A stretch of DNA of 64,000 bases from assembly GCA_963971535.1 (NCBI GenBank), contig OZ020598.1, forward strand, positions 95,966,087 to 96,030,086, written 5' to 3'. Made by a program: the position numbers and the translations under genes. This DNA is from Notolepis coatsorum (lineage: Eukaryota; Chordata; Actinopteri; Aulopiformes; Paralepididae). Below, one piece after another: positions 1 to 64,000 of the stretch. The notes under the pieces are model-generated. The model saw nothing but the letters and a program-made list of their open reading frames with translations, did no database searches and had not been told where the DNA came from. Position 1 is the first letter of the stretch; each line of letters opens with the position of its first letter.

Positions 1-400
1 AGATAGACAACGTGTATAACAGTATTCCAACAAAAATTACCTAGCTTCATAATTATTATGTCAGCCTCTTGGTGAGTGAGGGTTGTTATCGTACAACTCT
101 TACCTGTCCGATGCGAATACATTACATTTTACCTACTTTGACAGCAGCTTTGACATTATAACTCTGTTGGATACATAATTGTTGTCCTAATGTAGTGTCA
201 CTCAATGTCGGATCTTTTAAAATGTTGTGACTTCAGAAGTTCAGAGCCTCCGTAAGCTCTTGGTATGAACCCAGGCCGGCGGTGATGTAGTCCTCTGCCA
301 GGTTCTCTCAGAGCTCCCTGTTATCACTGATCAGGGCTTTTCCTGGTCGTCTATTGTAAGTTATAGTGTCCAGGGGTCCATTCTGAAGGTTTCTAGATGT
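1..400. other. unannotated AT-rich stretch
   Basis: No ORF, RNA fold or recognisable repeat was seen in this stretch on either strand. It is the left flank of the CT-rich minisatellite. Confidence 0.3.
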
Positions 401-460
401 GTGCGCGTTTCTCTTCACTCACGTCACGTCTCACCCTTGATTCCTCATTTCAACATTCTC

Positions 461-1060
461 TTATTGTTATCATGCTCTCTCTATCATCTCTCTCTTTCTG
501 TTATTCATATCATACTCTCTACAGTATATCAGCTCTGTTTCTCTTATTGTTATCATGCTCTCTCTCTATCATCTCTCTCTTTCTGTTATTCATATCATGC
601 TCTCTACAGTATATCAGCTCTGTTTCTCTTATTACGTTTTATTGTATTTTCTTGTATTTTTTTATGGCCATCTTGGTCTATGTCATTTGTTAAGTAATTG
701 GTAAAGTATATTATTATATACTTATTGTTATGTGTCTTGTAAGCCAATATGGGCTGGGCATACATCTGTATGTAAGACACGAAAATAAAAAAATATCAAA
801 TCAAATCAAATCAATATTGTTATCATGCTCTCTCTATCATCTCTCTCTTTCTCGAATGTTATCATGCTATCTCTATCATCTCTCATTCTTTCTCTTATTG
901 TTACCATGCTCTCTCTATCAGCTCTCTCTCTCTATATATATTTCTATTAATGTTATCATCCTCTCTCTATCAGCCCTCTCTCTCTCTCTTTCTCCTAGTG
1001 TCATCATGCGCTTTCTATCAGCTCTCTCTCTTTATCTCATTGTTATGATTGGCATGGATG
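461..1060. repeat. CT-rich imperfect minisatellite
   Basis: Imperfect repeats built on a TTGTTATCATGCTCTCTC core followed by TATCATCTCTCTC-like tracts. A unit of about 80 bp is repeated near 461 and 544, and shorter units of about 40-50 bp recur from about 816 to 1050. The short CT-coded ORFs here are low-complexity artefacts. The array is split by a retroposon tail at about 622-815. Confidence 0.75.
622..815 (+). mobile_element. retroposon 3' end with (AAATC)n tail
   Basis: The sequence ends in a repeated AAATC tail (about 797-813), and minisatellite sequence resumes directly after it, as expected for a non-LTR retroposon that landed in the array. The body has no coding potential. Family assignment is not possible by eye. 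Confidence 0.45.
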
Positions 1061-1191
1061 TCAGACAAACAATATTGCCAATGTTATAAATAGATGTAAA
1101 ACAAAATACAATAGAGGCATATAATGTTTGTGTAGTTATCTTTCTTCAAACATGTTTGCCTGTAACCATTGGTAACAACTTCCAAAAGAAG

Positions 1192-1570
1192 ATGCCTGTT
1201 AACAGAATTCGACTATAGGGCGACAATAATGTGGTCAAGAGGCATGGTTTCTATCTTGAGCCTTAACTTGCGTTGTTCCTTTTTATTCACATGGAAAGCA
1301 GCAGTAACATACAGGTCTCCTCTCTCCGAGAGGCATGGGGGGAGAGGACGAAGTGGGAGTATACCTTTGCTTTTATACTCGCCACAAGGTGGTGTACCTG
1401 GGTGGCTCCGCCTAGAGCGCCCTCTAGTGGGACCAGATATATATGCAACTAGACAGTCACTGGTGGAGACAGTTATATATGCAGGTAAACATTTACTAGT
1501 GTAAACAGCCATATGTACAGTTAGACAGTTACTAACAATCCTACACAGAACCTCTGATCTCAACAATGCC
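1192..1570. repeat. ATGCC target-site duplication pair around the solo LTR
   Basis: ATGCC at 1192-1196 and again at 1566-1570 directly abuts the LTR ends. Five-base duplications are usual for Copia integrases. Confidence 0.8.
1197..1565 (-). mobile_element. solo LTR of a Copia-type retrotransposon
   Basis: Read on the minus strand this is a 369-bp LTR starting TGTTGAGATC and ending TGTTAACA, with a TATAAAAG box and an AATAAA signal inside. It is about 98% identical by eye to the LTR at 5362-5730, which is attached to a Copia-like gag. A 5-bp target duplication, ATGCC, flanks it at 1192-1196 and 1566-1570, so this is a bona fide insertion reduced to a solo LTR. The two antisense ORFs read through it are not genes. 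Confidence 0.88.
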
Positions 1571-1612
1571 TAATTTCGGTGCAGTGGTAGAGTATCTTAA
1601 ACACTGACTGAC

Positions 1613-1804
1613 AACACATGCTTCAGATTCAGATTCAGATTCAGATTCCTTTATTAAGCCATGTGTGTAAAAACACATTGGTAATTGTTGCAGCAATACA
1701 GTGTATGCATTTTTTTCCTTTCTTTTTTCACAGTAAACGACAAACACCAACACAGACACAGGACAAAAAACAGTGCAGTGGAGGATTAATCAATTAAATA
1801 CATA

Positions 1805-1838
<34 letters not shown>

Positions 1839-2152
1839 AAGTGAAGAGTGCAGAGTTCCAGTAAGGACTAGTGCAGTGCAGTCAGTGTCATTGTGCCAGT
1901 GTCACTTGGGGGCAGAGGGGGGGGGGGGGGGGACCTGAAGCATTGATCAGCCTGGCGGCTGAGGGGAAGAAGCTCAGTCCTTGACGAGCTTTCACAGCCT
2001 TTGGGATCCTCAGCCTCAGCCAGAGGGGAGCAGGGTGAATAGGCTGTGACCGGGGTGGGAGGGGTCGGCCATGATCTTCCTCGCCCTCTTCAGCGCCCTG
2101 GAGTCGTGCAGGGACCTGAGGGAGGGCAGGGGACAGCCGATCACCCTCTCCG
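1613..2152 (-). mobile_element. Rex1/CR1-like LINE 3' fragment, copy A
   Basis: On the minus strand the segment 2152 to about 1940 encodes the degraded C-terminal part of a LINE reverse transcriptase. Blocks such as SLHDSRALKRARKIMADPSH and HSLFTLLPSG resemble Rex1/CR1-type LINE ends, followed by stop codons. The 3' end is a repeated GAATCT tail (plus-strand AGATTC at about 1622-1650). A (TA)n tract sits inside at about 1800-1840. A second copy of its 3' part lies at 5772-5970 plus 6773-6844. Confidence 0.7.
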
Positions 2153-2243
2153 CGGATATTCTACTGACTTGTTTACAATAGCCAGTAATAAGACACAGTT
2201 ATGGTGTTTTTTGCTCTCATATATCAACACATGGGAACTATTG

Positions 2244-3092
2244 TGCCCTGTCAAGGCAGACCGCAGTAACTTCCAAACAGTGAAACTGAGAAAAATGGCT
2301 TTAAAGTTTTTTGACTTGCCATCCAAAATGTGTTATAGGTAGATAGATGATAGTACCCAGATTTAACATGTATTAATGAAGTAATCTTTAGGCATACAAA
2401 AATATGATGTAATTATTTTAATTAACCCCAAAAAAGCAGATACTGCACTCTGCTGCACGATTTCCTTAAATAATTATACAGGTAATGTACAGGCAAAGTG
2501 CAGTAACTTCAAATACAATGTTGTTTTCCCTCCAGCTTTCATAACTTAACCTAGTCATTTTATTTGGATCATCATCATTCCAATATATTCATGTGTTAAA
2601 TTTCATTTTCAAAATGGCTAGGTTAAGTTATGAAAGCTGGAGAGAAAACAACATTGTATTTGAAGTTACTGCACTTTGCCTGTACATTACCTGTATAATT
2701 ATTTAAGGAAATCGTGTAGCAGAGTGCAGTATCTGCTTTTTTGGGGTTAATTAAAATAATTATGTCATATTTTTGTATGCCTAAAGATTACTTCATTAAT
2801 ACATGTTAAATCTGGGTACTATCATCTATCTACCTATAACACATTTTGGATGGCAAGTCAAAACACTTTAAAGCCAATTTTAACTGTTTGGAAGTTACTG
2901 CGGTCTGCCTGGGTTTTGAGTGTGATTTTGTAGTTACTGCAGTTTTTAAAACCCCATATCTCCAAAACTGAGCGACATTAACATCTGAAACTTGGTCACA
3001 AGATAAAACATTTATTGACAAGGTAAATTTCACTCATAACTCAATTTTGACTTTTTTCGACTTACAGCGGTTAGCCTTGACAGGGCAGTATT
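2244..3092. mobile_element. long palindromic foldback (MITE-like) element
   Basis: About 2311-2554 and 2618-2862 are near-perfect reverse complements around a loop of about 63 bp. Outer parts also pair (CCCTGTCAAGGC near 2248 with its complement near 3075-3086). The right side has about 150 bp (about 2915-3070) without a partner, so the arms are unequal. There is no coding capacity. It fits a nonautonomous foldback DNA transposon. No target duplication was resolved, so superfamily is unknown. Confidence 0.7.
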
Positions 3093-3378
3093 GTTTTGCA
3101 CATAGAAAGCATTGTCTCATGTATACATCTCAACTTTGTGAAACTAGTTGGCCATAACGTGCCAGGTGATGATGTCAGACCATTGATATTTTTTCAACTG
3201 ATCCACTCTTCCGTAGCCAGTCTTTCACCAGCACGCTGACTGTAGGTCATATTATTTCCTTTAGCATATCAACAAGCATCAGTGCACTGACAGTCGTCTA
3301 CGGAGCAGCTTCCGTACTTTTATAATCAAATATTACTGAAATGATTCCTATTTAAAAGTAAAACTGTCACAACATTAC

Positions 3379-3632
3379 ATTATGGTAAATGGCTGCATTT
3401 ATATAGCGCTTTGATCCAAAGCGCTTCACAATTTGTTCCTCACACATTCACTCACACATTCACACACCGAAGGCGGACACAACCATGCAAGGTGCCAACC
3501 TGCTCATCAGGAGCAGTTAGGGGATAGGTGTCTTGCTCAAGGACACTTCGACGCGTTGCCCGGGAGGAGTGGGAATCGAACCGGGAAACTCCGGATTACC
3601 AGACGACTGCTCTACCTCCCGAGCCACTGTCA
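3379..3632 (-). mobile_element. tRNA-derived SINE
   Basis: On the minus strand the head reads as a tRNA-like unit with an A box (TGGCTCGGGAGG) and a B box (GGTTCGATTCC) at about 3560-3632. The tail carries the LINE-type ending GCGCTATATAAATGCAGCC near 3379-3410. This architecture (Pol III head, LINE-like tail) is that of a common fish SINE. Confidence 0.75.
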
Positions 3633-3639
3633 CCCCCCC

Positions 3640-4170
3640 AAGTGGATACAATGTATCCACCTAACCTTTTGCATCAGCTGATCTAGCTACAGTGTGATGC
3701 GCTGTTCACTGCTGTCATTTGATTGATGAATGTAAAGCTATTCTGAGCAATATTGTTATCAAGATTGAGTTATCAAAGCACGGTGGTGTTTGAAGAGGCC
3801 GTTTGACATAATCACAAAGTATTATCAGCACGCCACGTGGGTAAACAATACTGGCCCTCGCAAAAGAAAACACATGGCACATTTGCACATTTGTTCATGA
3901 AAATGTTATGGGCTTGGGGACAGTGAGATGTCTGACCAGCAAGCCAGCCTTGTTGTCAAACTGATTATATTTACTGTTTGTTCAATCAACATTTATGACA
4001 AAAAAGCGTGCTAACATAAAGCATAAAGTTAGCTCCTTGCTCATTTTCATTGGCACCAGTCGAGTGACATGTGGTTGTCGAGCCGCTGTTATGTGGCAAA
4101 GCCAAATTACACGCTTATTCCTAATGGCATATTCCATAGTATTCCATAATTGCAGAATAATATAAACCTC
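3640..4170. other. unassigned sequence
   Basis: No ORF, repeat tail or inverted structure was recognised here. Confidence 0.3.
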
Positions 4171-4171
4171 A

Positions 4172-4440
4172 GATTACCTCAGATTCAGATTCAGATTCCT
4201 TTATTTAGCCATTTGTGTGAGGGGAAAAAGCTCAGTCTGTGTCGGGCTTTCACAGCCTTTGGTATCCGCAACCTTCTCCCAGAGGGGAGCAGGGTGAAGA
4301 GGCCATGGCCAGGTGGGAGGGGTCGGACATGATCTTCCTTGCTCTCTTCAGCGCCCTGGAGTCGTGCAGGGACTTGAGGGAGGGCAGGGGACAGCCGATC
4401 ACCCTCTCCGCAGCAGTCAGTCAGGCAGCTTTCCTGTAGG
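4172..4440 (-). mobile_element. Rex1/CR1-like LINE 3' fragment, copy B
   Basis: Closely matches 2036-2150 over the RT C-terminal segment; on the minus strand LFTLLPSGRRLRIPKA is readable and better preserved than in copy A. Its 3' tail is the same GAATCT repeat (about 4180-4200), but the 3' UTR is far shorter than in copy A. It is 5'-truncated and broken. Confidence 0.7.
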
Positions 4441-4651
4441 TTGGAGCAAAAAATAATACCAATCTAGTGAGCTAATGTTAATGGAATAAACTATTCAAGT
4501 GTTGTGTTGCATGCAACCTTTGAATTGCTTAGTTGTAATTGTCTAGTTGCATGGGAATTGTGTTTCATGCCATTTGCAATGTGTGTGTGTGTTTTTGGGA
4601 AAGGTTGTTTTATGACTGACGATTGGCTAGGCTAATCTAACTTTCCAATTA

Positions 4652-4664
4652 CCTAGTGTGTGTC

Positions 4665-4754
<90 letters not shown>

Positions 4755-4800
4755 CGTGCGTGGCGCATGCATGCGTACGTGTGTGTATATGTGTGTGTCT
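4652..4800. repeat. (TG)n microsatellite
   Basis: Nearly pure TG from about 4663 to 4750, followed by CG-interrupted variants. The poly-HT reading on the minus strand is an artefact. Confidence 0.95.
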
Positions 4801-4909
4801 ACTGTATGTAGAAGTACTTAATGTATGTTTAGAATAAATAAAGTAAACAAGAACACATTCATACAAAATGTATCAAAAGTATTAGATGTCTGGCAAAAAC
4901 ACAAAACGA

Positions 4910-5212
4910 ATTTGGTCGTGGATTTGCTCTCTCAGTACCGCCAGCCTTTCTCGGCCTCTGTCTTTAGTGTCGCGGAACATCAGCCCATAGGCTGGTGTCG
5001 TCGAGCATCGGCGCTAACTCGCAGTACGCGTTTGCGTTCCGCTGGTCGTCCAGGGCTTGCTCTTCCGCTCTCAGTTCTCCGGTGGGGGCCGCCAGGATCG
5101 TCTCCTTCAGCCCCGCCCTGTGCATGCAGCACAGCATGCGCTCTTCCCAGAGCTCATAGTTCTCCGCTTTTCCATTGAATGTCGGCCATTTGTCTCTTCT
5201 CTTGTTTTCCAT
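4910..5212 (-). pseudogene. truncated gag N-terminus of a Copia retrotransposon
   Basis: The minus-strand ORF from ATG 5212 encodes a gag N-terminus of the UBN2/Copia type. It has WPTFNGKAENYELWEERM near residues 8-25 and a later LDDTSL block. Gag binds element RNA and builds the virus-like particle. About residue 74 the frame shifts by one base: homology (GLMFRDTKDRGRERLAVLRE) continues in the next frame to about 4910 and then stops. Protease, integrase and RT are missing. It lies directly downstream (minus strand) of the primer-binding site and LTR at 5348-5730, so the start is positioned as expected. Identification rests on motif memory, not a search. Confidence 0.72.
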
Positions 5213-5347
5213 CCTCTTCGTTAATGGTATGCTTAGCTTTTGCTCTTGTTGGCCTAGCGTCTAGCCACGCGGTGCTCCCGGCACTATCCTAGCCTATACT
5301 TCAGCTAAGCTTGCTACAGTACCTCCACTATTTCACCCCGGCGTTAT

Positions 5348-5361
5348 CTGGGCCCATAACC
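5348..5361 (-). promoter_or_regulatory. primer-binding site matching initiator tRNA-Met anticodon arm
   Basis: Minus-strand GGTTATGGGCCCAG directly follows the LTR end. It is complementary to CTGGGCCCATAACC, the anticodon stem-loop of vertebrate initiator tRNA-Met. Copia-type elements are known to prime reverse transcription from an internal half-tRNA of this kind rather than the tRNA 3' end. Confidence 0.85.
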
Positions 5362-5730
5362 TGTTAACAGAATTCTACTATAGGGCGACAATAATGTGGT
5401 CAAGAGGCATGTTTTCTATCTTGAGCCTTAACTTGCGTTGTTCGTTTTTATTCACATGGAAAGCAGCAGTAACATACAGGTCTCCTCTCTCTGAGAGGCA
5501 TGGGGGGAGAGGACGAAGTGGGAGTATACCTTTGCTTTTATACTCGCCACAAGGTGATGTACCTGGGTGGCTCCGCCTAGAGCGCCCTCTAGTGGGAACA
5601 GATATATATGCAACTAGACAGTCACTGGTGGAGACAGTTATATATGCAGGTAAACATTTACTAGTGTAAACAGCCATATGTACAGTTAGACAGTTACTAA
5701 CAATCCTACACAGAACCTCTGATCTCAACA
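5362..5730 (-). mobile_element. 5' LTR of the truncated Copia element
   Basis: 369 bp, minus strand, from TGTTGAGATC at 5730 to TGTTAACA at 5362. A TATA box (TATAAAAG, about 5534-5543) and an AATAAA signal (about 5447-5452) are in the expected order. It differs from the solo LTR at 1197-1565 by about six substitutions. ATGCC follows at 5731-5735, the same flank as beside the solo LTR. The partner LTR and left target duplication are lost by truncation. Confidence 0.88.
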
Positions 5731-5970
5731 ATGCCTAATTTCGGTGCAGTGGTAGAGTATCTTAAACACTGACAACACATGATTCAGATTCAGATTCAGA
5801 TTCCTTTATTAAGCCATGTGTGTAAAAACACATTGGTAATTGTTGCAGCAATACAGTGTATGCATTTTTTTCCTTTCTTTTTTCACAGTAAACGACAAAC
5901 ACCAACACAGACACAGGACAAAGAACAGTGCAGTGGAGGATTAATCAATTAAATACATATATATATATAT
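5731..5970 (-). repeat. second copy of the 1566-1810 flank (LINE 3' tail)
   Basis: Nearly identical to 1566-1810 (one 4-bp indel and a few substitutions), including the GAATCT tail of the Rex1-like LINE. The match resumes after the inserted DNA transposon, at 6773-6844, then meets the N gap. Both the LTR and its flank are therefore duplicated. Confidence 0.85.
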
Positions 5971-6769
5971 TAGGGCTGTCAGTTTATCGCGTTAATTAGA
6001 TTAATTAATTACACAGCAAATAATCGCGTTATGAAAATTAACTCAAAATTAATTACAATTTTTTTTTTTTTTTTTTTATAATATTTTTTTTTGTATCTCA
6101 TTCATTCCATAAGAATGTAGAATACACATTTACAGATTTTTTTTTAATATGGTCCATTTGCATGTTCTTGGTATCTGATTCTAGGGACATCTATGAATCT
6201 CAGGGAATGTATTCCCAGTGTCAGAAATACTGTGGGCTAGATCCACAAAGAATGGATTGCACGGTGCAAGTTGCACCCTTACTTACAATTCATTATGAAT
6301 TGAAAATGTAAACAAGACGAAAGTCTCTCTGGTCTGCATTCCCTTAACAATTGTGTGTATTGAGCCGTACTGTATTGTACCCATTCTGCAATCTGTTAAT
6401 AACATTTTCATTCAATCAATCAATCTGCGCGGTGATTGATTGAATGAACATTTTATTTTGAGTAAATTGTAATGAACCAAATGAGAATATCAATAATTTT
6501 TTTTTTATCTTTGACTGTGAATAACACCATGCTCAAATTGACCAGACCTGAAAAATCTAAGCAAATTAATAGATGGAAGATGATTAAACAGAAGGTTTTG
6601 TAGATACAGTACTGAATTCTGCCATCCGGACACATGCAATTTGAAATATGATTATAGAATATAGAATATGAGGCATAAAATGGTAATGCGATTAAAATGC
6701 GATTAATTAGATTAATTAATTACAAATCCTGTAATTAATTAGATTAATTTTTTTAATCGCCTGACAGCA

Positions 6770-6772
<3 letters not shown>
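5971..6772. mobile_element. nonautonomous hAT-like DNA transposon in a (TA)n tract
   Basis: The ends are inverted: TAGGGCTGTCAG at 5971 and CTGACAGCACTA at 6761-6772 (one mismatch). Subterminal AT-rich TTAATTAGATTAATTAATT motifs also pair. Eight-base ATATATAT flanks both sides, compatible with a hAT target duplication but uninformative inside a TA repeat. The same position in the sister copy (about 1810) lacks the insertion. A LINE tail fragment (about 6285-6425) is nested inside. There is no transposase. Confidence 0.72.
6285..6425 (+). mobile_element. LINE 3' end of the 11.4-20.1 kb family
   Basis: Shares GTATTGAGCCGTACTGTATT and the CCATTCTGCAATCTGTTAA block with the 3' end at 19913-20040. 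It ends in a short CAAT repeat and is heavily 5'-truncated. Confidence 0.7.
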
Positions 6773-6807
<35 letters not shown>

Positions 6808-6844
6808 GAAGAGTGCAGAGTTCCAGTAAGGACTAGTGCAGTGC

Positions 6845-7044
6845 NNNNNNNNNNNNNNNNNNNNNNNNNNNNNNNNNNNNNNNNNNNNNNNNNNNNNNNN
6901 NNNNNNNNNNNNNNNNNNNNNNNNNNNNNNNNNNNNNNNNNNNNNNNNNNNNNNNNNNNNNNNNNNNNNNNNNNNNNNNNNNNNNNNNNNNNNNNNNNNN
7001 NNNNNNNNNNNNNNNNNNNNNNNNNNNNNNNNNNNNNNNNNNNN
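6845..7044. other. assembly gap (200 N)
   Basis: Exactly 200 N, so probably a placeholder of unknown real size. It interrupts copy two of the duplicated Copia/LINE locus. Confidence 0.99.
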
Positions 7045-7480
7045 GCAATTACCAGTCCGTTATCCTCCATTGACACATTTTACCATAGAAAAAGAAACAT
7101 CCCTGTTTCATGTCCAGCTCCAGCAGAGAGAAAGGACGGCATGCAGAACGGACTGCTCTTATACCTCCAGGCTCCGGGGGGCAGTGTGTTCTTCAAGGAC
7201 AAGGACAGGCCATGTGAGGTTTCTCATGACTTATTCATCAAATTATTGACCTCTGTATATGTAGCTAGTGGATATGTTGCCTTCACGACCTCAAAACAGG
7301 ACCCATGTATAATGCATAACGGCATCAGTTTAAACGCCTCCAACAACCAATTGGTAAGGACGTCATTTCCCTCCAAGAGAGAATGTTTGCACAGAATGTT
7401 TGTGTTTCTTCCAACACGGCTGCCTGCTACCATCTAAACATTCCATTAAATCCTTCCATTATCCTCTGAGACCCCGCCCC
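7045..7480. other. unassigned sequence
   Basis: The open frame here begins within the N run and has no recognisable domain. No repeat was identified. Confidence 0.3.
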
Positions 7481-7490
7481 CCCCCCCCGC

Positions 7491-8690
<1,200 letters not shown>

Positions 8691-8734
8691 GGCCTTCCAG
8701 AAGAAATCAAATCAAATAACTGCATCCCATTCAA

Positions 8735-9031
8735 CTGGCTGTTGAAAAAGCGTGAGCACATCACCCCAGTCCTGGCCTCACTCCACTGGCTCCCCCGTCC
8801 GTGACGCATTGATTTTAAACTACTTTTAATTGTTTTTAAATCCCTAAATGGCCCACAGTACCTGACCGAGCTCCTGCGTCTCCGCACCCCATCCAGAGCC
8901 CTAAGGTCAGCCGACCAACTGCTGCTAAATGTACCCAGGTCTAGGCTCAAAACCAGAGGGGACAGAGCCTTTTCCATAGTCGCCCCTAAACTGTGGAACA
9001 GCCTCCCCTCCACATCAGGTCAGCCCAGACC
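8735..9031 (+). pseudogene. LINE (L2/CR1-type) RT C-terminal remnant
   Basis: Encodes the conserved end of a non-LTR reverse transcriptase: HITPVLASLHWLP, then a stop, RIDFKLLLIVFKSLNG, and RAFSIVAPKLWNSLP. In intact elements this region is downstream of the RT catalytic core. There is one in-frame stop near 8802 and a one-base frame change near the C run at 9004-9009, just before the amplified segment at 9032. The catalytic RT and endonuclease are missing, so it is a 5'-truncated copy. Confidence 0.8.
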
Positions 9032-10384
9032 CTGGAGGTCTTTAAGTCCCGGCTAAAGACTCATCTCTTCTCCCTGGAGGTCTTTAAGTCCCGGCTAAAG
9101 ACTCATCTCTTCTCCCTGGAGGTCTTTAAGTCCCGGCTAAAGACTCATCTCTTCTCCATGGAGGTCTTTAAGTCCCGGCTAAAGACTCATCTCTTCTCCC
9201 TGGAGGTCTTTAAGTCCCGGCTAAAGACTCATCTCTTCTCCCTGGAGGTCTTTAAGTCCCGGCTAAAGACTCATCTCTTCTCCCTGGAGGTCTTTAAGTC
9301 CCGGCTAAAGACTCATCTCTTCTCCATGGAGGTCTTTAAGTCCCGGCTAAAGACTCATCTCTTCTCCCTGGAGGTCTTTAAGTCCCGGCTAAAGACTCAT
9401 CTCTTCTCCATGGAGGTCTTTAAGTCCCGGCTAAAGACTCATCTCTTCTCCCTGGAGGTCTTTAAGTCCCGGCTAAAGACTCATCTCTTCTCCCTGGAGG
9501 TCTTTAAGTCCCGGCTAAAGACTCATCTCTTCTCCCTGGAGGTCTTTAAGTCCCGGCTAAAGACTCATCTCTTCTCCCTGGAGGTCTTTAAGTCCCGGCT
9601 AAAGACTCATCTCTTCTCCCTGGAGGTCTTTAAGTCCCGGCTAAAGACTCATCTCTTCTCCCTGGAGGTCTTTAAGTCCCGGCTAAAGACTCGTCTCTTC
9701 TCCCTGGAGGTCTTTAAGTCCCGGCTAAAGACTCATCTCTTCTCCCTGGAGGTCTTTAAGTCCCGGCTAAAGACTCATCTCTTCTCCCTGGAGGTCTTTA
9801 AGTCCCGGCTAAAGACTCATCTCTTCTCCCTGGAGGTCTTTAAGTCCCGGCTAAAGACTCATCTCTTCCCCCTGGAGGTCTTTAAGTCCTGGCTAAAGAC
9901 TTGTCTCTTCTCCCTGGAGGTCTTTAAGTCCCGGCTAAAAACTCATCTCTTCTCCCTGGAGGTCTTTAAGTCCCGGCTAAAGACTCATCTCTTCTCCCTG
10001 GAGGTCTTTAAGTCCCGGCTAAATACTCATCTCTTCTCCCTGGAGGTCTTTAAGTCCCGGCTAAAGACTTGTCTCTTCTCCCTGGAGGTCTTTAAGTCCC
10101 GGCTAAAGACTCATCTCTTCTCCCTGGAGGTCTTTAAGTCCCGGCTAAAGACTTGTCTCTTCTCCCTGGAGGTCTTTAAGTCCCGGCTAAAGACTCATCT
10201 CTTCTCCATGGAGGTCTTTAAGTCCCGGCTAAAGACTCATCTCTTCTCCCTGGAGGTCTTTAAGTCCCGGCTAAAGACTCATCTCTTCTCCCTGTCCCGG
10301 CTAAAGACTCATCTCTTCTCCCTAGAGGTCTTTAAGTCCCGGCTAAAGACCCATCTCTTCTCCCTGGCCTTTGACCAGAGCTGA
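8993..10384 (+). pseudogene. 463-aa open frame made of repeated LINE C-terminal segment
   Basis: The frame starts with a LINE-like PPLHIRSAQT, runs through the 31-fold 14-residue repeat and ends with the natural-looking LAFDQS stop. The repeat is basic and amphipathic, with no catalytic motif. It is not a plausible host gene: it lacks promoter or intron evidence and its ends match LINE sequence. Expression is unknown. Confidence 0.55.
9032..10363 (+). repeat. 42-bp minisatellite inside a LINE ORF, 31 full units plus one 30-bp unit
   Basis: The unit CTGGAGGTCTTTAAGTCCCG... is 42 bp and encodes LEVFKSRLKTHLFS, the segment normally found once before the C-terminus of these LINE proteins. By length there are 31 complete units and one truncated 30-bp unit near 10294-10323. 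Most are identical, with scattered variants (L/M at position 1, H/R/C at position 11). Because 42 is a multiple of 3, the frame stays open throughout. Confidence 0.95.
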
Positions 10385-10630
10385 GCCTGCCTCATAGGTC
10401 GCTACTTTTAGTCCCTTTATGCCTTATTTTGTAATCTGCTGCACTTTTTTTTCTTTTATTCTCATAATTTTTTAATTTCTATCTGAACCCCTGCACTTAT
10501 TTGTATTTGCACTTTTAGTTTAGTATTGTGTACTGTATAGTATTTTTGCTCTATGATTTGATTCTGTAAAGCACTTTGGTACAGTCACAACTGTTGTAAA
10601 TGTGCTATATAAATAAAGTTGATTATGATT
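10384..10630 (+). mobile_element. LINE 3' UTR and tail
   Basis: Follows the LAFDQS stop. It ends with AAAGCACTTTGGTACAG and GTGCTATATAAATAAAGTTG, an ending common to fish L2-type LINEs and their SINE partners, then a short GATTAT tail. Confidence 0.7.
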
Positions 10631-10639
10631 ATCATTATT

Positions 10640-11275
10640 GGCCGAGGCAGATCCCAACATGTGTGATGGTGTAAATAAAACAAATAAATACAAATACAAA
10701 TAAAATCAAAGGTCAAATTGAATCATTACGTTCTTAACTCAGTGCATTGTAATAGCTTTGACAGTGTCCTTCTAAACGTCCTCTTTTAGGAGACCAATGC
10801 AACAAGAAGAATGGTGCATGGGTTAGACCATTGTCTTCCATTAATCTTCCCCCAGTAAGCTAGAGTAAACACAGCGTTAATAGGAGCAATATCATATCCC
10901 CTCAAACATACCGCCTTGGCCATGTTGCTATGGAAATTATAAGTCATGCATATTGAGAGGTTTTCCGTTCATTTTCACCCTGAAATCTATGGTCAACACA
11001 AGGAGGCTAGGTGATGTGGCTTGTGCTCTCATTACTCAAGCTATCCCCGCTGGCTTACCCCACCAATTACCCTTCTGTGCAAGCGGGGAGGGGAAAGGCT
11101 TATAGGAAATTCACTAGGATTTATGTATGACATGTACGATATGGAAATCATGACTCATGCATGAGGGAATAGTGTTTGGAGATGGAGATTTTGTGTAAGG
11201 ATACCTAATCAGGAGAAATCACCAAATGGAAAGTAGGCCTGTAAGGTTTTGAACGCAACCTTATTTCAAGGGGTC
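10640..11275. other. unassigned sequence
   Basis: No recognisable coding or repeat structure apart from an AAATAC-rich stretch at about 10676-10705. Confidence 0.3.
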
Positions 11276-11287
11276 ATATTAAACGTT

Positions 11288-11400
11288 TAATGTTAAAGGA
11301 CCACGCCAACATTTGGGGCAATTCGCTTATTGTCTTCTCCAGAGAGAGACAAGAAGATAGATACCAGTTTCCTCTCTGTGTGTTGACACGGAACCAGAGA
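11288..11400 (+). mobile_element. MITE remnant fused to LINE 5' side
   Basis: The words TTAAAGGA, TTAGCTTATT-like and AGACAAGAAGATAGATACC resemble the start of the TTAA-flanked palindrome at 21819. The upstream ATG (11290) of the long LINE frame lies here, so that start codon belongs to the MITE rather than to the LINE. Confidence 0.5.
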
Positions 11401-11442
11401 CTACAGTTAAGTCTGCTGACCCAAGAAGCAGCAGCCAGCGAC

Positions 11443-13683
11443 ATGATCAACGGCAACATTCCTCCTCTGCCACCTCTGCAAAAGAACCCACGAGAGGCCA
11501 CAGCGAGAGGGAAGGAACCGGGGTTCACAACCGAGGCGCCCAGCACGTCGCGGGGACAAAACAGCGAGGCATCGCTCCTCACACCGGCGCCGGAGACCAA
11601 CAGCATCCACGCAATTGACGCTTCAGCCAGCAGTTGCACCAGCCGACCAGCAAGCGGCGACATACCCTCACCGAAGCCCCAGCAGACTTGGAGAGCGGCG
11701 CGGGACATCAAGATCACCAAGGACCCGACGGTTAGCTTGGCTGGCCCCGCCATGCCAGCTAGTCTACCCGGGCCGAGGCCAGGTCAAAAGGCACCCCCCC
11801 TCCCCCACAATGGAGTTCAATCAGACATATCTGTAAACAACCACCCCCCCCCCCCACATCGCGGGCTTTCACACAAAGGAATACAGACTCCAGCAAAGGA
11901 CAAAGAAGAATCACCCCCTCCCCCCCTCTCCACCCACGGCACAAACAGCAACAACGCCCCCCCTCCCCCCACCACAGGACAGGACTCAAATGAACAGAGT
12001 TACCTCAAGTGTGACAACGTCAATCTGATTACCAGCAAAAATGGACTACACATATTTCATCTTAATACAAATAGCCTGAGACCTAAACTGGCTGAAATCA
12101 AACAGTTGTTTTTAAACGGTAAGGCTAACATATTGTGTTTCACAGAAACAAAATTAGACTCATCTGTACAGGATCCAGAGATTGAAATTGAAAACTACTC
12201 AATAGTCAGGAGGGATAGGAACCAGTATGGAGGTGGCGTCTGTGTGTACATACACAAGGATACCAAATACATCAACCGTACTGACCTTAACCATGATGAA
12301 ATTGAAACTGTTTGGATTGAAATCTTATTAGACAGGGCGAAACCAGTACTAGTAGGCACAATCTATAGACCACCAGAACAGAGTGGCTTTTATGACACAC
12401 TTGATGGGTGTTTAGCTGGGGTGGAGGGGGTAGAAAAAATTCTTATTGGGGACTGGAACACGGATATGCTGCGTAAATCAGCACCCGTCTTCAAGGCCTT
12501 CAGTAGGTTTTCTGATCTGCACGGTTTCAGCCAGCTAATCACCCAACCCACAAGGGTATGCGATTCGACACAAACCACCATTGACCTCATTTTGACCACT
12601 GACAAGTCAATGATCTCCAATAAAGGGGTGATAGCATGCGGGTTAAGTGATCATTATATGATTTTCTGTACCCGCAAAAAGCTAAAACAGAAGGCCGGCT
12701 GTCACAAAACAGTCACATCTAGAGACCTCAAAACTTACTCTAGAGAGGCCTTTAACCTAGAACTGGGGAGCTTGGACTGGTCAGATGAACTCAGTGGTAC
12801 ACAGGTTGAAGAAACATGGCTTGGATTCAAAACCAAATTCACAGCAATACTCAACAACATGGCACCGATAAGAACCACCAGGGTTAAAAATCGCGCTGAG
12901 GCATGGATGCACACTGAAATACTGGCCGCTATGAAAACCAGAGACAAAAAATGCTCTGAACTTCATAAAAGTCAGACAAAGCTTTCCAAAAGCTCAAACA
13001 GTGAACTCCAAGCCCACGTGGTTGAACTAAAAATCCAAAGAAACAGACTAAGAAATGACGTAAACACCATGATCAGAACCGCAAAAAGAAATTTCATCAA
13101 CGACAAAACTGAGGAAAACAAAAACAAACCCCGCAAACTTTGGAAATTACTCAATAATCAACTAGGCTGCAGTAAAAAACTTAAAACCAGATTCTCAAAC
13201 ATAAACATAAAGATGGACAACACGCTCATCACAGACAAGCTGGATGTAGCCAATTACTTAAACATCTTCTTCACAAACATAGCCACAACACTGGTAAACA
13301 AACTACCCTCCCATTCAGGGCATTATGGGGTAGAACACATAGTAGCATACTACAAAAACCTAGGGGTCCACAAAGACGACTTCAAACTTGAAATGGTAAC
13401 AACCGATGAGGTACTCAAAAAATTGAGCGCCCTCCAACCTAACAAGGCCACTGGCCATGACAACATCCCCTCCAAATTCCTCAGAGACACAGCAGCCGCC
13501 ATCACCCCAGTCATCACACACATAATAAACCTCTCTATAAAACAGGGGCACGTCCCCAAGGACTTCAAAATTGCGAGAGTGACCCCTCTACACAAAAAGG
13601 GCAGCAAATTAGACCCAGGCAACTACCGCCCTGTTTCTATTCTTACCTCCATCTCGAAAGTCATGGAGAAAATAGTCTATGAC
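11443..13683 (+). pseudogene. LINE ORF2, 5' part: endonuclease and start of reverse transcriptase
   Basis: An open frame (open from 11290; first ATG outside the MITE is 11443) encodes a Pro-rich leader, then an APE-type endonuclease. Visible motifs are HIFHLNTNSLRPKL, CFTETKLD, GGGVCVYI, IGDWN and GLSDHYMI; the Glu, Asp and His residues expected for AP-endonuclease-like nicking are present. The RT begins near ATGHDNIPSKFL and stops after NYRPVSILTSISKVMEKIVYD. At 13684 an antisense L2 element interrupts it, and the protein resumes at 18368. This belongs to the CR1/L2/Rex group; the exact clade is not certain. The frame stays open over 740 codons, so the insertion is probably young. Confidence 0.85.
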
Positions 13684-13905
13684 ATTTACATTTACATTTA
13701 GTCATTTAGCTGACGCTTTTATCCAAAGCGACTTACAAGTTCTGTACGACAAGCCATCAGGAAGGGCACAACTCTATCAGCTGAGCAACAATGTTCATCA
13801 AAGTGTTGAGTGCTACAGTGTAGGTTAGTTTATTAGGACAAGTGCATGACAGTACGGTTAGTTAGGGTTAGATTTTTAATTTTTAATTTTTTTAATTTTT
13901 TTTTT
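13684..13905 (-). mobile_element. L2 3' UTR with (AAATGT)n tail
   Basis: Plus-strand ACATTTACATTTACATTT then GTCATTTAGCTGACGCTTTT. This is the recognition-type 3' end of fish L2 LINEs. An A/T-rich run lies at about 13870-13908. Confidence 0.85.
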
Positions 13906-16777
13906 AATTCAGATAATGGTTGAAGAAGTGCGTCTTTAGTCGACGACGAAAGATTGGACGTGATTCGGCTGTCCTAACTGGGGTGGGTAGTTCATTCCAC
14001 CATTGTGGGGCAAGGACTGAGAATAGGCGACTTCTCTTTGATGACCCTCCCGGAGCTTGGATAGGAGTAGGTCTGAGGCGGCCAGAAGATGCAGAGCGTA
14101 GGGGTCTTGAGGGTGTGTAGTTAGAGACCATTGACCGGAGGTAGGCGGGAGCGGTTCCCTTTGCCGCACGGTATGCTAGGTCGAGGGCCTTGAAGCGGAT
14201 TCGTGCAGCAATGGGGAGCCAGTGCAGGTCTCTAAGAAGTGGGGTGACATGGGCCGACTTCGGTAGGTTTGAGATCAGGCGGGCCGCTGCGTTCTGAATG
14301 AGTTGAAGAGGCTTAGTGGCAGTGGCCGGGAGGCCAGCGAGCAGTGCATTGCAGTAGTCGAGGCGGGAGATGACTGTTGATTGGACGAGGAGTTGGGTGG
14401 CTTCTTTTGTCAGGAAGGGGCTGATCCTTCTGACGTTGCTCAGGAGGAATCGGCAGGTTCTGGTCGTCGCTGCGATGTGAGCAGAGAAGTTCAACTGGTC
14501 GTCGAGGACAACACCAAGGTTCTTGGCGGTCGGGGACGCAGTCACAGCTGCATTCTCGACTGTGATTGAAAGGTCGGTTAGGGGGGAGGATTTGGCCGGC
14601 AGGTGGAGCAATTCTGTTTTGCTTAGGTTCAGTTTGAGGTGGTTGGACGTCATCCAGGCTGAGATGTCGGACAGACAGGCCGAGATCCGCTCAGAGACGT
14701 GGATATCTGAGGGAGGGAAGGAGAGGAAGAGTTGAGTATCGTCGGCATAACAATGGTAGGAGAAGCCATGAGACGTGATAATGTTACCCAGTGGTTTAGT
14801 GTAGAGGGAGAAGAGAAGGGGTCCTAAAACCGAGCCCTGGGGGACACCCGTCCGCAGGGGGCGGGTGGCCGACAGGGTCCCTCTCCATGACACTTGGTAG
14901 GAGCGGTCATTGAGGTATGATGACAGCCATGTCAGCGCAGAGCCAGCCACTCCCATTCCTGCGAGGGCCGCAAGGAGGATCTGGTGGTTGACTGTGTCGA
15001 AGGCTGCAGATAGATCTAGGAGAATCAGGACAGAGGAGAGGCCTTTCGCTTTTGCTAAGTGAAGTGCCTCTGTGACCGCAATGAGGGCTGTCTCTGTGGA
15101 GTGACCAGTCCTGAAGCCTGACTGATTAGGGTCTAGGAGGTCATTCTGTAAGAGATAAGCAGTAAGTTGGTTGGATACAGCACGTTCAAGTGTTTTAGAA
15201 AGGAAGGAGAGAAGAGAGACAGGACGGTAGTTGCCTATGACGGTAGGGTTCAGGGTTGGTTTTTTTATGAGCGGCGTGACTCTGGCTTGTTTTAGGGAGG
15301 TGGGGACCACCCCCGAGTTGAGTGAGGAGTTGATGGTTGCAGTTAGGAATGGGAGGATGTCTGGTGCTATGGTCTGGAGGAGTGGGGAGGGTAGCTGGTC
15401 CAGCTGGCAAGTAGTCGGACGGTTCGACGTTACCAGTGTCAGGGTCTCTGCTTCTGTAATGGGAGAGAAAGATGACAGAGTGAAGGATGAGGTTCTCGAT
15501 TCAGCATTTGGAATGGGTGGGGGTTGGGAGAAGGAGCTGCGGATGTTCTCCACTTTTTCCTCAAAGAAGATCGCAAAGTCTTCGGCAGAGAAAGATGAGG
15601 GAGGGGGGGGTGGGGGGGGAGTGAGGAGGGAGGACATGGTAGCATGCAGTTTGCGAAGATTCTTGGCAGAGGCCTCGATCCTATGGTGGAAGAAAGAAGC
15701 TTTGGCATTAGTGATGGTTTTGGAGAATGTTAACAAGAGGTTGTGATATGTGTCGATGTCAGCAGTGAGGCGTGACTTTCTATACTTCCTTTCAGCTGCT
15801 CTCAGGACCTGTCTTTGTTCTCTCACTGGATCTGTCAGCCATGGACTGGGTGGGGAACGGCGGGCAGGTTTCTCAACGAGGGGACAGAGCTTGTTGAAGG
15901 AGGTTGCAAGGGCTGAAAGGAGGGTGGAGGTTGCCATCTCTGTGGAGAGAGCAGAGAAGGTGTCACTCAAAGGTAGAGCGGATAGTATGTCAGAGGAGAG
16001 GGTGGAGGGGGATAGGGAGGGCAGGTTGCGTCTGAGTGAGACTGTTTGAGTTGGGGTGAAGACCTTTCGGTTAAGCATGAGAGTTAGTGAGAAGGATATG
16101 AAGGAATGGTCAGATACATGTAGGGGAGTTACCGTGGTGTTAATGATGCTGGAGTTACGGGAAAATATGAGATCCAAGGAGTTGCCTGCTTTGTGGGTGG
16201 GAGGCATGGCAGTGGGAGTCAGGTCAAACGATTGTAGGAGGGAGACTACTATGACTGACTGAGATGAGTCAGGCAGGTTGAAGTCGCCCAATAGAAGGAG
16301 AGGGGTACCATCTTCCGGTAAGGAGCTAAGAAGCATGTCCAGCTCATCTGTGAAGTGATCGAGTGTACCTGGAGGGCGGTAGAGTGTAACAATGGTGAGA
16401 TTGAAAGGATTAGAGACAGATACTGCATGATATTCGAGAGAGGAGAGTGACAGTTCTGGGAGTGGTGTTACGTTTGTAGCCCATGAAGGAGATGTCATGA
16501 GGCCAGTGCCTCCACCCCGTCTGGAAGGTCGAGGTGTGTGAGTGAAGTTATAGTTTGTAGATAATGCTGCAGGTGTTGATGAGTTATTGGGGGTTATCCA
16601 GGTCTCAGTTAGAGCCAGGAGCTGCAGATTTAGACTATGGGCGTAGGCAGTAATGAAGTCAGCTTTCTTGACTGCTGATTGACAATTCCATAAGCCTCCC
16701 CGTACTGTGATAGGTGTATTAGTGGCTGTAGGAGGGTAGGAGAGATTAGCCGGGTTGCTAGCAAACTGCCGTGGGTT
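13904..16777 (-). CDS. L2-type LINE ORF2: endonuclease-reverse transcriptase
   Basis: An uninterrupted minus-strand frame of about 957 codons (16777 to the stop at 13904); the first ATG is at 16498, but endonuclease homology begins upstream of it (GGLWNCQSAVKKADF, LLALTETW). The true start is therefore upstream, non-AUG or lost. Domain order: APE endonuclease (ETW, YRPPG, LLLGDFNLP, SLDLIFSR, VSDHSFISF), a linker, then RT with NYRPVSLLSFLSKTLERAVS, SGFRTGHSTETAL, LLDLSAAFDTVNH, GVPQGSVLGPLLFSLY and catalytic YADD at 14738-14749 (about residue 677). The C-terminal block HVTPLLRDLHWLP and LFSVLAPQWWNELP follows. It makes cDNA by target-primed reverse transcription. No stop or frameshift is visible, so it may be recently active. 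Confidence 0.9.
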   Translation of the reverse strand, partial: NPRQFASNPANLSYPPTATNTPITVRGGLWNCQSAVKKADFITAYAHSLNLQLLALTETWITPNNSSTPAALSTNYNFTHTPRPSRRGGGTGLMTSPSWATNVTPLPELSLSSLEYHAVSVSNPFNLTIVTLYRPPGTLDHFTDELDMLLSSLPEDGTPLLLLGDFNLPDSSQSVIVVSLLQSFDLTPTAMPPTHKAGNSLDLIFSRNSSIINTTVTPLHVSDHSFISFSLTLMLNRKVFTPTQTVSLRRNLPSLSPSTLSSDILSALPLSDTFSALSTEMATSTLLSALATSFNKLCPLVEKPARRSPPSPWLTDPVREQRQVLRAAERKYRKSRLTADIDTYHNLLLTFSKTITNAKASFFHHRIEASAKNLRKLHATMSSLLTPPPPPPPSSFSAEDFAIFFEEKVENIRSSFSQPPPIPNAESRTSSFTLSSFSPITEAETLTLVTSNRPTTCQLDQLPSPLLQTIAPDILPFLTATINSSLNSGVVPTSLKQARVTPLIKKPTLNPTVIGNYRPVSLLSFLSKTLERAVSNQLTAYLLQNDLLDPNQSGFRTGHSTETALIAVTEALHLAKAKGLSSVLILLDLSAAFDTVNHQILLAALAGMGVAGSALTWLSSYLNDRSYQVSWRGTLSATRPLRTGVPQGSVLGPLLFSLYTKPLGNIITSHGFSYHCYADDTQLFLSFPPSDIHVSERISACLSDISAWMTSNHLKLNLSKTELLHLPAKSSPLTDLSITVENAAVTASPTAKNLGVVLDDQLNFSAHIAATTRTCRFLLSNVRRISPFLTKEATQLLVQSTVISRLDYCNALLAGLPATATKPLQLIQNAAARLISNLPKSAHVTPLLRDLHWLPIAARIRFKALDLAYRAAKGTAPAYLRSMVSNYTPSRPLRSASSGRLRPTPIQAPGGSSKRSRLFSVLAPQWWNELPTPVRTAESRPIFRRRLKTHFFNHYLN

Positions 16778-17060
16778 CTAGAGGAGCAGATTGTGGATAT
16801 AGGTATGAGACACATTGTCTTGTCAAGAGTGGCAGGGAGGAAGTAGAGAAATAGCAGAGTGGGAGGGAAAGGGAGATTTTTCAGAGTGGAGTGTAAGATA
16901 GGACTAGGGTGTACTTAGCACTAGGTGGATCGGTGGATCCCTCTGCGGAGAACTCCAGGAAAACTCCTCCTCTTTGTCCCTCTTCGTTTCTCGACGCTTC
17001 GCTGACGCTACACCAGCAAGCCTTTAAATCTCTATCACTAATTAGTGCTGTCTTAACACC
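16778..17060 (-). promoter_or_regulatory. probable 5' UTR of the L2 element (single-copy part)
   Basis: Lies between the ORF and the tandem repeats. No ORF of note. On the minus strand it begins after the repeat array and ends at a TAG that precedes the open frame. Its role as leader is inferred from position. Confidence 0.45.
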
Positions 17061-18367
17061 TGGCCCTTAATGGGGGCACTTAACAAAACAAAATGGCAGT
17101 TTTAAACACGCCCCTTTAATCAAGTCAGCTGGTTCCTCACTTTTAAGATTCACTAATAAACTTAAAATGGCTTACCCTAGTTTTCAGTATAAAGCAATGT
17201 TTCTCAGTGAGTGTGTCCTGTCCTTCCTTAACAGAGCTCAGTACAGAGTGATTTCAACACAGTCTGGACCTCTGCTTTTAAACAGGGCAGGCTCTTAATG
17301 GCTCACTCAGCAAATCAGTTGCTACTAGTAAACAGGAAACAGTCCCTTAATGGGGGCACTTAACTAAACAAAATGGCCGTTTTAAACACGCCCCTTTAAT
17401 CAAGTCAGCTGGTTCCTCACTTTTAAGATTCACTAATAAACTTAAAATGGCTTACCCTAGTTTTCAGTATAAAGCAATGTTTCTCAGTGAGTGTGTCCTG
17501 TCCTTCCTTAACAGAGCTCAGTACAGAGTGATTTCAACACAGTCTGGACCTCTGCTTTTAAACAGGGCAGGCTCTTAATGGCTCACTCAGCAAATCAGTT
17601 GCTACTAGTAAACAGGAAACAGTCCCTTAATGGGGGCACTTAACTAAACAAAATGGCCGTTTTAAACACGCCCCTTTAATCAAGTCAGCTGGTTCCTCAC
17701 TTTTAAGATTCACTAATAAACTTAAAATGGCTTACCCTAGTTTTCAGTATAAAGCAATGTTTCTCAGTGAGTGTGTCCTGTCCTTCCTTAACAGAGCTCA
17801 GTACAGAGTGATTTCAACACAGTCTGGACCTCTGCTTTTAAACAGGGCAGGCTCTTAATGGCTCACTCAGCAAATCAGTTGCTACTAGTAAACAGGAAAC
17901 AGTCCCTTAATGGGGGCACTTAACTAAACAAAATGGCCGTTTTAAACACGCCCCTTTAATCAAGTCAGCTGGTTCCTCACTTTTAAGATTCACTAATAAA
18001 CTTAAAATGGCTTACCCTAGTTTTCAGTATAAAGCAATGTTTCTCAGTGAGTGTGTCCTGTCCTTCCTTAACAGAGCTCAGTACAGAGTGATTTCAACAC
18101 AGTCTGGACCTCTGCTTTTAAACAGGGCAGGCTCTTAATGGCTCACTCAGCAAATCAGTTGCTACTAGTAAACAGGAAACAGTCCCTTAATGGGGGCACT
18201 TAACTAAACAAAATGGCCGTTTTAAACACGCCCCTTTAATCAAGTCAGCTGGTTCCTCACTTTTAAGATTCACTAATAAACTTAAAATGGCTTACCCTAG
18301 TTTTCAGTATAAAGCAATGTTTCTCAGTGAGTGTGTCCTGTCCTTCCTTAACAGAGCTCAGTACAGA
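17061..18367 (-). repeat. 280-bp tandem repeat (about 4.7 copies) on the L2 5' side
   Basis: The word CCCTTAATGGGGGCACTTAA recurs at 17064, 17344, 17624, 17904 and 18184, exactly every 280 bp. Units two to four look identical by eye; the unit nearest the ORF has a few differences. The last unit is cut at CAGAGCTCAGTACAGAG where the host LINE resumes. Its position resembles the 5' monomers that drive transcription of some LINEs, but promoter function is an inference. Confidence 0.93.
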
Positions 18368-19637
18368 GTCGAAAAGTACTTGGCGGAAAAAAATCTAATC
18401 TACGAATTCCAATCTGGCTTCAGAACGTCCCACTCCACTGACACATGCCTCCTCTATTTGAACGACCACATCAAACAAGAGGTGGACGCGGGCAAATACT
18501 GCGGCATGGTCATGCTGGACCTACAAAAGGCCTTCGACACTGTCAATCACTCCATTCTAATGGACAAGCTAAAAGCTATTGGTTTTGATAGCTTATCAGT
18601 GAGCTGGATGCAATCCTACCTGGAGGGGAGAGAACAGATGGTAGAGGTAAACGGTACTCTATCCCCCCCCCCTCACAGTGAGCTGTGGTGTTCCACAAGG
18701 AAGCATACTAGGACCGCTACTCTTCCTAATTTATGCAAATGACATGTCGTCAGCCTGTGACTGCAACTTGTTCCTGTTTGCGGACGACTCAGCCCTGCTG
18801 GTCTCTGACAAGAACAAATTGCAGGTTGAAAAAACCCTCAGCACGGAACTAGGCAAAATCTGCATATGGCTCGCTGATAACAAACTATCATTACACATGG
18901 GCAAAACAGAGTCCATTCTCTTCGGTTCAAATAACAAACTCAGCAAGACCGACGGTTTCTCAGTTACAGTGGGTGACAATATTGTCACAAGGAGAGACGA
19001 AATTACCTACCTTGGTTCCATCCTAGAGGCAAATCTTTCCTGTGACAAAATGGCATCCAATGTAATAAAAAAAGTCAACCAACGAACTAGATTCTTGTAC
19101 CGGATCTCCTCTCTGGTAAACAAGAATACCCTGAAGACTCTGGCAGGAGCACTCATTCAAGGGTACTATGACTATGCGTGCACCTCATGGTACCAAAGCA
19201 CCTCAAAGGCGCTTAAAACAAAATTACAAACATCACAAAACAAACTGGTCAGACTACTACTTGACCTGAACCCCAGAACCCACCTCACCCCTGCCCACTT
19301 TGCCAACCTAGGATGGCTTAGAGTAGACGACAGAGTACAGCAACTTGCAATGGGCCTGGTCTACAAGATACACTATACGACCGGGGTGCCCATGTACATG
19401 TCAAAATACTTCCCAAAGGTCAGTGAATACCACAACCACTACACCAGAGGAAGCTCAACAAATCATGTTAAACCCAGATTCGGCTCAAACAAAGGACTAA
19501 ACACGTTTCGCAATTATGCCACAACAATGTGGAACGCCCTACCCAAAGCTGTAAAGGAATGTGAATCCCTGCCCACATTCAAAACCGCTCTTAAAGAGCA
19601 CCTACGGGAGGCTGCAATTCGAAACTGGCCACCGTAA
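18368..19637 (+). pseudogene. LINE ORF2, 3' part: rest of reverse transcriptase
   Basis: Continuation of the interrupted LINE from 13683: VEKYLAEKNLIYEFQSGFRT, then LDLQKAFDTVNHSIL. After the C run at about 18663-18672 the frame shifts by one base, and SCGVPQGSILGPLLFLIYAN and catalytic FADD (18777-18788) follow. The C-terminal thumb-like region and the ending MWNALPKAVKECESLPTFK stop at 19635-19637. Apart from the L2 insertion and the homopolymer shift, the protein is open. Together with 11443-13683 it would form one EN-RT polyprotein. Confidence 0.85.
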
Positions 19638-20090
19638 ATGCCCAAAACCCCCACCACCTCCTAATAGACAGTCTCCTCACCACCGCATGTATATATTCCC
19701 TCCCCGCCGTATGTATATTTCCCTCCCACCCACCCACCCCCTCCTAATGTACAGTCCCCTCCCCATCATATGTATATACTCTGTCAGGATCTAGGGGTAA
19801 CAGTACTGTATATTTGAATACCGTTATGTCACAAATGTATCAGTACTAAATACCTATATGTCCCTATGCCATAAATGTCATGTATGTTGTGTATGTCATA
19901 AATGTCTATATGAATTGAAAATGGGGGACCCTGATGGAAACAAGACAAACCTCTTTCTCAGGTCTGCATCCCCTTAACAATTGTATGTATTGAGCCGTAC
20001 TGTATTGTACCCATTCTGCAATCTGTTAAATAAAGTTTTCATTCATTCATTCATTCATTCATTCATTCATTCATTCATTCATTCATTGTT
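19638..20090 (+). mobile_element. 3' UTR of the split LINE with (ATTC)n tail
   Basis: Contains the family hallmark GTATTGAGCCGTACTGTATT and CTGCAATCTGTTAAATAAAG, then about 12-13 ATTC units at 20040-20088. Related, 5'-truncated ends occur at 6285-6425, 35425-35528, 35530-35680, 59375-59432 and 62525-62575. Confidence 0.85.
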
Positions 20091-20124
20091 CAGTAGAAAG
20101 CTATCTGGCTGCACGTTAGCCTAG

Positions 20125-20233
20125 CTTAGCACAATGAATGGAAGCGGACAGTGGTGTTTAGCGTTCGGGAGAGGTGTTAGTTGGACAATGCCTAGGCTAA
20201 CTGGCACTGTCCACTTCCATTCATTGTGCTAAG
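20125..20233. repeat. small inverted repeat, 29-bp arms
   Basis: CTTAGCACAATGAATGGAAG... (20125-20153) pairs with 20205-20233 with one mismatch, leaving a loop of about 51 bp. Likely a MITE remnant. Confidence 0.75.
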
Positions 20234-20289
20234 GTGAAAGTATATAATCTTCATAGATGTTTTTATTTGCCATGTTTTGCCATGCAAAA

Positions 20290-20500
20290 TATTTTCATTC
20301 AAAGTAACTAGTAACTGATGGCTTCAGATAAATGTGTGAAAAGTACAATATTTCCTTTGAAATGTAGTGGAGTAAAAGTATAAAGTTCACTAAAAGGAAA
20401 ATGCTCATAAAGTACAAGCACCTCAAAATTATGCTTAAGTATATACAGTACTTGAGTACTTGAGTACAAATACGTAGTTACTTTCCCCCACTTTCCCCCA
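20290..20500. mobile_element. partial nonautonomous DNA transposon
   Basis: Words such as GTAGTGGAGTAAAAGTATAA and TACTTGAGTACTTGAGTAC with a terminal GTAGTTACTTTCCCCCACT are familiar from a widespread fish hAT-like MITE. Only one end is clear. Confidence 0.45.
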
Positions 20501-20551
20501 CTGCTTGTAGGGCTTGTACTATGGTTGCATCCAATATTAGGGGTGACATAT

Positions 20552-20835
20552 GGTGGCACAGTGATTAGCACTCTTACCTCACAGCAAGACGGTCCTGGGT
20601 TAAAACCCCAGCAGGGGGCATTTCTGCGTGGGTTTCCTCCGGGTACTCCGGTTCCCTCCCACACCAACGGACATGCATGCTAGGTTTCCTGCCATTGCTC
20701 ATACTCACTGGCATTCCACCTGGAGTTGGTCCCCGGGCGCCGCCCTGTGTGGCTGCCCACTGCTCCTAATAGTCAGGATTGGACAAATTCAGAGGGCGAC
20801 TTTTCCCACAGGGATTAATAAAGGTACAACTGAAT
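20552..20835 (+). mobile_element. DANA/Mermaid-type SINE
   Basis: tRNA-like head GGTGGCACAGTGATTAGCAC (A box) and TGGGTTAAAACCCC (degenerate B box), then the conserved GTGGGTTTCCTCCGGGTACT block. The LINE-like tail is CACAGGGATTAATAAAGGT. Confidence 0.82.
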
Positions 20836-20839
20836 GTGT

Positions 20840-21715
20840 TCAGTGTTGAGCCTTTGTTTAAGAGAGTCCACAAGTTTCCTGTGCTACTCATAGTGTGCAA
20901 TAGGTCACGGATGTGATGTGGGAGCAAATCCAACGTTCTGTCCAAATCCAATGTTCTGGAATAGAGAAAGTCAACAGTTTAATTCCTTTTGTAGGTCTGT
21001 TTTTATGGACACTACTGTCTTTGCAAGATATGTCTTGAAAAATATGTTATATACAAATTTAAATAGAGAAGCAATTCAACAGTGCAGACCGATTTATCGG
21101 GTATATTGTCAAAACCAAATGCCAAACAATTTTCCAAACAGCAGAAAATCAGTCTCGCAATGTCTCGCACTCGGAGTGAAAAACAGGCCTGACTGTCCAA
21201 CAGCTCTATCGAAGTGAACTGTTGTTGCATCTCTCTGTTTTACGTGCTTGGGGGGAAACTGCCGTCTGGCAGGACACACTGACCTGTCCTAGATTTAATC
21301 TAATCTCTCAAGTGCCGTCTCCACTTTTAGGAAACGTCCAGGCGTATGCTAAGATACATCAAGAGAACCTTGAGGAAATCACAGAGACCATGTCCTCATT
21401 TTGTCCTTTTTTTATTATTAGTAACTAGGGTACATTCAATTAAAGTCCTAACAGCAGTGGGTGATTTGAGGGAAGGGCATCCAGCGTATTAACTAACTAC
21501 AGATTATTCGAGGGAAATCGACAACCTGTCCATCATCCCCTTGTAAAACATAATCATTCACTGCTTTATACAAACCATAACTTGTTTCCTAGCAGCATGT
21601 GACCAACAGGCAGTTACGACAGTTATATAAAGTTCCTGTTGTTTCTTATTTCTATTTGCTGTCACAGGAGAACATGGGTTTGGCCTGGCGGGCAAGCACA
21701 CTAGCACTGTATTTA
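20840..21715. other. unassigned sequence
   Basis: Short frames only; no domain, repeat tail or TIR recognised. Confidence 0.3.
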
Positions 21716-21717
21716 GC

Positions 21718-22800
21718 TTCAGAATCAGAATCAGAATCAGAATCAGAATCAGAAAGTTATTTATTGACAAGTAGTTTTCACATACAAGGAATTTGCTTTG
21801 GTCGTTTTTGGTGCAACATTAAAGGATAACTCCACTTTTTTTTTAAATTAGCTTATTTAACATCTTCCCTGGAGTTAGACAAGAAGATGCATACCTTTTT
21901 TGTCTCTGTGCGTGCATTTTAGCTTTGGGAATAGACGCTCCGTTAGCATAGCTTAGCTTCATCACTGGAAGTGGGGGAGGACAGTAGCCTTACAGTGCCT
22001 TACAGTGTATTGCAAGGTCCGACATTGACCAAACTTGATATGCATGACCTTGGTGGGCTCTAGGTCAACTCCTGAAAAGGGGGTCAATGTCAGACTTTGC
22101 AATCAAAAGTTAGGGGGCTAATAACCCTTGCCATAATTTCAGTGCGCCCCTAACTTTTGATTGCAAGGTCTGACATTGACCCCCTTTTCAGGAGTTGACC
22201 TAGAGCCCACCAAGGTCATGCATATCAAGTTTGGTCAATGTCAGACCTTGCAATACACTGTAAGGCACTGTAAGGCTACTGTCCTCCCCCACTTCCAGTG
22301 ATGAAGCTAAGCTATGCTAACGGAGCGTCTATTCCCAAAGCTAAAATGCACGCACAGAGACAAAAAAGGTATGCATCTTCTTGTCTAAGATGTTAAATAA
22401 GCTAATTTAAAAAAAAGTGGAGTTATCCTTTAACAGACAGACAATAACGGACAGATAATCAAATAAAAAGGTGAATAAAATGAAATATGAACTAATTTAA
22501 GATAGAAGCACAATAGAATAGAATAGAATTATGAAAAAAATAGGCCAGGGCTGTACAACTGTAAAATAAAGCGGTTGAATAAAATAAAATGGGATTATTA
22601 AATAAATTAAATATAAGCACATTAATATAATACATTATAAGTAAAACATTTTAATAAGAATAGGCCAGGGCTGTACAGCTGTGCAAGATGTGGCCAGGTA
22701 TATACACTAATTATAATACAAATAACAATACAGTGTTATATAACAAGTCATTATACAACAATTGTTTCTGATTGGCCATGAGGCATACTGTAGTGAATGG
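21718..22800 (-). mobile_element. LINE 3' UTR with (TTCTGA)n tail, interrupted by a TTAA element
   Basis: Plus-strand repeated AGAATC at 21720-21752 followed by GTTATTTATTGACAAGTAG marks a minus-strand LINE 3' end. Sequence continues after the palindromic insertion (22434) with two copies of ATAGGCCAGGGCTGTACA (near 22541 and 22660). No ORF remains. Confidence 0.55.
21819..22433. mobile_element. palindromic MITE flanked by TTAA
   Basis: Arms 21819-22116 and 22147-22433 are almost perfect complements: TTAAAGGATAACTCCACTT at the left and its complement at the right, around a ~30-bp loop. TTAA at both ends fits a TTAA target duplication as made by piggyBac- or Kolobok-type transposases. No coding sequence. 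The high arm identity suggests recent origin or gene conversion. Confidence 0.85.
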
Positions 22801-22816
22801 TAGTATGACATAGTAG

Positions 22817-22817
<1 letters not shown>

Positions 22818-22848
<31 letters not shown>

Positions 22849-22910
22849 TTTATAAAGCACCTTTCATACATGTCATGTAGCTCAAAGTGCTGTACACAAA
22901 TATAGGCATA
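22818..22910 (-). mobile_element. (AAGT)n plus LINE/SINE 3' tail
   Basis: Seven AAGT units (22818-22848) abut the minus-strand ending GCTTTATAAATACTT / CACTTTGAGCTACATGACAT. Same tail type as at 37750-37808 and 39905-39965. Confidence 0.65.
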
Positions 22911-23175
22911 TATAACGATAAAAGCAATAAAGTCACAGTGATCAGTTAAGATCAATGTTTTAAAAAAAAAAATAATAATAATAGTAACGTAAAAATGAAA
23001 ATAACGTAAAAACAGTCATTTGCTTACCAGTTTGGGAGAACAGGTCCGCACAAACATGTCCGCTCAGTAGCAACCGGAAGTGCACTAAACCAATGCACGT
23101 GTATGGTAGGTAGCAATGTTTAGCTCTTATAACGCTAGTGTAGTTACGTTTTTATGTTTTTATCAGTGGTCATAG

Positions 23176-23490
23176 TTGGGTCCATAGTGCTTTACCAAGT
23201 CCCATGGATCCATCAGTGGCCGTGTATTGTGTGCGTATGTACCCGTTCCCTCATGTGGTCAGTGGCCAGAGTTTGGGTCCATAGTGCTTTACCAAGTCCC
23301 ATGGACCCATCAGTGGCCGCGTCTTGTGTGAGTATGTACCCGTTCCCTCATCTAAAGAGTTTGGTCCACAAGACTTTTCCAAGCCTTACGGATCCATCAG
23401 TGGTCGTGTAGTGTGTGCGTATGTACCCGTTCCTTCATCTAAAAAGTTGGGTCCACAAGGCTTATCCTAGCCTCATGGATCCATCAGGTT
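23176..23490. repeat. tandem repeat, about 86-97 bp, nearly four copies
   Basis: TTGGGTCC starts units at 23176, 23273, about 23359 and 23447; each contains CCAAG(T/C)C, ATGGATCCATCAGTGG and GTATGTACCCGTTCC. It sits just past the stop codon of the minus-strand LINE, so it may be part of its 3' UTR. Confidence 0.8.
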
Positions 23491-23504
23491 TTTCCAAGCC
23501 ATAA

Positions 23505-24935
23505 CTATTTGTAAGCTAGACTGTATAGGTACGTTTTGAATTTTCCTTTAAAAATGTGTATAGAGCTGGCGTTTCTGATGTGTGTTGGTAGTGTGTTCCA
23601 TAGTTTTGGGGCATAGTTGGCAAATGCCATACTTCCTATCCTTTTTTGGTTTCTGGGCGTGTCTAGTAAACCTGTAGTGGATGACCGTAGCGTTCTTGAG
23701 GGCAGATAACTAACTAGGGAATTTGCTATGTATTTTGGGCCTTGCTCATTAAGAGCTTTATATGTTAGTAAAAGGACCTTAACATCAATTCTATGAGTTA
23801 TTGGAAGCCAGTGCAGAGTGGCCAGGACTGGAGTGATATGTTCTCTTCTCCTTGTATGAGTTAGTAATCGAGCTGCAGAGTTTTGGATAAGCTGAAGCTT
23901 CCCAATGGTTGCTTTGGGAAGACCAGTGAACAGTGCATTACAATAGTCAAGCCGACTTGATACAAAAGCATGAATAAGTTTCTCTGCATCCTTTTTATTT
24001 ACGAAAGGTCTTACTTTCGCTATGTTTCTTAGGTGGAAGAATGACGTTTTCATGGCCTTATTTATATGAGACTTAAAGGTCAGGTCTGAGTCCAAGATGA
24101 CACCTAGGCTTGTAACCTCAGTCTTTACATAGGATGACAGACTCCCCAGGTTTTTACACAGCACTTCCCTTTTCGCTTTTGGGCCGATCAATAGGATTTC
24201 GGTCTTGCTTTCGTTTAATTTTAGGAAGTTATTGTTCATCCACTTGTTTATTGCTAACAGACTATTTGTAATGGACTGTATGGCTGTAGTGTTATTTGGT
24301 TCTGCGGAGATATATAGTTGTGTATCATCAGCATAACTATGGAAGCATACATTGTGGTCTCGAATGATGTCCCCGAGGGGCAGCATATATAGTGAGAAGA
24401 GTAATGGACCAAGGCAGCTTCCTTGTGCGACTCCAAAATTGCTGTCATGTTCCTCGGATACATTGTCTCCAAGCTTAACATAGAACCATCTCCCCTTAAT
24501 GTATGTTATGAGCCAATTTAGTACATGATCGGAAAAGCCAACCAGTCTTTTAAGACGACTGATCAAGATATTATGGTCAATCGTATCGAACGCTGCACTA
24601 AGGTCCAATAGGACAAGAATTGAGACTTTGCCAGCATCGGAGTTTAGCCTGAGGTCGCTAACTATTTTGGTAAGGGCAGTTTCAGTGCTGTGATTTGTTC
24701 TGAAACCTGATTGTAATTCCTCCATGATGTTATTATCTTTGAGAAAGGAGTTTATTTGTACTGAGACTATCTTTTCTAATATCTTGCTGATAAATGGAAG
24801 GTTCGATATTGGCCTATAGCTTTTTAGTTCGTTTACATCTAAGTTTGTTTTCTTTAGTAGTGGTTTTACTACAGCCGTTTTAAATGCATCTGGAAAAGTA
24901 GTATAGGACAAAGCTATTACACTTTTGAGTGGCAT
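23505..24935 (-). pseudogene. 5'-truncated L2-type LINE reverse transcriptase
   Basis: A 476-codon open frame on the minus strand. RT motifs in order: LKSYRPISNLPFISKILEKI, LQSGFRTNHSTETALT, LLDLSAAFDTIDHN, VAQGSCLGPLLFSLY and catalytic YADD, then HITPVLATLHWLP and FANYAPKLWNTLP. Endonuclease and the RT N-terminus are missing; the frame begins inside the fingers region right next to a 38-bp satellite, so this is a dead-on-arrival copy. The core is free of stops. The VAQG block replaces the usual VPQG. Confidence 0.88.
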
Positions 24936-25010
24936 GTTTTATTTGTGTGGGCAGATTATCATTGGCTGCAGAACGTTCTATTCTAGAAATATATATAAGG
25001 CCAAGTGAAA

Positions 25011-27088
25011 ATGTAGCATAGTAAACTAGCTTATCTATTGTAGAGTGAAGCTGACCTATTGTAGAGTGAAGGTAGCATAGTAAACTAGCTGACCTATTGT
25101 AGAGTGAAGGTAGCATAGTAAACTAGCTGACCTATTGTAGAGTGAAGGTAGCATATAGTAAACTAGCTGACCTATTGTAGACTAAAGGTAGCATAGTAAA
25201 CTAGCTGACCTATTGTAGACTAAAGGTAGCATAGTAAACTAGCTTATCTATTGTAGAGTGAAGCTGACCTATTGTAGAGTGAAGGTAGCATAGTAAACTA
25301 GCTGACCTATTGTAGACTAAAGGTAGCATAGTAAACTAGCTGACCTATTGTAGACTAAAGGTAGCATAGTAAACTAGCTGACCTATTGTAGACTAAAGGT
25401 AGCATAGTAAACTAGCTGACCTATTGTAGACTAAAGGTAGCATAGTAAACTAGCTGACCTATTGTAGACTAAAGGTAGCATAGTAAACTAGCTGACCTAT
25501 TGTAGACTAAAGGTAGCATAGTAAACTAGCTGACCTATTGTAGACAAAAGGTAGCATAGTAAACTAGCTGACCTATTGTAGACTAAACCTAGCATGTAAA
25601 CTAGCTGACCTATTGTAGACTAAATGTAGCATAGTAAACTAGCTGACCTAATGTAGACTAAATGTAGCATTGTAAACTAGCTGACCTATTGTAGACTAAA
25701 CCTAGCATAGTAAACTAGCTGACCTATTGTAGACTAAAGGTAGCATAGTAAACTAGCTGACCTATTGTAGACTAAAGGTAGCATAGTAAACTAGCTGACC
25801 TATTGTAGACTAAACCTAGCATAGTAAACTAGCTGACCTATTGTAGACTAAATGTAGCATAGTAAACTAGCTGACCTATTGTAGACTAAATGTAGCATTG
25901 TAAACTAGCTTATCTATTGTAGAGTGAAGCTGACCTATTGTAGACTAAAGATGGCATAGTAAACTAGCTTATCTATTGTAGAGTAAAGGTAGCATAGTAA
26001 ACTAGCTGACCTATTGTAGACTAAAGGTAGCATTGTAAACTAGCTGACCTATTGTAGACTAAAGGTAGCATTGTAAACTAGCTGACCTATTGTAGACTAA
26101 AGGTAGCATAGTAAACTAGCTGACCTATTGTAGACTAAAGGTAGCATCGTAAACTAGCTTACCGAATGTAGACTAAAGGTAGCATAGTAAACTAGCTGAC
26201 CTATTGTAGACTAAAGGTAGCATAGTAAACTAGCTGACCTATTGTAGACTAAAGGTAGCATAGTTAACTAGCTGACCTATTGTAGACTAAAGGTAGCATA
26301 GTAAACTAGCTGACCTATTGTAGACTAAAGGTAGCATAGTAAACTAGCTGACCTATTGTAGACTAAAGGTAGCATAGTAAACTAGCTGACCTATTGTAGA
26401 CAAAAGGTAGCATAGTAAACTAGCTGACCTATTGTAGACTAAACCTAGCATGTAAACTAGCTGACCTATTGTAGACTAAATGTAGCATAGTAAACTAGCT
26501 GACCTAATGTAGACTAAATGTAGCATTGTAAACTAGCTGACCTATTGTAGACTAAACCTAGCATAGTAAACTAGCTGACCTATTGTAGACTAAAGGTAGC
26601 ATAGTAAACTAGCTGACCTATTGTAGACTAAAGGTAGCATAGTAAACTAGCTGACCTATTGTAGACTAAACCTAGCATAGTAAACTAGCTGACCTATTGT
26701 AGACAAAATGTAGCATAGTAAACTAGCTGACCTATTGTAGACTAAATGTAGCATTGTAAACTAGCTTATCTATTGTAGAGTGAAGCTGACCTATTGTAGA
26801 CTAAAGGTAGCATAGTAAACTAGCTTATCTATTGTAGAGTAAAGGTAGCATAGTAAACTAGCTGACCTATTGTAGACTAAAGGTAGCATTGTAAACTAGC
26901 TGACCTATTGTAGACTAAAGGTAGCATTGTAAACTAGCTGACCTATTGTAGACTAAAGGTAGCATAGTAAACTAGCTGACCTATTGTAGACTAAAGGTAG
27001 CATCGTAAACTAGCTTACCGAATGTAGACTAAAGGTAGCATAGTAAACTAGCTGACCTATTGTAGACTAAAGGTACCATAGTAAACGA
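25011..27088. repeat. 38-bp satellite with 856-bp higher-order repeat
   Basis: The monomer CTGACCTATTGTAGACTAAA...GTAGCATAGTAAACTAG is 38 bp and present about 55 times. Variant monomers (ACCTAGCATG, GACAAAAGG, TTACCGAATG, TTATCTATTGTAGAGTGAAG) recur at a fixed 856-bp offset, for example 25543/26399 and 26159/27015. That defines two adjacent higher-order copies. There is no coding potential. Confidence 0.95.
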
Positions 27089-27089
27089 G

Positions 27090-27500
27090 TGGACTAGTGA
27101 ACAAAAGCACTCTGTAACCTGTGGATGCCACCGAAGTTCCCTTGACGTCTCGCCCACTTGTTCATTCCACCAGCAGCCCTGAGTCATCCATTGTTTCGCT
27201 TTCCTCCTCGCCCTGTTTGGAGAACATTGGTTTGCGTCTGCTGCAGGTCCCAGACAGGGGCGGGAACACTTTATCTTATATCAGGCAAACAACGTCTCCA
27301 CTCCTAGGTGATGTTTGGGGGATGAAGAAGTGCCTCCTGATGTAAATCAAGTGCACTTAGAGTAAATCAAATATAGAACTGTATACTGTGCATGGGGAAT
27401 ATATCAAATTCAATCACTGAATCGGTGTTTGTAGCAGATGTACATTTTCTGAGAGATGGTGGACACGATATGAACTTTTCTTTTCTTTTATTTAAATGTT
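27090..27500. other. unassigned sequence ending in a G run
   Basis: A short frame at 27121-27345 has no recognisable domain. A homopolymer of about 17 G lies at 27508-27525. Confidence 0.3.
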
Positions 27501-27529
27501 TTAAAGTTGGGGGGGGGGGGGGGGTGGTT

Positions 27530-27870
27530 CAAGATTCAAGATTCAAGATAGTTTATTGTCATATGCACGGTTAAACAGACAGTTTGCCATACAATGAAAA
27601 TCTTACTTTGCTAGTCCACCCTTCACACAAAATCACACAATACTTAACTTAAACATATTTAAATACAAGCGAGTGCTAGAAAATAAGGTAAAATAGATAA
27701 AATATATATATACAAGGCACAGTGAGTTACATTGCACGTTCCGATCAGTATTTACATGTGAATGGAGGTGACAGTGGGTCACAGCACCAGTTAAAGTGAC
27801 TTTAGTGATTCATAGTTCAGGGGGAAAGGGTGTGACAGTGTGTTCACAGCAGTAATCAGGTCAGTGTCTG
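27530..27870 (-). mobile_element. LINE 3' end with (CTTGAAT)n tail
   Basis: Plus-strand TTCAAGATTCAAGATTCAAG then GATAGTTTATTGTCATATGC is a typical minus-strand LINE 3' terminus. The rest is noncoding UTR-like sequence. Confidence 0.55.
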
Positions 27871-27879
27871 CCGAGAAGG

Positions 27880-29340
27880 TGTGTGTGTGTGGGGGGGGGG
27901 GTTGACACTGTGACTCATGTTACAGGTGATATATGGTTCAATTAGGCATGCATTGGTCATGGGACGGGGTTGCACTCCGTGCAGAGTAAGATTTGAGGAG
28001 AAGCGCGTGCACACAGGAATGCGTTGCCCTCGCCATCTCGCACACCCACCTGGGCTACTTTGCATATCAATAGCGCCGGTCGTCAGGTGTGTTAAATACG
28101 TTCTCAGGTATATTCACACCTAACTTGTGAATGATATGTGTTACATTCCATTCGTAGAGGCAATTAGGCACTGTCTTTAGTCTGTGCTCAAGCGAGGGGA
28201 CATTTATGCGCATGCACGGGAGCGCGCGTGCACGTGGCGCCATTAGCGTGTGTGCAATCACAGTTGATATCAGGAACGCACCGCTGGGTTCAATGGTATT
28301 TGATTGTTTAATTTTGATTGTTTGGAACAAGAACCATGTAGACTCAAACTACGTGGAATAAAAACATCATGTCACAAATGTGGTACTCAACCGTTTCATT
28401 GCATGCTTATTTGGGAGTTGGCGAGTGGGGGGGCGTGGGGTTCGCTGGTTTCCTCGTGGTGGCGATGTCGCCGGGACCGGGGGAGATGGGGCGGCACGCG
28501 GGCGTGGCATCCCGTCGCCGTGCATGTCGGTGTGAGTTCATTGTTTGTAGCGTTATGTCTTAACCATTAAGTAAATGTTAAAACCAACCTTAACTATAAT
28601 CATAGTTAGATAGTGGTGAGAGCACTCGCCCCACGACTGCAATGACTGTGGATACTTCTATGTAAATAATATTACTTATGGCTATAAAAATAACATACAT
28701 TATGTACCTGTTTTCCTGTGGTGGATTAGTACTTTATTTACGCTTTCTGATGAGATCATGTTGCAGATTAAAACAATGCATCTGAAAAAATGTCCTCTCC
28801 CACAATAACTACACTGGGCACTCGAGTCTCAACTAGGAGTTGCTTAGCGACAAAACAGTGTCAGACCGCGCTTGTACTGCACGGCTCCTATAGGTGCGAA
28901 CGTGTGTGACTTTGTGTGTAGCAGTGTGTTGCTGGACAAGACTATAGATGCTCAGTGAATCGTCCCTGAGTAAATAAAGGTACAACAAAATGGACCAGGA
29001 CACTGAGATCAGTGCCAATAAATCCCGCTGACCCATTAAGTTATCCACCATTGAGTTTCTCTATTTCGCCGGTCGGACCAACATTGGCTCCTCGCTGAGC
29101 ATTCCGACTGTCCCACACCAGATTTATAGGTCCATTTTAGAAACTGTTGAATCACTTTTTTCCCACCAGATAACAGAAACACACCTAAAGTAAATCACAC
29201 GGACGACAGCACATAACTGTTTTCCTGTATTTTTGGAGGGGGACTGTCTGCCGAGAGTACTCTGTGACCTTCAGGTGAGCCGGAGAAGACAGATAAACAC
29301 AGACAGTATACCGTTTAACCCTTCTGGACCACTGTTATAA
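27880..29340. other. unassigned sequence
   Basis: About 1.4 kb without a domain-bearing ORF or recognised repeat. A GC-rich patch is at about 28430-28520. It could be unique host DNA. Confidence 0.3.
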
Positions 29341-29344
29341 AATT

Positions 29345-29652
29345 TTTTTACTTTAAGTTTAAGTATATAAGTAAATGTTTTACCCAGGGACAGTGCACAT
29401 TAATGAACATCTTCAGTTACCACATCAATGTAAATGTGCCAGAATGACCTAATGAGCTAGTTTCCATCTGTAGTCCCTGTCTACCACGCATGTATCTATG
29501 GTGTGGGAGGAAACCAGAAGACCCAGAGGAAACCCATGTGAACACGGGGAGAACATGCAAACTCCACACAGAAAGGCCCCCTGCTGGGGTTCGAACTCAG
29601 GACCTTCTTTCTGTGAGGCAGCAGTGCTAACCACTGAGCCACCGTGCCGCCT
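29345..29652 (-). mobile_element. DANA/Mermaid-type SINE
   Basis: The minus strand starts GGCGGCACGGTGGCTCAGTG (A box) and has GAGTTCGAACCCC (B box) near 29590. The conserved TGTGGAGTTTGCATGTTCTC and GGTTTCCTCCCACACCATAG blocks follow, then a LINE-like 3' part (GTGCACTGTCCCTGGG). Confidence 0.85.
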
Positions 29653-29659
29653 TTTTTGC

Positions 29660-30110
29660 ATCGACAATATATCACATCAGTGTCAAGCAATGCCACCATC
29701 ACATCGATGTCAATCAATGTCATTTCATTGCCTTTAAATGTCTGTAAATCTTCAACTCTATTCCGGTGTTCTCGCACTATGCAACGGGTCAACCCGGGTA
29801 CAGGACAAGGGACCTTGTGTTACAACTTGAACTTGAATGAATTCAACCCAAAATCTAAACTCTGGAAAAAGGAAGACTTCCACACAAACACTGAAGATGC
29901 TGTTGGAGTGAGTATACTGATGTTTGAAGCGGTCATATTTTTAGCAGCTGTGTTCTTCTTTCCTCATCTCGTTACTGACGTTGAAACAGCGTAGAAACAA
30001 CATTGGTCTAAAGGTCATTCTGACCCCTTTGTGGGCCGTTGTTTACAACGCTAATGGACGATGCTGGGCATGGTCCATTATTTGCATCTTCTGTATATCT
30101 TCCTCGTGGC
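29660..30110. other. unassigned sequence
   Basis: An ORF at 29644-29994 begins inside the SINE edge and has no domain. Confidence 0.3.
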
Positions 30111-30198
30111 ACGCTGGACCAATACTGTAACGGCCCACAGTATAGCAGACAATAACCCAACAGCAACGACACCGACAGTTCAGATGTGGCAGATACAG

Positions 30199-30345
30199 TT
30201 TAATGAGTAAGCATTGTCAATACCAGAATATCAGTCCATGTGGCAAACAAATCCAGTAAGGGAGCAGGCAGGAACAGTTTAATGAGTAAGCAGGGGTCAA
30301 TACCAGAATATCAGTCCATGTGGCAAACAAATCCAATAAGGAGCA
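30199..30345. repeat. 78-bp direct duplication
   Basis: CAGTTTAATGAGTAAGCA...ATCCARTAAGG is present at about 30199 and 30277. It lies inside a longer repeat-like stretch (about 30115-30650) with AACAGGCAGGATG-type words common in fish repeats. Superfamily not determined. Confidence 0.7.
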
Positions 30346-30924
30346 GGCAGGAGGAGAAGTCCGAAATTCTGAATCCAACAGGGAAGGTCAAAGCAGAAAC
30401 AGGCAGGATGTATCAGAATAGCAGAACGCTGGATAGCTAGGTAAGACACTTAGACAATCTGGCAGGGAGCAAGGGAAATTAACAGGTGTAAATACTGAGG
30501 GGCTGATTAGCTAATGAGGGGCAGGTGTGTGTGTGAGTGGAGCAGGCCAGGTGTATGTGATCAGCAGGTGATGCAGGAGGGAGTGTCCAGGTCTGAAACA
30601 ACAGGAGAGTTAATAACAGAAAACAAAGAGCATATTAAAGCTTGACTGAAGTTGTGACAAATACAGTATATGAGACAACTCACTTCCTCCTCCTCCAGCC
30701 TGTACACTACATGCTGCTAAAACATCAAAGCTGCAGTAGATATCCAACAGATATAGACCAAGCTAAGCTCTGCGTCAGTTTTCAAGCCCATGCACGCGCA
30801 ATAAAGGTTTTCCACAGGCACCAGCATCTTTAAGCTCATGACCTCTGATCACCTTTTGGCCGAGAACAACAGCTCCCTGCAGACATTCTTCCGGGGTCGC
30901 ATCGGAAAACTAGGACCACAATCA

Positions 30925-31095
30925 CTGGTAACACAACACTAATGGCAATGCAACGCTGATGGCAACGTGACGCTGATAGCAATGCAACGCTGATGCCAAT
31001 GCAATGCTGATGGCAATGCAACACTGATTGTAACGCTGATGGCAACACAACGCTGATGACAACACAACGCTGATGGCAACACAATGCTGATGACA
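30925..31095. repeat. TGATGGCAAC minisatellite, left part
   Basis: Imperfect 9-15 bp units on the theme CTGATGGCAACRCAACG. It is continuous in theme with 31867-32022, on the other side of the inserted LINE. Confidence 0.85.
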
Positions 31096-31097
31096 AG

Positions 31098-31866
31098 TTC
31101 AAGTTTCACGTTGCAAGTTTCTTTATTAGTCGTCATACAGAAGTACAGAATACTTTTATACAAAATGCTTCTTTCTGTTACGCTCCAGAGACTGTGCTAG
31201 ACAAAAATAGTATAAGTATAAAATAAGTATAGCAAGTATAAAATAGAAGTCAAGTACATAGACAAAAGTGTTCAGTATATACATACAGTATATACAATGC
31301 TCTATGTAGAGTAGAAGTAACCGAGTTACCATACAATATACTATATAGTGCAAAGCAGAAATGGGATGAGGTACAATTTAGGTACAATTTACAGTAAGGT
31401 GTAATGAGGTATGGGTTGTAGTGCAAATTATTTACCAATAAATATAAAGTGTGTTTAGGTGTTCTAAAGTGGGTGCTGCAGTGAGTTGTTTGTTTTAAAG
31501 TGAGTGTGTGCGTGTGGATGTGTGTGCTGTGAGTGCATTTGATGGTTGTTACATAGTGTTATTGTCATTTAGCATTCTGATGGCCTGAGGATAGAAGCTT
31601 CTTCTGAGTCTCTCTGTGCTTGCCATGAGACTCCGGTATCGCTTGCCTGACCGCAGCAGTTCAAAGAGGCAGTTGTTTGGGTGGTTGGAGTCTTTGATAA
31701 TTCTCTTAGCCTTACCCATGCACCGCTTGTTGTAAATGTCCTGGAGAGTGGGAAGCCCCCCTCCAATTGTGCGTTCGGCTGAACGGGCCACTCTCTGTAG
31801 TCTGCTACGGTCTTGTGCGGTGCCATTCCCAAACCAGGAGGTGATATTGCCAGTCAGGATGCTCTC
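31098..31866 (-). mobile_element. Rex1-like LINE 3' fragment inserted in the minisatellite
   Basis: Minus strand. The 3' end is at about 31098 (plus-strand CAAGTTTCACGTTGCAAGTT followed by TCTTTATTAGTCGTCATACA). The RT C-terminus is encoded near 31866-31549. Minisatellite of the same orientation lies on both sides, so this is a genuine insertion. Confidence 0.8.
31549..31866 (-). pseudogene. Rex1-like LINE RT C-terminus
   Basis: Encodes ESILTGNITSWFGNGTAQDR, LPTLQDIYNKRCMGKAKRII, KDSNHPNNCLFELLRSGKRY and LRRSFYPQAIRMLN before the stop at 31549. This is the conserved terminal block of Rex1/Babar-type (CR1-group) LINEs. The catalytic RT and endonuclease are absent. The upstream part of the open frame (to 32067) merely translates the minisatellite. 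Confidence 0.82.
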
Positions 31867-32022
31867 TATTGCAATGCTGATGGCAACGCTGATGGCAACA
31901 CAACGCTGATGGCAACACAACGCTGATGGCAACACAATGCTGATGGGAACACAACACTGATGACAATGCAACGCTGATGGCAACGCACCAGTGATGGCAA
32001 TGCTGATGACAATGTGATGCTG
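31867..32022. repeat. TGATGGCAAC minisatellite, right part
   Basis: Same motif as 30925-31095. Its end, about 31978-32022, matches 37145-37187 in the large inverted repeat almost exactly. Confidence 0.85.
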
Positions 32023-32039
32023 TAGAAAGTGCAGACATA

Positions 32040-32830
32040 AGAATAGCCATAAAATAAGTAAGTACAATTGTTACGCACCCCAGTAGGGAGACACAACACA
32101 AGGCCACAGACAGGGTAGGTGAGGGTGCAGTGACACAAAACTCAAGAGACAATTTGCAAAATAATAATATTTTTTACAAAACACAAATCAGCAACACAGA
32201 GAGCAAGGAGGACTTACCAGTGAGCACCAAATGAAATATCAAAAGCAAATTAAAGCCCACCCCCCCTTACAGGCACGGACGCCCAAAGGTACAGGTGGCG
32301 GTGCTCACTTCTAAGGCTGGTGTCTTTAACAGTAGGTCACCTACGTGATGCAAAATGTAGACCCAGGGTATCTTCCTGTCCTCAATGTCCCTCTGTGCGA
32401 AACAACAGATTAATACCAAAGAAAAACAATCACCATAGGCTGGGTGATACAAGAGAACAAATGTTAACAGAAATGTGCAAATACCAAACTATAATTACTT
32501 AAACACAACACTATACCACACTAATGCCAAAAAGGCCACAGCTCTACAGAACACACAAATAGCACAGACCTAAACTAAACTCCTAAACTAACTAACAGCA
32601 CAAAGTGCCAGAGCCTTCACCAGCTCTATACCAAAGACACACAAAGAGCTCCCACACAGACCAAGTATAGTTACCACACCACAACCAAACGAACCAGGGA
32701 GCTCACTAACACTGAAACAAAATGGGTATATGAAGGGAGAGAGAATGTTGATTGCAGAATCAGCTTCACCTGCCGTTGCACTGGGGTGAGTTGCTGATTG
32801 ACCAGCTGCTGCAACTGGGACTGGAACGGT
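32040..32830. other. unassigned sequence
   Basis: A-rich, no domain-bearing ORF. The first words (GCACCCCAGTAGGGAGACAC) look repeat-like, but no ends were found. Confidence 0.25.
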
Positions 32831-34298
32831 GGCCATGTCCCCACGTATCTGGATCTTTTGCCAAACGCACATTTTATTCCACGATTGGGCCTTTCATCCA
32901 CACGTAAAGGGTGTTTTCAGAAACATAAACAGAGATTTTCTTAAACGCATTTTAAAGTGAAGATTTTCCAAAATATCCGTTCAGTGGATCCGTGTAGCTA
33001 CTGTAAACGCATAGTCTAGATAAACGATGACGCCACAGCTCACTACGCATGCTCAGACTGTTGTTCTATCTATGGCAATAGAATAGGCACCCGTAGCCTT
33101 GAAGAGCACAGAGGTAATAAGATGGACAGCGCCTGGTGCTGAAATGACAGACAGAAATAGCATGTAGTTTCTTCCCCCTCGAATGTATATATTTTCTCTT
33201 ATTGATCTCTGCCTCTTAAGCAGTACTGTATATTTGTATATCTTGTATATCATTCATAAATGTCTATGTAACAGCTACTGTATACTCCAGTGCCGACAGA
33301 TCCGGCCATCAGACGCTGCTTGCGTGTAATAGGGATGTATCTGTTATTTAGTTATACTGGACATTTTCGTTTACATAAGTAGATTTTTCGTTTTTGTTTA
33401 TTTATTAAGTTAATATAAACCGTGTTTCAAATGTTTTTGAGGTTGTTAAATACACGCTTTAGATTTATTTAAGTGGCGAGTGACGTTTTTTTCGTCCTTA
33501 TTTCTCGAGAGATATCATACAATGTCAATGTTGAGTTGAGATCACAATATTGCGATTCCGAAACAAAATAAGGCGAGGCATTATCACAAACTGTTGCAAA
33601 GATATTTAATGTTTTGCTAAACATGTCTAGTTTTGCGCCCGGCTTCAGTTAAAAGCCAAATTGCATTCTAAATTTAGTTAATAGACGCGCGACAGAAGAG
33701 GTCTGCACCTGATGCTCTCTGATGTTGCGGATAGTTGAGGATGTCAGCACCACACGTGAACAGTACAATGCAATTAATGAATGTCTTGTTGTAATTAGTA
33801 TATATATAGTTTGTGATAAGGACTCGCCATATTTAGTTTCAGAATCCGTAGATTGTGATCTCAACATTGACATTGTATCTCTCAGTCGCCCAGTGCGCAG
33901 AAGTAAAGCATTGAATCGTGACATGTATCTAGATTGGTTGTTTCCTCTGGACTGCATCTAATCCACCGCTATATCTATCTATTTATTATCTACTGTATGT
34001 ATGTCAATATAGCCAATGGAAGTGCTAGGAATGGTCACGTGGGCTGGGGGAACCAATGGACAATTCCTATCGTTTCTCAATCGTCCTGACCGCTCGTATC
34101 ACTATGGTATTTGAGATATCGCTTATCGCCACCTACTGGCCTGCATGCTTGTTGGAGCAATTTATATGCGTTTATGTGTTTGCGTCTGGATCAGTTTTTT
34201 TTTTTTTTTTAACACTGTCGTGTGGACGAGGATTTCTTTTTAAACGGAGCCTGAGAATATCCGTTTGGCAAAAGATCCAGATATGTGGGGACATGGCC
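32831..34298. mobile_element. TIR element with internal foldback
   Basis: Terminal inverted repeats of about 37 bp: GGCCATGTCCCCACGTATCT at 32831 and its complement ending 34298, with one or two mismatches. Inside, 33507-33592 pairs with 33808-33883 (rich in GATATCATACAATGTCAATG), forming a second hairpin. Short frames (33649-33961) look noncoding. No target duplication was resolved, so superfamily is open. Confidence 0.72.
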
Positions 34299-35424
34299 TG
34301 AGAGACACCTGAGAATGGGATATGTTACACAGGAGGGAGACAAAACAACAACAAACAAAACATGCCTACACATACACAACAGATAACATACATTACTCCC
34401 TCTATATACATACATAAGGACACCGTCCGTAACAACAATAAGTACAGTGTTGCTCGAAATCATGTGATAGTTTATATCTTAATCTGGTTCAATAATCTTT
34501 ATACTAGAGCTGGGCCGTTAACGGGGTTAACGGGCTGCGTTAACGCAGGACTATTATCGCACAATAATACAATTGATGCCGTTAATCTATTTTCAAACTT
34601 GGGTCTCCTCTCCTCTCTCTGTCTGCACGAGAAGCGAGCCGCAGCGACTCAGTGAGCCACACACTCACTCACACATACACATACGGGTACTTCATAAGGG
34701 AGGTGCCTATCCGTGGCTCCGTGCTGCTGAAGTGCTGAGGACCAGTGATGGGAATAACGGCACTATAAGTAACTTCGTTACTAACGGCGTTCGTTTTTTC
34801 AGTAACGAGTAATCTAATGGATTACTCTTCCAATCTTAATAACGTTGTTACCGTTACTACAAAAAAATGCGGCGCGTTACTATGAATGAACCTGTTTCTT
34901 TCATCAGACATATCTCTGCACCGAGAGGCAATAATATGTTCTTCCTTGTTTAGTGGACAGTGCGCGAGCCAAGCATACATGCTGACGATTGGCTGAGGTT
35001 GAATACAATGTCATGGTAAGCCAATCAGAGGTGGAGGTGGGCGGGTGTCTAAAGCATCCAGAGTCTGACACACAGCGCGACAAGACAAGCGATCACTGAT
35101 CAGTCAGCATGAGACCGCGGTCCGTGTAGTGTACGTTTTGAGCTCAAAAACGAATCCAACGAACAACACAAGCGACTCAGTCAACATGAGACCGCGGGTC
35201 CATGAGCGTTTTGTGTTCACTCTTTGCAGCTCAGGGCACTGAGTGGCTCTACTGCAGTGCTGACAGCCTTATTAACAGTGCTGCACTTCCTGGTTTAATA
35301 GCACAGGCTTCAGGTGCTCAGAGATATATATATCTCTGTATGTCATGCATGTCTTAAATGTAATGATTAGATTAGTTTAGATGATTCGATTCGATTCTTA
35401 TATCTGTATGTTGTGTATGTCATT

Positions 35425-35528
35425 GATTGATTGATTGAAAAGTGTATTAACAGATTGCAGAATGGGTACAGTACAGTACAGCTCAATACATACAATTGTT
35501 AAGGGGATGCAGACCAGAGAAAGACTTT
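35425..35528 (-). mobile_element. LINE 3' end, minus strand, (CAAT)n tail
   Basis: Minus strand carries CCCTTAACAATTGTATGTAT and CCATTCTGCAATCTGTTAAT plus a CAAT repeat; same family as 19913-20040. It lies next to an oppositely oriented copy. Confidence 0.75.
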
Positions 35529-35529
35529 C

Positions 35530-35680
35530 GTCATAAATGTCATGAATTGAAAATGGGGGACCCTGATGTAAACAAGACGAAACTCTTTCTCTGGTCTGCA
35601 TCCCTTTAACAATTGTGTGTATTGAGCCGTACTGTATTGTACCCATTCTGAAATCTGTTAATTAAAATGTTCAATCAATA
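35530..35680 (+). mobile_element. LINE 3' end, plus strand
   Basis: GAATTGAAAATGGGGGACCC, then GTATTGAGCCGTACTGTATT and a TTAATTAAAATGTTCAATC ending. It forms an inverted pair with 35425-35528. Confidence 0.75.
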
Positions 35681-36135
35681 AGTATATATTTGTTATTTAT
35701 TTTTGGTATAGTGCTTAACAAGCATAATTTAATGTTGCCCAGTTGTGGCCTGTTGAGGGGCAATACATATCAAAAGTTCCAAAACATCTATTCTGTTTGT
35801 ATTTGTATGATCCACTATATAAACATAGTAATTATAATATCTACATAGCCTACATGGCATTTGATTGGAGGCTAGTCTCACTTTGTCCCACAGCAACATT
35901 AAAATAGTTTAGATTTGTGTATGTTGTTTATGTAAAAAAAATCTTGAAAGTAACGCAATAGTTACTTTCTGAAGTAACTAGTTACTTTTATAATTTGTAA
36001 CTGAGTAAGTAATTTAGTTACTTTTTGGAAGAAGTAACTAGTAACTGTAACTAGTTACTTTTTTAAAGTAACTTGCCCAACACTGCTGAGGACACAGACC
36101 GAGCTCTGCGCTCATCATGGCGGAGAGAGAACTAA

Positions 36136-36335
36136 ATGAAAGTCTGGGTACACTTTACGAAAGTCGATGCCGACAACGCACGTTGCCACAAGTGCAATAA
36201 AACATTTGCAAGTATGGGTGGCAATACAAGCAATTTGTCAAAACATCTGTTGTCAAAACATAACATTAGTCTGCAGAAATGCGCCATTTTCGACTGCTTT
36301 GCTCGCAGTGTTCCATCTCCATCCACGTCCAGGTA
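36136..36335 (+). pseudogene. BED-type zinc finger exon of a hAT transposase
   Basis: About 66 residues: VWVHFTKVDADNARCHKCNK then GGNTSNLSKHLLSKHNI. Cys-x2-Cys (residues 17 and 20) and His-x4-His (37 and 42) plus the aromatic VWxHF start fit the BED finger that lets hAT transposases bind their DNA ends. The frame runs into CCAGGTAAGCC at 36330, a good splice donor, so this was probably the first coding exon. An in-phase start further up is not available: ATG at 36117 is in another frame. The dimerisation and catalytic (RNase H-like) domains are missing. Confidence 0.8.
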
Positions 36336-36352
36336 AGCCAAGATAATACAGA

Positions 36353-37406
36353 GTTAGCTAGGCTAATAACGAATTATTACGAATAGGCTAATAAATAGAA
36401 TATAATTGCTTAGCTAATCGTTTAGCTCTCCCTCCACCACCGGTCCCAGCCAAGCCAAGTCCCTTCACCCTAGCAGCTAGGAAGGATGACAGAGGATAGG
36501 GTGAACGAGTGTCACATTGTTGTCAAAGGCCTGCACCCTTTCTCTACAGTGGAGTCCAAGGGCTTTAGGTAACAACTAATCATTCAGTGTATATAGTTTT
36601 TTTTATCTTACATTTGTTGTTTATTATAAAAACTCTATAATTCAGACACATTTAAAACATTGTTGCTGCTGTTGCTGAAGAAATAATATTTATTTATTAT
36701 ATTTATTTATAATTTATTTATAAAGTTATAAAAGAACATTGCTGCTGCTGTTGCTGAAAAAAATAATATTTATTTATGAAGTTATAAATAATAAAGCAAT
36801 GCCGATAAAGTACTGAACCGTTAAGCAGTATCGATAAGAGTAGTAGTATCGATAACATATTTGCCTTCGGCAGACTTCAAATGAGCCATTTTAATCTAGG
36901 TTAATCTAGATTAACTCCAGGATTGCAGATAGATTAATCTAGATTAAAAAAAAGTATCTATGCCCACCTCTACTTTATACACATTTGTTTATTAACCTAA
37001 CCCTAACTATAGCCCTGACCTCAAAGCTACTACAGTTTTCAACAATATATATATTGCGATGCCGAAACAGTTGGGAGCATAATCTTCATGATAACATTGC
37101 ATAAACCTTGTCGCTTCCTGTTGCAGAGATGTTTGCTGTTTGTCGGCAACGCACCAGTGATGGCAATGCTGATGACAATGTGATGCTGATGGCAACACAA
37201 CACACTTTAGCTAATTTCTCTGAAGTTGCCTACTGCATTTACATTACATTTACTGCAGCTCTAACACCCATAGTACTGAGTGTTAAACTGTGTCTTCAGT
37301 GATATGTATAGTATCGTCTTGCACTACTTGCACACGGTCATGTGAGGCCTTACTGTCCTGGTATCACAATGAGATCTTAAATGGATATTTCACTTTAGTA
37401 TAACTT
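36353..37406. repeat. left arm of ~1.05-kb inverted repeat
   Basis: Reverse complement of 38243-39300 with only a few mismatches. It includes the hAT 3' part (to 36972), its TSD, then the TGATGGCAAC motif and a stretch ending ACTTTAGTATAACTT. Confidence 0.93.
37145..37200. repeat. TGATGGCAAC minisatellite fragment
   Basis: GGCAACGCACCAGTGATGGC and following words match 31978-32022; a mirrored copy lies at 38450-38505. Confidence 0.8.
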
Positions 37407-37569
37407 GTCAAGTTTCACTTACCTCTACCTCTACTTACTTACCACTGTCCCTGTTGTCCGCTGTCCACGCCACTGGTCCTCCCAGGTGTCAGGCTCCTCA
37501 TTCACTTCCCAGCTCACTTGTAGACGACTTTAGATGAAGGTAAGGCTGCCGAAACTTGACATGTTCCAC

Positions 37570-37808
37570 TATTTTATTGCACTGCACTGTTGCATCATTT
37601 TACTCTGTCTATTCTATTTGACTCTTTTATTGCACTGCACTATTGCACTATTTTACTCCGTCTATTCTATTTAACCTTTTTTGTATTATTGTTGATTGTA
37701 TATGTCTGCACTTTATGTGCTCATTTTGTGCCTTGTCTTTTTTTCTGTTGTGAAGCACTTTGAGCTACAATTCTTGTATGAAAGGTGCTATACAAATAAA
37801 GTGTGTGT
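37570..37808 (+). mobile_element. LINE/SINE 3' UTR and tail in the spacer of the inverted repeat
   Basis: Two imperfect 56-bp repeats (TTTTATTGCACTGCAC...) at about 37575 and 37627, then GAAGCACTTTGAGCTACAAT and TATGAAAGGTGCTATACAAA with an AATAAA-like end. Confidence 0.65.
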
Positions 37809-38171
37809 ACCGGGACGAGGTTCTGTCCGGGGCGAATTCATTTCGGATGGTGAATTGTGCTGAAACTCGGTTGAACTGTAATCAGCAGAGTGCACAGAGT
37901 GTCCCTCCCGGGACTTTGTAGTTTGTTGTTACCATTATTGAGCTCTCCGCTTCAATTATACTGATGTTGTTGACGTTACTTTCAACCTCTTTGATAGACG
38001 TATCATCAATACGATCCTCCGGATGATGCCGTACAAATGTAGCAGGAATCCTTGAGTCTGTTCATACTCTAGTGCATCAGGGCTGCATTGATGATGAGGA
38101 GAAGTGTTGAGAAAATATATACATGTTGTTCTGTTTCCAGCTATGAAAAGGTACAAGGTACAAGTCTGGGG

Positions 38172-38226
38172 AAAATATTTCTTTTCTGAGTTTCAATAAT
38201 ATTGAAACTCAGAAAAGAAATATTTT
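38172..38226. repeat. perfect 26-bp hairpin, 3-nt loop
   Basis: AAAATATTTCTTTTCTGAG... (38172-38197) is perfectly complementary to 38201-38226, leaving a 3-nt loop. It sits just inside the right arm of the large inverted repeat. Confidence 0.95.
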
Positions 38227-38242
38227 ATACTTAAGTTATACT

Positions 38243-39300
38243 AAGTTATACTAAAGTGAAATATCCATTTAAGATCTCATTGTGATACCAGGACAGTAAG
38301 GCCTCACATGACCGTGTGCAAGTAGTGCAAGACGATACTATACATATCACTGAAGACACAGTTTAACACTCAGTACTATGGGTGTTAGAGCTGCAGTAAA
38401 TGTAATGTAAATGCAGTAGGCAACTTCAGAGAAATTAGCTAAAGTGTGTTGTGTTGCCATCAGCATCACATTGTCATCAGCATTGCCATCACTGGTGCGT
38501 TGCCGACAAACAGCAAACATCTCTGCAACAGGAAGCGACAAGGTTTATGCAATGTTATCATGAAGATTATGCTCCCAACGGTTTCGGCATCGCAATATAT
38601 ATATTGTTGAAAACTGTAGTAGCTTTGAGGTCAGGGCTATAGTTAGGGTTAGGTTAATAAACAAATGTGTATAAAGTAGAGGTGGGCATAGATACTTTTT
38701 TTTAATCTAGATTAATCTATCTGCAATCCTGGAGTTAATCTAGATTAACCTAGATTAAAATGGCTCATTTGAAGTCTGCCGAAGGCAAATATGTTATCGA
38801 TACTACTACTCTTATCGATACTGCTTAACGGTTCAGTACTTTATCGACATTGCTTTGTTATTTATAACTTCATAAATAAATATTATTTTTTTCAGCAACA
38901 GCAGCAGCAATGTTCTTTTATAACTTTATAAATAAATTATAAATAAATAAATATAATAAATAAATATTATTTCTTCAGCAACAGCAGCAACAATGTTTTA
39001 AATGTGTCTGAATTATAGAGTTTTTATAATAAACAACAAATGTAAGATAAAAAAAACTATATACACTGAATGATTAGTTGTTACCTAAAGCCCTTGGACT
39101 CCACTGTAGAGAAAGGGTGCAGGCCTTTGACAACAATGTGACACTCGTTCACCCTATCCTCTGTCATCCTTCCTAGCTGCTAGGGTGAAGGGACTTGGCT
39201 TGGCTGGGACCGGTGGTGGAGGGAGAGCTAAACGATTAGCTAAGCAATTATATTCTATTTATTAGCCTATTCGTAATAATTCGTTATTAGCCTAGCTAAC
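38243..39300. repeat. right arm of ~1.05-kb inverted repeat
   Basis: Mirrors 36353-37406. The hAT end is at 38677 (TAGAGGTGGGC) preceded by the complement of the TSD, GTATAAAG. The hAT copy stops at 39300, before the BED exon. Confidence 0.93.
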
Positions 39301-39394
39301 TATACAATTATATTATAATTGTATTGCACCAACAGCACGCAATTATGAAGCCTTCAACATCAACACATAAGAATACTTGAACCGATCAATAAAC

Positions 39395-39490
39395 AGCACG
39401 CGCGTACACACACACGCACGCACGCACGCACGCACGCACGCGCGCACGCACGCACGCACGCACACACACACGCACACACACACACACACT
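39395..39490. repeat. (ACGC)n/(AC)n microsatellite
   Basis: Alternating ACGC and AC units. Confidence 0.95.
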
Positions 39491-39817
39491 CGAAGACAGC
39501 AAAAAAACGATTCCCTTTATCCTCTCCTATTACCTCACTCTTCTGAAATAATGCAGTTCACCATTAATAACGGCCTTCTCATAGGCCCATATCTTCTCTT
39601 AATACATTCTGCTTGCTCGTTGCCTTGCAATAGACACAGTTGGAAGATAGAGAGTAGGTGGCATGTACTGATGGTTGTGATCCAGATTGGAAAACTCGAT
39701 ATGCTATTGTAAATGTGGGAAAACTGTGATTTGGCACATTTCCCGTAATGTTTCATTCCCCTTCAGGTCGGTAAATATGAGATGTCTTTAGGCCACTAAT
39801 CTGTTAACAGTAAACAC

Positions 39818-39819
<2 letters not shown>

Positions 39820-39908
<89 letters not shown>
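39820..39908. repeat. (AAT)n microsatellite, about 29 units
   Basis: Uninterrupted AAT. It abuts a minus-strand LINE/SINE tail and probably grew from it. Confidence 0.97.
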
Positions 39909-39975
39909 GAACGTTATTTATATAGCACCTTTCATACATGGATTGCAGCTCAAAGTGCCTCAGTTGACAGAATAA
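39905..39975 (-). mobile_element. LINE/SINE 3' tail
   Basis: Minus-strand CACTTTGAGCTGCAATCCAT and GAAAGGTGCTATATAAATAA; same type as 37750-37808. Confidence 0.65.
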
Positions 39976-40081
39976 AAGCAAGGCATAAAGTGCAGACATA
40001 AGGATATAGAAAGACAATAAAAGTAGTGCAATGTAGAAAGTGCAGACATAAGGATAGGTATAGAAAGACAATAAACATACT

Positions 40082-40576
40082 AGCCATGAACATAGAGTTA
40101 TTATTGTTCGGAAGAGGCTTCCTTTGCTCCATAATGCCTTTAGCAGAACCCCTCCAGACCTGTTGGCACACAGTATTAATACAAAACAGAGCTTATAAAC
40201 GGACTCATCATGGTCACGTTAAGTGTCTTTCATTCTCATCGATCTCCACATGTTTCCGCAGTTCTCCTGCCGAGGTACGTACATAGAATCAACAGTGATA
40301 TATTGACGTCAACATCGTCCTGTTAGTGGCTTTTACCTCACGGGAGACGTAACGCCTCTAACTCTTATAATAGAGACAACTTGCTGAAATACAGCCAACA
40401 TCTGGCGGCGAATGATATTCTAATCCGTTTCAATTATTCATCAGAAACTAAATGTGCACTCACCGCACCGTGGACACACAAGGGGAGGTCGTTAAAAGGA
40501 TTCCTGTGTGGCTGTGGCATGGGATATACATCCTGGGATATGTGCAACATCACAATTTGCCTACATTTACCACAAC
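40082..40576. other. unassigned sequence
   Basis: No recognisable feature between the LINE tail and the BEL element. Confidence 0.3.
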
Positions 40577-40581
40577 ATAAT

Positions 40582-41867
40582 TGTTGTGAAGGGCCAGATT
40601 AAAAGCTGAGAATCTACGTTTATTGTTTTATATACCTTGTATATTATTTATATATACAATTTATATCCCTTTAAGCCTGCGTTTGAATCCTAGTAATATT
40701 CACTTTCCTCATTGGATAACGTTCTCGGCGCCAGACGGCGCGCCCCTAAAGTCAGGTTCAAAGGCGAGCCCAGGCATGTTGGAGCGTGCCTGGAGACGGC
40801 GCATTGATTCAAGACGAGAACTGAGGTTTGGCACTAGAAAGCTACTTAAGTATATATATCGCGGCAGGTGCGAACAGCAGTGTGCGTTCGTTCGGTAAAA
40901 CAGTGAAGTGCAAGCAGTTCGTCTAAACAGAGTGTTGAGAACCACGTGCGAAGTGAATAGTAAAAGTGTCAGAGTTAATGCAGTAACGTCAAGTTCGACT
41001 TAGCTTAATGTGAAGTAAAGAGTCGTTATTTATTGTGCATCGTGCCAACAGCAGTTTGTTCGTGTGCAGCATTACCCAGCAGTTCGTTCGTTTAGTAGCT
41101 AGTGGAACCTTAGCCAGTGTGCGTGGACTAAATACATTGGTGCCAGTACACGAGGAGGGCCTAGTCGTAGAACCTACTGGACATGTGCATATTGGAACCG
41201 ACGGCGGCGATTGCAGAACCAGTATTGGTTGGATTATAGTGATTGTGGAACGTACTACCTGGAGAAGAGCATCGTTAATACCCACTGTCGTTTGGATTTA
41301 ACCACCTTGAAGATCTACTTCGGGCTGGCTTCGTGGACCGAAGCTAGCTGGCTATCGTCATTGCTATCGGGCAATTGGATTACAGTTATTGCTTTGTTGC
41401 TGAGCCTTTGGATTACAAGGACTGGATTCTATACGAGAACCCCCTTCTTCTTCAATTGAACAGACTGAGTATCCGAACATTCTTCCTTCCTCCAGAGCTT
41501 ACATCTCTGGGAGGAAACCCCTTGTCTCAAGCGGTACCAGCGTTTCCCCCTATATTGCCATCCTACGCCAGGCGGTGTTTAGTCTAGTACCCCATCGTAG
41601 GAATTATTCATTCCAACTGACTTTTGCTACTGACTGACTTATTCATATTCTTCGCCATACAAGCGCGACCTTAATTCCCATCTCTGTACAATTTGCTGCA
41701 TAACAATAAATATTCTAAATGATATTTCTTTGTCACCGTGCCGTATTATTCTGAGTGTCTGCCATAATTAACTGTACTTTCTGGCAAGTAATAATAATGA
41801 TAATTAGCAGTGGTTTAATCTATCACAATCTTTAATACAATCAGGGTTTTGTAACCCCTCAGTTACA
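40582..41867 (+). mobile_element. BEL/Pao 5' LTR (1,286 bp)
   Basis: TG...CA ends. A TATATATA stretch near 40851-40858 precedes the GCGGCAGGTGCGAACAGCAG leader, and AATAAATATTC near 41704 may serve polyadenylation. It carries a 10-bp segment near 41744 missing from the 3' LTR. Confidence 0.92.
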
Positions 41868-41890
41868 ATTGGTCCTTCGAGCCGGAGGGT
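41868..41890 (+). promoter_or_regulatory. probable primer-binding site
   Basis: TTGGTCCTTCGAGCCGGAGG directly follows the LTR, where a tRNA primer should anneal. I could not match it to a specific tRNA 3' end. Confidence 0.4.
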
Positions 41891-41922
41891 ATCAGTAATC
41901 TTAATATCATATTAATAGTGAT

Positions 41923-42180
41923 ATGGCCAGCGGCGGACACTCTCCAAACGGCTCTCCCAAACTAGAGCGCCCTAGGCGCAAACGTCAGCCCCCTCCACAC
42001 CTGGAGGACTACGCTTTCGTTTTACCTCCTAGCTTATCTAAAAAGACTCTAAGCACGGATAAAACTGATAGTTTAAGCATGCCTAATCCTATCGACTTGT
42101 CGGCCCCACCAGTAGAGACCCCAGTGGGTTCAAACGAAACTGACTTAGCTCACGGGGGGAACAAGCGGGACATGACGTGA
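41923..42180 (+). pseudogene. BEL/Pao gag N-terminal segment (first frame)
   Basis: ATG 41923 is the first ATG after the primer site and starts a basic, proline-rich leader (PKLERPRRKRQPPPHLEDYA). The frame closes at 42178-42180. The following gag sequence is open in another frame, and the switch point lies near a six-G run at about 42154-42159. So this is the N-terminus of one broken gag-pol, not a separate gene. Confidence 0.7.
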
Positions 42181-42983
42181 CTATACCCAAAGACAGCGCC
42201 ACCGGGATAGACCCCGGAGCGCCAAAGGATAAAGACAGTGCCACCGAGATGGACCTCGGAACGCAAGAGACCCAAGAGCGCGCACCCGAGATAGACCTCG
42301 GCGCGCACCCAAGAGAAGAGTACCGCGTCTTAGAGATGGACCTCGGGGCGCGGGAGAAAGTAAGAAGCAGCGCTCGAGAGACGGACCTCGGTGCGCGTCA
42401 AGAGAACAGGTCACCACCAAGTCCTGTCAGCGCCAGATCACCCCCATCAGTGTCATCCCCCAGCGAGGCTGACCAGAGACTAGCACAAGCCTTGATCGCC
42501 ACGCTAACAGCATCAACGGAAAGAGACCGTATCCAGGGTGAGCACGACCGCCTCCAAGCGCAACAACAGAGTGCGCGCGAACAGTCTGCAGTGGAGCGCG
42601 ACCGCCTCCAAGCGCAACAACAGAGTGCGCGCGAACAGTCTGCACTGGAAAGAGAACGCATCAGACTGGAAGAGAGGCGCCTCCAGGCTGAAGAAAACAT
42701 TCAGCGAGAACGCGCCAATGCACAGCGCGAAGCGGAGCGAGACCGTCTGCAGGCGCAGATGATAGAGCAATTGATCCAGAGGGCGACCCCCCCCCTCCTC
42801 CACACGGAGCTCCCGGAGATCATCACGACACGGGTCGAGGGCACCTTCCCCTCCCCGACAAATCTACACGGGACCCAGCCAACAGGAAGAACCTGCCTAC
42901 GTCGCCGAGCCCCCTCCCCGACCGGTCTATACGGGACCCAGCCAACGGGAAGATCCCGCCTACGTTGCAGAGAAACTAACTAG
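42160..42983 (+). pseudogene. BEL/Pao gag segment (shifted frame), coiled coil
   Basis: Open in a frame one base off from both neighbours. The first half repeats SATEMDLG/EIDLGA-type units of about 14-18 residues. The second half is a charged heptad region (RDRLQAQQQSAREQSA twice, RLEERRLQAEENIQRERA), predicted to be a coiled coil. Homology switches back to the pol frame near a C run at about 42787-42796: the other frame carries YTGPSQQEEPAYVAE twice. The natural polypeptide probably passes through all three segments. Confidence 0.65.
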
Positions 42984-45900
42984 GAGACTCCAGGACCTAG
43001 CGGAGGACGAGGGAGGACATCAAGCCCACCAGCACGAACCTATTTTGGACCAGGAGGCCCAGTACAGCCCCGACTTCAGCCCAGAGCCACTGCGTTACAA
43101 ACCCCCGACCCAACCCATGGGTGAGTTTAATACACAGTCAGCACCGAGGAGCAGCACCTGGGGGCCCGGTCTCTGGTACCCACCCAGCACTAACCCACGA
43201 CCACCCGTACGGGGAGACTCGCCCAGGAGCTCTCTCCCCCTACGCGCATCTGTGTCCCAGCCATCCATGGCATCTTACCTTGGAACACCCACGTTCCCAG
43301 ACTTTACGCGTGAGGACAGAGCACAGTATACGGAACTACGCATGTGTTTAGAGACTATCATGTCCGATGTACACAACGAGTCTTATAAATATGCCATCCT
43401 CCTCAAGCACCTTAAAATGCCCAGAGCGCATAACATAGCGCTGGCATATTCGAACTCAAGAACCCCCTACTCAGATGCTCTGGTGGCCCTCGACGCGCGC
43501 TATGGACGCATATGGGATTACGTGATCCAAGAAATACGAGATATCGACCGCCTCCCCCCAGCCAAAGACAATAGAGCACTAGATGACCTCTCTATCAAGG
43601 TACAATCCCTTGTGGGGATGCTGGGGTCACAAAAGGAGAAGGGGAGATATGAACTATATGCAAATTCCAACGTGGAGCGGATACTGGAGAAGCTCCCTCC
43701 AGCCCGTCAAGAGCGTTTTCGGCGGCAGAAAGACCACCGTGACCCCCACGGCCCAGAACCATCCCTCCTAGACCTGGCTGATTTCCTCGCCAGGGAGGTC
43801 AGCAGTCTACGATTAGACACATTCGTGTGGGGTGGCTCTAACCCTAAAGATGGACCGAGGAGGTTCAATGACAACCGCCGGTCCGTGACCGTTATGCACC
43901 AGGCCGAGTCAGTGCCGCGGCACAAGAACCATAACACCCCCCCCGCGAAGGGAAAGTGGAAGATTGCCTGCCAGTATTGTGAACATGAACATTGGCTGTC
44001 TCAATGTGACACCTTTAAGAAGTTGACTGCTGACGAAGTGAGTCAGTGGATCAAAGCGAACCGCCGCTGCTTCCGCTGCGCGCGCAGCCACATGGCAGCT
44101 GAGTGCCGCCTGAAGAAAAGATGCAGCAAGTGCGACGGCGCCCACCTGGATGTCCTGCACGACAGCAACAAGAGGAGACCCGTACCACAAAGCAGCTCGA
44201 GAGTAAATGTCATGTATATAGACCCTGCGAAGAGCGGGAGCTCCCGAGTGCTCTTGAAGGTGGTCCGAGTGCTCCTAAGCTACGAGGACAAGGTCCTGGA
44301 CACTTACGCCGTCCTCGACGATGGGTCTGAAAAGACTCTCCTCCTCGCTTCCGCCGCAGCCCAGTTGGGCCTGCGGGGTACCGAAGAAACAATGACAATC
44401 CGTACTATTCGGCGAGACCTAAAGACCATAAAGGGCGAAAACGTCTCATTCACAATAGCAGCGGTCGAGCAGCCCGAGAAGCGGTACAGCATCACTAATG
44501 CCTTCACAAGCCATAACATAGGTCTGTCACGTTATACCTACCCCATCCCACAACTGATGGATAAATACGTGCACCTACGCCGAGTGCCTATACCGTTCAT
44601 CGACGGCGCCACCCCGACCCTGCTCATAGGCTCCGACCACGCAGACCTCATCGTCCCAACGGACGCGGTCCACATCGGACCCAGAGGCTGCCCAGCCGCG
44701 GTCAAGACCCGCCTGGGTTGGACGCTACAAGGCCCCCTCTCCGGGTCTTCCAACCGACCGACGGCCACACGCTGCCTCTACACGAGGGTAAGCGACAACG
44801 ACACCACCCTCTTGCAGCACGTCGAGAGACTATGGACATTAGACTCGATGCCCTTCAAGAACGAACGGAAACTAGTTCGCTCCAAGGAAGACAAGTATGC
44901 CATAGCTCTCCTCGAGCAGAAGACAAAGAGGGTCGAGGTCGACGGAGTGATGAGATACGCAACTCCACTCTTGAGGCGAGAGGGGATGCCCACCCTCCAC
45001 GCATCAAAGGAAGCGACACAACGCTATCTACTGAACACCGAGCGGCGTCTAGCTAAAGACCCCCCTCAAGCAACGATATACCGCGCTGAGATCGACAAAC
45101 TGATCACAGTGGGACATATAAAGAAAATCGACAATCAAGAGGCAGACCAGACGACTGAATCCTGGTACGTGCCCCATAACAAGGTCCACCACAACGGCAA
45201 GAACCGCATTGTATTCAACTGCAGTTATCAGATCGGACTACAGAACCTGAATAACTTGCTCCTACCCGGCCCGACACTCGGCCCCTCCCTCCTCGGCGTA
45301 CTACTACGTTTCCGCCAGGACAAAGTAGCCATCAGCGGCGACATCAAAGGGATGTTCCTACAAGTGCGACTGATGGAGGAAGACAAGCCCCTGCTGCGGT
45401 TCCTGTGGAGAGAGAGGATCGACGATGAACAACCCTCCATCTATCAATGGGAGGTCCTCCCCTTCGGCACCACCTGCAGCCCATGCTGCGCCACGTTCGC
45501 ACTACAAAAGCACGTGACCGAAGACCCTGGAGCCGATGAGGAGGTCAGACAAAGCGTAGAGAGGAGTTTCTACGTGGACAACTGCCTACAAAGCGTATCA
45601 ACGCCAGAAGAAGCCGAAGCCATCCTGCTTAAGCTCCGAGCCTCCCTGATCAAAGGCGGCTTCGACCTTAGGCAATGGGCCAGCAGTGACCCTCAAGTAC
45701 TTTGCAGCCTCTCCCCAGAGACAAAGGCAGCAAGCAGCGAGACCTGGATGGCGACCACCCCAGGTGAAGCACAGGAAATGCCATTGGGCCTCGTCTGGCG
45801 CTTCAAAACAGACTCGCTCCATTATAAGCACACACCCCTGACCAAGGAGCAGGGAAGGTCGACCCCTCTACCGACCACTCGACGGAGCGTATACAGAACA

Positions 45901-48177
45901 CTCGCAAAGCCAATACGACCCGCTGGGGTGTATCCTACTGTACCTTACACCACTCGGGCGAAGATGTTGGTGCGAGAACTGTGGGACAAGGAGCAGGGGT
46001 GGGACGACCCCATACCCGAGCACCTGGCTTCCACCTGGAGAGAGTGGGAGGGAGAACTCAACTCGCTCCAAAATGTGAACATTCGCCGGAGCTACTTCCC
46101 ACCCACCATGCGGCTGGAGACGTGTCAGATGGACCTGCACGTCTTCAGTGACGCCTCAGAAGTAGCTTACGGTTCGGTGGCTTACTTGAGAGCCCGAGAG
46201 GAGGGAGGAGAAGTACACACAGCCTTCGTCCTGGCTCGCTCAAGAATAGCCCCCCGCAAGCAAAAATCTATCCCGCGTCTAGAGCTCTGCGCAGCTCTGG
46301 TAGGCGCGCAACTCGCCACGCTGATACAACGTGAACTCACCATAACGGTGCGAAAGACAATCCTGTGGTCAGACTCCATGACTGTGCTCACATGGATCCA
46401 GTCCGATTCTTGTCGATACAAAGTCTTCGTCGGAGTCCGAGTCACCGAGATTCAAGACTTGGTAGGATCAGCGTGCTGGGGTTACGTTGACACCAAACAG
46501 AACCCAGCAGATGTCATCACACGGGGGATGTCCCTAGACGACCTCACACGTCCAAACATTTACAGTGACGGTCCTGAGTTCCTCAAGCTCACGGAGGAGG
46601 AGTGGCCTACCCCCACACCACGGGAGGCGAGTCAAGAGGAGGCAGAGATCAAGAAGTCTATGTTCTGCGGGCTGACGCACGCCCCAGCTCCAACGGACCC
46701 TAACATAGACGACTGCTTAACCCTTGAGAGTGCTCAGAAAAGGACATTCTTGTGGCACCACCCTGAGGTTCCCCCCACCACAGACATTGACGCATCGAAC
46801 TACGCAGAGGCAGCACTCCTTCTGCTACAGAGAGCCCAAAGAGACTCATTTCCAGACGAGCTAGACTGCCTGCAAGGGGGAAAGCCAATCCCCTCAGACA
46901 GCCGACTGCTCACTTTGGCCCCCGAGCTCGACACCAAGCACCTCATCAGGGTGGGTGGTCGTTTGAGACGGGCCCCGGACTTGACGGATGATGTCAAGCA
47001 TCCTATCGTCCTCAACAGCAGACACAAGATAACCGAGCTGATCATACAGAAGTACGACGAGGATGTGTACCACGCGGGGGCAGAGAGAGTCTTCGCTGAG
47101 ATCCGACGACGCTACTGGAAACTCCAAGGGAGAGAAGCAGTACGTCGCTTCCAACGGACTTGCTTAAACTGTCGCAAGTGGCGAGCACAGCCCAGTATAC
47201 CTATGATGGCCTCCCTGCCTCCCTGCCGCCTCCGACTCGGCGAGAAGGCCTTCCACTCCACGGGCGTGGACTGCTTCGGCCCATTCAACGTCAAGAAAGG
47301 AAGAGGGACAGAGAAGAGGTGGGGCATTGTGTACAAGTGTATGACCACCCGAGCTGTTCATATAGAAATCCTTCAGACCATGAGTACGGATTCATTCCTC
47401 ATGTCCTTCCGGAGATTTCAAGCCTGAAGAGGAATCCCGTCTGTGTTGTTGTCCGATCAAGGGACAAACTTCAAAGGCGGAGAAAGATAATTGAGAGAGA
47501 GCTTCCAGGCTATGGGTGAAGGACTTAAGACCCGCCTCGCTCCCTCTCAGATCAAATTCCAGTTCAACCCCCCGAACGCCCCTCATTTCGGGGGAGCCTG
47601 GGAAAGAGAAGTCCGTTCTATAAAGACTGCTCTGTACACCGTGCTTGGGGCCCAGACCGTGGCGGAAGAAGTCCTCACGACAGTCCTCACGGAGATCGAG
47701 GGCGTCTTGAACTCGAAGCCCCTCGGCTACGTCTCAAGTGATGTAGCAGACTTCGACCCAGTCACCCCAAACTATCTCTTGATGGGGCGGCTGGACCCTG
47801 CCCTTCCACAGGCGGTGTACAGACCTGAGGAGGTGAACGGCCGAAGAATGTGGAGATACAGTCAGGTATTGGCTGACCAGTTTTGGACCAGTTTCCTCCT
47901 CCACTATCTACCATCCCTCCAAGCCCGTCAGAAGTGGGTAAAGGACAGGGACAACCTGAAGGTGGACACAGTCGTTATGATCATAGACCAGTCACTACCC
48001 CGAGCTACGTGGCCGGCCGGACGCGTAAGCAAAGTGATTACTGGTGCCGATGGGAAAGTCAGAGCGGCAGAAGTCATAGTCCAAGGGCGGACTTACACCC
48101 GACCCGTGGCGAAGCTGATAGAGTTGCCGGAGCTCCCTGACTCCCCTGATGACGACCATGACCCACTGACTTTGTAG
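42766..48177 (+). pseudogene. BEL/Pao gag-pol polyprotein with two nonsense codons
   Basis: The frame is open from about 42766; the long part is 43045-47427, then 47428-48177 after stops. In order: DUF1759-like gag (ETIMSDVHNESYKYAILLKH), zinc knuckles (CQYCEHEHWLSQC, CFRCARSHMAAEC, CSKCDGAH), aspartic protease (AVLDDGSEKT, about 44317), RT (GDIKGMFLQVRL, LPFGTTCSPCCATF, YVDN at 45571-45582), RNase H (HVFSDASEVAYGSVAY), and integrase with H2C2 finger (CLNC at 47161-47172) and D-D-E at about 47269, 47455 and 47602. TGA at 47425-47427 and TAA at 47488-47490 interrupt integrase; both are substitutions in an otherwise continuous frame. YVDN replaces the usual YVDD. Confidence 0.92.
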
Positions 48178-48258
48178 ATTGCCCTACTCCTCACAACAAG
48201 TATTGAGCAGTTGACTGGACTATTAATCTGTCTCCCTTAAACTAATTAGGTGCGGACT

Positions 48259-48272
48259 AATTAGGAGGCGGC
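48259..48272 (+). promoter_or_regulatory. probable polypurine tract
   Basis: The short purine-rich AGGAGGCGG directly upstream of the 3' LTR is where plus-strand DNA synthesis would be primed. Confidence 0.45.
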
Positions 48273-49547
48273 TGTTGTGAAGGGCCAGATTAAAAGCTGA
48301 GAATCTACGTTTATTGTTTTATATACCTTGTATATTATTTATATATACAATTTATATCCCTTTAAGCCTGCGTTTGAATCCTAGTAATATTCACTTTCTC
48401 ATTGGATAACGTTCTCGGCGCCAGACGGCGCGCCCCTAAAGTCAGGTTCAAAGGCGAGCCCAGGCATGTTGGAGCATGCCTGGAGACGGCGCATTGATTC
48501 GAGATGAGAACTGAGGTTTGGCACTAGAAAGCCACTTAAGTATATATATCGCGGCAGGTGCGAACAGCAGTGTGCGTTCGTTCGGTAAAACAGTGAAGTG
48601 CAAGCAGTTCGTCTAAACAGAGTGTTGAGAACCACGTGCGAAGTGAATAGTAAAAGTGTCAGAGTTAATGCAGTAACGTCAAGTTCGACTTAGCTTAATG
48701 TGAAGTAAAGAGTCGTTATTTATTGTGCATCGTGCCAACAGCAGTTCGTTCGTGTGCAGCATTACCCAGCAGTTCGTTCGTTTAGTAGCTAGTGGAACCT
48801 TAGCCAGTGTGCGTGGACTAAATACATTGGTGCCAGTACACGAGGAGGGCCTAGTCGTAGAACCTACTGGACATGTGCATATTGAAACCGACGGCGGCGA
48901 TTGCAGAACCAGTATTGGTTGGATTATAGTGATTGTGGAACGTACTACCTGGAGAAGAGCATCGTTAATACCCACTGTCGTTTGGATTTACCCACCTTGA
49001 AGATCTACTTCGGGCTGGCTTCGTGGACCGAAGCTAGCTGGCTATCGTCATTGCTATCGGGCAATTGGATTACAGTTATTGCTTTGTTGCTGAGCCTTTG
49101 GATTACAAGGACTGGATTCTATACGAGAACCCCCTTCTTCTTCAATTGAACAGACTGAGTATCCGAACATTCTTCCTTCCTCCAGAGCTTACATCTCTGG
49201 GAGGAAACCCCTTGTCTCCAGCGGTACCAGCGTTTCCCCCTATATTGCCATCCTACGCCAGGCGGCGTTTAGTCTAGTACCCCATCGTAGGAATTATTCA
49301 TTCCAACTGACTTTTGCTACTGACTGACTTATTCATATTCTTCGCCATACAAGCGCGACCTTAATTCCCATCTCTGTACAATTTGCTGCATAACAATAAA
49401 TATTCTAAATGATATTTCTTTGTCACCGTGCCGAGTGTCTGCCATAATTAACTGTACTTTCTGGCAAGTAATAATAATGATAATTAGCAGTGGTTTAATC
49501 TATCACAATCTTTAATACAGTCAGGGTTTTGTAACCCCTCAGTTACA
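48273..49547 (+). mobile_element. BEL/Pao 3' LTR (1,275 bp)
   Basis: Nearly identical to 40582-41867. Differences seen include a missing C near 48399, the lost 10-bp segment near 49434, and about ten scattered substitutions. Confidence 0.92.
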
Positions 49548-49587
49548 ATAATAAAAAGGCATGTCACCAGGACACCTCTCCTGAGAG

Positions 49588-49655
49588 GATTGTATTGTAT
49601 TGTATTGTGTTGTATTGTGTTGTGTTGTGTTGTATTGCATTTATTGTATTTATTT

Positions 49656-49722
<67 letters not shown>

Positions 49723-49730
49723 GATTGGTT
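49588..49730. repeat. (TTGTA)n/(TTGA)n microsatellite
   Basis: TATTG/TGTTG units pass into about 17 uninterrupted TTGA units at about 49655-49720. Confidence 0.93.
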
Positions 49731-49740
49731 TGCTTGATTG

Positions 49741-50155
49741 TATGGATAGTAACATCCAATTAACCAGCATTAGGGAAAACTCAGTAATTAATTAGCTTGA
49801 TGATTTTCTCTGCATGGGCCAATTTAGCAGTGACTCTGCTTCTAAAAGTAAATAGGTCTGATAATCATAATCTATTTCAATAGAACTGCTTTTTTTTACA
49901 GCCAAATGTGACTGGATTGTAATGCAATAATGTAAGCCTTCAATGATCTGTTCAAGTATATTCAGACAAAGCGCATGTATTGTTATTATACATTATACTG
50001 TATTATGTATTGTTGTGCGAATGTTCCATGCAGCTATTATAGTGTGTGTCATATTGAATACACAGGAGCCAGCTGCTGTGAATGAACCCTTATACAGATT
50101 CTGATTCTGATAGGTACTTATTGGTATTATTATGAATTTTCATTTCATAGAACTC
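49741..50155. other. unassigned sequence
   Basis: AT-rich, no ORF. CAGATTCTGATTCTGATAGG at about 50096 resembles a LINE tail. Confidence 0.3.
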
Positions 50156-50158
50156 AAA

Positions 50159-50260
<102 letters not shown>

Positions 50261-50602
50261 AATAAACCTTGATATGACATTTGGAGCCAACATTGTGCTT
50301 TTGCCTTCAGGTTCCTTGGTAGCACCACGATAAAGTAATCTTAATCAAGAGGTTAAAGGTTGAGTTCTACTTCCTGATTAGAAAATATTCCATTTGGGTA
50401 CAGAGCCGTCCCTAGACTTTTGGGGACTCTAGGGAAATAATTATTTGGGGACCCTCCTTATTTACCTTAAATCACATCTGAGGACACCAGAGGAGCACAG
50501 CCTGTTCACATGTTGCCCATTGGTTTGACACAATTGTTGTTTTCGAGGGCCTCTCATCAACTGATTCCAGTCCAGGCAGGATGGACATGTGTGGCACAAC
50601 AG

Positions 50603-50784
50603 CATGTTGTAGTTTATACAAGCTACTGTATGTTGTAGTTCATACAAGCTACAGTGTGTTGTAGTTTATACAAGCTACAGTATGTTGTAGTTTATACAAG
50701 CTACAGTATGTTGTAGTTCATACAAGCTACAGTATGTTGTAGTTTATACAAGCTACAGTATGTTGTAGTTTATACAAGCTACAG
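50603..50784. repeat. 26-bp minisatellite, seven copies
   Basis: Unit TATGTTGTAGTTTATACAAGCTACAG with few changes; 182 bp equals seven units exactly. Confidence 0.93.
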
Positions 50785-50941
50785 TATGCGCCAGTAGAGA
50801 GACTCATATTATAGGTTGGTTTTGAACTGCAGAGGGACAGATATGAACAACCTCTGTGATTGTATGAAAGGCATTAATAGTTAGAAAATGTACATGTATT
50901 ACTTAAAATGAGATAAGTAGGTAGGTAGGCAGATAGATATG

Positions 50942-51125
<184 letters not shown>

Positions 51126-51171
51126 AAGACATGTTATTAATATTAGTAATATTAGTGGTATAGAGGTATCT

Positions 51172-51174
51172 GTG

Positions 51175-51255
<81 letters not shown>
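51172..51255. repeat. (TG)n microsatellite
   Basis: Nearly pure TG with one T insertion near 51190. Close to the AGAC tract. Confidence 0.97.
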
Positions 51256-51256
<1 letters not shown>

Positions 51257-51269
51257 CATGTGCGTGTGT

Positions 51270-51715
51270 GCCCCTCCCTCCCCTCTGCAGCTCCGCCCCA
51301 GAGAGCTGCTGTAAAACAAACGTCCCATGCTTAAAGAACAAAAGTTTGATAAAAAAAGAAAAAAAAAGTTATTTCAGACACCCCGGATATTCCGTGGTGG
51401 CAAAAGGATGATTCATAGTCTCCAGATAATAGCCCCTCCAGTTCCCTCTCATTATTCCAAGCAGTCTGGGAGTATGACACTCGTAATGCGGAGCGATGAG
51501 TCAGCGCACACTCAATAACAAGTAAAGAATAGCTTATTAATGCTCCCCACTGCAGACCAGCCAGATGGAACACAGTTTAACCGTTTTGGTAATGACAGAA
51601 TACGACTCGCATAACGAAGGAGTTTAATCTCTTGATGACATCGATGAATGGGAGACTGACGCTGCCCCGGGTGATTCTAGAAGGGAACTGTAGGCGTATT
51701 TGCCCTGTCTAATGC
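51270..51715. other. unassigned sequence
   Basis: No ORF or repeat of note before the DIRS insertion. Confidence 0.3.
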
Positions 51716-51718
51716 CTG

Positions 51719-51749
51719 GTTAACCCTTTCACTACCACACTACCGAAGG
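51719..51749. repeat. GTTAACCCTTTCACTACCACA minisatellite, left remnant
   Basis: One unit (TTAACCCTTTCACTACCACA) directly left of the DIRS element; the array continues at 57214. Confidence 0.8.
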
Positions 51750-51923
51750 GTTATATTTCGTATTTGCATCGCGTCCCGCTCTGAGCCTTACGAGATACTC
51801 TGTGATACATATTGTATCTCCCACGAATAAAAAAACACATGCACCCCACCTGTATGGGGCCCCGCCCCTAATGGTGGCCACCACCCATATAACCATGACT
51901 CTGGTCATGAAACACCCTTCCTC
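51750..51923 (+). repeat. DIRS left terminal repeat
   Basis: Begins GTTATATTTCGTATTTGCAT. From 51772 it is the reverse complement of 57016-57166, with a one-base difference in an A run. The outer 22 bp are unique to this end. Confidence 0.92.
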
Positions 51924-53479
51924 TGTTTTCGTCCCAGCGTATTGGATGCGTGCACCATACGAGTCTAGCGGAATGAAAAGATTAAGGAAGATTAATAATG
52001 TTGGAAGCTTACCGGAGGTTGCTGGCCCCTGGCATCTTCGATGCATGTTTTCGGCGACACGACGGGCCTGTGTTGATGTTCCTCGTTTGATGACTGCACA
52101 TCGAGGTTCAGCTGTACAAGGCTGGCTGTCGGGCCAGCTTGTACTCAGGTAGGCCCTGTGTCTTCAGGCATGGGTATTAGTGTTAGTAATGCTGGTTTGT
52201 TTTGTTAACACAACCATGTTGTGTGTTGGCGCCGGGGGCAGGATGGTTTGGTGAACGTTCTCTGCAGGGAACGGTTTCCAAGCTGTCTTGGGCGTGCTGC
52301 TAAAACATCTGAAGCTATGCTACATGCTATCGCTACTGCCGCATGCTATTACTACTGCTAATTGCTATGCTGTTTTAATGTCTCCGCCGTGAGATGTTGT
52401 CACTCTCCCGCCTCTTGCCCGGTTCATCAATGAAGGTCAGTCGGTAGCTGTTGTGGGGTTTTTGAGTTCTATTTACCTTTTTTCGGGTAAATGGGTTGAC
52501 AACGGGGTAGGTCGTGGCTAGGTTCCTAGCCAGGTATTTTACCTTGTGTTCCGGCGGGGTTTGTTGAACGGTGTTCCCATCTGGGTTGACGTCGGGTAGT
52601 GGGGCTATGGGTCCAGCCGACATGATAAACATGTTGCGTGTCTGTGCACAGGCAATTGTTGTCTTGGGTCCCACATTGCCTGGCGTTAGGCTGCAGTAGT
52701 ATAAGGGCAGGGCCGCCTGGGAGAAATGTGAGGCCCTGTGCGTTTTTAGACGCGAGGCCCCCCATCTCCTGGGGCGGCCCTGTGTAGGGGGCTATTGTTT
52801 CGTTTTGTCACTCTGCTATGAGAAGGTCTGTCTTGCTACAGCTTTCTCTCCTCTCAAACCATTCATACTGACGGTCAATCGGTATACTGGGGGAGTAGTG
52901 CGGGGGGGGGGGGGCTTTGTTTACCTTTTTTGGTAAATGGGCTAAACAAGGGCTGGTGTTCTGTTGTGAATATTTTGAATGAAGACGGGTCTGGTCCGTC
53001 TCCCCTTAAACTTTGTGTGTATGGGTTTGCTCATTCTACAGTTTTTGTGGTTTAGCTCTTTTATTCATTTAACCCTTTCATGGTGCACACCACAGTGGAG
53101 GGTGCTGTTTGCAATCACCACTGGTGCTCCATGTTAACGTCAGTCCTTTGTTTTTGATATATTGAAACAATGCCCCGCCCGGCCGACACCATGGGTGGGT
53201 CGGCCTGGCGAGTGGCTGGTGGGCTGTTAAGGCTTGTACCGCCACGGTATGGAATTGGCAACGATTAGAACTGTGTTCGAATTGGTGTTTTTTCTATTAA
53301 AGAAATGGTGTCTGGTGGAGGGGCCTTGAGGGCCAGCCGACGTCGACACATCGCGCGAGGTTGTTGACGTTATTAGCTTTGACCCAGCCGCAAGCTATAA
53401 CCGCTCAGGGTTCCCCTCTCCGCAGGGGATTTTGGTCTTCTGCTGGAGCGCGGGCGGTATTGTCCTAGGCCCTACACCG

Positions 53480-53920
53480 CCTCACACCGCGCAGCCAGAA
53501 TAAGAGAGAGCACGGCCTCGTCAGCGGCGATGACGGGGCCCTCGACAGGCGGCCATGTTTTTCCCCCGCCAGAGGTATCCTGGGCGTTGATTCGACAGGT
53601 GTCCACAAGGCCGACAGCCTTGGCGGCCGAGGGATCGGCCATGTAGGATGGGTTCGGCTTGAACAAACAAGCCGTCACCGTCCTGCCGCGAGCAGCCCGC
53701 TCTCCGATCACTCCCTTCCCCAACACCAGCGGGAGAAGTGGGCTCTGATTGTTTCCTTTGGCTGCGGGCCGCGTGCCTTCGTTGATGCGCGGGCGGCCCC
53801 ACTTTTCGCTTCTCATGGGGACAGGGGCTGACACCCAGTTGATGGCTGAGCCTGGGTCTGTCCGTGAGAATGTTGTGCTGTCAAGCGGCTCCCACACCTT
53901 GAACTGTGTTGGTTGAGCCT
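53480..53920 (+). pseudogene. possible DIRS gag-like remnant
   Basis: No domain is recognised. The plus-strand reading is broken by stops, and its position between the left terminal repeat and RT is where DIRS ORF1 would be. The open minus-strand frame across it (53472-53897) is likely a shadow. Assignment is by position only. Confidence 0.25.
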
Positions 53921-54461
53921 GGTGTTACGTCTGTCAACTTAAGTGTTGTCAGCAGGGGGGCTCGAAACCTTTTGAGGCACACAGTGCGGGCTTCCCCGGC
54001 CTCGCCTTCGCCAGGCCAGGTATCATGTTGGTGCCTCCCACTCCTGAAATATTGGCAAGTGGTCGCAGCTCACATGGTTTGGGGTGGTAGTAATATCACT
54101 GCAGGGCTACGGTGTGTAGGAACCCATGGGGGCCTTACACCTTGCATGTCCGGCTGCAGAACAACTCCTTCAGCATGTTCTGGAGGGGTGTTCAGTGGGG
54201 GGGCTTTTTTCATCGGAAGCCCCCCGTATCAGATCGGCCCTTTCTGTCGGGGTTCCCCCTTGGGTGCGATTGCCTCGTGGGTGTGTCAGGGTCAGGTGTT
54301 CCGACACGGAACGCGCTCCTCGCATGGTTCCGGGGTTGTCTACGCACAGCGGGGGGACCGGGCCAACTATCTACAGTTCCTGGCGGACCTGCGCCACGTG
54401 ACGGCGGGTGCGTTGGGAGTGTCGTCACATATGACTACGGCAGTACCATATGTCGAGGTAG

Positions 54462-54960
54462 ATGGAGAGAACGGTGAGGCGGGGACTTGTGTTTACACAA
54501 CCCCACCCGTTTTCAGGTTTGGTACAGACCCTGTTGTCGGGGTCTCCAGCAGGGACAGCTCTGGTCGACGAGATCCAATCTCTGTGGACGAAGCAAGCCA
54601 TCGTCGTGGCGTTCTCCTCCCGGTGTTCTCAGCCCGAGAAGTCGGGAGGGAGGGGTGTAAGACCCAGGCTGGACCTGTCCCATGGGAAGGTTCAGCATTT
54701 TTTGGATCGTCTCCTACCTGTTGAACACTGTCAGGTGGGGGTCTGGTTCTCCTCCATAGACCTGTAGGATGCGTATGCGCATCCCCGATCTTCCATCCTA
54801 GGGCTTACCTACGCTTCCTTTGCAGGGTTAGCGTATGAGTACCAGAGGCTGCCGTTCGGTTTTCTCTGGCTCCCTGCATCTTCACCAAGTGCGTGGAGGC
54901 CGCACTGGGGCCTTTGCGTCGTCCGGGGTTACGGAGTGTTCTGCCCTGATGACGTTCTGG
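54462..54960 (+). pseudogene. DIRS reverse transcriptase remnant
   Basis: Readable blocks: PFSGLVQTLLSGSPAGTALV, DEIQSLWTKQAIVV, RPRLDLS, VWFSSIDL-stop-DAYAHP, LAYEYQRLPFGFS, CIFTKCVEAALGPLR and DDVLVL. These correspond in order to DIRS RT fingers and palm, including the two aspartates of the catalytic box (DDVLVL instead of the usual LDDW). At least one stop (TAG at 54765-54767) and two frame changes disable it. A stretch between the first blocks seems deleted compared with family length. Confidence 0.82.
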
Positions 54961-55640
54961 TCCTTCGCGGTCAAGGTGGATCGTCAGGTCTCATACCAGG
55001 CAGGTCTCTACCAGCCTGGGGTTGCTGTAGACTGGATGTAGAGTATTCCTCTTCCCAGTCAACGGTTGGAGGGCTATGGGCATCCATTTCAGAGCGTGTT
55101 GTCAACACGCTCGGGAGGTTCCGTCCTAGGACGGTTACGGCGCTGTCTCACGTCGCGTTTTCACCGACGCCTCCCTCGCTGGTGATGCGTCGGGCCAACG
55201 CAGTAGGGGGCAGCTGGCAAACCATGCTGCCCGGTCTGCGCTACGTTCAATGTGTTGGTGTTGAAAGCGGTCCTTCTGGTCCACAAATGGTGTTGATCAG
55301 GACGGACGTTACGACGTCAGTGCCGTGTATCGACAGACAGGGAGGAGTACGCTCCCCCTGTCTGCACCAGGCGGCGGGCGGCTGGCTATGGGCGTCCTCC
55401 ATCTGCGCGGCCTGAGGGCTCCCCACATCCCCGGCAGGGAGAATGTGGGTGCAGGTGTACTGTCGCGGGGCGGCCCTCATCCTGACGGGTGAGGATTGCG
55501 TCTGGACATGGCCAGGCGGGTCTGGGACCGATGCCGTGCCACCAGGGATTCTTCCCCATACATCTGTTAGGTCAGTTGTTGGGACGGGTACGTTGAGGGG
55601 CGCAGGTTCTTGATCCTGATGGTGTTACCATCTGGAATGC
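54960..55640 (+). pseudogene. DIRS RNase H / methyltransferase-region remnant
   Basis: Follows RT. Fragments such as VNTLGRFRPRTVTALSHVAF and NAVGGSW resemble the RNase H portion of DIRS pol, but stops break it. No clear methyltransferase was seen. Confidence 0.5.
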
Positions 55641-55682
55641 GCATGCTCCCTCCACTGTCGCGCTTACGCGGGCAGATGACGT

Positions 55683-56635
55683 ATGTTCCAAGTGTGGTGT
55701 AAGGTGGGGGGCCGGGACTCAGTCTCCTGCCCCCTGGATGCTGTCCTTAGTTACCTCCAGTCTCTCCTTGATAGACTGTCGGCTTCGACGGTGAGGGTAT
55801 ATGCAGCAGCTATATCCTCCTATCATGAGGGGTTTGAGGCGATGTCTTGTTCAGCCACCCTCTTGTGAAGCGTTTCCTGCTTGGCGCTCGACGCGTTAAG
55901 CCGGTGCAACGCTCCTTGGCTCCGACTTGGGATCTTCAATTGGTCCTCGGTCGGTTGTCCTTGGCCCCGTTTGAGCCGCTCGAGCGGGCGCCGTTGGGAC
56001 AGCTGTCCTTCAGGACCGCGTTCCTTCTGGCTGTCACTTCCGCTAAACGCGTAGGTGAGCTCTGTGCTCTCTCGGTACGTCCAGATTGCTTTTGTCTTTT
56101 CGGACCGATTGCGGTGTCACTCTGCGACCTGATCCTGCTTTCGTGCCTGAGAATATCCGGAGTTCCTTCCGCTCCCGGGATATTGTGGTTCAGGCGTTTC
56201 ATCCTCCTCCTCACACTAGTGAGTTAGATGCGGGCCTTCACCTGTCATGTCCAGTCCGTGCTTGGGGATTTACCTCAGCCGTACTCAGGATTTCAGGGTT
56301 ACCGACCAGCTTTTTGTCTGTTACGGTGGGGCTTGTGCTGGTAAGGCACTGTCGGAGCAGCGTCTGTCCCATTGGTTGTGCGAGGGTGTTGCCCTCTGCT
56401 ACACGCTGGCTGGGCAGGATCCCCCTGGGGGCATCAGGGCGCACTCCACTCGTGGGGTGGCTGCCTCTGCCGCTCTCCTGGGTGGGGCCTCGGTGGAGGC
56501 CATCTGTGCTGCAGCTTCATGGTCCTCCCCGGGCTCCTTTGTAAGGTTTTACCTCATGGACATGACCGGGGGTTCTGTCTCCCAGGCGGTTCTGGGGTCT
56601 GTGGCCTTTCCTGCTTCCCGTCCTTTGGTCGGGTA
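55683..56635 (+). pseudogene. DIRS tyrosine recombinase remnant
   Basis: Three overlapping frames together give one recombinase: LSASTVRVYAAAISSYHEGF, WDLQLVLGRLSLAPFEPLER, LLAVTSAKRVGELCALSV, then DIVVQAFHPPPHTSELDAG, RLSHWLCEGVALCYTLAGQD, RAHSTRGVAASAALLGG (about 56432-56480) and FVRFYLMDM (about 56538-56560). The KRVGEL arginine, the HSTR motif and the nucleophile tyrosine in VRFY are all still visible. This enzyme inserts the circular cDNA of DIRS elements by site-specific recombination. At least two frameshifts break it. Confidence 0.88.
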
Positions 56636-56861
56636 GCAGGAGTGTGTGGGTATTGGCCACAGTGTGTTGGGTCACACGTGGTTCCGCCTGTACGGTGTGT
56701 TCAAGGGGTTCTAGCTCTCTCTTGTTCGCATTCAGGTGGAGTTGACTGCGCCCCCCCTTCATTAGGAAGGATGGGGTGACAGGGCTCCCCGCACCCCTTG
56801 ATGTGGGCTTACGGGTCCTCAGGGGGTACATCTGTCGGGTCTCGCGCCCGCTCTTCCCCAT

Positions 56862-56964
56862 TATCTCGTAAGGCTCAGAGCGGGACGCGATGCAAATACG
56901 AAATATAACGAAAGGTTATGTAGATAACCTAGTTATATTAGTATTGGCTGAGCGTCCCGCTCTG
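56862..56964 (+). repeat. DIRS internal complementary region (ICR)
   Basis: 56862-56909 is the reverse complement of the left end (51750-51797). 56906-56964 is the reverse complement of the right end (57155-57213). The two overlap by TAAC at 56906-56909. That is the template structure DIRS elements use to join and circularise their ends. Confidence 0.95.
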
Positions 56965-57015
56965 CGCGCCCTGAGTTCCCTCTTGAGGGATCTTTTCCTG
57001 GGACGGGTTTTTGGC

Positions 57016-57213
57016 GAGGAAGGGTGTTTCATGACCAGAGTCATGGTTATATGGGTGGTGGCCACCATTAGGGGCGGGGCCCCATACAGGTGGGGTGCAT
57101 GTGTTTTTTATTCGTGGGAGATACAATATGTATCACAGAGTATCTCGTAAGGCTCAGAGCGGGACGCTCAGCCAATACTAATATAACTAGGTTATCTACA
57201 TAACCTTTCGTTA
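57016..57213 (-). repeat. DIRS right terminal repeat
   Basis: 57016-57166 pairs with the left repeat. The outer 57167-57213 (TCAGCCAATACTAATATAAC...CTTTCGTTA) is unique to this end and is mirrored in the ICR. Confidence 0.92.
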
Positions 57214-57475
57214 ACGCTTTCACTGCGACAATACAGCATGTTAACCATTTCGCTGCCACACGACAAAGGGTTAACCCTTTCACTACCACACTACAGAAGG
57301 TTCCGTCTGTATAGTGTGGTAGTGAACGGGTTAACCTTCTCTAATGTGGTAGTGAAAGGGTTAACAATAAAATAAAACTCATTTGGAAACCCTTTCACTA
57401 CCACATTACATCATGTTAACCCTTTCACTACCACACTAAAAAAGGTGAATCCTTTCACTACCACACTACAGACGG
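57214..57475. repeat. GTTAACCCTTTCACTACCACA minisatellite, right part
   Basis: Units TTAACCCTTTCACTACCACA occur in both orientations (for example 57269-57290, 57316-57340, 57342-57364, 57418-57440). The array flanks the DIRS element on both sides. Confidence 0.88.
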
Positions 57476-57479
57476 TTAC

Positions 57480-57825
57480 TAATCAAATAAAACTCATTTG
57501 GATATAACAGCTCACAAAGTCACTCTCCGGCGTCATTGCCGGTGGAAAAGTACCGGTTTGTTTGTTTCTCCTGTTGGTAACATCACATCATCTCAATGCA
57601 ACGTGACACATTAACTCATATGCCCAGAGGATTTTTGGAAGTTTTGGGGGGGATTGTGAGGAATTGGCACCAGCCTCGTGTCAGCGTAGCAATGTTAAAA
57701 CCAGTGGGGTATGAAACTGTTTCTGTCAAAATTCCATGCAATTCCACATTCAGTTAAACATATTTTATCAGAAAAATTGTCAAATATTACAGAGAAAATA
57801 TTACTGAGAAGCTACACAGAAGCAG
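57480..57825. other. unassigned sequence
   Basis: No feature seen. Confidence 0.3.
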
Positions 57826-57829
57826 CTGT

Positions 57830-58528
57830 CAGCATTGTGTTGCCATCAGTGTTGTGTCGTCATCAGTGTTGTGTTGTTATCAGCGTGGCATTGTCATCAG
57901 TGTTGTGTTGTCATCAGCCTTGTGTTGTCATCAGTGTTGTGTTGTCATCAGTGTTGTGTTGTCATCAGCGTGGCATTGTCATCAGCATTGTGTTGTCATC
58001 AGTGTTGTGTTGTCATCAATGTTGCCATCAACATTGCCATCAGTGTTGCCATCAATGTTGCCATCAGAGTTGCCATACATGTTGCCATCAGTGTTGTGTT
58101 GCCATAAGTGTTGCCATCAACATTGTTACCAGCGTTGTGTTGTCATCAGTGTTGCATAGTCATCAGCGTTGTGTTTTCATCAGTGTTGTGTTGCCATAAG
58201 CATTGCCATCAACATTGCCATCAACATTGCCATCAGCATTGCCATCAGCGGTGCAATCAATGATGTCATCAAGGTTGCAATCAACATTGCCATTAAAGTT
58301 GCTATCAATGTTGCCATCAATGTTGCCATCACCATTGCCATCAATGTTGTGATCAATGTTGCCATCAGCGTTGCCATTAATGTTGCCATAAATGTTGTCA
58401 TCAGCATTGCGTTGCCATAAGTGTTGCCATCAACATTGCCATCAGTGTTGCCATCAACGTTGCCATCATAATTGCCATCAACATTGCCATCAGAGTTGCC
58501 ATACATGTTGCCATCAGCGTTGCCATCA
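57830..58528. repeat. TTGCCATCA minisatellite (reverse of TGATGGCAAC)
   Basis: About 700 bp of TGTTGTCATCAG and GTTGCCATCAAC units of 9-21 bp. The open frames that read HQCCVVIS or INVAINVA are artefacts. Orientation is opposite to the arrays at 30925-32022. Confidence 0.95.
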
Positions 58529-59168
58529 AGTTTCAAGTTTCAAGTTTCTTTAATAGTTGTCATACAGAAGTACAGAATATACAAAATGCTTCTTACTGTT
58601 ACGCTCCAGAGACTGTGCTAGACAAGATAAGTATGAAATAAAATAACGTAGCATGTAAAAAGAAGTAAAAATAGAGGTCACAGTGTTCAGTATAGACATA
58701 TGTACAATGTTCGATGCAGACTAGAAGTAACTGAGTTACCATACAATATACAATATACTATGCAATATACTAATATACAATACTATATAGTGCAAAGCAG
58801 AAATGGGATGAGGTACAATTTAGGTACAATTTACAGTAAGGTGTACGAGTTGTAGTGCAAATCCTTTACCAATAAATATAAAGTGTGTTTAGGTGATCTA
58901 AAGTGTGGAGAGTGGGTGCTGCAGTGTGGTGTTTGTTTAAAGTGAGTGTGTGCGTGTGGATGTGTGTGCTGTGTGCATTTAATGGTTGTTGCATAGTGTT
59001 TATTGTTCGTTGGCCTGGGGATAGAAGCTTCTTCTGAGTATGTCTGTGCTCGCCTTGAGACTCCGGTATCGCTTGCCTGACCGCAGCAGTTCAAAGAGGC
59101 AGTTGTTCGGGTGGCTGGAGTCCTTGATGATTCTCTTAGCCTTGCCCCTGCACCGCTTGTTGTAAAAG
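58529..59168 (-). mobile_element. Rex1-like LINE 3' fragment, second copy
   Basis: The 3' end at 58529 (CAAGTTTCAAGTTTCAAGTT, then TCTTTAATAGTTGTCATACA) abuts the minisatellite. The UTR matches 31100-31560 well. The truncation point is 59168, different from the 31-kb copy, so these are separate insertions. Confidence 0.82.
59010..59168 (-). pseudogene. Rex1-like LINE RT C-terminal remnant
   Basis: Encodes YNKRCRGKAKRIIKDSSHPN, CLFELLRSGKRYRSLKAST and LRRSFYPQA. Only the terminal block is left; sequence upstream of it is unrelated. Confidence 0.78.
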
Positions 59169-59169
59169 C

Positions 59170-59370
59170 AACAGATGGCGATGTACAAACATGAAGGCCA
59201 TTTTCAACCAATGAGAAGGGTGAACCGTCACTCACATCCTGTTAGAAAAAGTATATGACGCCATTGTTGTTGTCGTTAGCTTACATGCTAACGTTAAAGG
59301 CAGCGACCATAGCATTGTGGCTAGGCTAGCTATCATCGCTTAAGTAGAGCTAGTGAATGGATAAACAACG
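59170..59370. other. unassigned sequence
   Basis: Right flank of the LINE fragment; no feature recognised. Confidence 0.3.
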
Positions 59371-59374
59371 TTAT

Positions 59375-59432
59375 TTAACATTGCAGAATGGGTACAATTA
59401 CAATACGGCTCAATACAAACAATTGTTAAGGG
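59375..59432 (-). mobile_element. short LINE 3' end fragment
   Basis: Minus strand: CCCCTTAACAATTGTTTGTA and CCATTCTGCAATG; same family as 19913-20040. Confidence 0.6.
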
Positions 59433-59799
59433 GCCCAGGGGGTGTAGACTGTTGTAATTTGAGCTCATTTACACCATGCTCCAAAAAAATTATAAAAAAT
59501 CTGCAGAGCGATGTGGAGCGGGGAGCGCTCGATTCAAGGTGAGCGCTGAGCGAGCAGAGAGCGACTTGGGGGCGGGGTCAACATGAGCGATTAGCGGAGC
59601 GGACCAAGCCGTCTAGAGCAAGGAGTGGATTTCACGCCCGCGCCGATCCGCTCACGTGGCCTGGCGCGCACACAGCACACTCCGCTCCACTGACAGCAGG
59701 GACTCTCTCTCTCTCTCTGTTTCACAGTGAGGTAGAGCAGGCGGGACAGCGCAGCAGTGTTTGTTTTGTTTCCTTCTCATCAAGATGCACAGTTTATCT

Positions 59800-59992
59800 T
59801 CCTATATTTGGTCCGTGTTTGGTCCGTTGAAGCGAACCGAGACCTACGTTTTCAGGCGGACCAGAGTTTGCGTGTTTGGTCCGCACCAGAGTTCGACTGA
59901 GCATTCACACCACCCCAAAAAGCGGACTATCCGAGAAAATGTACTTTGTCCGATAGTCCGGACCAAACAGCTCTGGTGTGAAAGCACCCTAA
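59800..59992. mobile_element. one end of a DNA transposon
   Basis: The segment ends GTCCGGACCAAACAGCTCTG / GTGTGAAAGCACCCT, whose complement (AGGGTGCTTTCACACCAGAG) is a familiar fish DNA-transposon end. The partner end was not found. Confidence 0.45.
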
Positions 59993-60199
59993 GTCAATCA
60001 AAAGTCCCATTAGCCAGCTTAATTTAACCCGATGATTGAAGTCAGGCTATCTCGGTTTCTCGAAGGCTGATTCGGTCTTGTTAATTCGAACCAGACTTCA
60101 GTAATCAGGATAATTGCACGTTGCCGTTTTACCTGGGCCCCGTTCCCCCTACCTGGCTAACTGAGTTAGCCGGATAATCTCCAGCATAGCCTGACTTAA

Positions 60200-61249
60200 G
60201 GGGAGACACTGCAGGTGAATAGGGTAAGAAAATTAACTAATAGATATCACAATGAAACTTCCCCAGTTGATTACTTATATTAAGACAAGACTTTTTTGTA
60301 TTACAAGTTTTCTGAAATTGTATGTTTAAATATGCAAATGAGGCATTATCTACTTAAATATGCACTAATTTGCATATAATTCCAGGACAGAAATCTGAAC
60401 ATTGGATAAAGCCATTTTCAAAATTATAGTTTCATTTTGTTGACATATTAGAGCCAAAGGTTATTACAGAGGGGATTTTGGATATCTCTTTTTATCACTC
60501 CATAAATCAGAAAATACTCCATTCAGTCCATTTTTATGGTAAAATTCCATATTTCGCCATGTTTTTAGGAATAAAATGTGATATAAATCAGGGTATGAAT
60601 GCGATATCAACAAACCCTTCTGTAAATACCTTCAGAACATAGATATGAATAGAACTGGAAGGTTTGGTGTATGTGAGTGCTACTGAAGTGGAGATTTCTG
60701 GCTCAGAGTATGAGGAAAAACTCTTAAAACTCATTTTTGGGAAAACGCCTTCAAAGTTCTGTATTGTAAAATGCCATACTTTTTTTTTTAAACAGATATT
60801 TACAAACACAATACCTAATCAAACCATTAGTAATAGACAACCTAAACACATGCCTGATAACTGAATAATAATAATAATGATGTTATTGAACTGAACAGAA
60901 CTACACACAGGCTACACAGGTGTAGTACCCCCTAATAGGCAAAAAATATTTGAATAGATATCACTATGAAACTTTCCCAATTTGTTATGTACATATAAAC
61001 TAAGAAAAAATATATTGCAAGTTTTCTGAAATTTATGTTTATATATGCAAATGAGGCACTTCCCCATTAAATATGTGCACATTTATGGATGCAATAAGGC
61101 AAAATGATGTAAAATAAACAACTAAATGTGTGTTATTGACGTTTTATTGTCACTAGTTTCATAGAAGACATGTTTAGGAAGCAAAATATAACAAAATCTC
61201 AAAATCAACAAAAAAAGTATATTTGACTATTCACCTGCAGTGTCTCGCC
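60200..61249. mobile_element. TTAA-flanked DNA transposon, nonautonomous
   Basis: Ends GGGGAGACACTGCAGGTGAA at the left and its complement (TTCACCTGCAGTGTCTCGCC) at the right; TTAA at 60196-60199 and 61250-61253. Inside, two long imperfect direct repeats (about 60235-60365 and 60957-61090; GAAACTTYCCCA, GCAAATGAGGCA). No transposase. TTAA targets suggest a piggyBac- or Kolobok-type mobiliser. Confidence 0.83.
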
Positions 61250-61253
61250 TTAA

Positions 61254-61980
61254 GCCAGACCTTTCCATTCCCCGACGCTCGATTGTCTACTCTAAATCAC
61301 CATGACAACAGATCAAAAAGTTTGAGCCTGGTCGGGAGCAGGGTTAAGTTAAGTTAGCTGGATGAACCATGGCCACGCCCCCGCAAAGAAATGCCAGCTC
61401 GCTTCCTGAAATATTTCTCACAGTCTAGAACCATTATACCATTCTGAATTATGTTTTTGTGCTTCGTTTTCCTAGAGGGGGCTTTTGAAATGTATAATAA
61501 TAGAACTAAATGCTGATAATAAATCATATTGAGCCTATAGATTTACTTTGTCCTAAATAAAATAATGCACGTCATATACGGCGCTCGGAGTCGCGATACA
61601 CACTGCATGTGGTTATTTTAATATAGGCGCATTGCAAATGTGAATCCCGCGGGGATATTTTTAATGAATGAAACGGCTGTTTGGCCGTTTGGCTCTGATT
61701 AGTTTCATATATTCTCCGCTGTAGATTTGCTTAACGGAGCGCCCGGATTGTGTTTCATTCAAGCATAAAATTGAAGTGCCTATGCGTGGATTGTGGTTTT
61801 TGTGTGATATTGTAACTGGGATTAAAATGTCTGATGAGATGCGCTGTTTGACGGATTTGAGAAATTGAATGAGCCGTTGACGTCACATTAATGCATTTGA
61901 GAATAAAGAGATAAAACTTCATTCAAAAGAAAAATATTTGAAACACGGGTTTCTTGTCCATTGATGGATACACAATGAAT
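61254..61980. other. unassigned sequence
   Basis: No ORF or recognised repeat. Confidence 0.3.
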
Positions 61981-61988
61981 ATATCCCG

Positions 61989-62065
61989 TCTGGCACAGTG
62001 GTCCAACGGCTAGTGCTCAATCCTGTCAACCGGGCGATCTGAGTTCGAAACCCCGTGTTTCCAAT
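61989..62065 (+). ncRNA. tRNA-like sequence / SINE head (Asp-like)
   Basis: TGGCACAGTGGTCCAACGGC is an A box and GAGTTCGAAACCCC a B box, with CCTGTCAACCGGGC (tRNA-Asp-like anticodon region) between. Acceptor pairing is poor and TTTTTT follows soon after, so it is a pseudo-tRNA or SINE head rather than a functional tRNA. Confidence 0.45.
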
Positions 62066-62214
62066 ATAATTTTTTTGTAATATAATATTAATGATTATAC
62101 GCAAAAGTAGCCTAGTTTTAAGTTAAAATATTATAAATCTACATGCATTGAGGATGTCATTCTTTATATAGCTCTCAACGTGCACCAAATTGATGTATTT
62201 ACATTGCAAAAAGA

Positions 62215-62310
62215 AGAAAATTACTAGAAGAAGGGGGATTCGAACGCGGGTCGTCTGCGTGAAAGGCAAAAGGACAAACCGTCACACCACAGTGCAGATA
62301 AATAAAACAT
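62215..62310 (-). ncRNA. tRNA-like sequence / SINE head (Glu-like)
   Basis: The minus strand has GTGGTGTGACGGTTTGTCC (A-box-like), CCTTTCACGCAGACGACCC, and the B box CGTTCGAATCCC. Its 5' flank (CTTATCCATTGATTGAT) resembles that of the 61989 sequence (CTTGTCCATTGATGGAT). Confidence 0.45.
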
Positions 62311-62524
62311 CCACCATACATCAATCAATGGATAAGAGAGCCGTATATCCTTATTCTGAAACAGTTGAACTAATTATTTTCGCTAGCAAGATCTCATTTG
62401 ATTATTCAATCCATAAACCTACTGCCAGCAGGAACGTTTAAAGAAATATAATCTGATTGATTGGGGTAATGAGGGATTTAAAATTAGCCTATAGATTATG
62501 CATTTAACTTGTCGGCGAGGCTAT

Positions 62525-62575
62525 TGAGCCGCCTGCAATCTGTTAATAAAGTTTTAAAACAATCAATCAATCAAT
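62525..62575 (+). mobile_element. LINE 3' terminus with (CAAT)n
   Basis: CCTGCAATCTGTTAATAAAG followed by CAAT repeats; same family as 20000-20040. Confidence 0.6.
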
Positions 62576-62907
62576 GCCGTTAGAAGATCAGGATTTCTGC
62601 TATCGACACCTGCTGTCTTTTCAACTGAAGCGGCCGCGCGCAATTATCCAGAGTCTCAAGTCTGGTTCGAGTTAACGAGACTATTTCGCGCGTGCAGCTT
62701 TTGACTATTATGCTTAGTTATGCCAGCCAACTCGAAGAGGTCGGTCATTATCAGTCGGTCGGTCACCAAGGAACGTTGACGAAAGGCGGGACAAATGGCC
62801 GGAGCCTTGTCATGATGCAGTCGGGATATAGCCATGATGATGTCGGCTAGTAGCTAGCTTAGCTAAAGGCTATCTAGCGTTAGCTAACCTAGAGACATGC
62901 AGCCAAG

Positions 62908-62981
62908 ATGAAGAGGATGGTCATTTGGCAGATGAACTTCATCAACTCCACGCGGTTGTCTCCATCCTCTTGGACGTTTGG
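62908..62981 (+). other. candidate first exon of an unknown gene
   Basis: ATG AAG AGG ATG GTC opens a short frame that meets a good splice donor (TTTGGTGAGTTTT at 62980). It could be a 5' exon, but the 25 residues (KRMVIWQMNFINS...) show no domain and no promoter is evident. Purely a splice-signal guess. Confidence 0.2.
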
Positions 62982-63436
62982 TGAGTTTTTAACCTATTCT
63001 ATTAACTCTATTCTATTCCCGCCATGGACATCGCTCTCTCTCTCACTCTCTCTCTCTCTGGAGCTAAACTGTCCGACTAGCTGTTGTAGTACTACTAGTA
63101 GCTAACGGTGTGTGCCTGGTGTCAGCACCTGTATGTAGCCGCATAGGTTGCTTCTGCGTTAGCTAATGGTTAGCGATAGCCTGGTTGAGCTAACTGTTAG
63201 CCAGTTAGCTGTTTAGCTTCGACGTTAGCTGCCGGCTGCGCTCGGCTGGGAACGTTTGTTTGATGCTATCAGTTAGCCTTGAGTTAGCTGTTAGCTTGTG
63301 CTACGACCATTGACATTAGCCGTGAGTATAGCAGGGGGTTCTGGCACTCTGACTACGACATCATCTTTGACAGAAGATGTAGTCGGGCCTGCACCATGAC
63401 AAGGCTCTGGCCATAGCTTATTTTTGTCCCGACAGC

Positions 63437-63500
63437 GAGAGGCCTTTCGTCAACGTGGAGACCTGTGTTGCGGCCTTTCGCCCTGCGTTCCTTGGTGCAG
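63437..63500 (+). other. candidate internal exon
   Basis: Bounded by a pyrimidine-rich acceptor (TTTTTGTCCCGACAG) and a donor (GTGCAGGTAAGATT). One frame reads ERPFVNVETCVAAFRPAFLG. Intron phase relative to 62981 and protein identity are unknown. Confidence 0.22.
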
Positions 63501-64000
63501 GTAAGATTAATGAAAATGTCATGACATTACCCCACTCTTCCTTCCTTCCCCTCCCGAATGTTTTGTTAATAACGATGTTTTTTTCCAGGCAAAACATATG
63601 TTACTTCACAACATTTGGAGATACGACATGTGCTGTGTGTGAATTCATTTGTTCGTTTGTGTAGCTTGGGTAGCGTTGGGCCGTTGGCCAAAGCTGTGTG
63701 TGGCCTGGTGTCAGTAGCCTACCTGGCTAGCCTTTAGCTGTCGGCCATTGGCTCCTTGCTGCTTTGTTTTCTCTTGGTATAGACCCTCTTCTCTTTGGAT
63801 TTAAGTGTTGATCTTTGTCCTTTTGGATCTATGTATATTCATGTTGCCTTTGTGAAGTTATCTTTTCCTTCTGTTTTGTTCTTTCATTAAAAGTTGAATA
63901 TCTTTTAGGGGGTCATCTTTGCTTATTTCTCTCATACATGCTCTCTCTCTAACACACATGCTCTCTCTCTCTCTCTCTCTTTCTAACACACACAGTCTGC
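63501..64000. other. unassigned sequence ending in (CT)n
   Basis: GTTAGCTA-rich flank, then CT repeats at 63940-63980. No ORF of note. Confidence 0.3.

What the first reader, a model, noticed from the sequence alone, without database searches (positions are those of the whole stretch)
51750..57213. DIRS element whose circularisation template can be read directly
The ICR at 56862-56964 equals the complement of the left end (48 bp) joined to the complement of the right end (59 bp), sharing only TAAC. The shared 4 bp matches GTTA at both element ends. Coding parts are decayed, but the structural repeats are almost perfect, so they may have stayed functional longer (for trans-mobilisation) or be maintained by copying. 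DIRS biology is established; the trans-mobilisation idea is inference.
Basis: partly seen in the sequence, partly recalled or inferred. Interest (0 to 1): 0.75.

Follow-up and report, generated by a model that had tools for sequence, protein, structure and literature searches.

The report
Parasitic DIRS element with borrowed ends
This is a gene-dead DIRS-type jumping element whose family nevertheless spread recently through its host genome, apparently using another element's enzymes, and its end sequences are nearly identical to those of relatives in the same genome that still have long open genes.

Summary
Twenty other full copies have the same ends with a matching ICR and share 199 of 200 stop-codon cells and 194 of 200 frame-anchor spacings in ten intervals; an eleventh spacing differs from this copy in all 20. 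Private change is about 0.24% per copy. So the genes died before the family spread: it is young and non-autonomous. The repeats are clean because copies are young; slower decay of repeats is not shown (p=0.09). Two other elements have the same ends, long open frames and a full RT domain. Against one of them this copy is a mosaic: 558/558 at the right, 98.4% over the first 254 bp, 39-77% between. In older dead relatives left end and ICR changed together. Best reading: a dead DIRS lineage mobilised in trans, with ends exchanged with a coding DIRS family. Trans action itself is inferred.

The parts
51750..57213 (+). whole DIRS1-like element, 5464 bp
   Evidence: ends, ICR and rebuilt empty site; 20 further copies with the same bounds
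51750..51923 (+). left inverted terminal repeat; first 21 bases are the divergent part
51750..52003 (+). left segment shared with coding relative L070 (4 differences in 254; 3 with L071), then a sharp drop
51924..54460 (+). upstream region (gag side by position), no recognised domain; length varies by large indels among copies
54561..54980 (+). broken reverse transcriptase: in-frame stop at 54765 and at least one frame change
   Evidence: RVT_1 E 9.8e-5 (below gathering score) only after reading across frames, none on pieces; frames of 54561-54863 and 54863-54946 agree with the coding relatives, 54948-54980 not confirmed
55157..55534 (+). broken RNase H-side pol pieces (name by position and recalled motifs)
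   Evidence: 55281-55382 and 55379-55534 agree with coding relatives' frames, 55157-55291 does not
55737..56636 (+). broken tyrosine-recombinase frame (name by position and recalled motif); four pieces 89-95% identical in residues to the C-terminal part of an ORF of the coding relatives, with frame changes between them
   Evidence: no Pfam recombinase match
56655..57212 (+). right segment identical (558/558) to coding relative L070; includes ICR and right terminal repeat
56862..56909 (+). left part of the ICR, complement of 51750-51797, 48/48
56906..56964 (+). right part of the ICR, complement of 57155-57213, 59/59; overlaps the left part on TAAC
57016..57187 (+). right inverted terminal repeat
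57188..57213 (+). right extension; last 4 bases are the exchange tetranucleotide
51719..51749 (+). left flank: one unit of the 30-base target repeat
57210..57478 (.). right flank: target repeat units in both orientations

Best explanation
The element is a young copy of a non-autonomous DIRS1-like family. Its genes were already dead when the family spread. Its RNA is copied by the enzymes of a coding DIRS family in the same genome that has the same ends. During copying the ICR is the template that rejoins the two ends, a circle forms with a GTTA junction, and the partner's tyrosine recombinase exchanges the circle into a G-N-T-N target. The left end keeps the element's GTTA and the right end takes the target's four bases, so there is no target duplication. 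The dead lineage has its partner's ends because a segment running across the circle junction (about 558 bp on the right and 254 bp on the left) was exchanged between the two families, onto an older dead centre. Shown: shared lesions, shared ends, number of motif copies, mosaic identity, end/ICR co-change, target-derived right bases in two copies. Inferred: that the partner's proteins do the work, the order and direction of exchange, the RNA-to-circle steps, and the name of the recombinase.
For: Twenty copies with different flanks share 199 of 200 cells for 10 stops and 194 of 200 spacings in ten anchor intervals. Frame assignments agree with the relatives' open frames for 8 of 12 pieces. Star-like variation: 226 singletons against 18 shared variants in 4559 unselected sites of 21 copies. 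Genome-wide an RT word with one codon masked occurs 3289 times at up to one mismatch (0 in control); of the first 100 listed, all on one contig, 98 carry the stop. Own ICR against own ends: 0-3 mismatches in each of 20 copies. Coding relatives L070 and L071 have left ends 48/48 identical to the window and stop-to-stop frames of 1155 and 977, and 1618 and 668 residues, with full RVT_1 at E 1.6e-26 and 4.8e-27. Mosaic profile. Left end and ICR of 7 diverged copies: 20 columns changed alike, 4 discordant; with end and ICR taken from different copies the mean is 2.2 against 39.0, never more than 6 alike in 1000 draws. In two tandem-array targets the empty site bearing the target's own tetranucleotide recurs 17 and 19 times in the flanks.
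Against: Only 2 partner-type copies were read, and trans action is inferred from shared ends, not observed. The 20 copies were picked from best matches to the left end and to a recombinase piece, so they favour young copies and intact left ends. One anchor spacing in the recombinase region differs from this copy in 20 of 20, so that frame change is not a family lesion. Four of 12 frame pieces were not confirmed against the relatives. The recombinase frame was not recognised by Pfam even in the relatives. PF05869, tried for the methyltransferase, has no match in the genome. Three of ten further copies showed no left-end match in the stretch fetched and were dropped. The direction of the end exchange is not resolved.
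Confidence: 0.83

Rival explanations
1. The element was autonomous when it inserted here and has since decayed, with the repeats kept by chance or constraint.
For: Clean repeats and broken genes in the window copy alone fit this at first sight.
Against: The stops are shared by 20 other copies in 199 of 200 cells, by four of four somewhat diverged copies at all 10 positions and by L044 at 9 of 10. Private divergence is only about 0.24%.
Confidence: 0.02
2. The genes are not dead: recoding, frameshifting or splicing makes working proteins, and the family is autonomous.
For: Stops and spacings are kept in many copies and in diverged relatives.
Against: Kept lesions are also expected from copying one dead master. 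Compared with the open relatives the window copy lacks about 0.29 and 0.32 kb in two places of the pol region (aligned columns in the bins at 55000 and 55500), and relatives with ordinary open frames and the same ends exist.
Confidence: 0.04
3. Copies multiplied by DNA duplication or gene conversion, not by transposition.
For: Star-like near-identity could be kept by conversion.
Against: In 21 of 21 copies the flanks next to the element differ and the site reads G-N-T-N; element bounds are the same in each.
Confidence: 0.03
4. Trans-mobilised dead family as in the best reading, but the ends match the partner through common descent with slowly evolving ends, not through exchange.
For: Functional ends may be constrained.
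Against: Among dead relatives the ends are the faster-changing part: in the five with both measured the left end is 99, 93, 78, 82 and 71% like the window's, the body 98.8, 97.6, 95.4, 97.7 and 93.0%. Yet coding relative and window share 98-100% at the ends and 39-77% in the bins from 52000 to 55749.
Confidence: 0.1

Closest known systems
GaDIRS1, GaDIRS2 and TnDIRS1a, DIRS1-like elements of stickleback and pufferfish (PMC3266345, Table 3, passages seen; species and author names partly recalled)
   Same: GaDIRS1: 5322 bp, GTT/GTT ends, AAC junction, divergent ITR 19, conserved ITR 148, right extension 27, ICR 46-56. Here: 5464 bp, GTT(A)/GTT(A), (T)AAC, 21, 153, 26, ICR 48-59.
   Different: Those were found by recognisable RT, MT and YR domains; this family is coding-dead and shares its ends with a separate coding family.
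Dictyostelium DIRS-1 (passages of PMC5633606)
   Same: ITRs, ICR, proposed circle intermediate and recombinase integration; a circular copy is reported there as shown in one deletion strain.
   Different: The passages seen describe no non-autonomous DIRS family with exchanged ends.
Non-autonomous retroelements mobilised in trans, such as TRE5-A.2 (passage of PMC5633606)
   Same: ORF missing, mobilised by an autonomous relative.
   Different: Non-LTR machinery; no ICR-templated ends.

Membership tests
DIRS1-like retrotransposon | inverted terminal repeats with divergent and conserved parts | tested here: met
DIRS1-like retrotransposon | ICR made of complements of both ends overlapping on a short circular junction | tested here: met
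   103/103; 20 more copies with 0-3 mismatches
DIRS1-like retrotransposon | right extension complementary only to the right ICR | tested here: met
   26 bases
DIRS1-like retrotransposon | no target-site duplication, NTT-type ends | tested here: met
DIRS1-like retrotransposon | reverse transcriptase | tested here: met
   window: RVT_1 weak, below gathering score, only after read-through; end-sharing relatives: E 1.6e-26 and 4.8e-27
DIRS1-like retrotransposon | RNase H | tested here: inconclusive
   RT_RNaseH at E 0.0099, below its cut-off, in one ORF of L071
DIRS1-like retrotransposon | tyrosine recombinase frame at the 3' side | tested here: inconclusive
   pieces match the C-terminal part of an ORF in the relatives, but no Pfam recombinase match and a low-confidence fold; motif recalled
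DIRS1-like retrotransposon | methyltransferase domain | tested here: inconclusive
   PF05869 gives no match in the genome; the profile may not cover DIRS versions
DIRS1-like retrotransposon | long overlap between ORFs | tested here: met
   relatives only, stop to stop: 1061-4528 and 2638-5571 in L070; 82-4938 and 1979-3985 in L071
Non-autonomous family mobilised in trans | inactivating lesions shared by many independent insertions | tested here: met
   20 copies read; 98 of the first 100 listed of 3289 motif places carry one of the stops
Non-autonomous family mobilised in trans | coding relative with the same cis ends in the genome | tested here: met
   2 read; six more suggested only by end-to-ICR spacing worked out by hand
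Non-autonomous family mobilised in trans | demonstrated use of partner proteins | not testable with these tools
   needs experiment

The most novel reading that the evidence does not exclude
DIRS ends are exchangeable modules. Because both ends are rewritten from the ICR at each round, and are neighbours in the circle, one exchange on the 3' side can re-equip a dead element with a complete, self-consistent set of ends. A long-lived dead lineage in this genome has repeatedly taken up the ends of whichever coding DIRS family was active, which is why its ends diverge faster than its dead body yet keep matching its own ICR.
Probability: 0.5. Interest if true: 0.78.

Novelty: new variant of a known kind. 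Interest (0 to 1): 0.66.

Why it matters
The DIRS replication model (ICR templates the missing ends, circle, recombinase) is described in a passage of PMC5633606 as not fully proven experimentally. This family gives natural evidence on three points: left end and ICR change together, copies insert precisely and in two cases show target-derived right bases, and the signals work in a family whose genes are broken. With thousands of places carrying its RT word next to end-matched elements with open frames, trans-mobilisation and end exchange of DIRS elements become directly testable. Searches of the held paper library for non-autonomous DIRS and mosaic or chimeric DIRS listed no paper whose title or shown abstract start reports this; most listed papers were not opened, and the library lacks most subscription journals.

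Tried and rejected
Profile and PDB searches of single-frame pieces found nothing useful; only the read-through gave RVT_1. A single-sequence fold of the recombinase piece was too poor to use (mean pLDDT 46.5), so no fold search was run. The queries tried in viral, prokaryotic and plasmid collections found no relative; three exact 18-base pattern hits (L001-L003) lie in one IMG/VR contig and two bacterial contigs and were taken as chance without further study. Rfam at gathering threshold and ARAGORN found nothing. PF05869, tried as a marker for coding DIRS elements, found nothing. A window-only age test gave P from 1.5e-5 to 0.16 depending on lesion count and indel ratio: suggestive, not decisive, and superseded by the copy data. 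It used an assumed nonsense fraction and indel ratios, and its 14-lesion case included pieces later not confirmed and one frame change not shared by the family. The codon model gave 7 stops and 1 frameshift in 2172 bases, none in an equal stretch of the BEL/Pao gene in the same window, and 2 stops and 1 frameshift over that gene's whole 6031 bases. Codon-usage support for frames was 9 of 12 pieces; support from relatives 8 of 12. The pol read-through search of the genome scored 121 of 19181 candidates; of 130 matches only one 67-residue piece had no stop, so it did not reach the coding relatives, which came from the motif pattern crossed by hand with end and ICR positions. L045 gave no inverted repeats and was dropped. 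Of ten further copies fetched by their ends, three (L058/59, L062/63, L064/65) showed no left-end match in the fetched stretch and were dropped; seven plus L044 went into. There the left totals are 24 alike and 11 discordant, 7 of the latter in copy C8a. In one search an automatic pick took the wrong repeat for C8a (21 alike, 12 discordant); one search drops C8a (7 copies, 20 and 4). For right ends the raw totals are 12 alike and 76 discordant, including columns beyond the ICR and three copies whose right end is lost or cut; by eye the five complete ones give 9 alike and 2 discordant. The search with L044's left repeat did not complete, so a second partner for that older end type is untested.
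Full report
Observation. The element runs from 51750 to 57213. The ICR at 56862-56964 is the exact complement of the right end joined to the left end through TAAC, 103 of 103 bases. The terminal repeats, the 21-base divergent part, the 26-base right extension and the ICR part lengths 48 and 59 agree closely with the stickleback and pufferfish rows of Table 3 in PMC3266345 (passages seen). Joining the flanks restores the period of the flanking 30-base repeat, so the insertion was precise.

Coding part. The pol and recombinase regions are spread over several frames. Pfam finds no RT in single-frame pieces and finds RVT_1 at E 9.8e-5, below its gathering score, when pieces are read across frames. 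A codon model needs 7 stops and one frameshift in 2172 bases; an equal stretch of the neighbouring BEL/Pao gene needs none, and that gene's whole 6031 bases need 2 stops and one frameshift, which speaks against poor assembly as the cause. My own motif-guided path counted 10 frame changes and 4 stops (motifs recalled). Codon usage prefers the chosen frame in 9 of 12 pieces and open frames of relatives confirm 8 of 12.

Other copies. The host genome is 3.42 Gb in 4787 contigs. The left end gave 2185 first-look candidates, of which 40 were scored, at 99-100%. A recombinase piece gave 1873, 40 scored, at 99-100%. The exact 31-base ICR junction occurs at 60 places. I read 20 full copies from the overlap of the two lists. 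In 20 of 20 the left end is 48/48, the right end within 2 mismatches and the ICR within 3 mismatches of the copy's own ends. Of 200 cells for 10 stop codons 199 are kept. Of 200 anchor spacings in ten intervals 194 equal those of the window copy; the eleventh interval, in the recombinase region, differs from the window copy in all 20, so that frame change is not a family lesion. In 4559 sites not used for choosing copies there are 226 singleton and 18 shared variants among 21 copies, about 0.24% private change per copy: a star-like, recent spread. In unselected ICR, right repeat and extension the singletons are 8 in 297 sites, fewer but not significantly so (p=0.09), and shared variants 0 (p=0.62). 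So slower decay of the repeats is not shown; the genes were dead before the spread. An RT word with one codon masked occurs 3289 times in the genome at up to one mismatch, 0 in the reversed control; of the first 100 listed, all on one contig, 98 carry the stop.

Older dead relatives. L040-L043 keep all 10 stops, and L044, whose body is about 92% like the window's, keeps 9 of 10. Their ends differ more than their bodies: for the five copies with both measured, left-end identity is 99, 93, 78, 82 and 71% against body 98.8, 97.6, 95.4, 97.7 and 93.0%. Yet left ends agree with their own ICRs. In 7 copies 20 columns changed alike in end and ICR and 4 did not; pairing ends with other copies' ICRs gives on average 2.2 alike and 39.0 discordant, at most 6 alike in 1000 draws. 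An eighth copy, C8a, was left out of that count; with it the left totals are 24 and 11. In the five copies with complete right ends I count by eye 9 alike and 2 discordant; the raw script totals, which include columns beyond the ICR and truncated ends, are 12 and 76. This is what ends copied from an ICR template should do.

Coding relatives with the same ends. A degenerate pattern from a recalled RT motif occurs 2438 times, 0 in control. One of the listed places lies between a left end and an ICR junction. The element there (L070, 6148 bp) and one chosen by its end-to-ICR spacing (L071, 5607 bp) have left ends identical to the window over 48 bases and one mismatch at the right end, at the last base. 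L070 has stop-to-stop frames of 1155 and 977 residues, L071 of 1618 and 668, with full RVT_1 at E 1.6e-26 and 4.8e-27. By spacing, six more of the 40 left-end hits look like L071 (worked out by hand; not read). Against L070 the window copy has 558 of 558 identical bases before the last base on the right, 95.9% over 55623-57212 as a whole, 4 differences in the first 254, and 39-77% in the 250-base bins from 52000 to 55749. L044, whose body is close to the window's, is 65-70% like L070 in the bins at 51750, 52000 and 57000. Slow evolution of ends does not explain this, since ends are the faster-changing part among the dead relatives. An exchange of a segment that is continuous across the circle junction can. 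Its direction is not shown.

Integration. The left tetranucleotide is GTTA in 21 of 21; the right is GTTA 14, GTTT 3, GGTC 2, GCTA 1, GTTC 1. In L021 and L031 the joined site with GTTT or GGTC recurs 17 and 19 times in the flanking arrays, so there the four bases came from the target. The copies were chosen by their left end, but eight copies chosen by their pol region also begin with GTTATAT. Table 3 of PMC3266345 lists some right ends that differ from the left at the second base (CTT/CAT, TTT/TGT, GTT/GAT), which fits.

What is shown and what is inferred. Shown: anatomy, shared lesions, number of places with the RT word, end-matched relatives with open frames, mosaic, end/ICR co-change, target-derived right bases in two copies. 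Inferred: that the relatives' proteins move the dead family, the RNA and circle steps, the timing and direction of exchange, and the name of the recombinase, which rests on recalled motif and position.

Novelty. DIRS anatomy and the circle model are known. Library searches for non-autonomous DIRS and mosaic or chimeric DIRS listed no title or shown abstract start describing a dead DIRS family with ends shared with a coding family; this is a weak negative. Of the papers, passages were seen of PMC3266345, PMC9210276, PMC5941688, PMC5633606, PMC8498967, PMC2685390 and PMC7599744; the rest only in search listings. I file it as a new variant of a known kind.

Noticed in passing
40582-49549: BEL/Pao-type LTR element (family named from its ORF by recall): LTRs differ at 10 mismatches and 2 gaps in 1288 aligned bases, with a 1550-residue stop-to-stop frame at 42775-47427. 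Used as an assembly-quality control.
   Followed up: partly
36352-37406 and 38243-39301: Long inverted repeat, 1059 aligned bases at 99.3%; unidentified.
   Followed up: no
2254-2910 and 21819-22433: Two long self-palindromes, 91.7% and 93.2%.
   Followed up: no
17064-18369, 25049-27086, 9030-10367: Tandem arrays of 280, 38 and 42 bases; the 280-base one is about 99% uniform.
   Followed up: no
57210-57478 and 51719-51749: The target repeat TTAACCCTTTCACTACCACACTA occurs in both orientations around TTAA, like piggyBac-type ends (recalled). Copy L034 sits in a similar repeat.
   Followed up: partly
57016-57213: The right terminal region as RNA folds better than all 200 shuffles (z -3.5).
   Followed up: no
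L021, L024, L038; L020, L022, L023, L035: Dead copies with one large internal insertion (967, 1254, 1099 bases) or deletion (537, 558, 416, 238 bases) at different places; each keeps matched ends within 3 mismatches.
   Followed up: no
L044 5546-5576: An older dead relative that seems to have lost its right extension while its ICR still holds the complement of such a sequence.
   Followed up: partly
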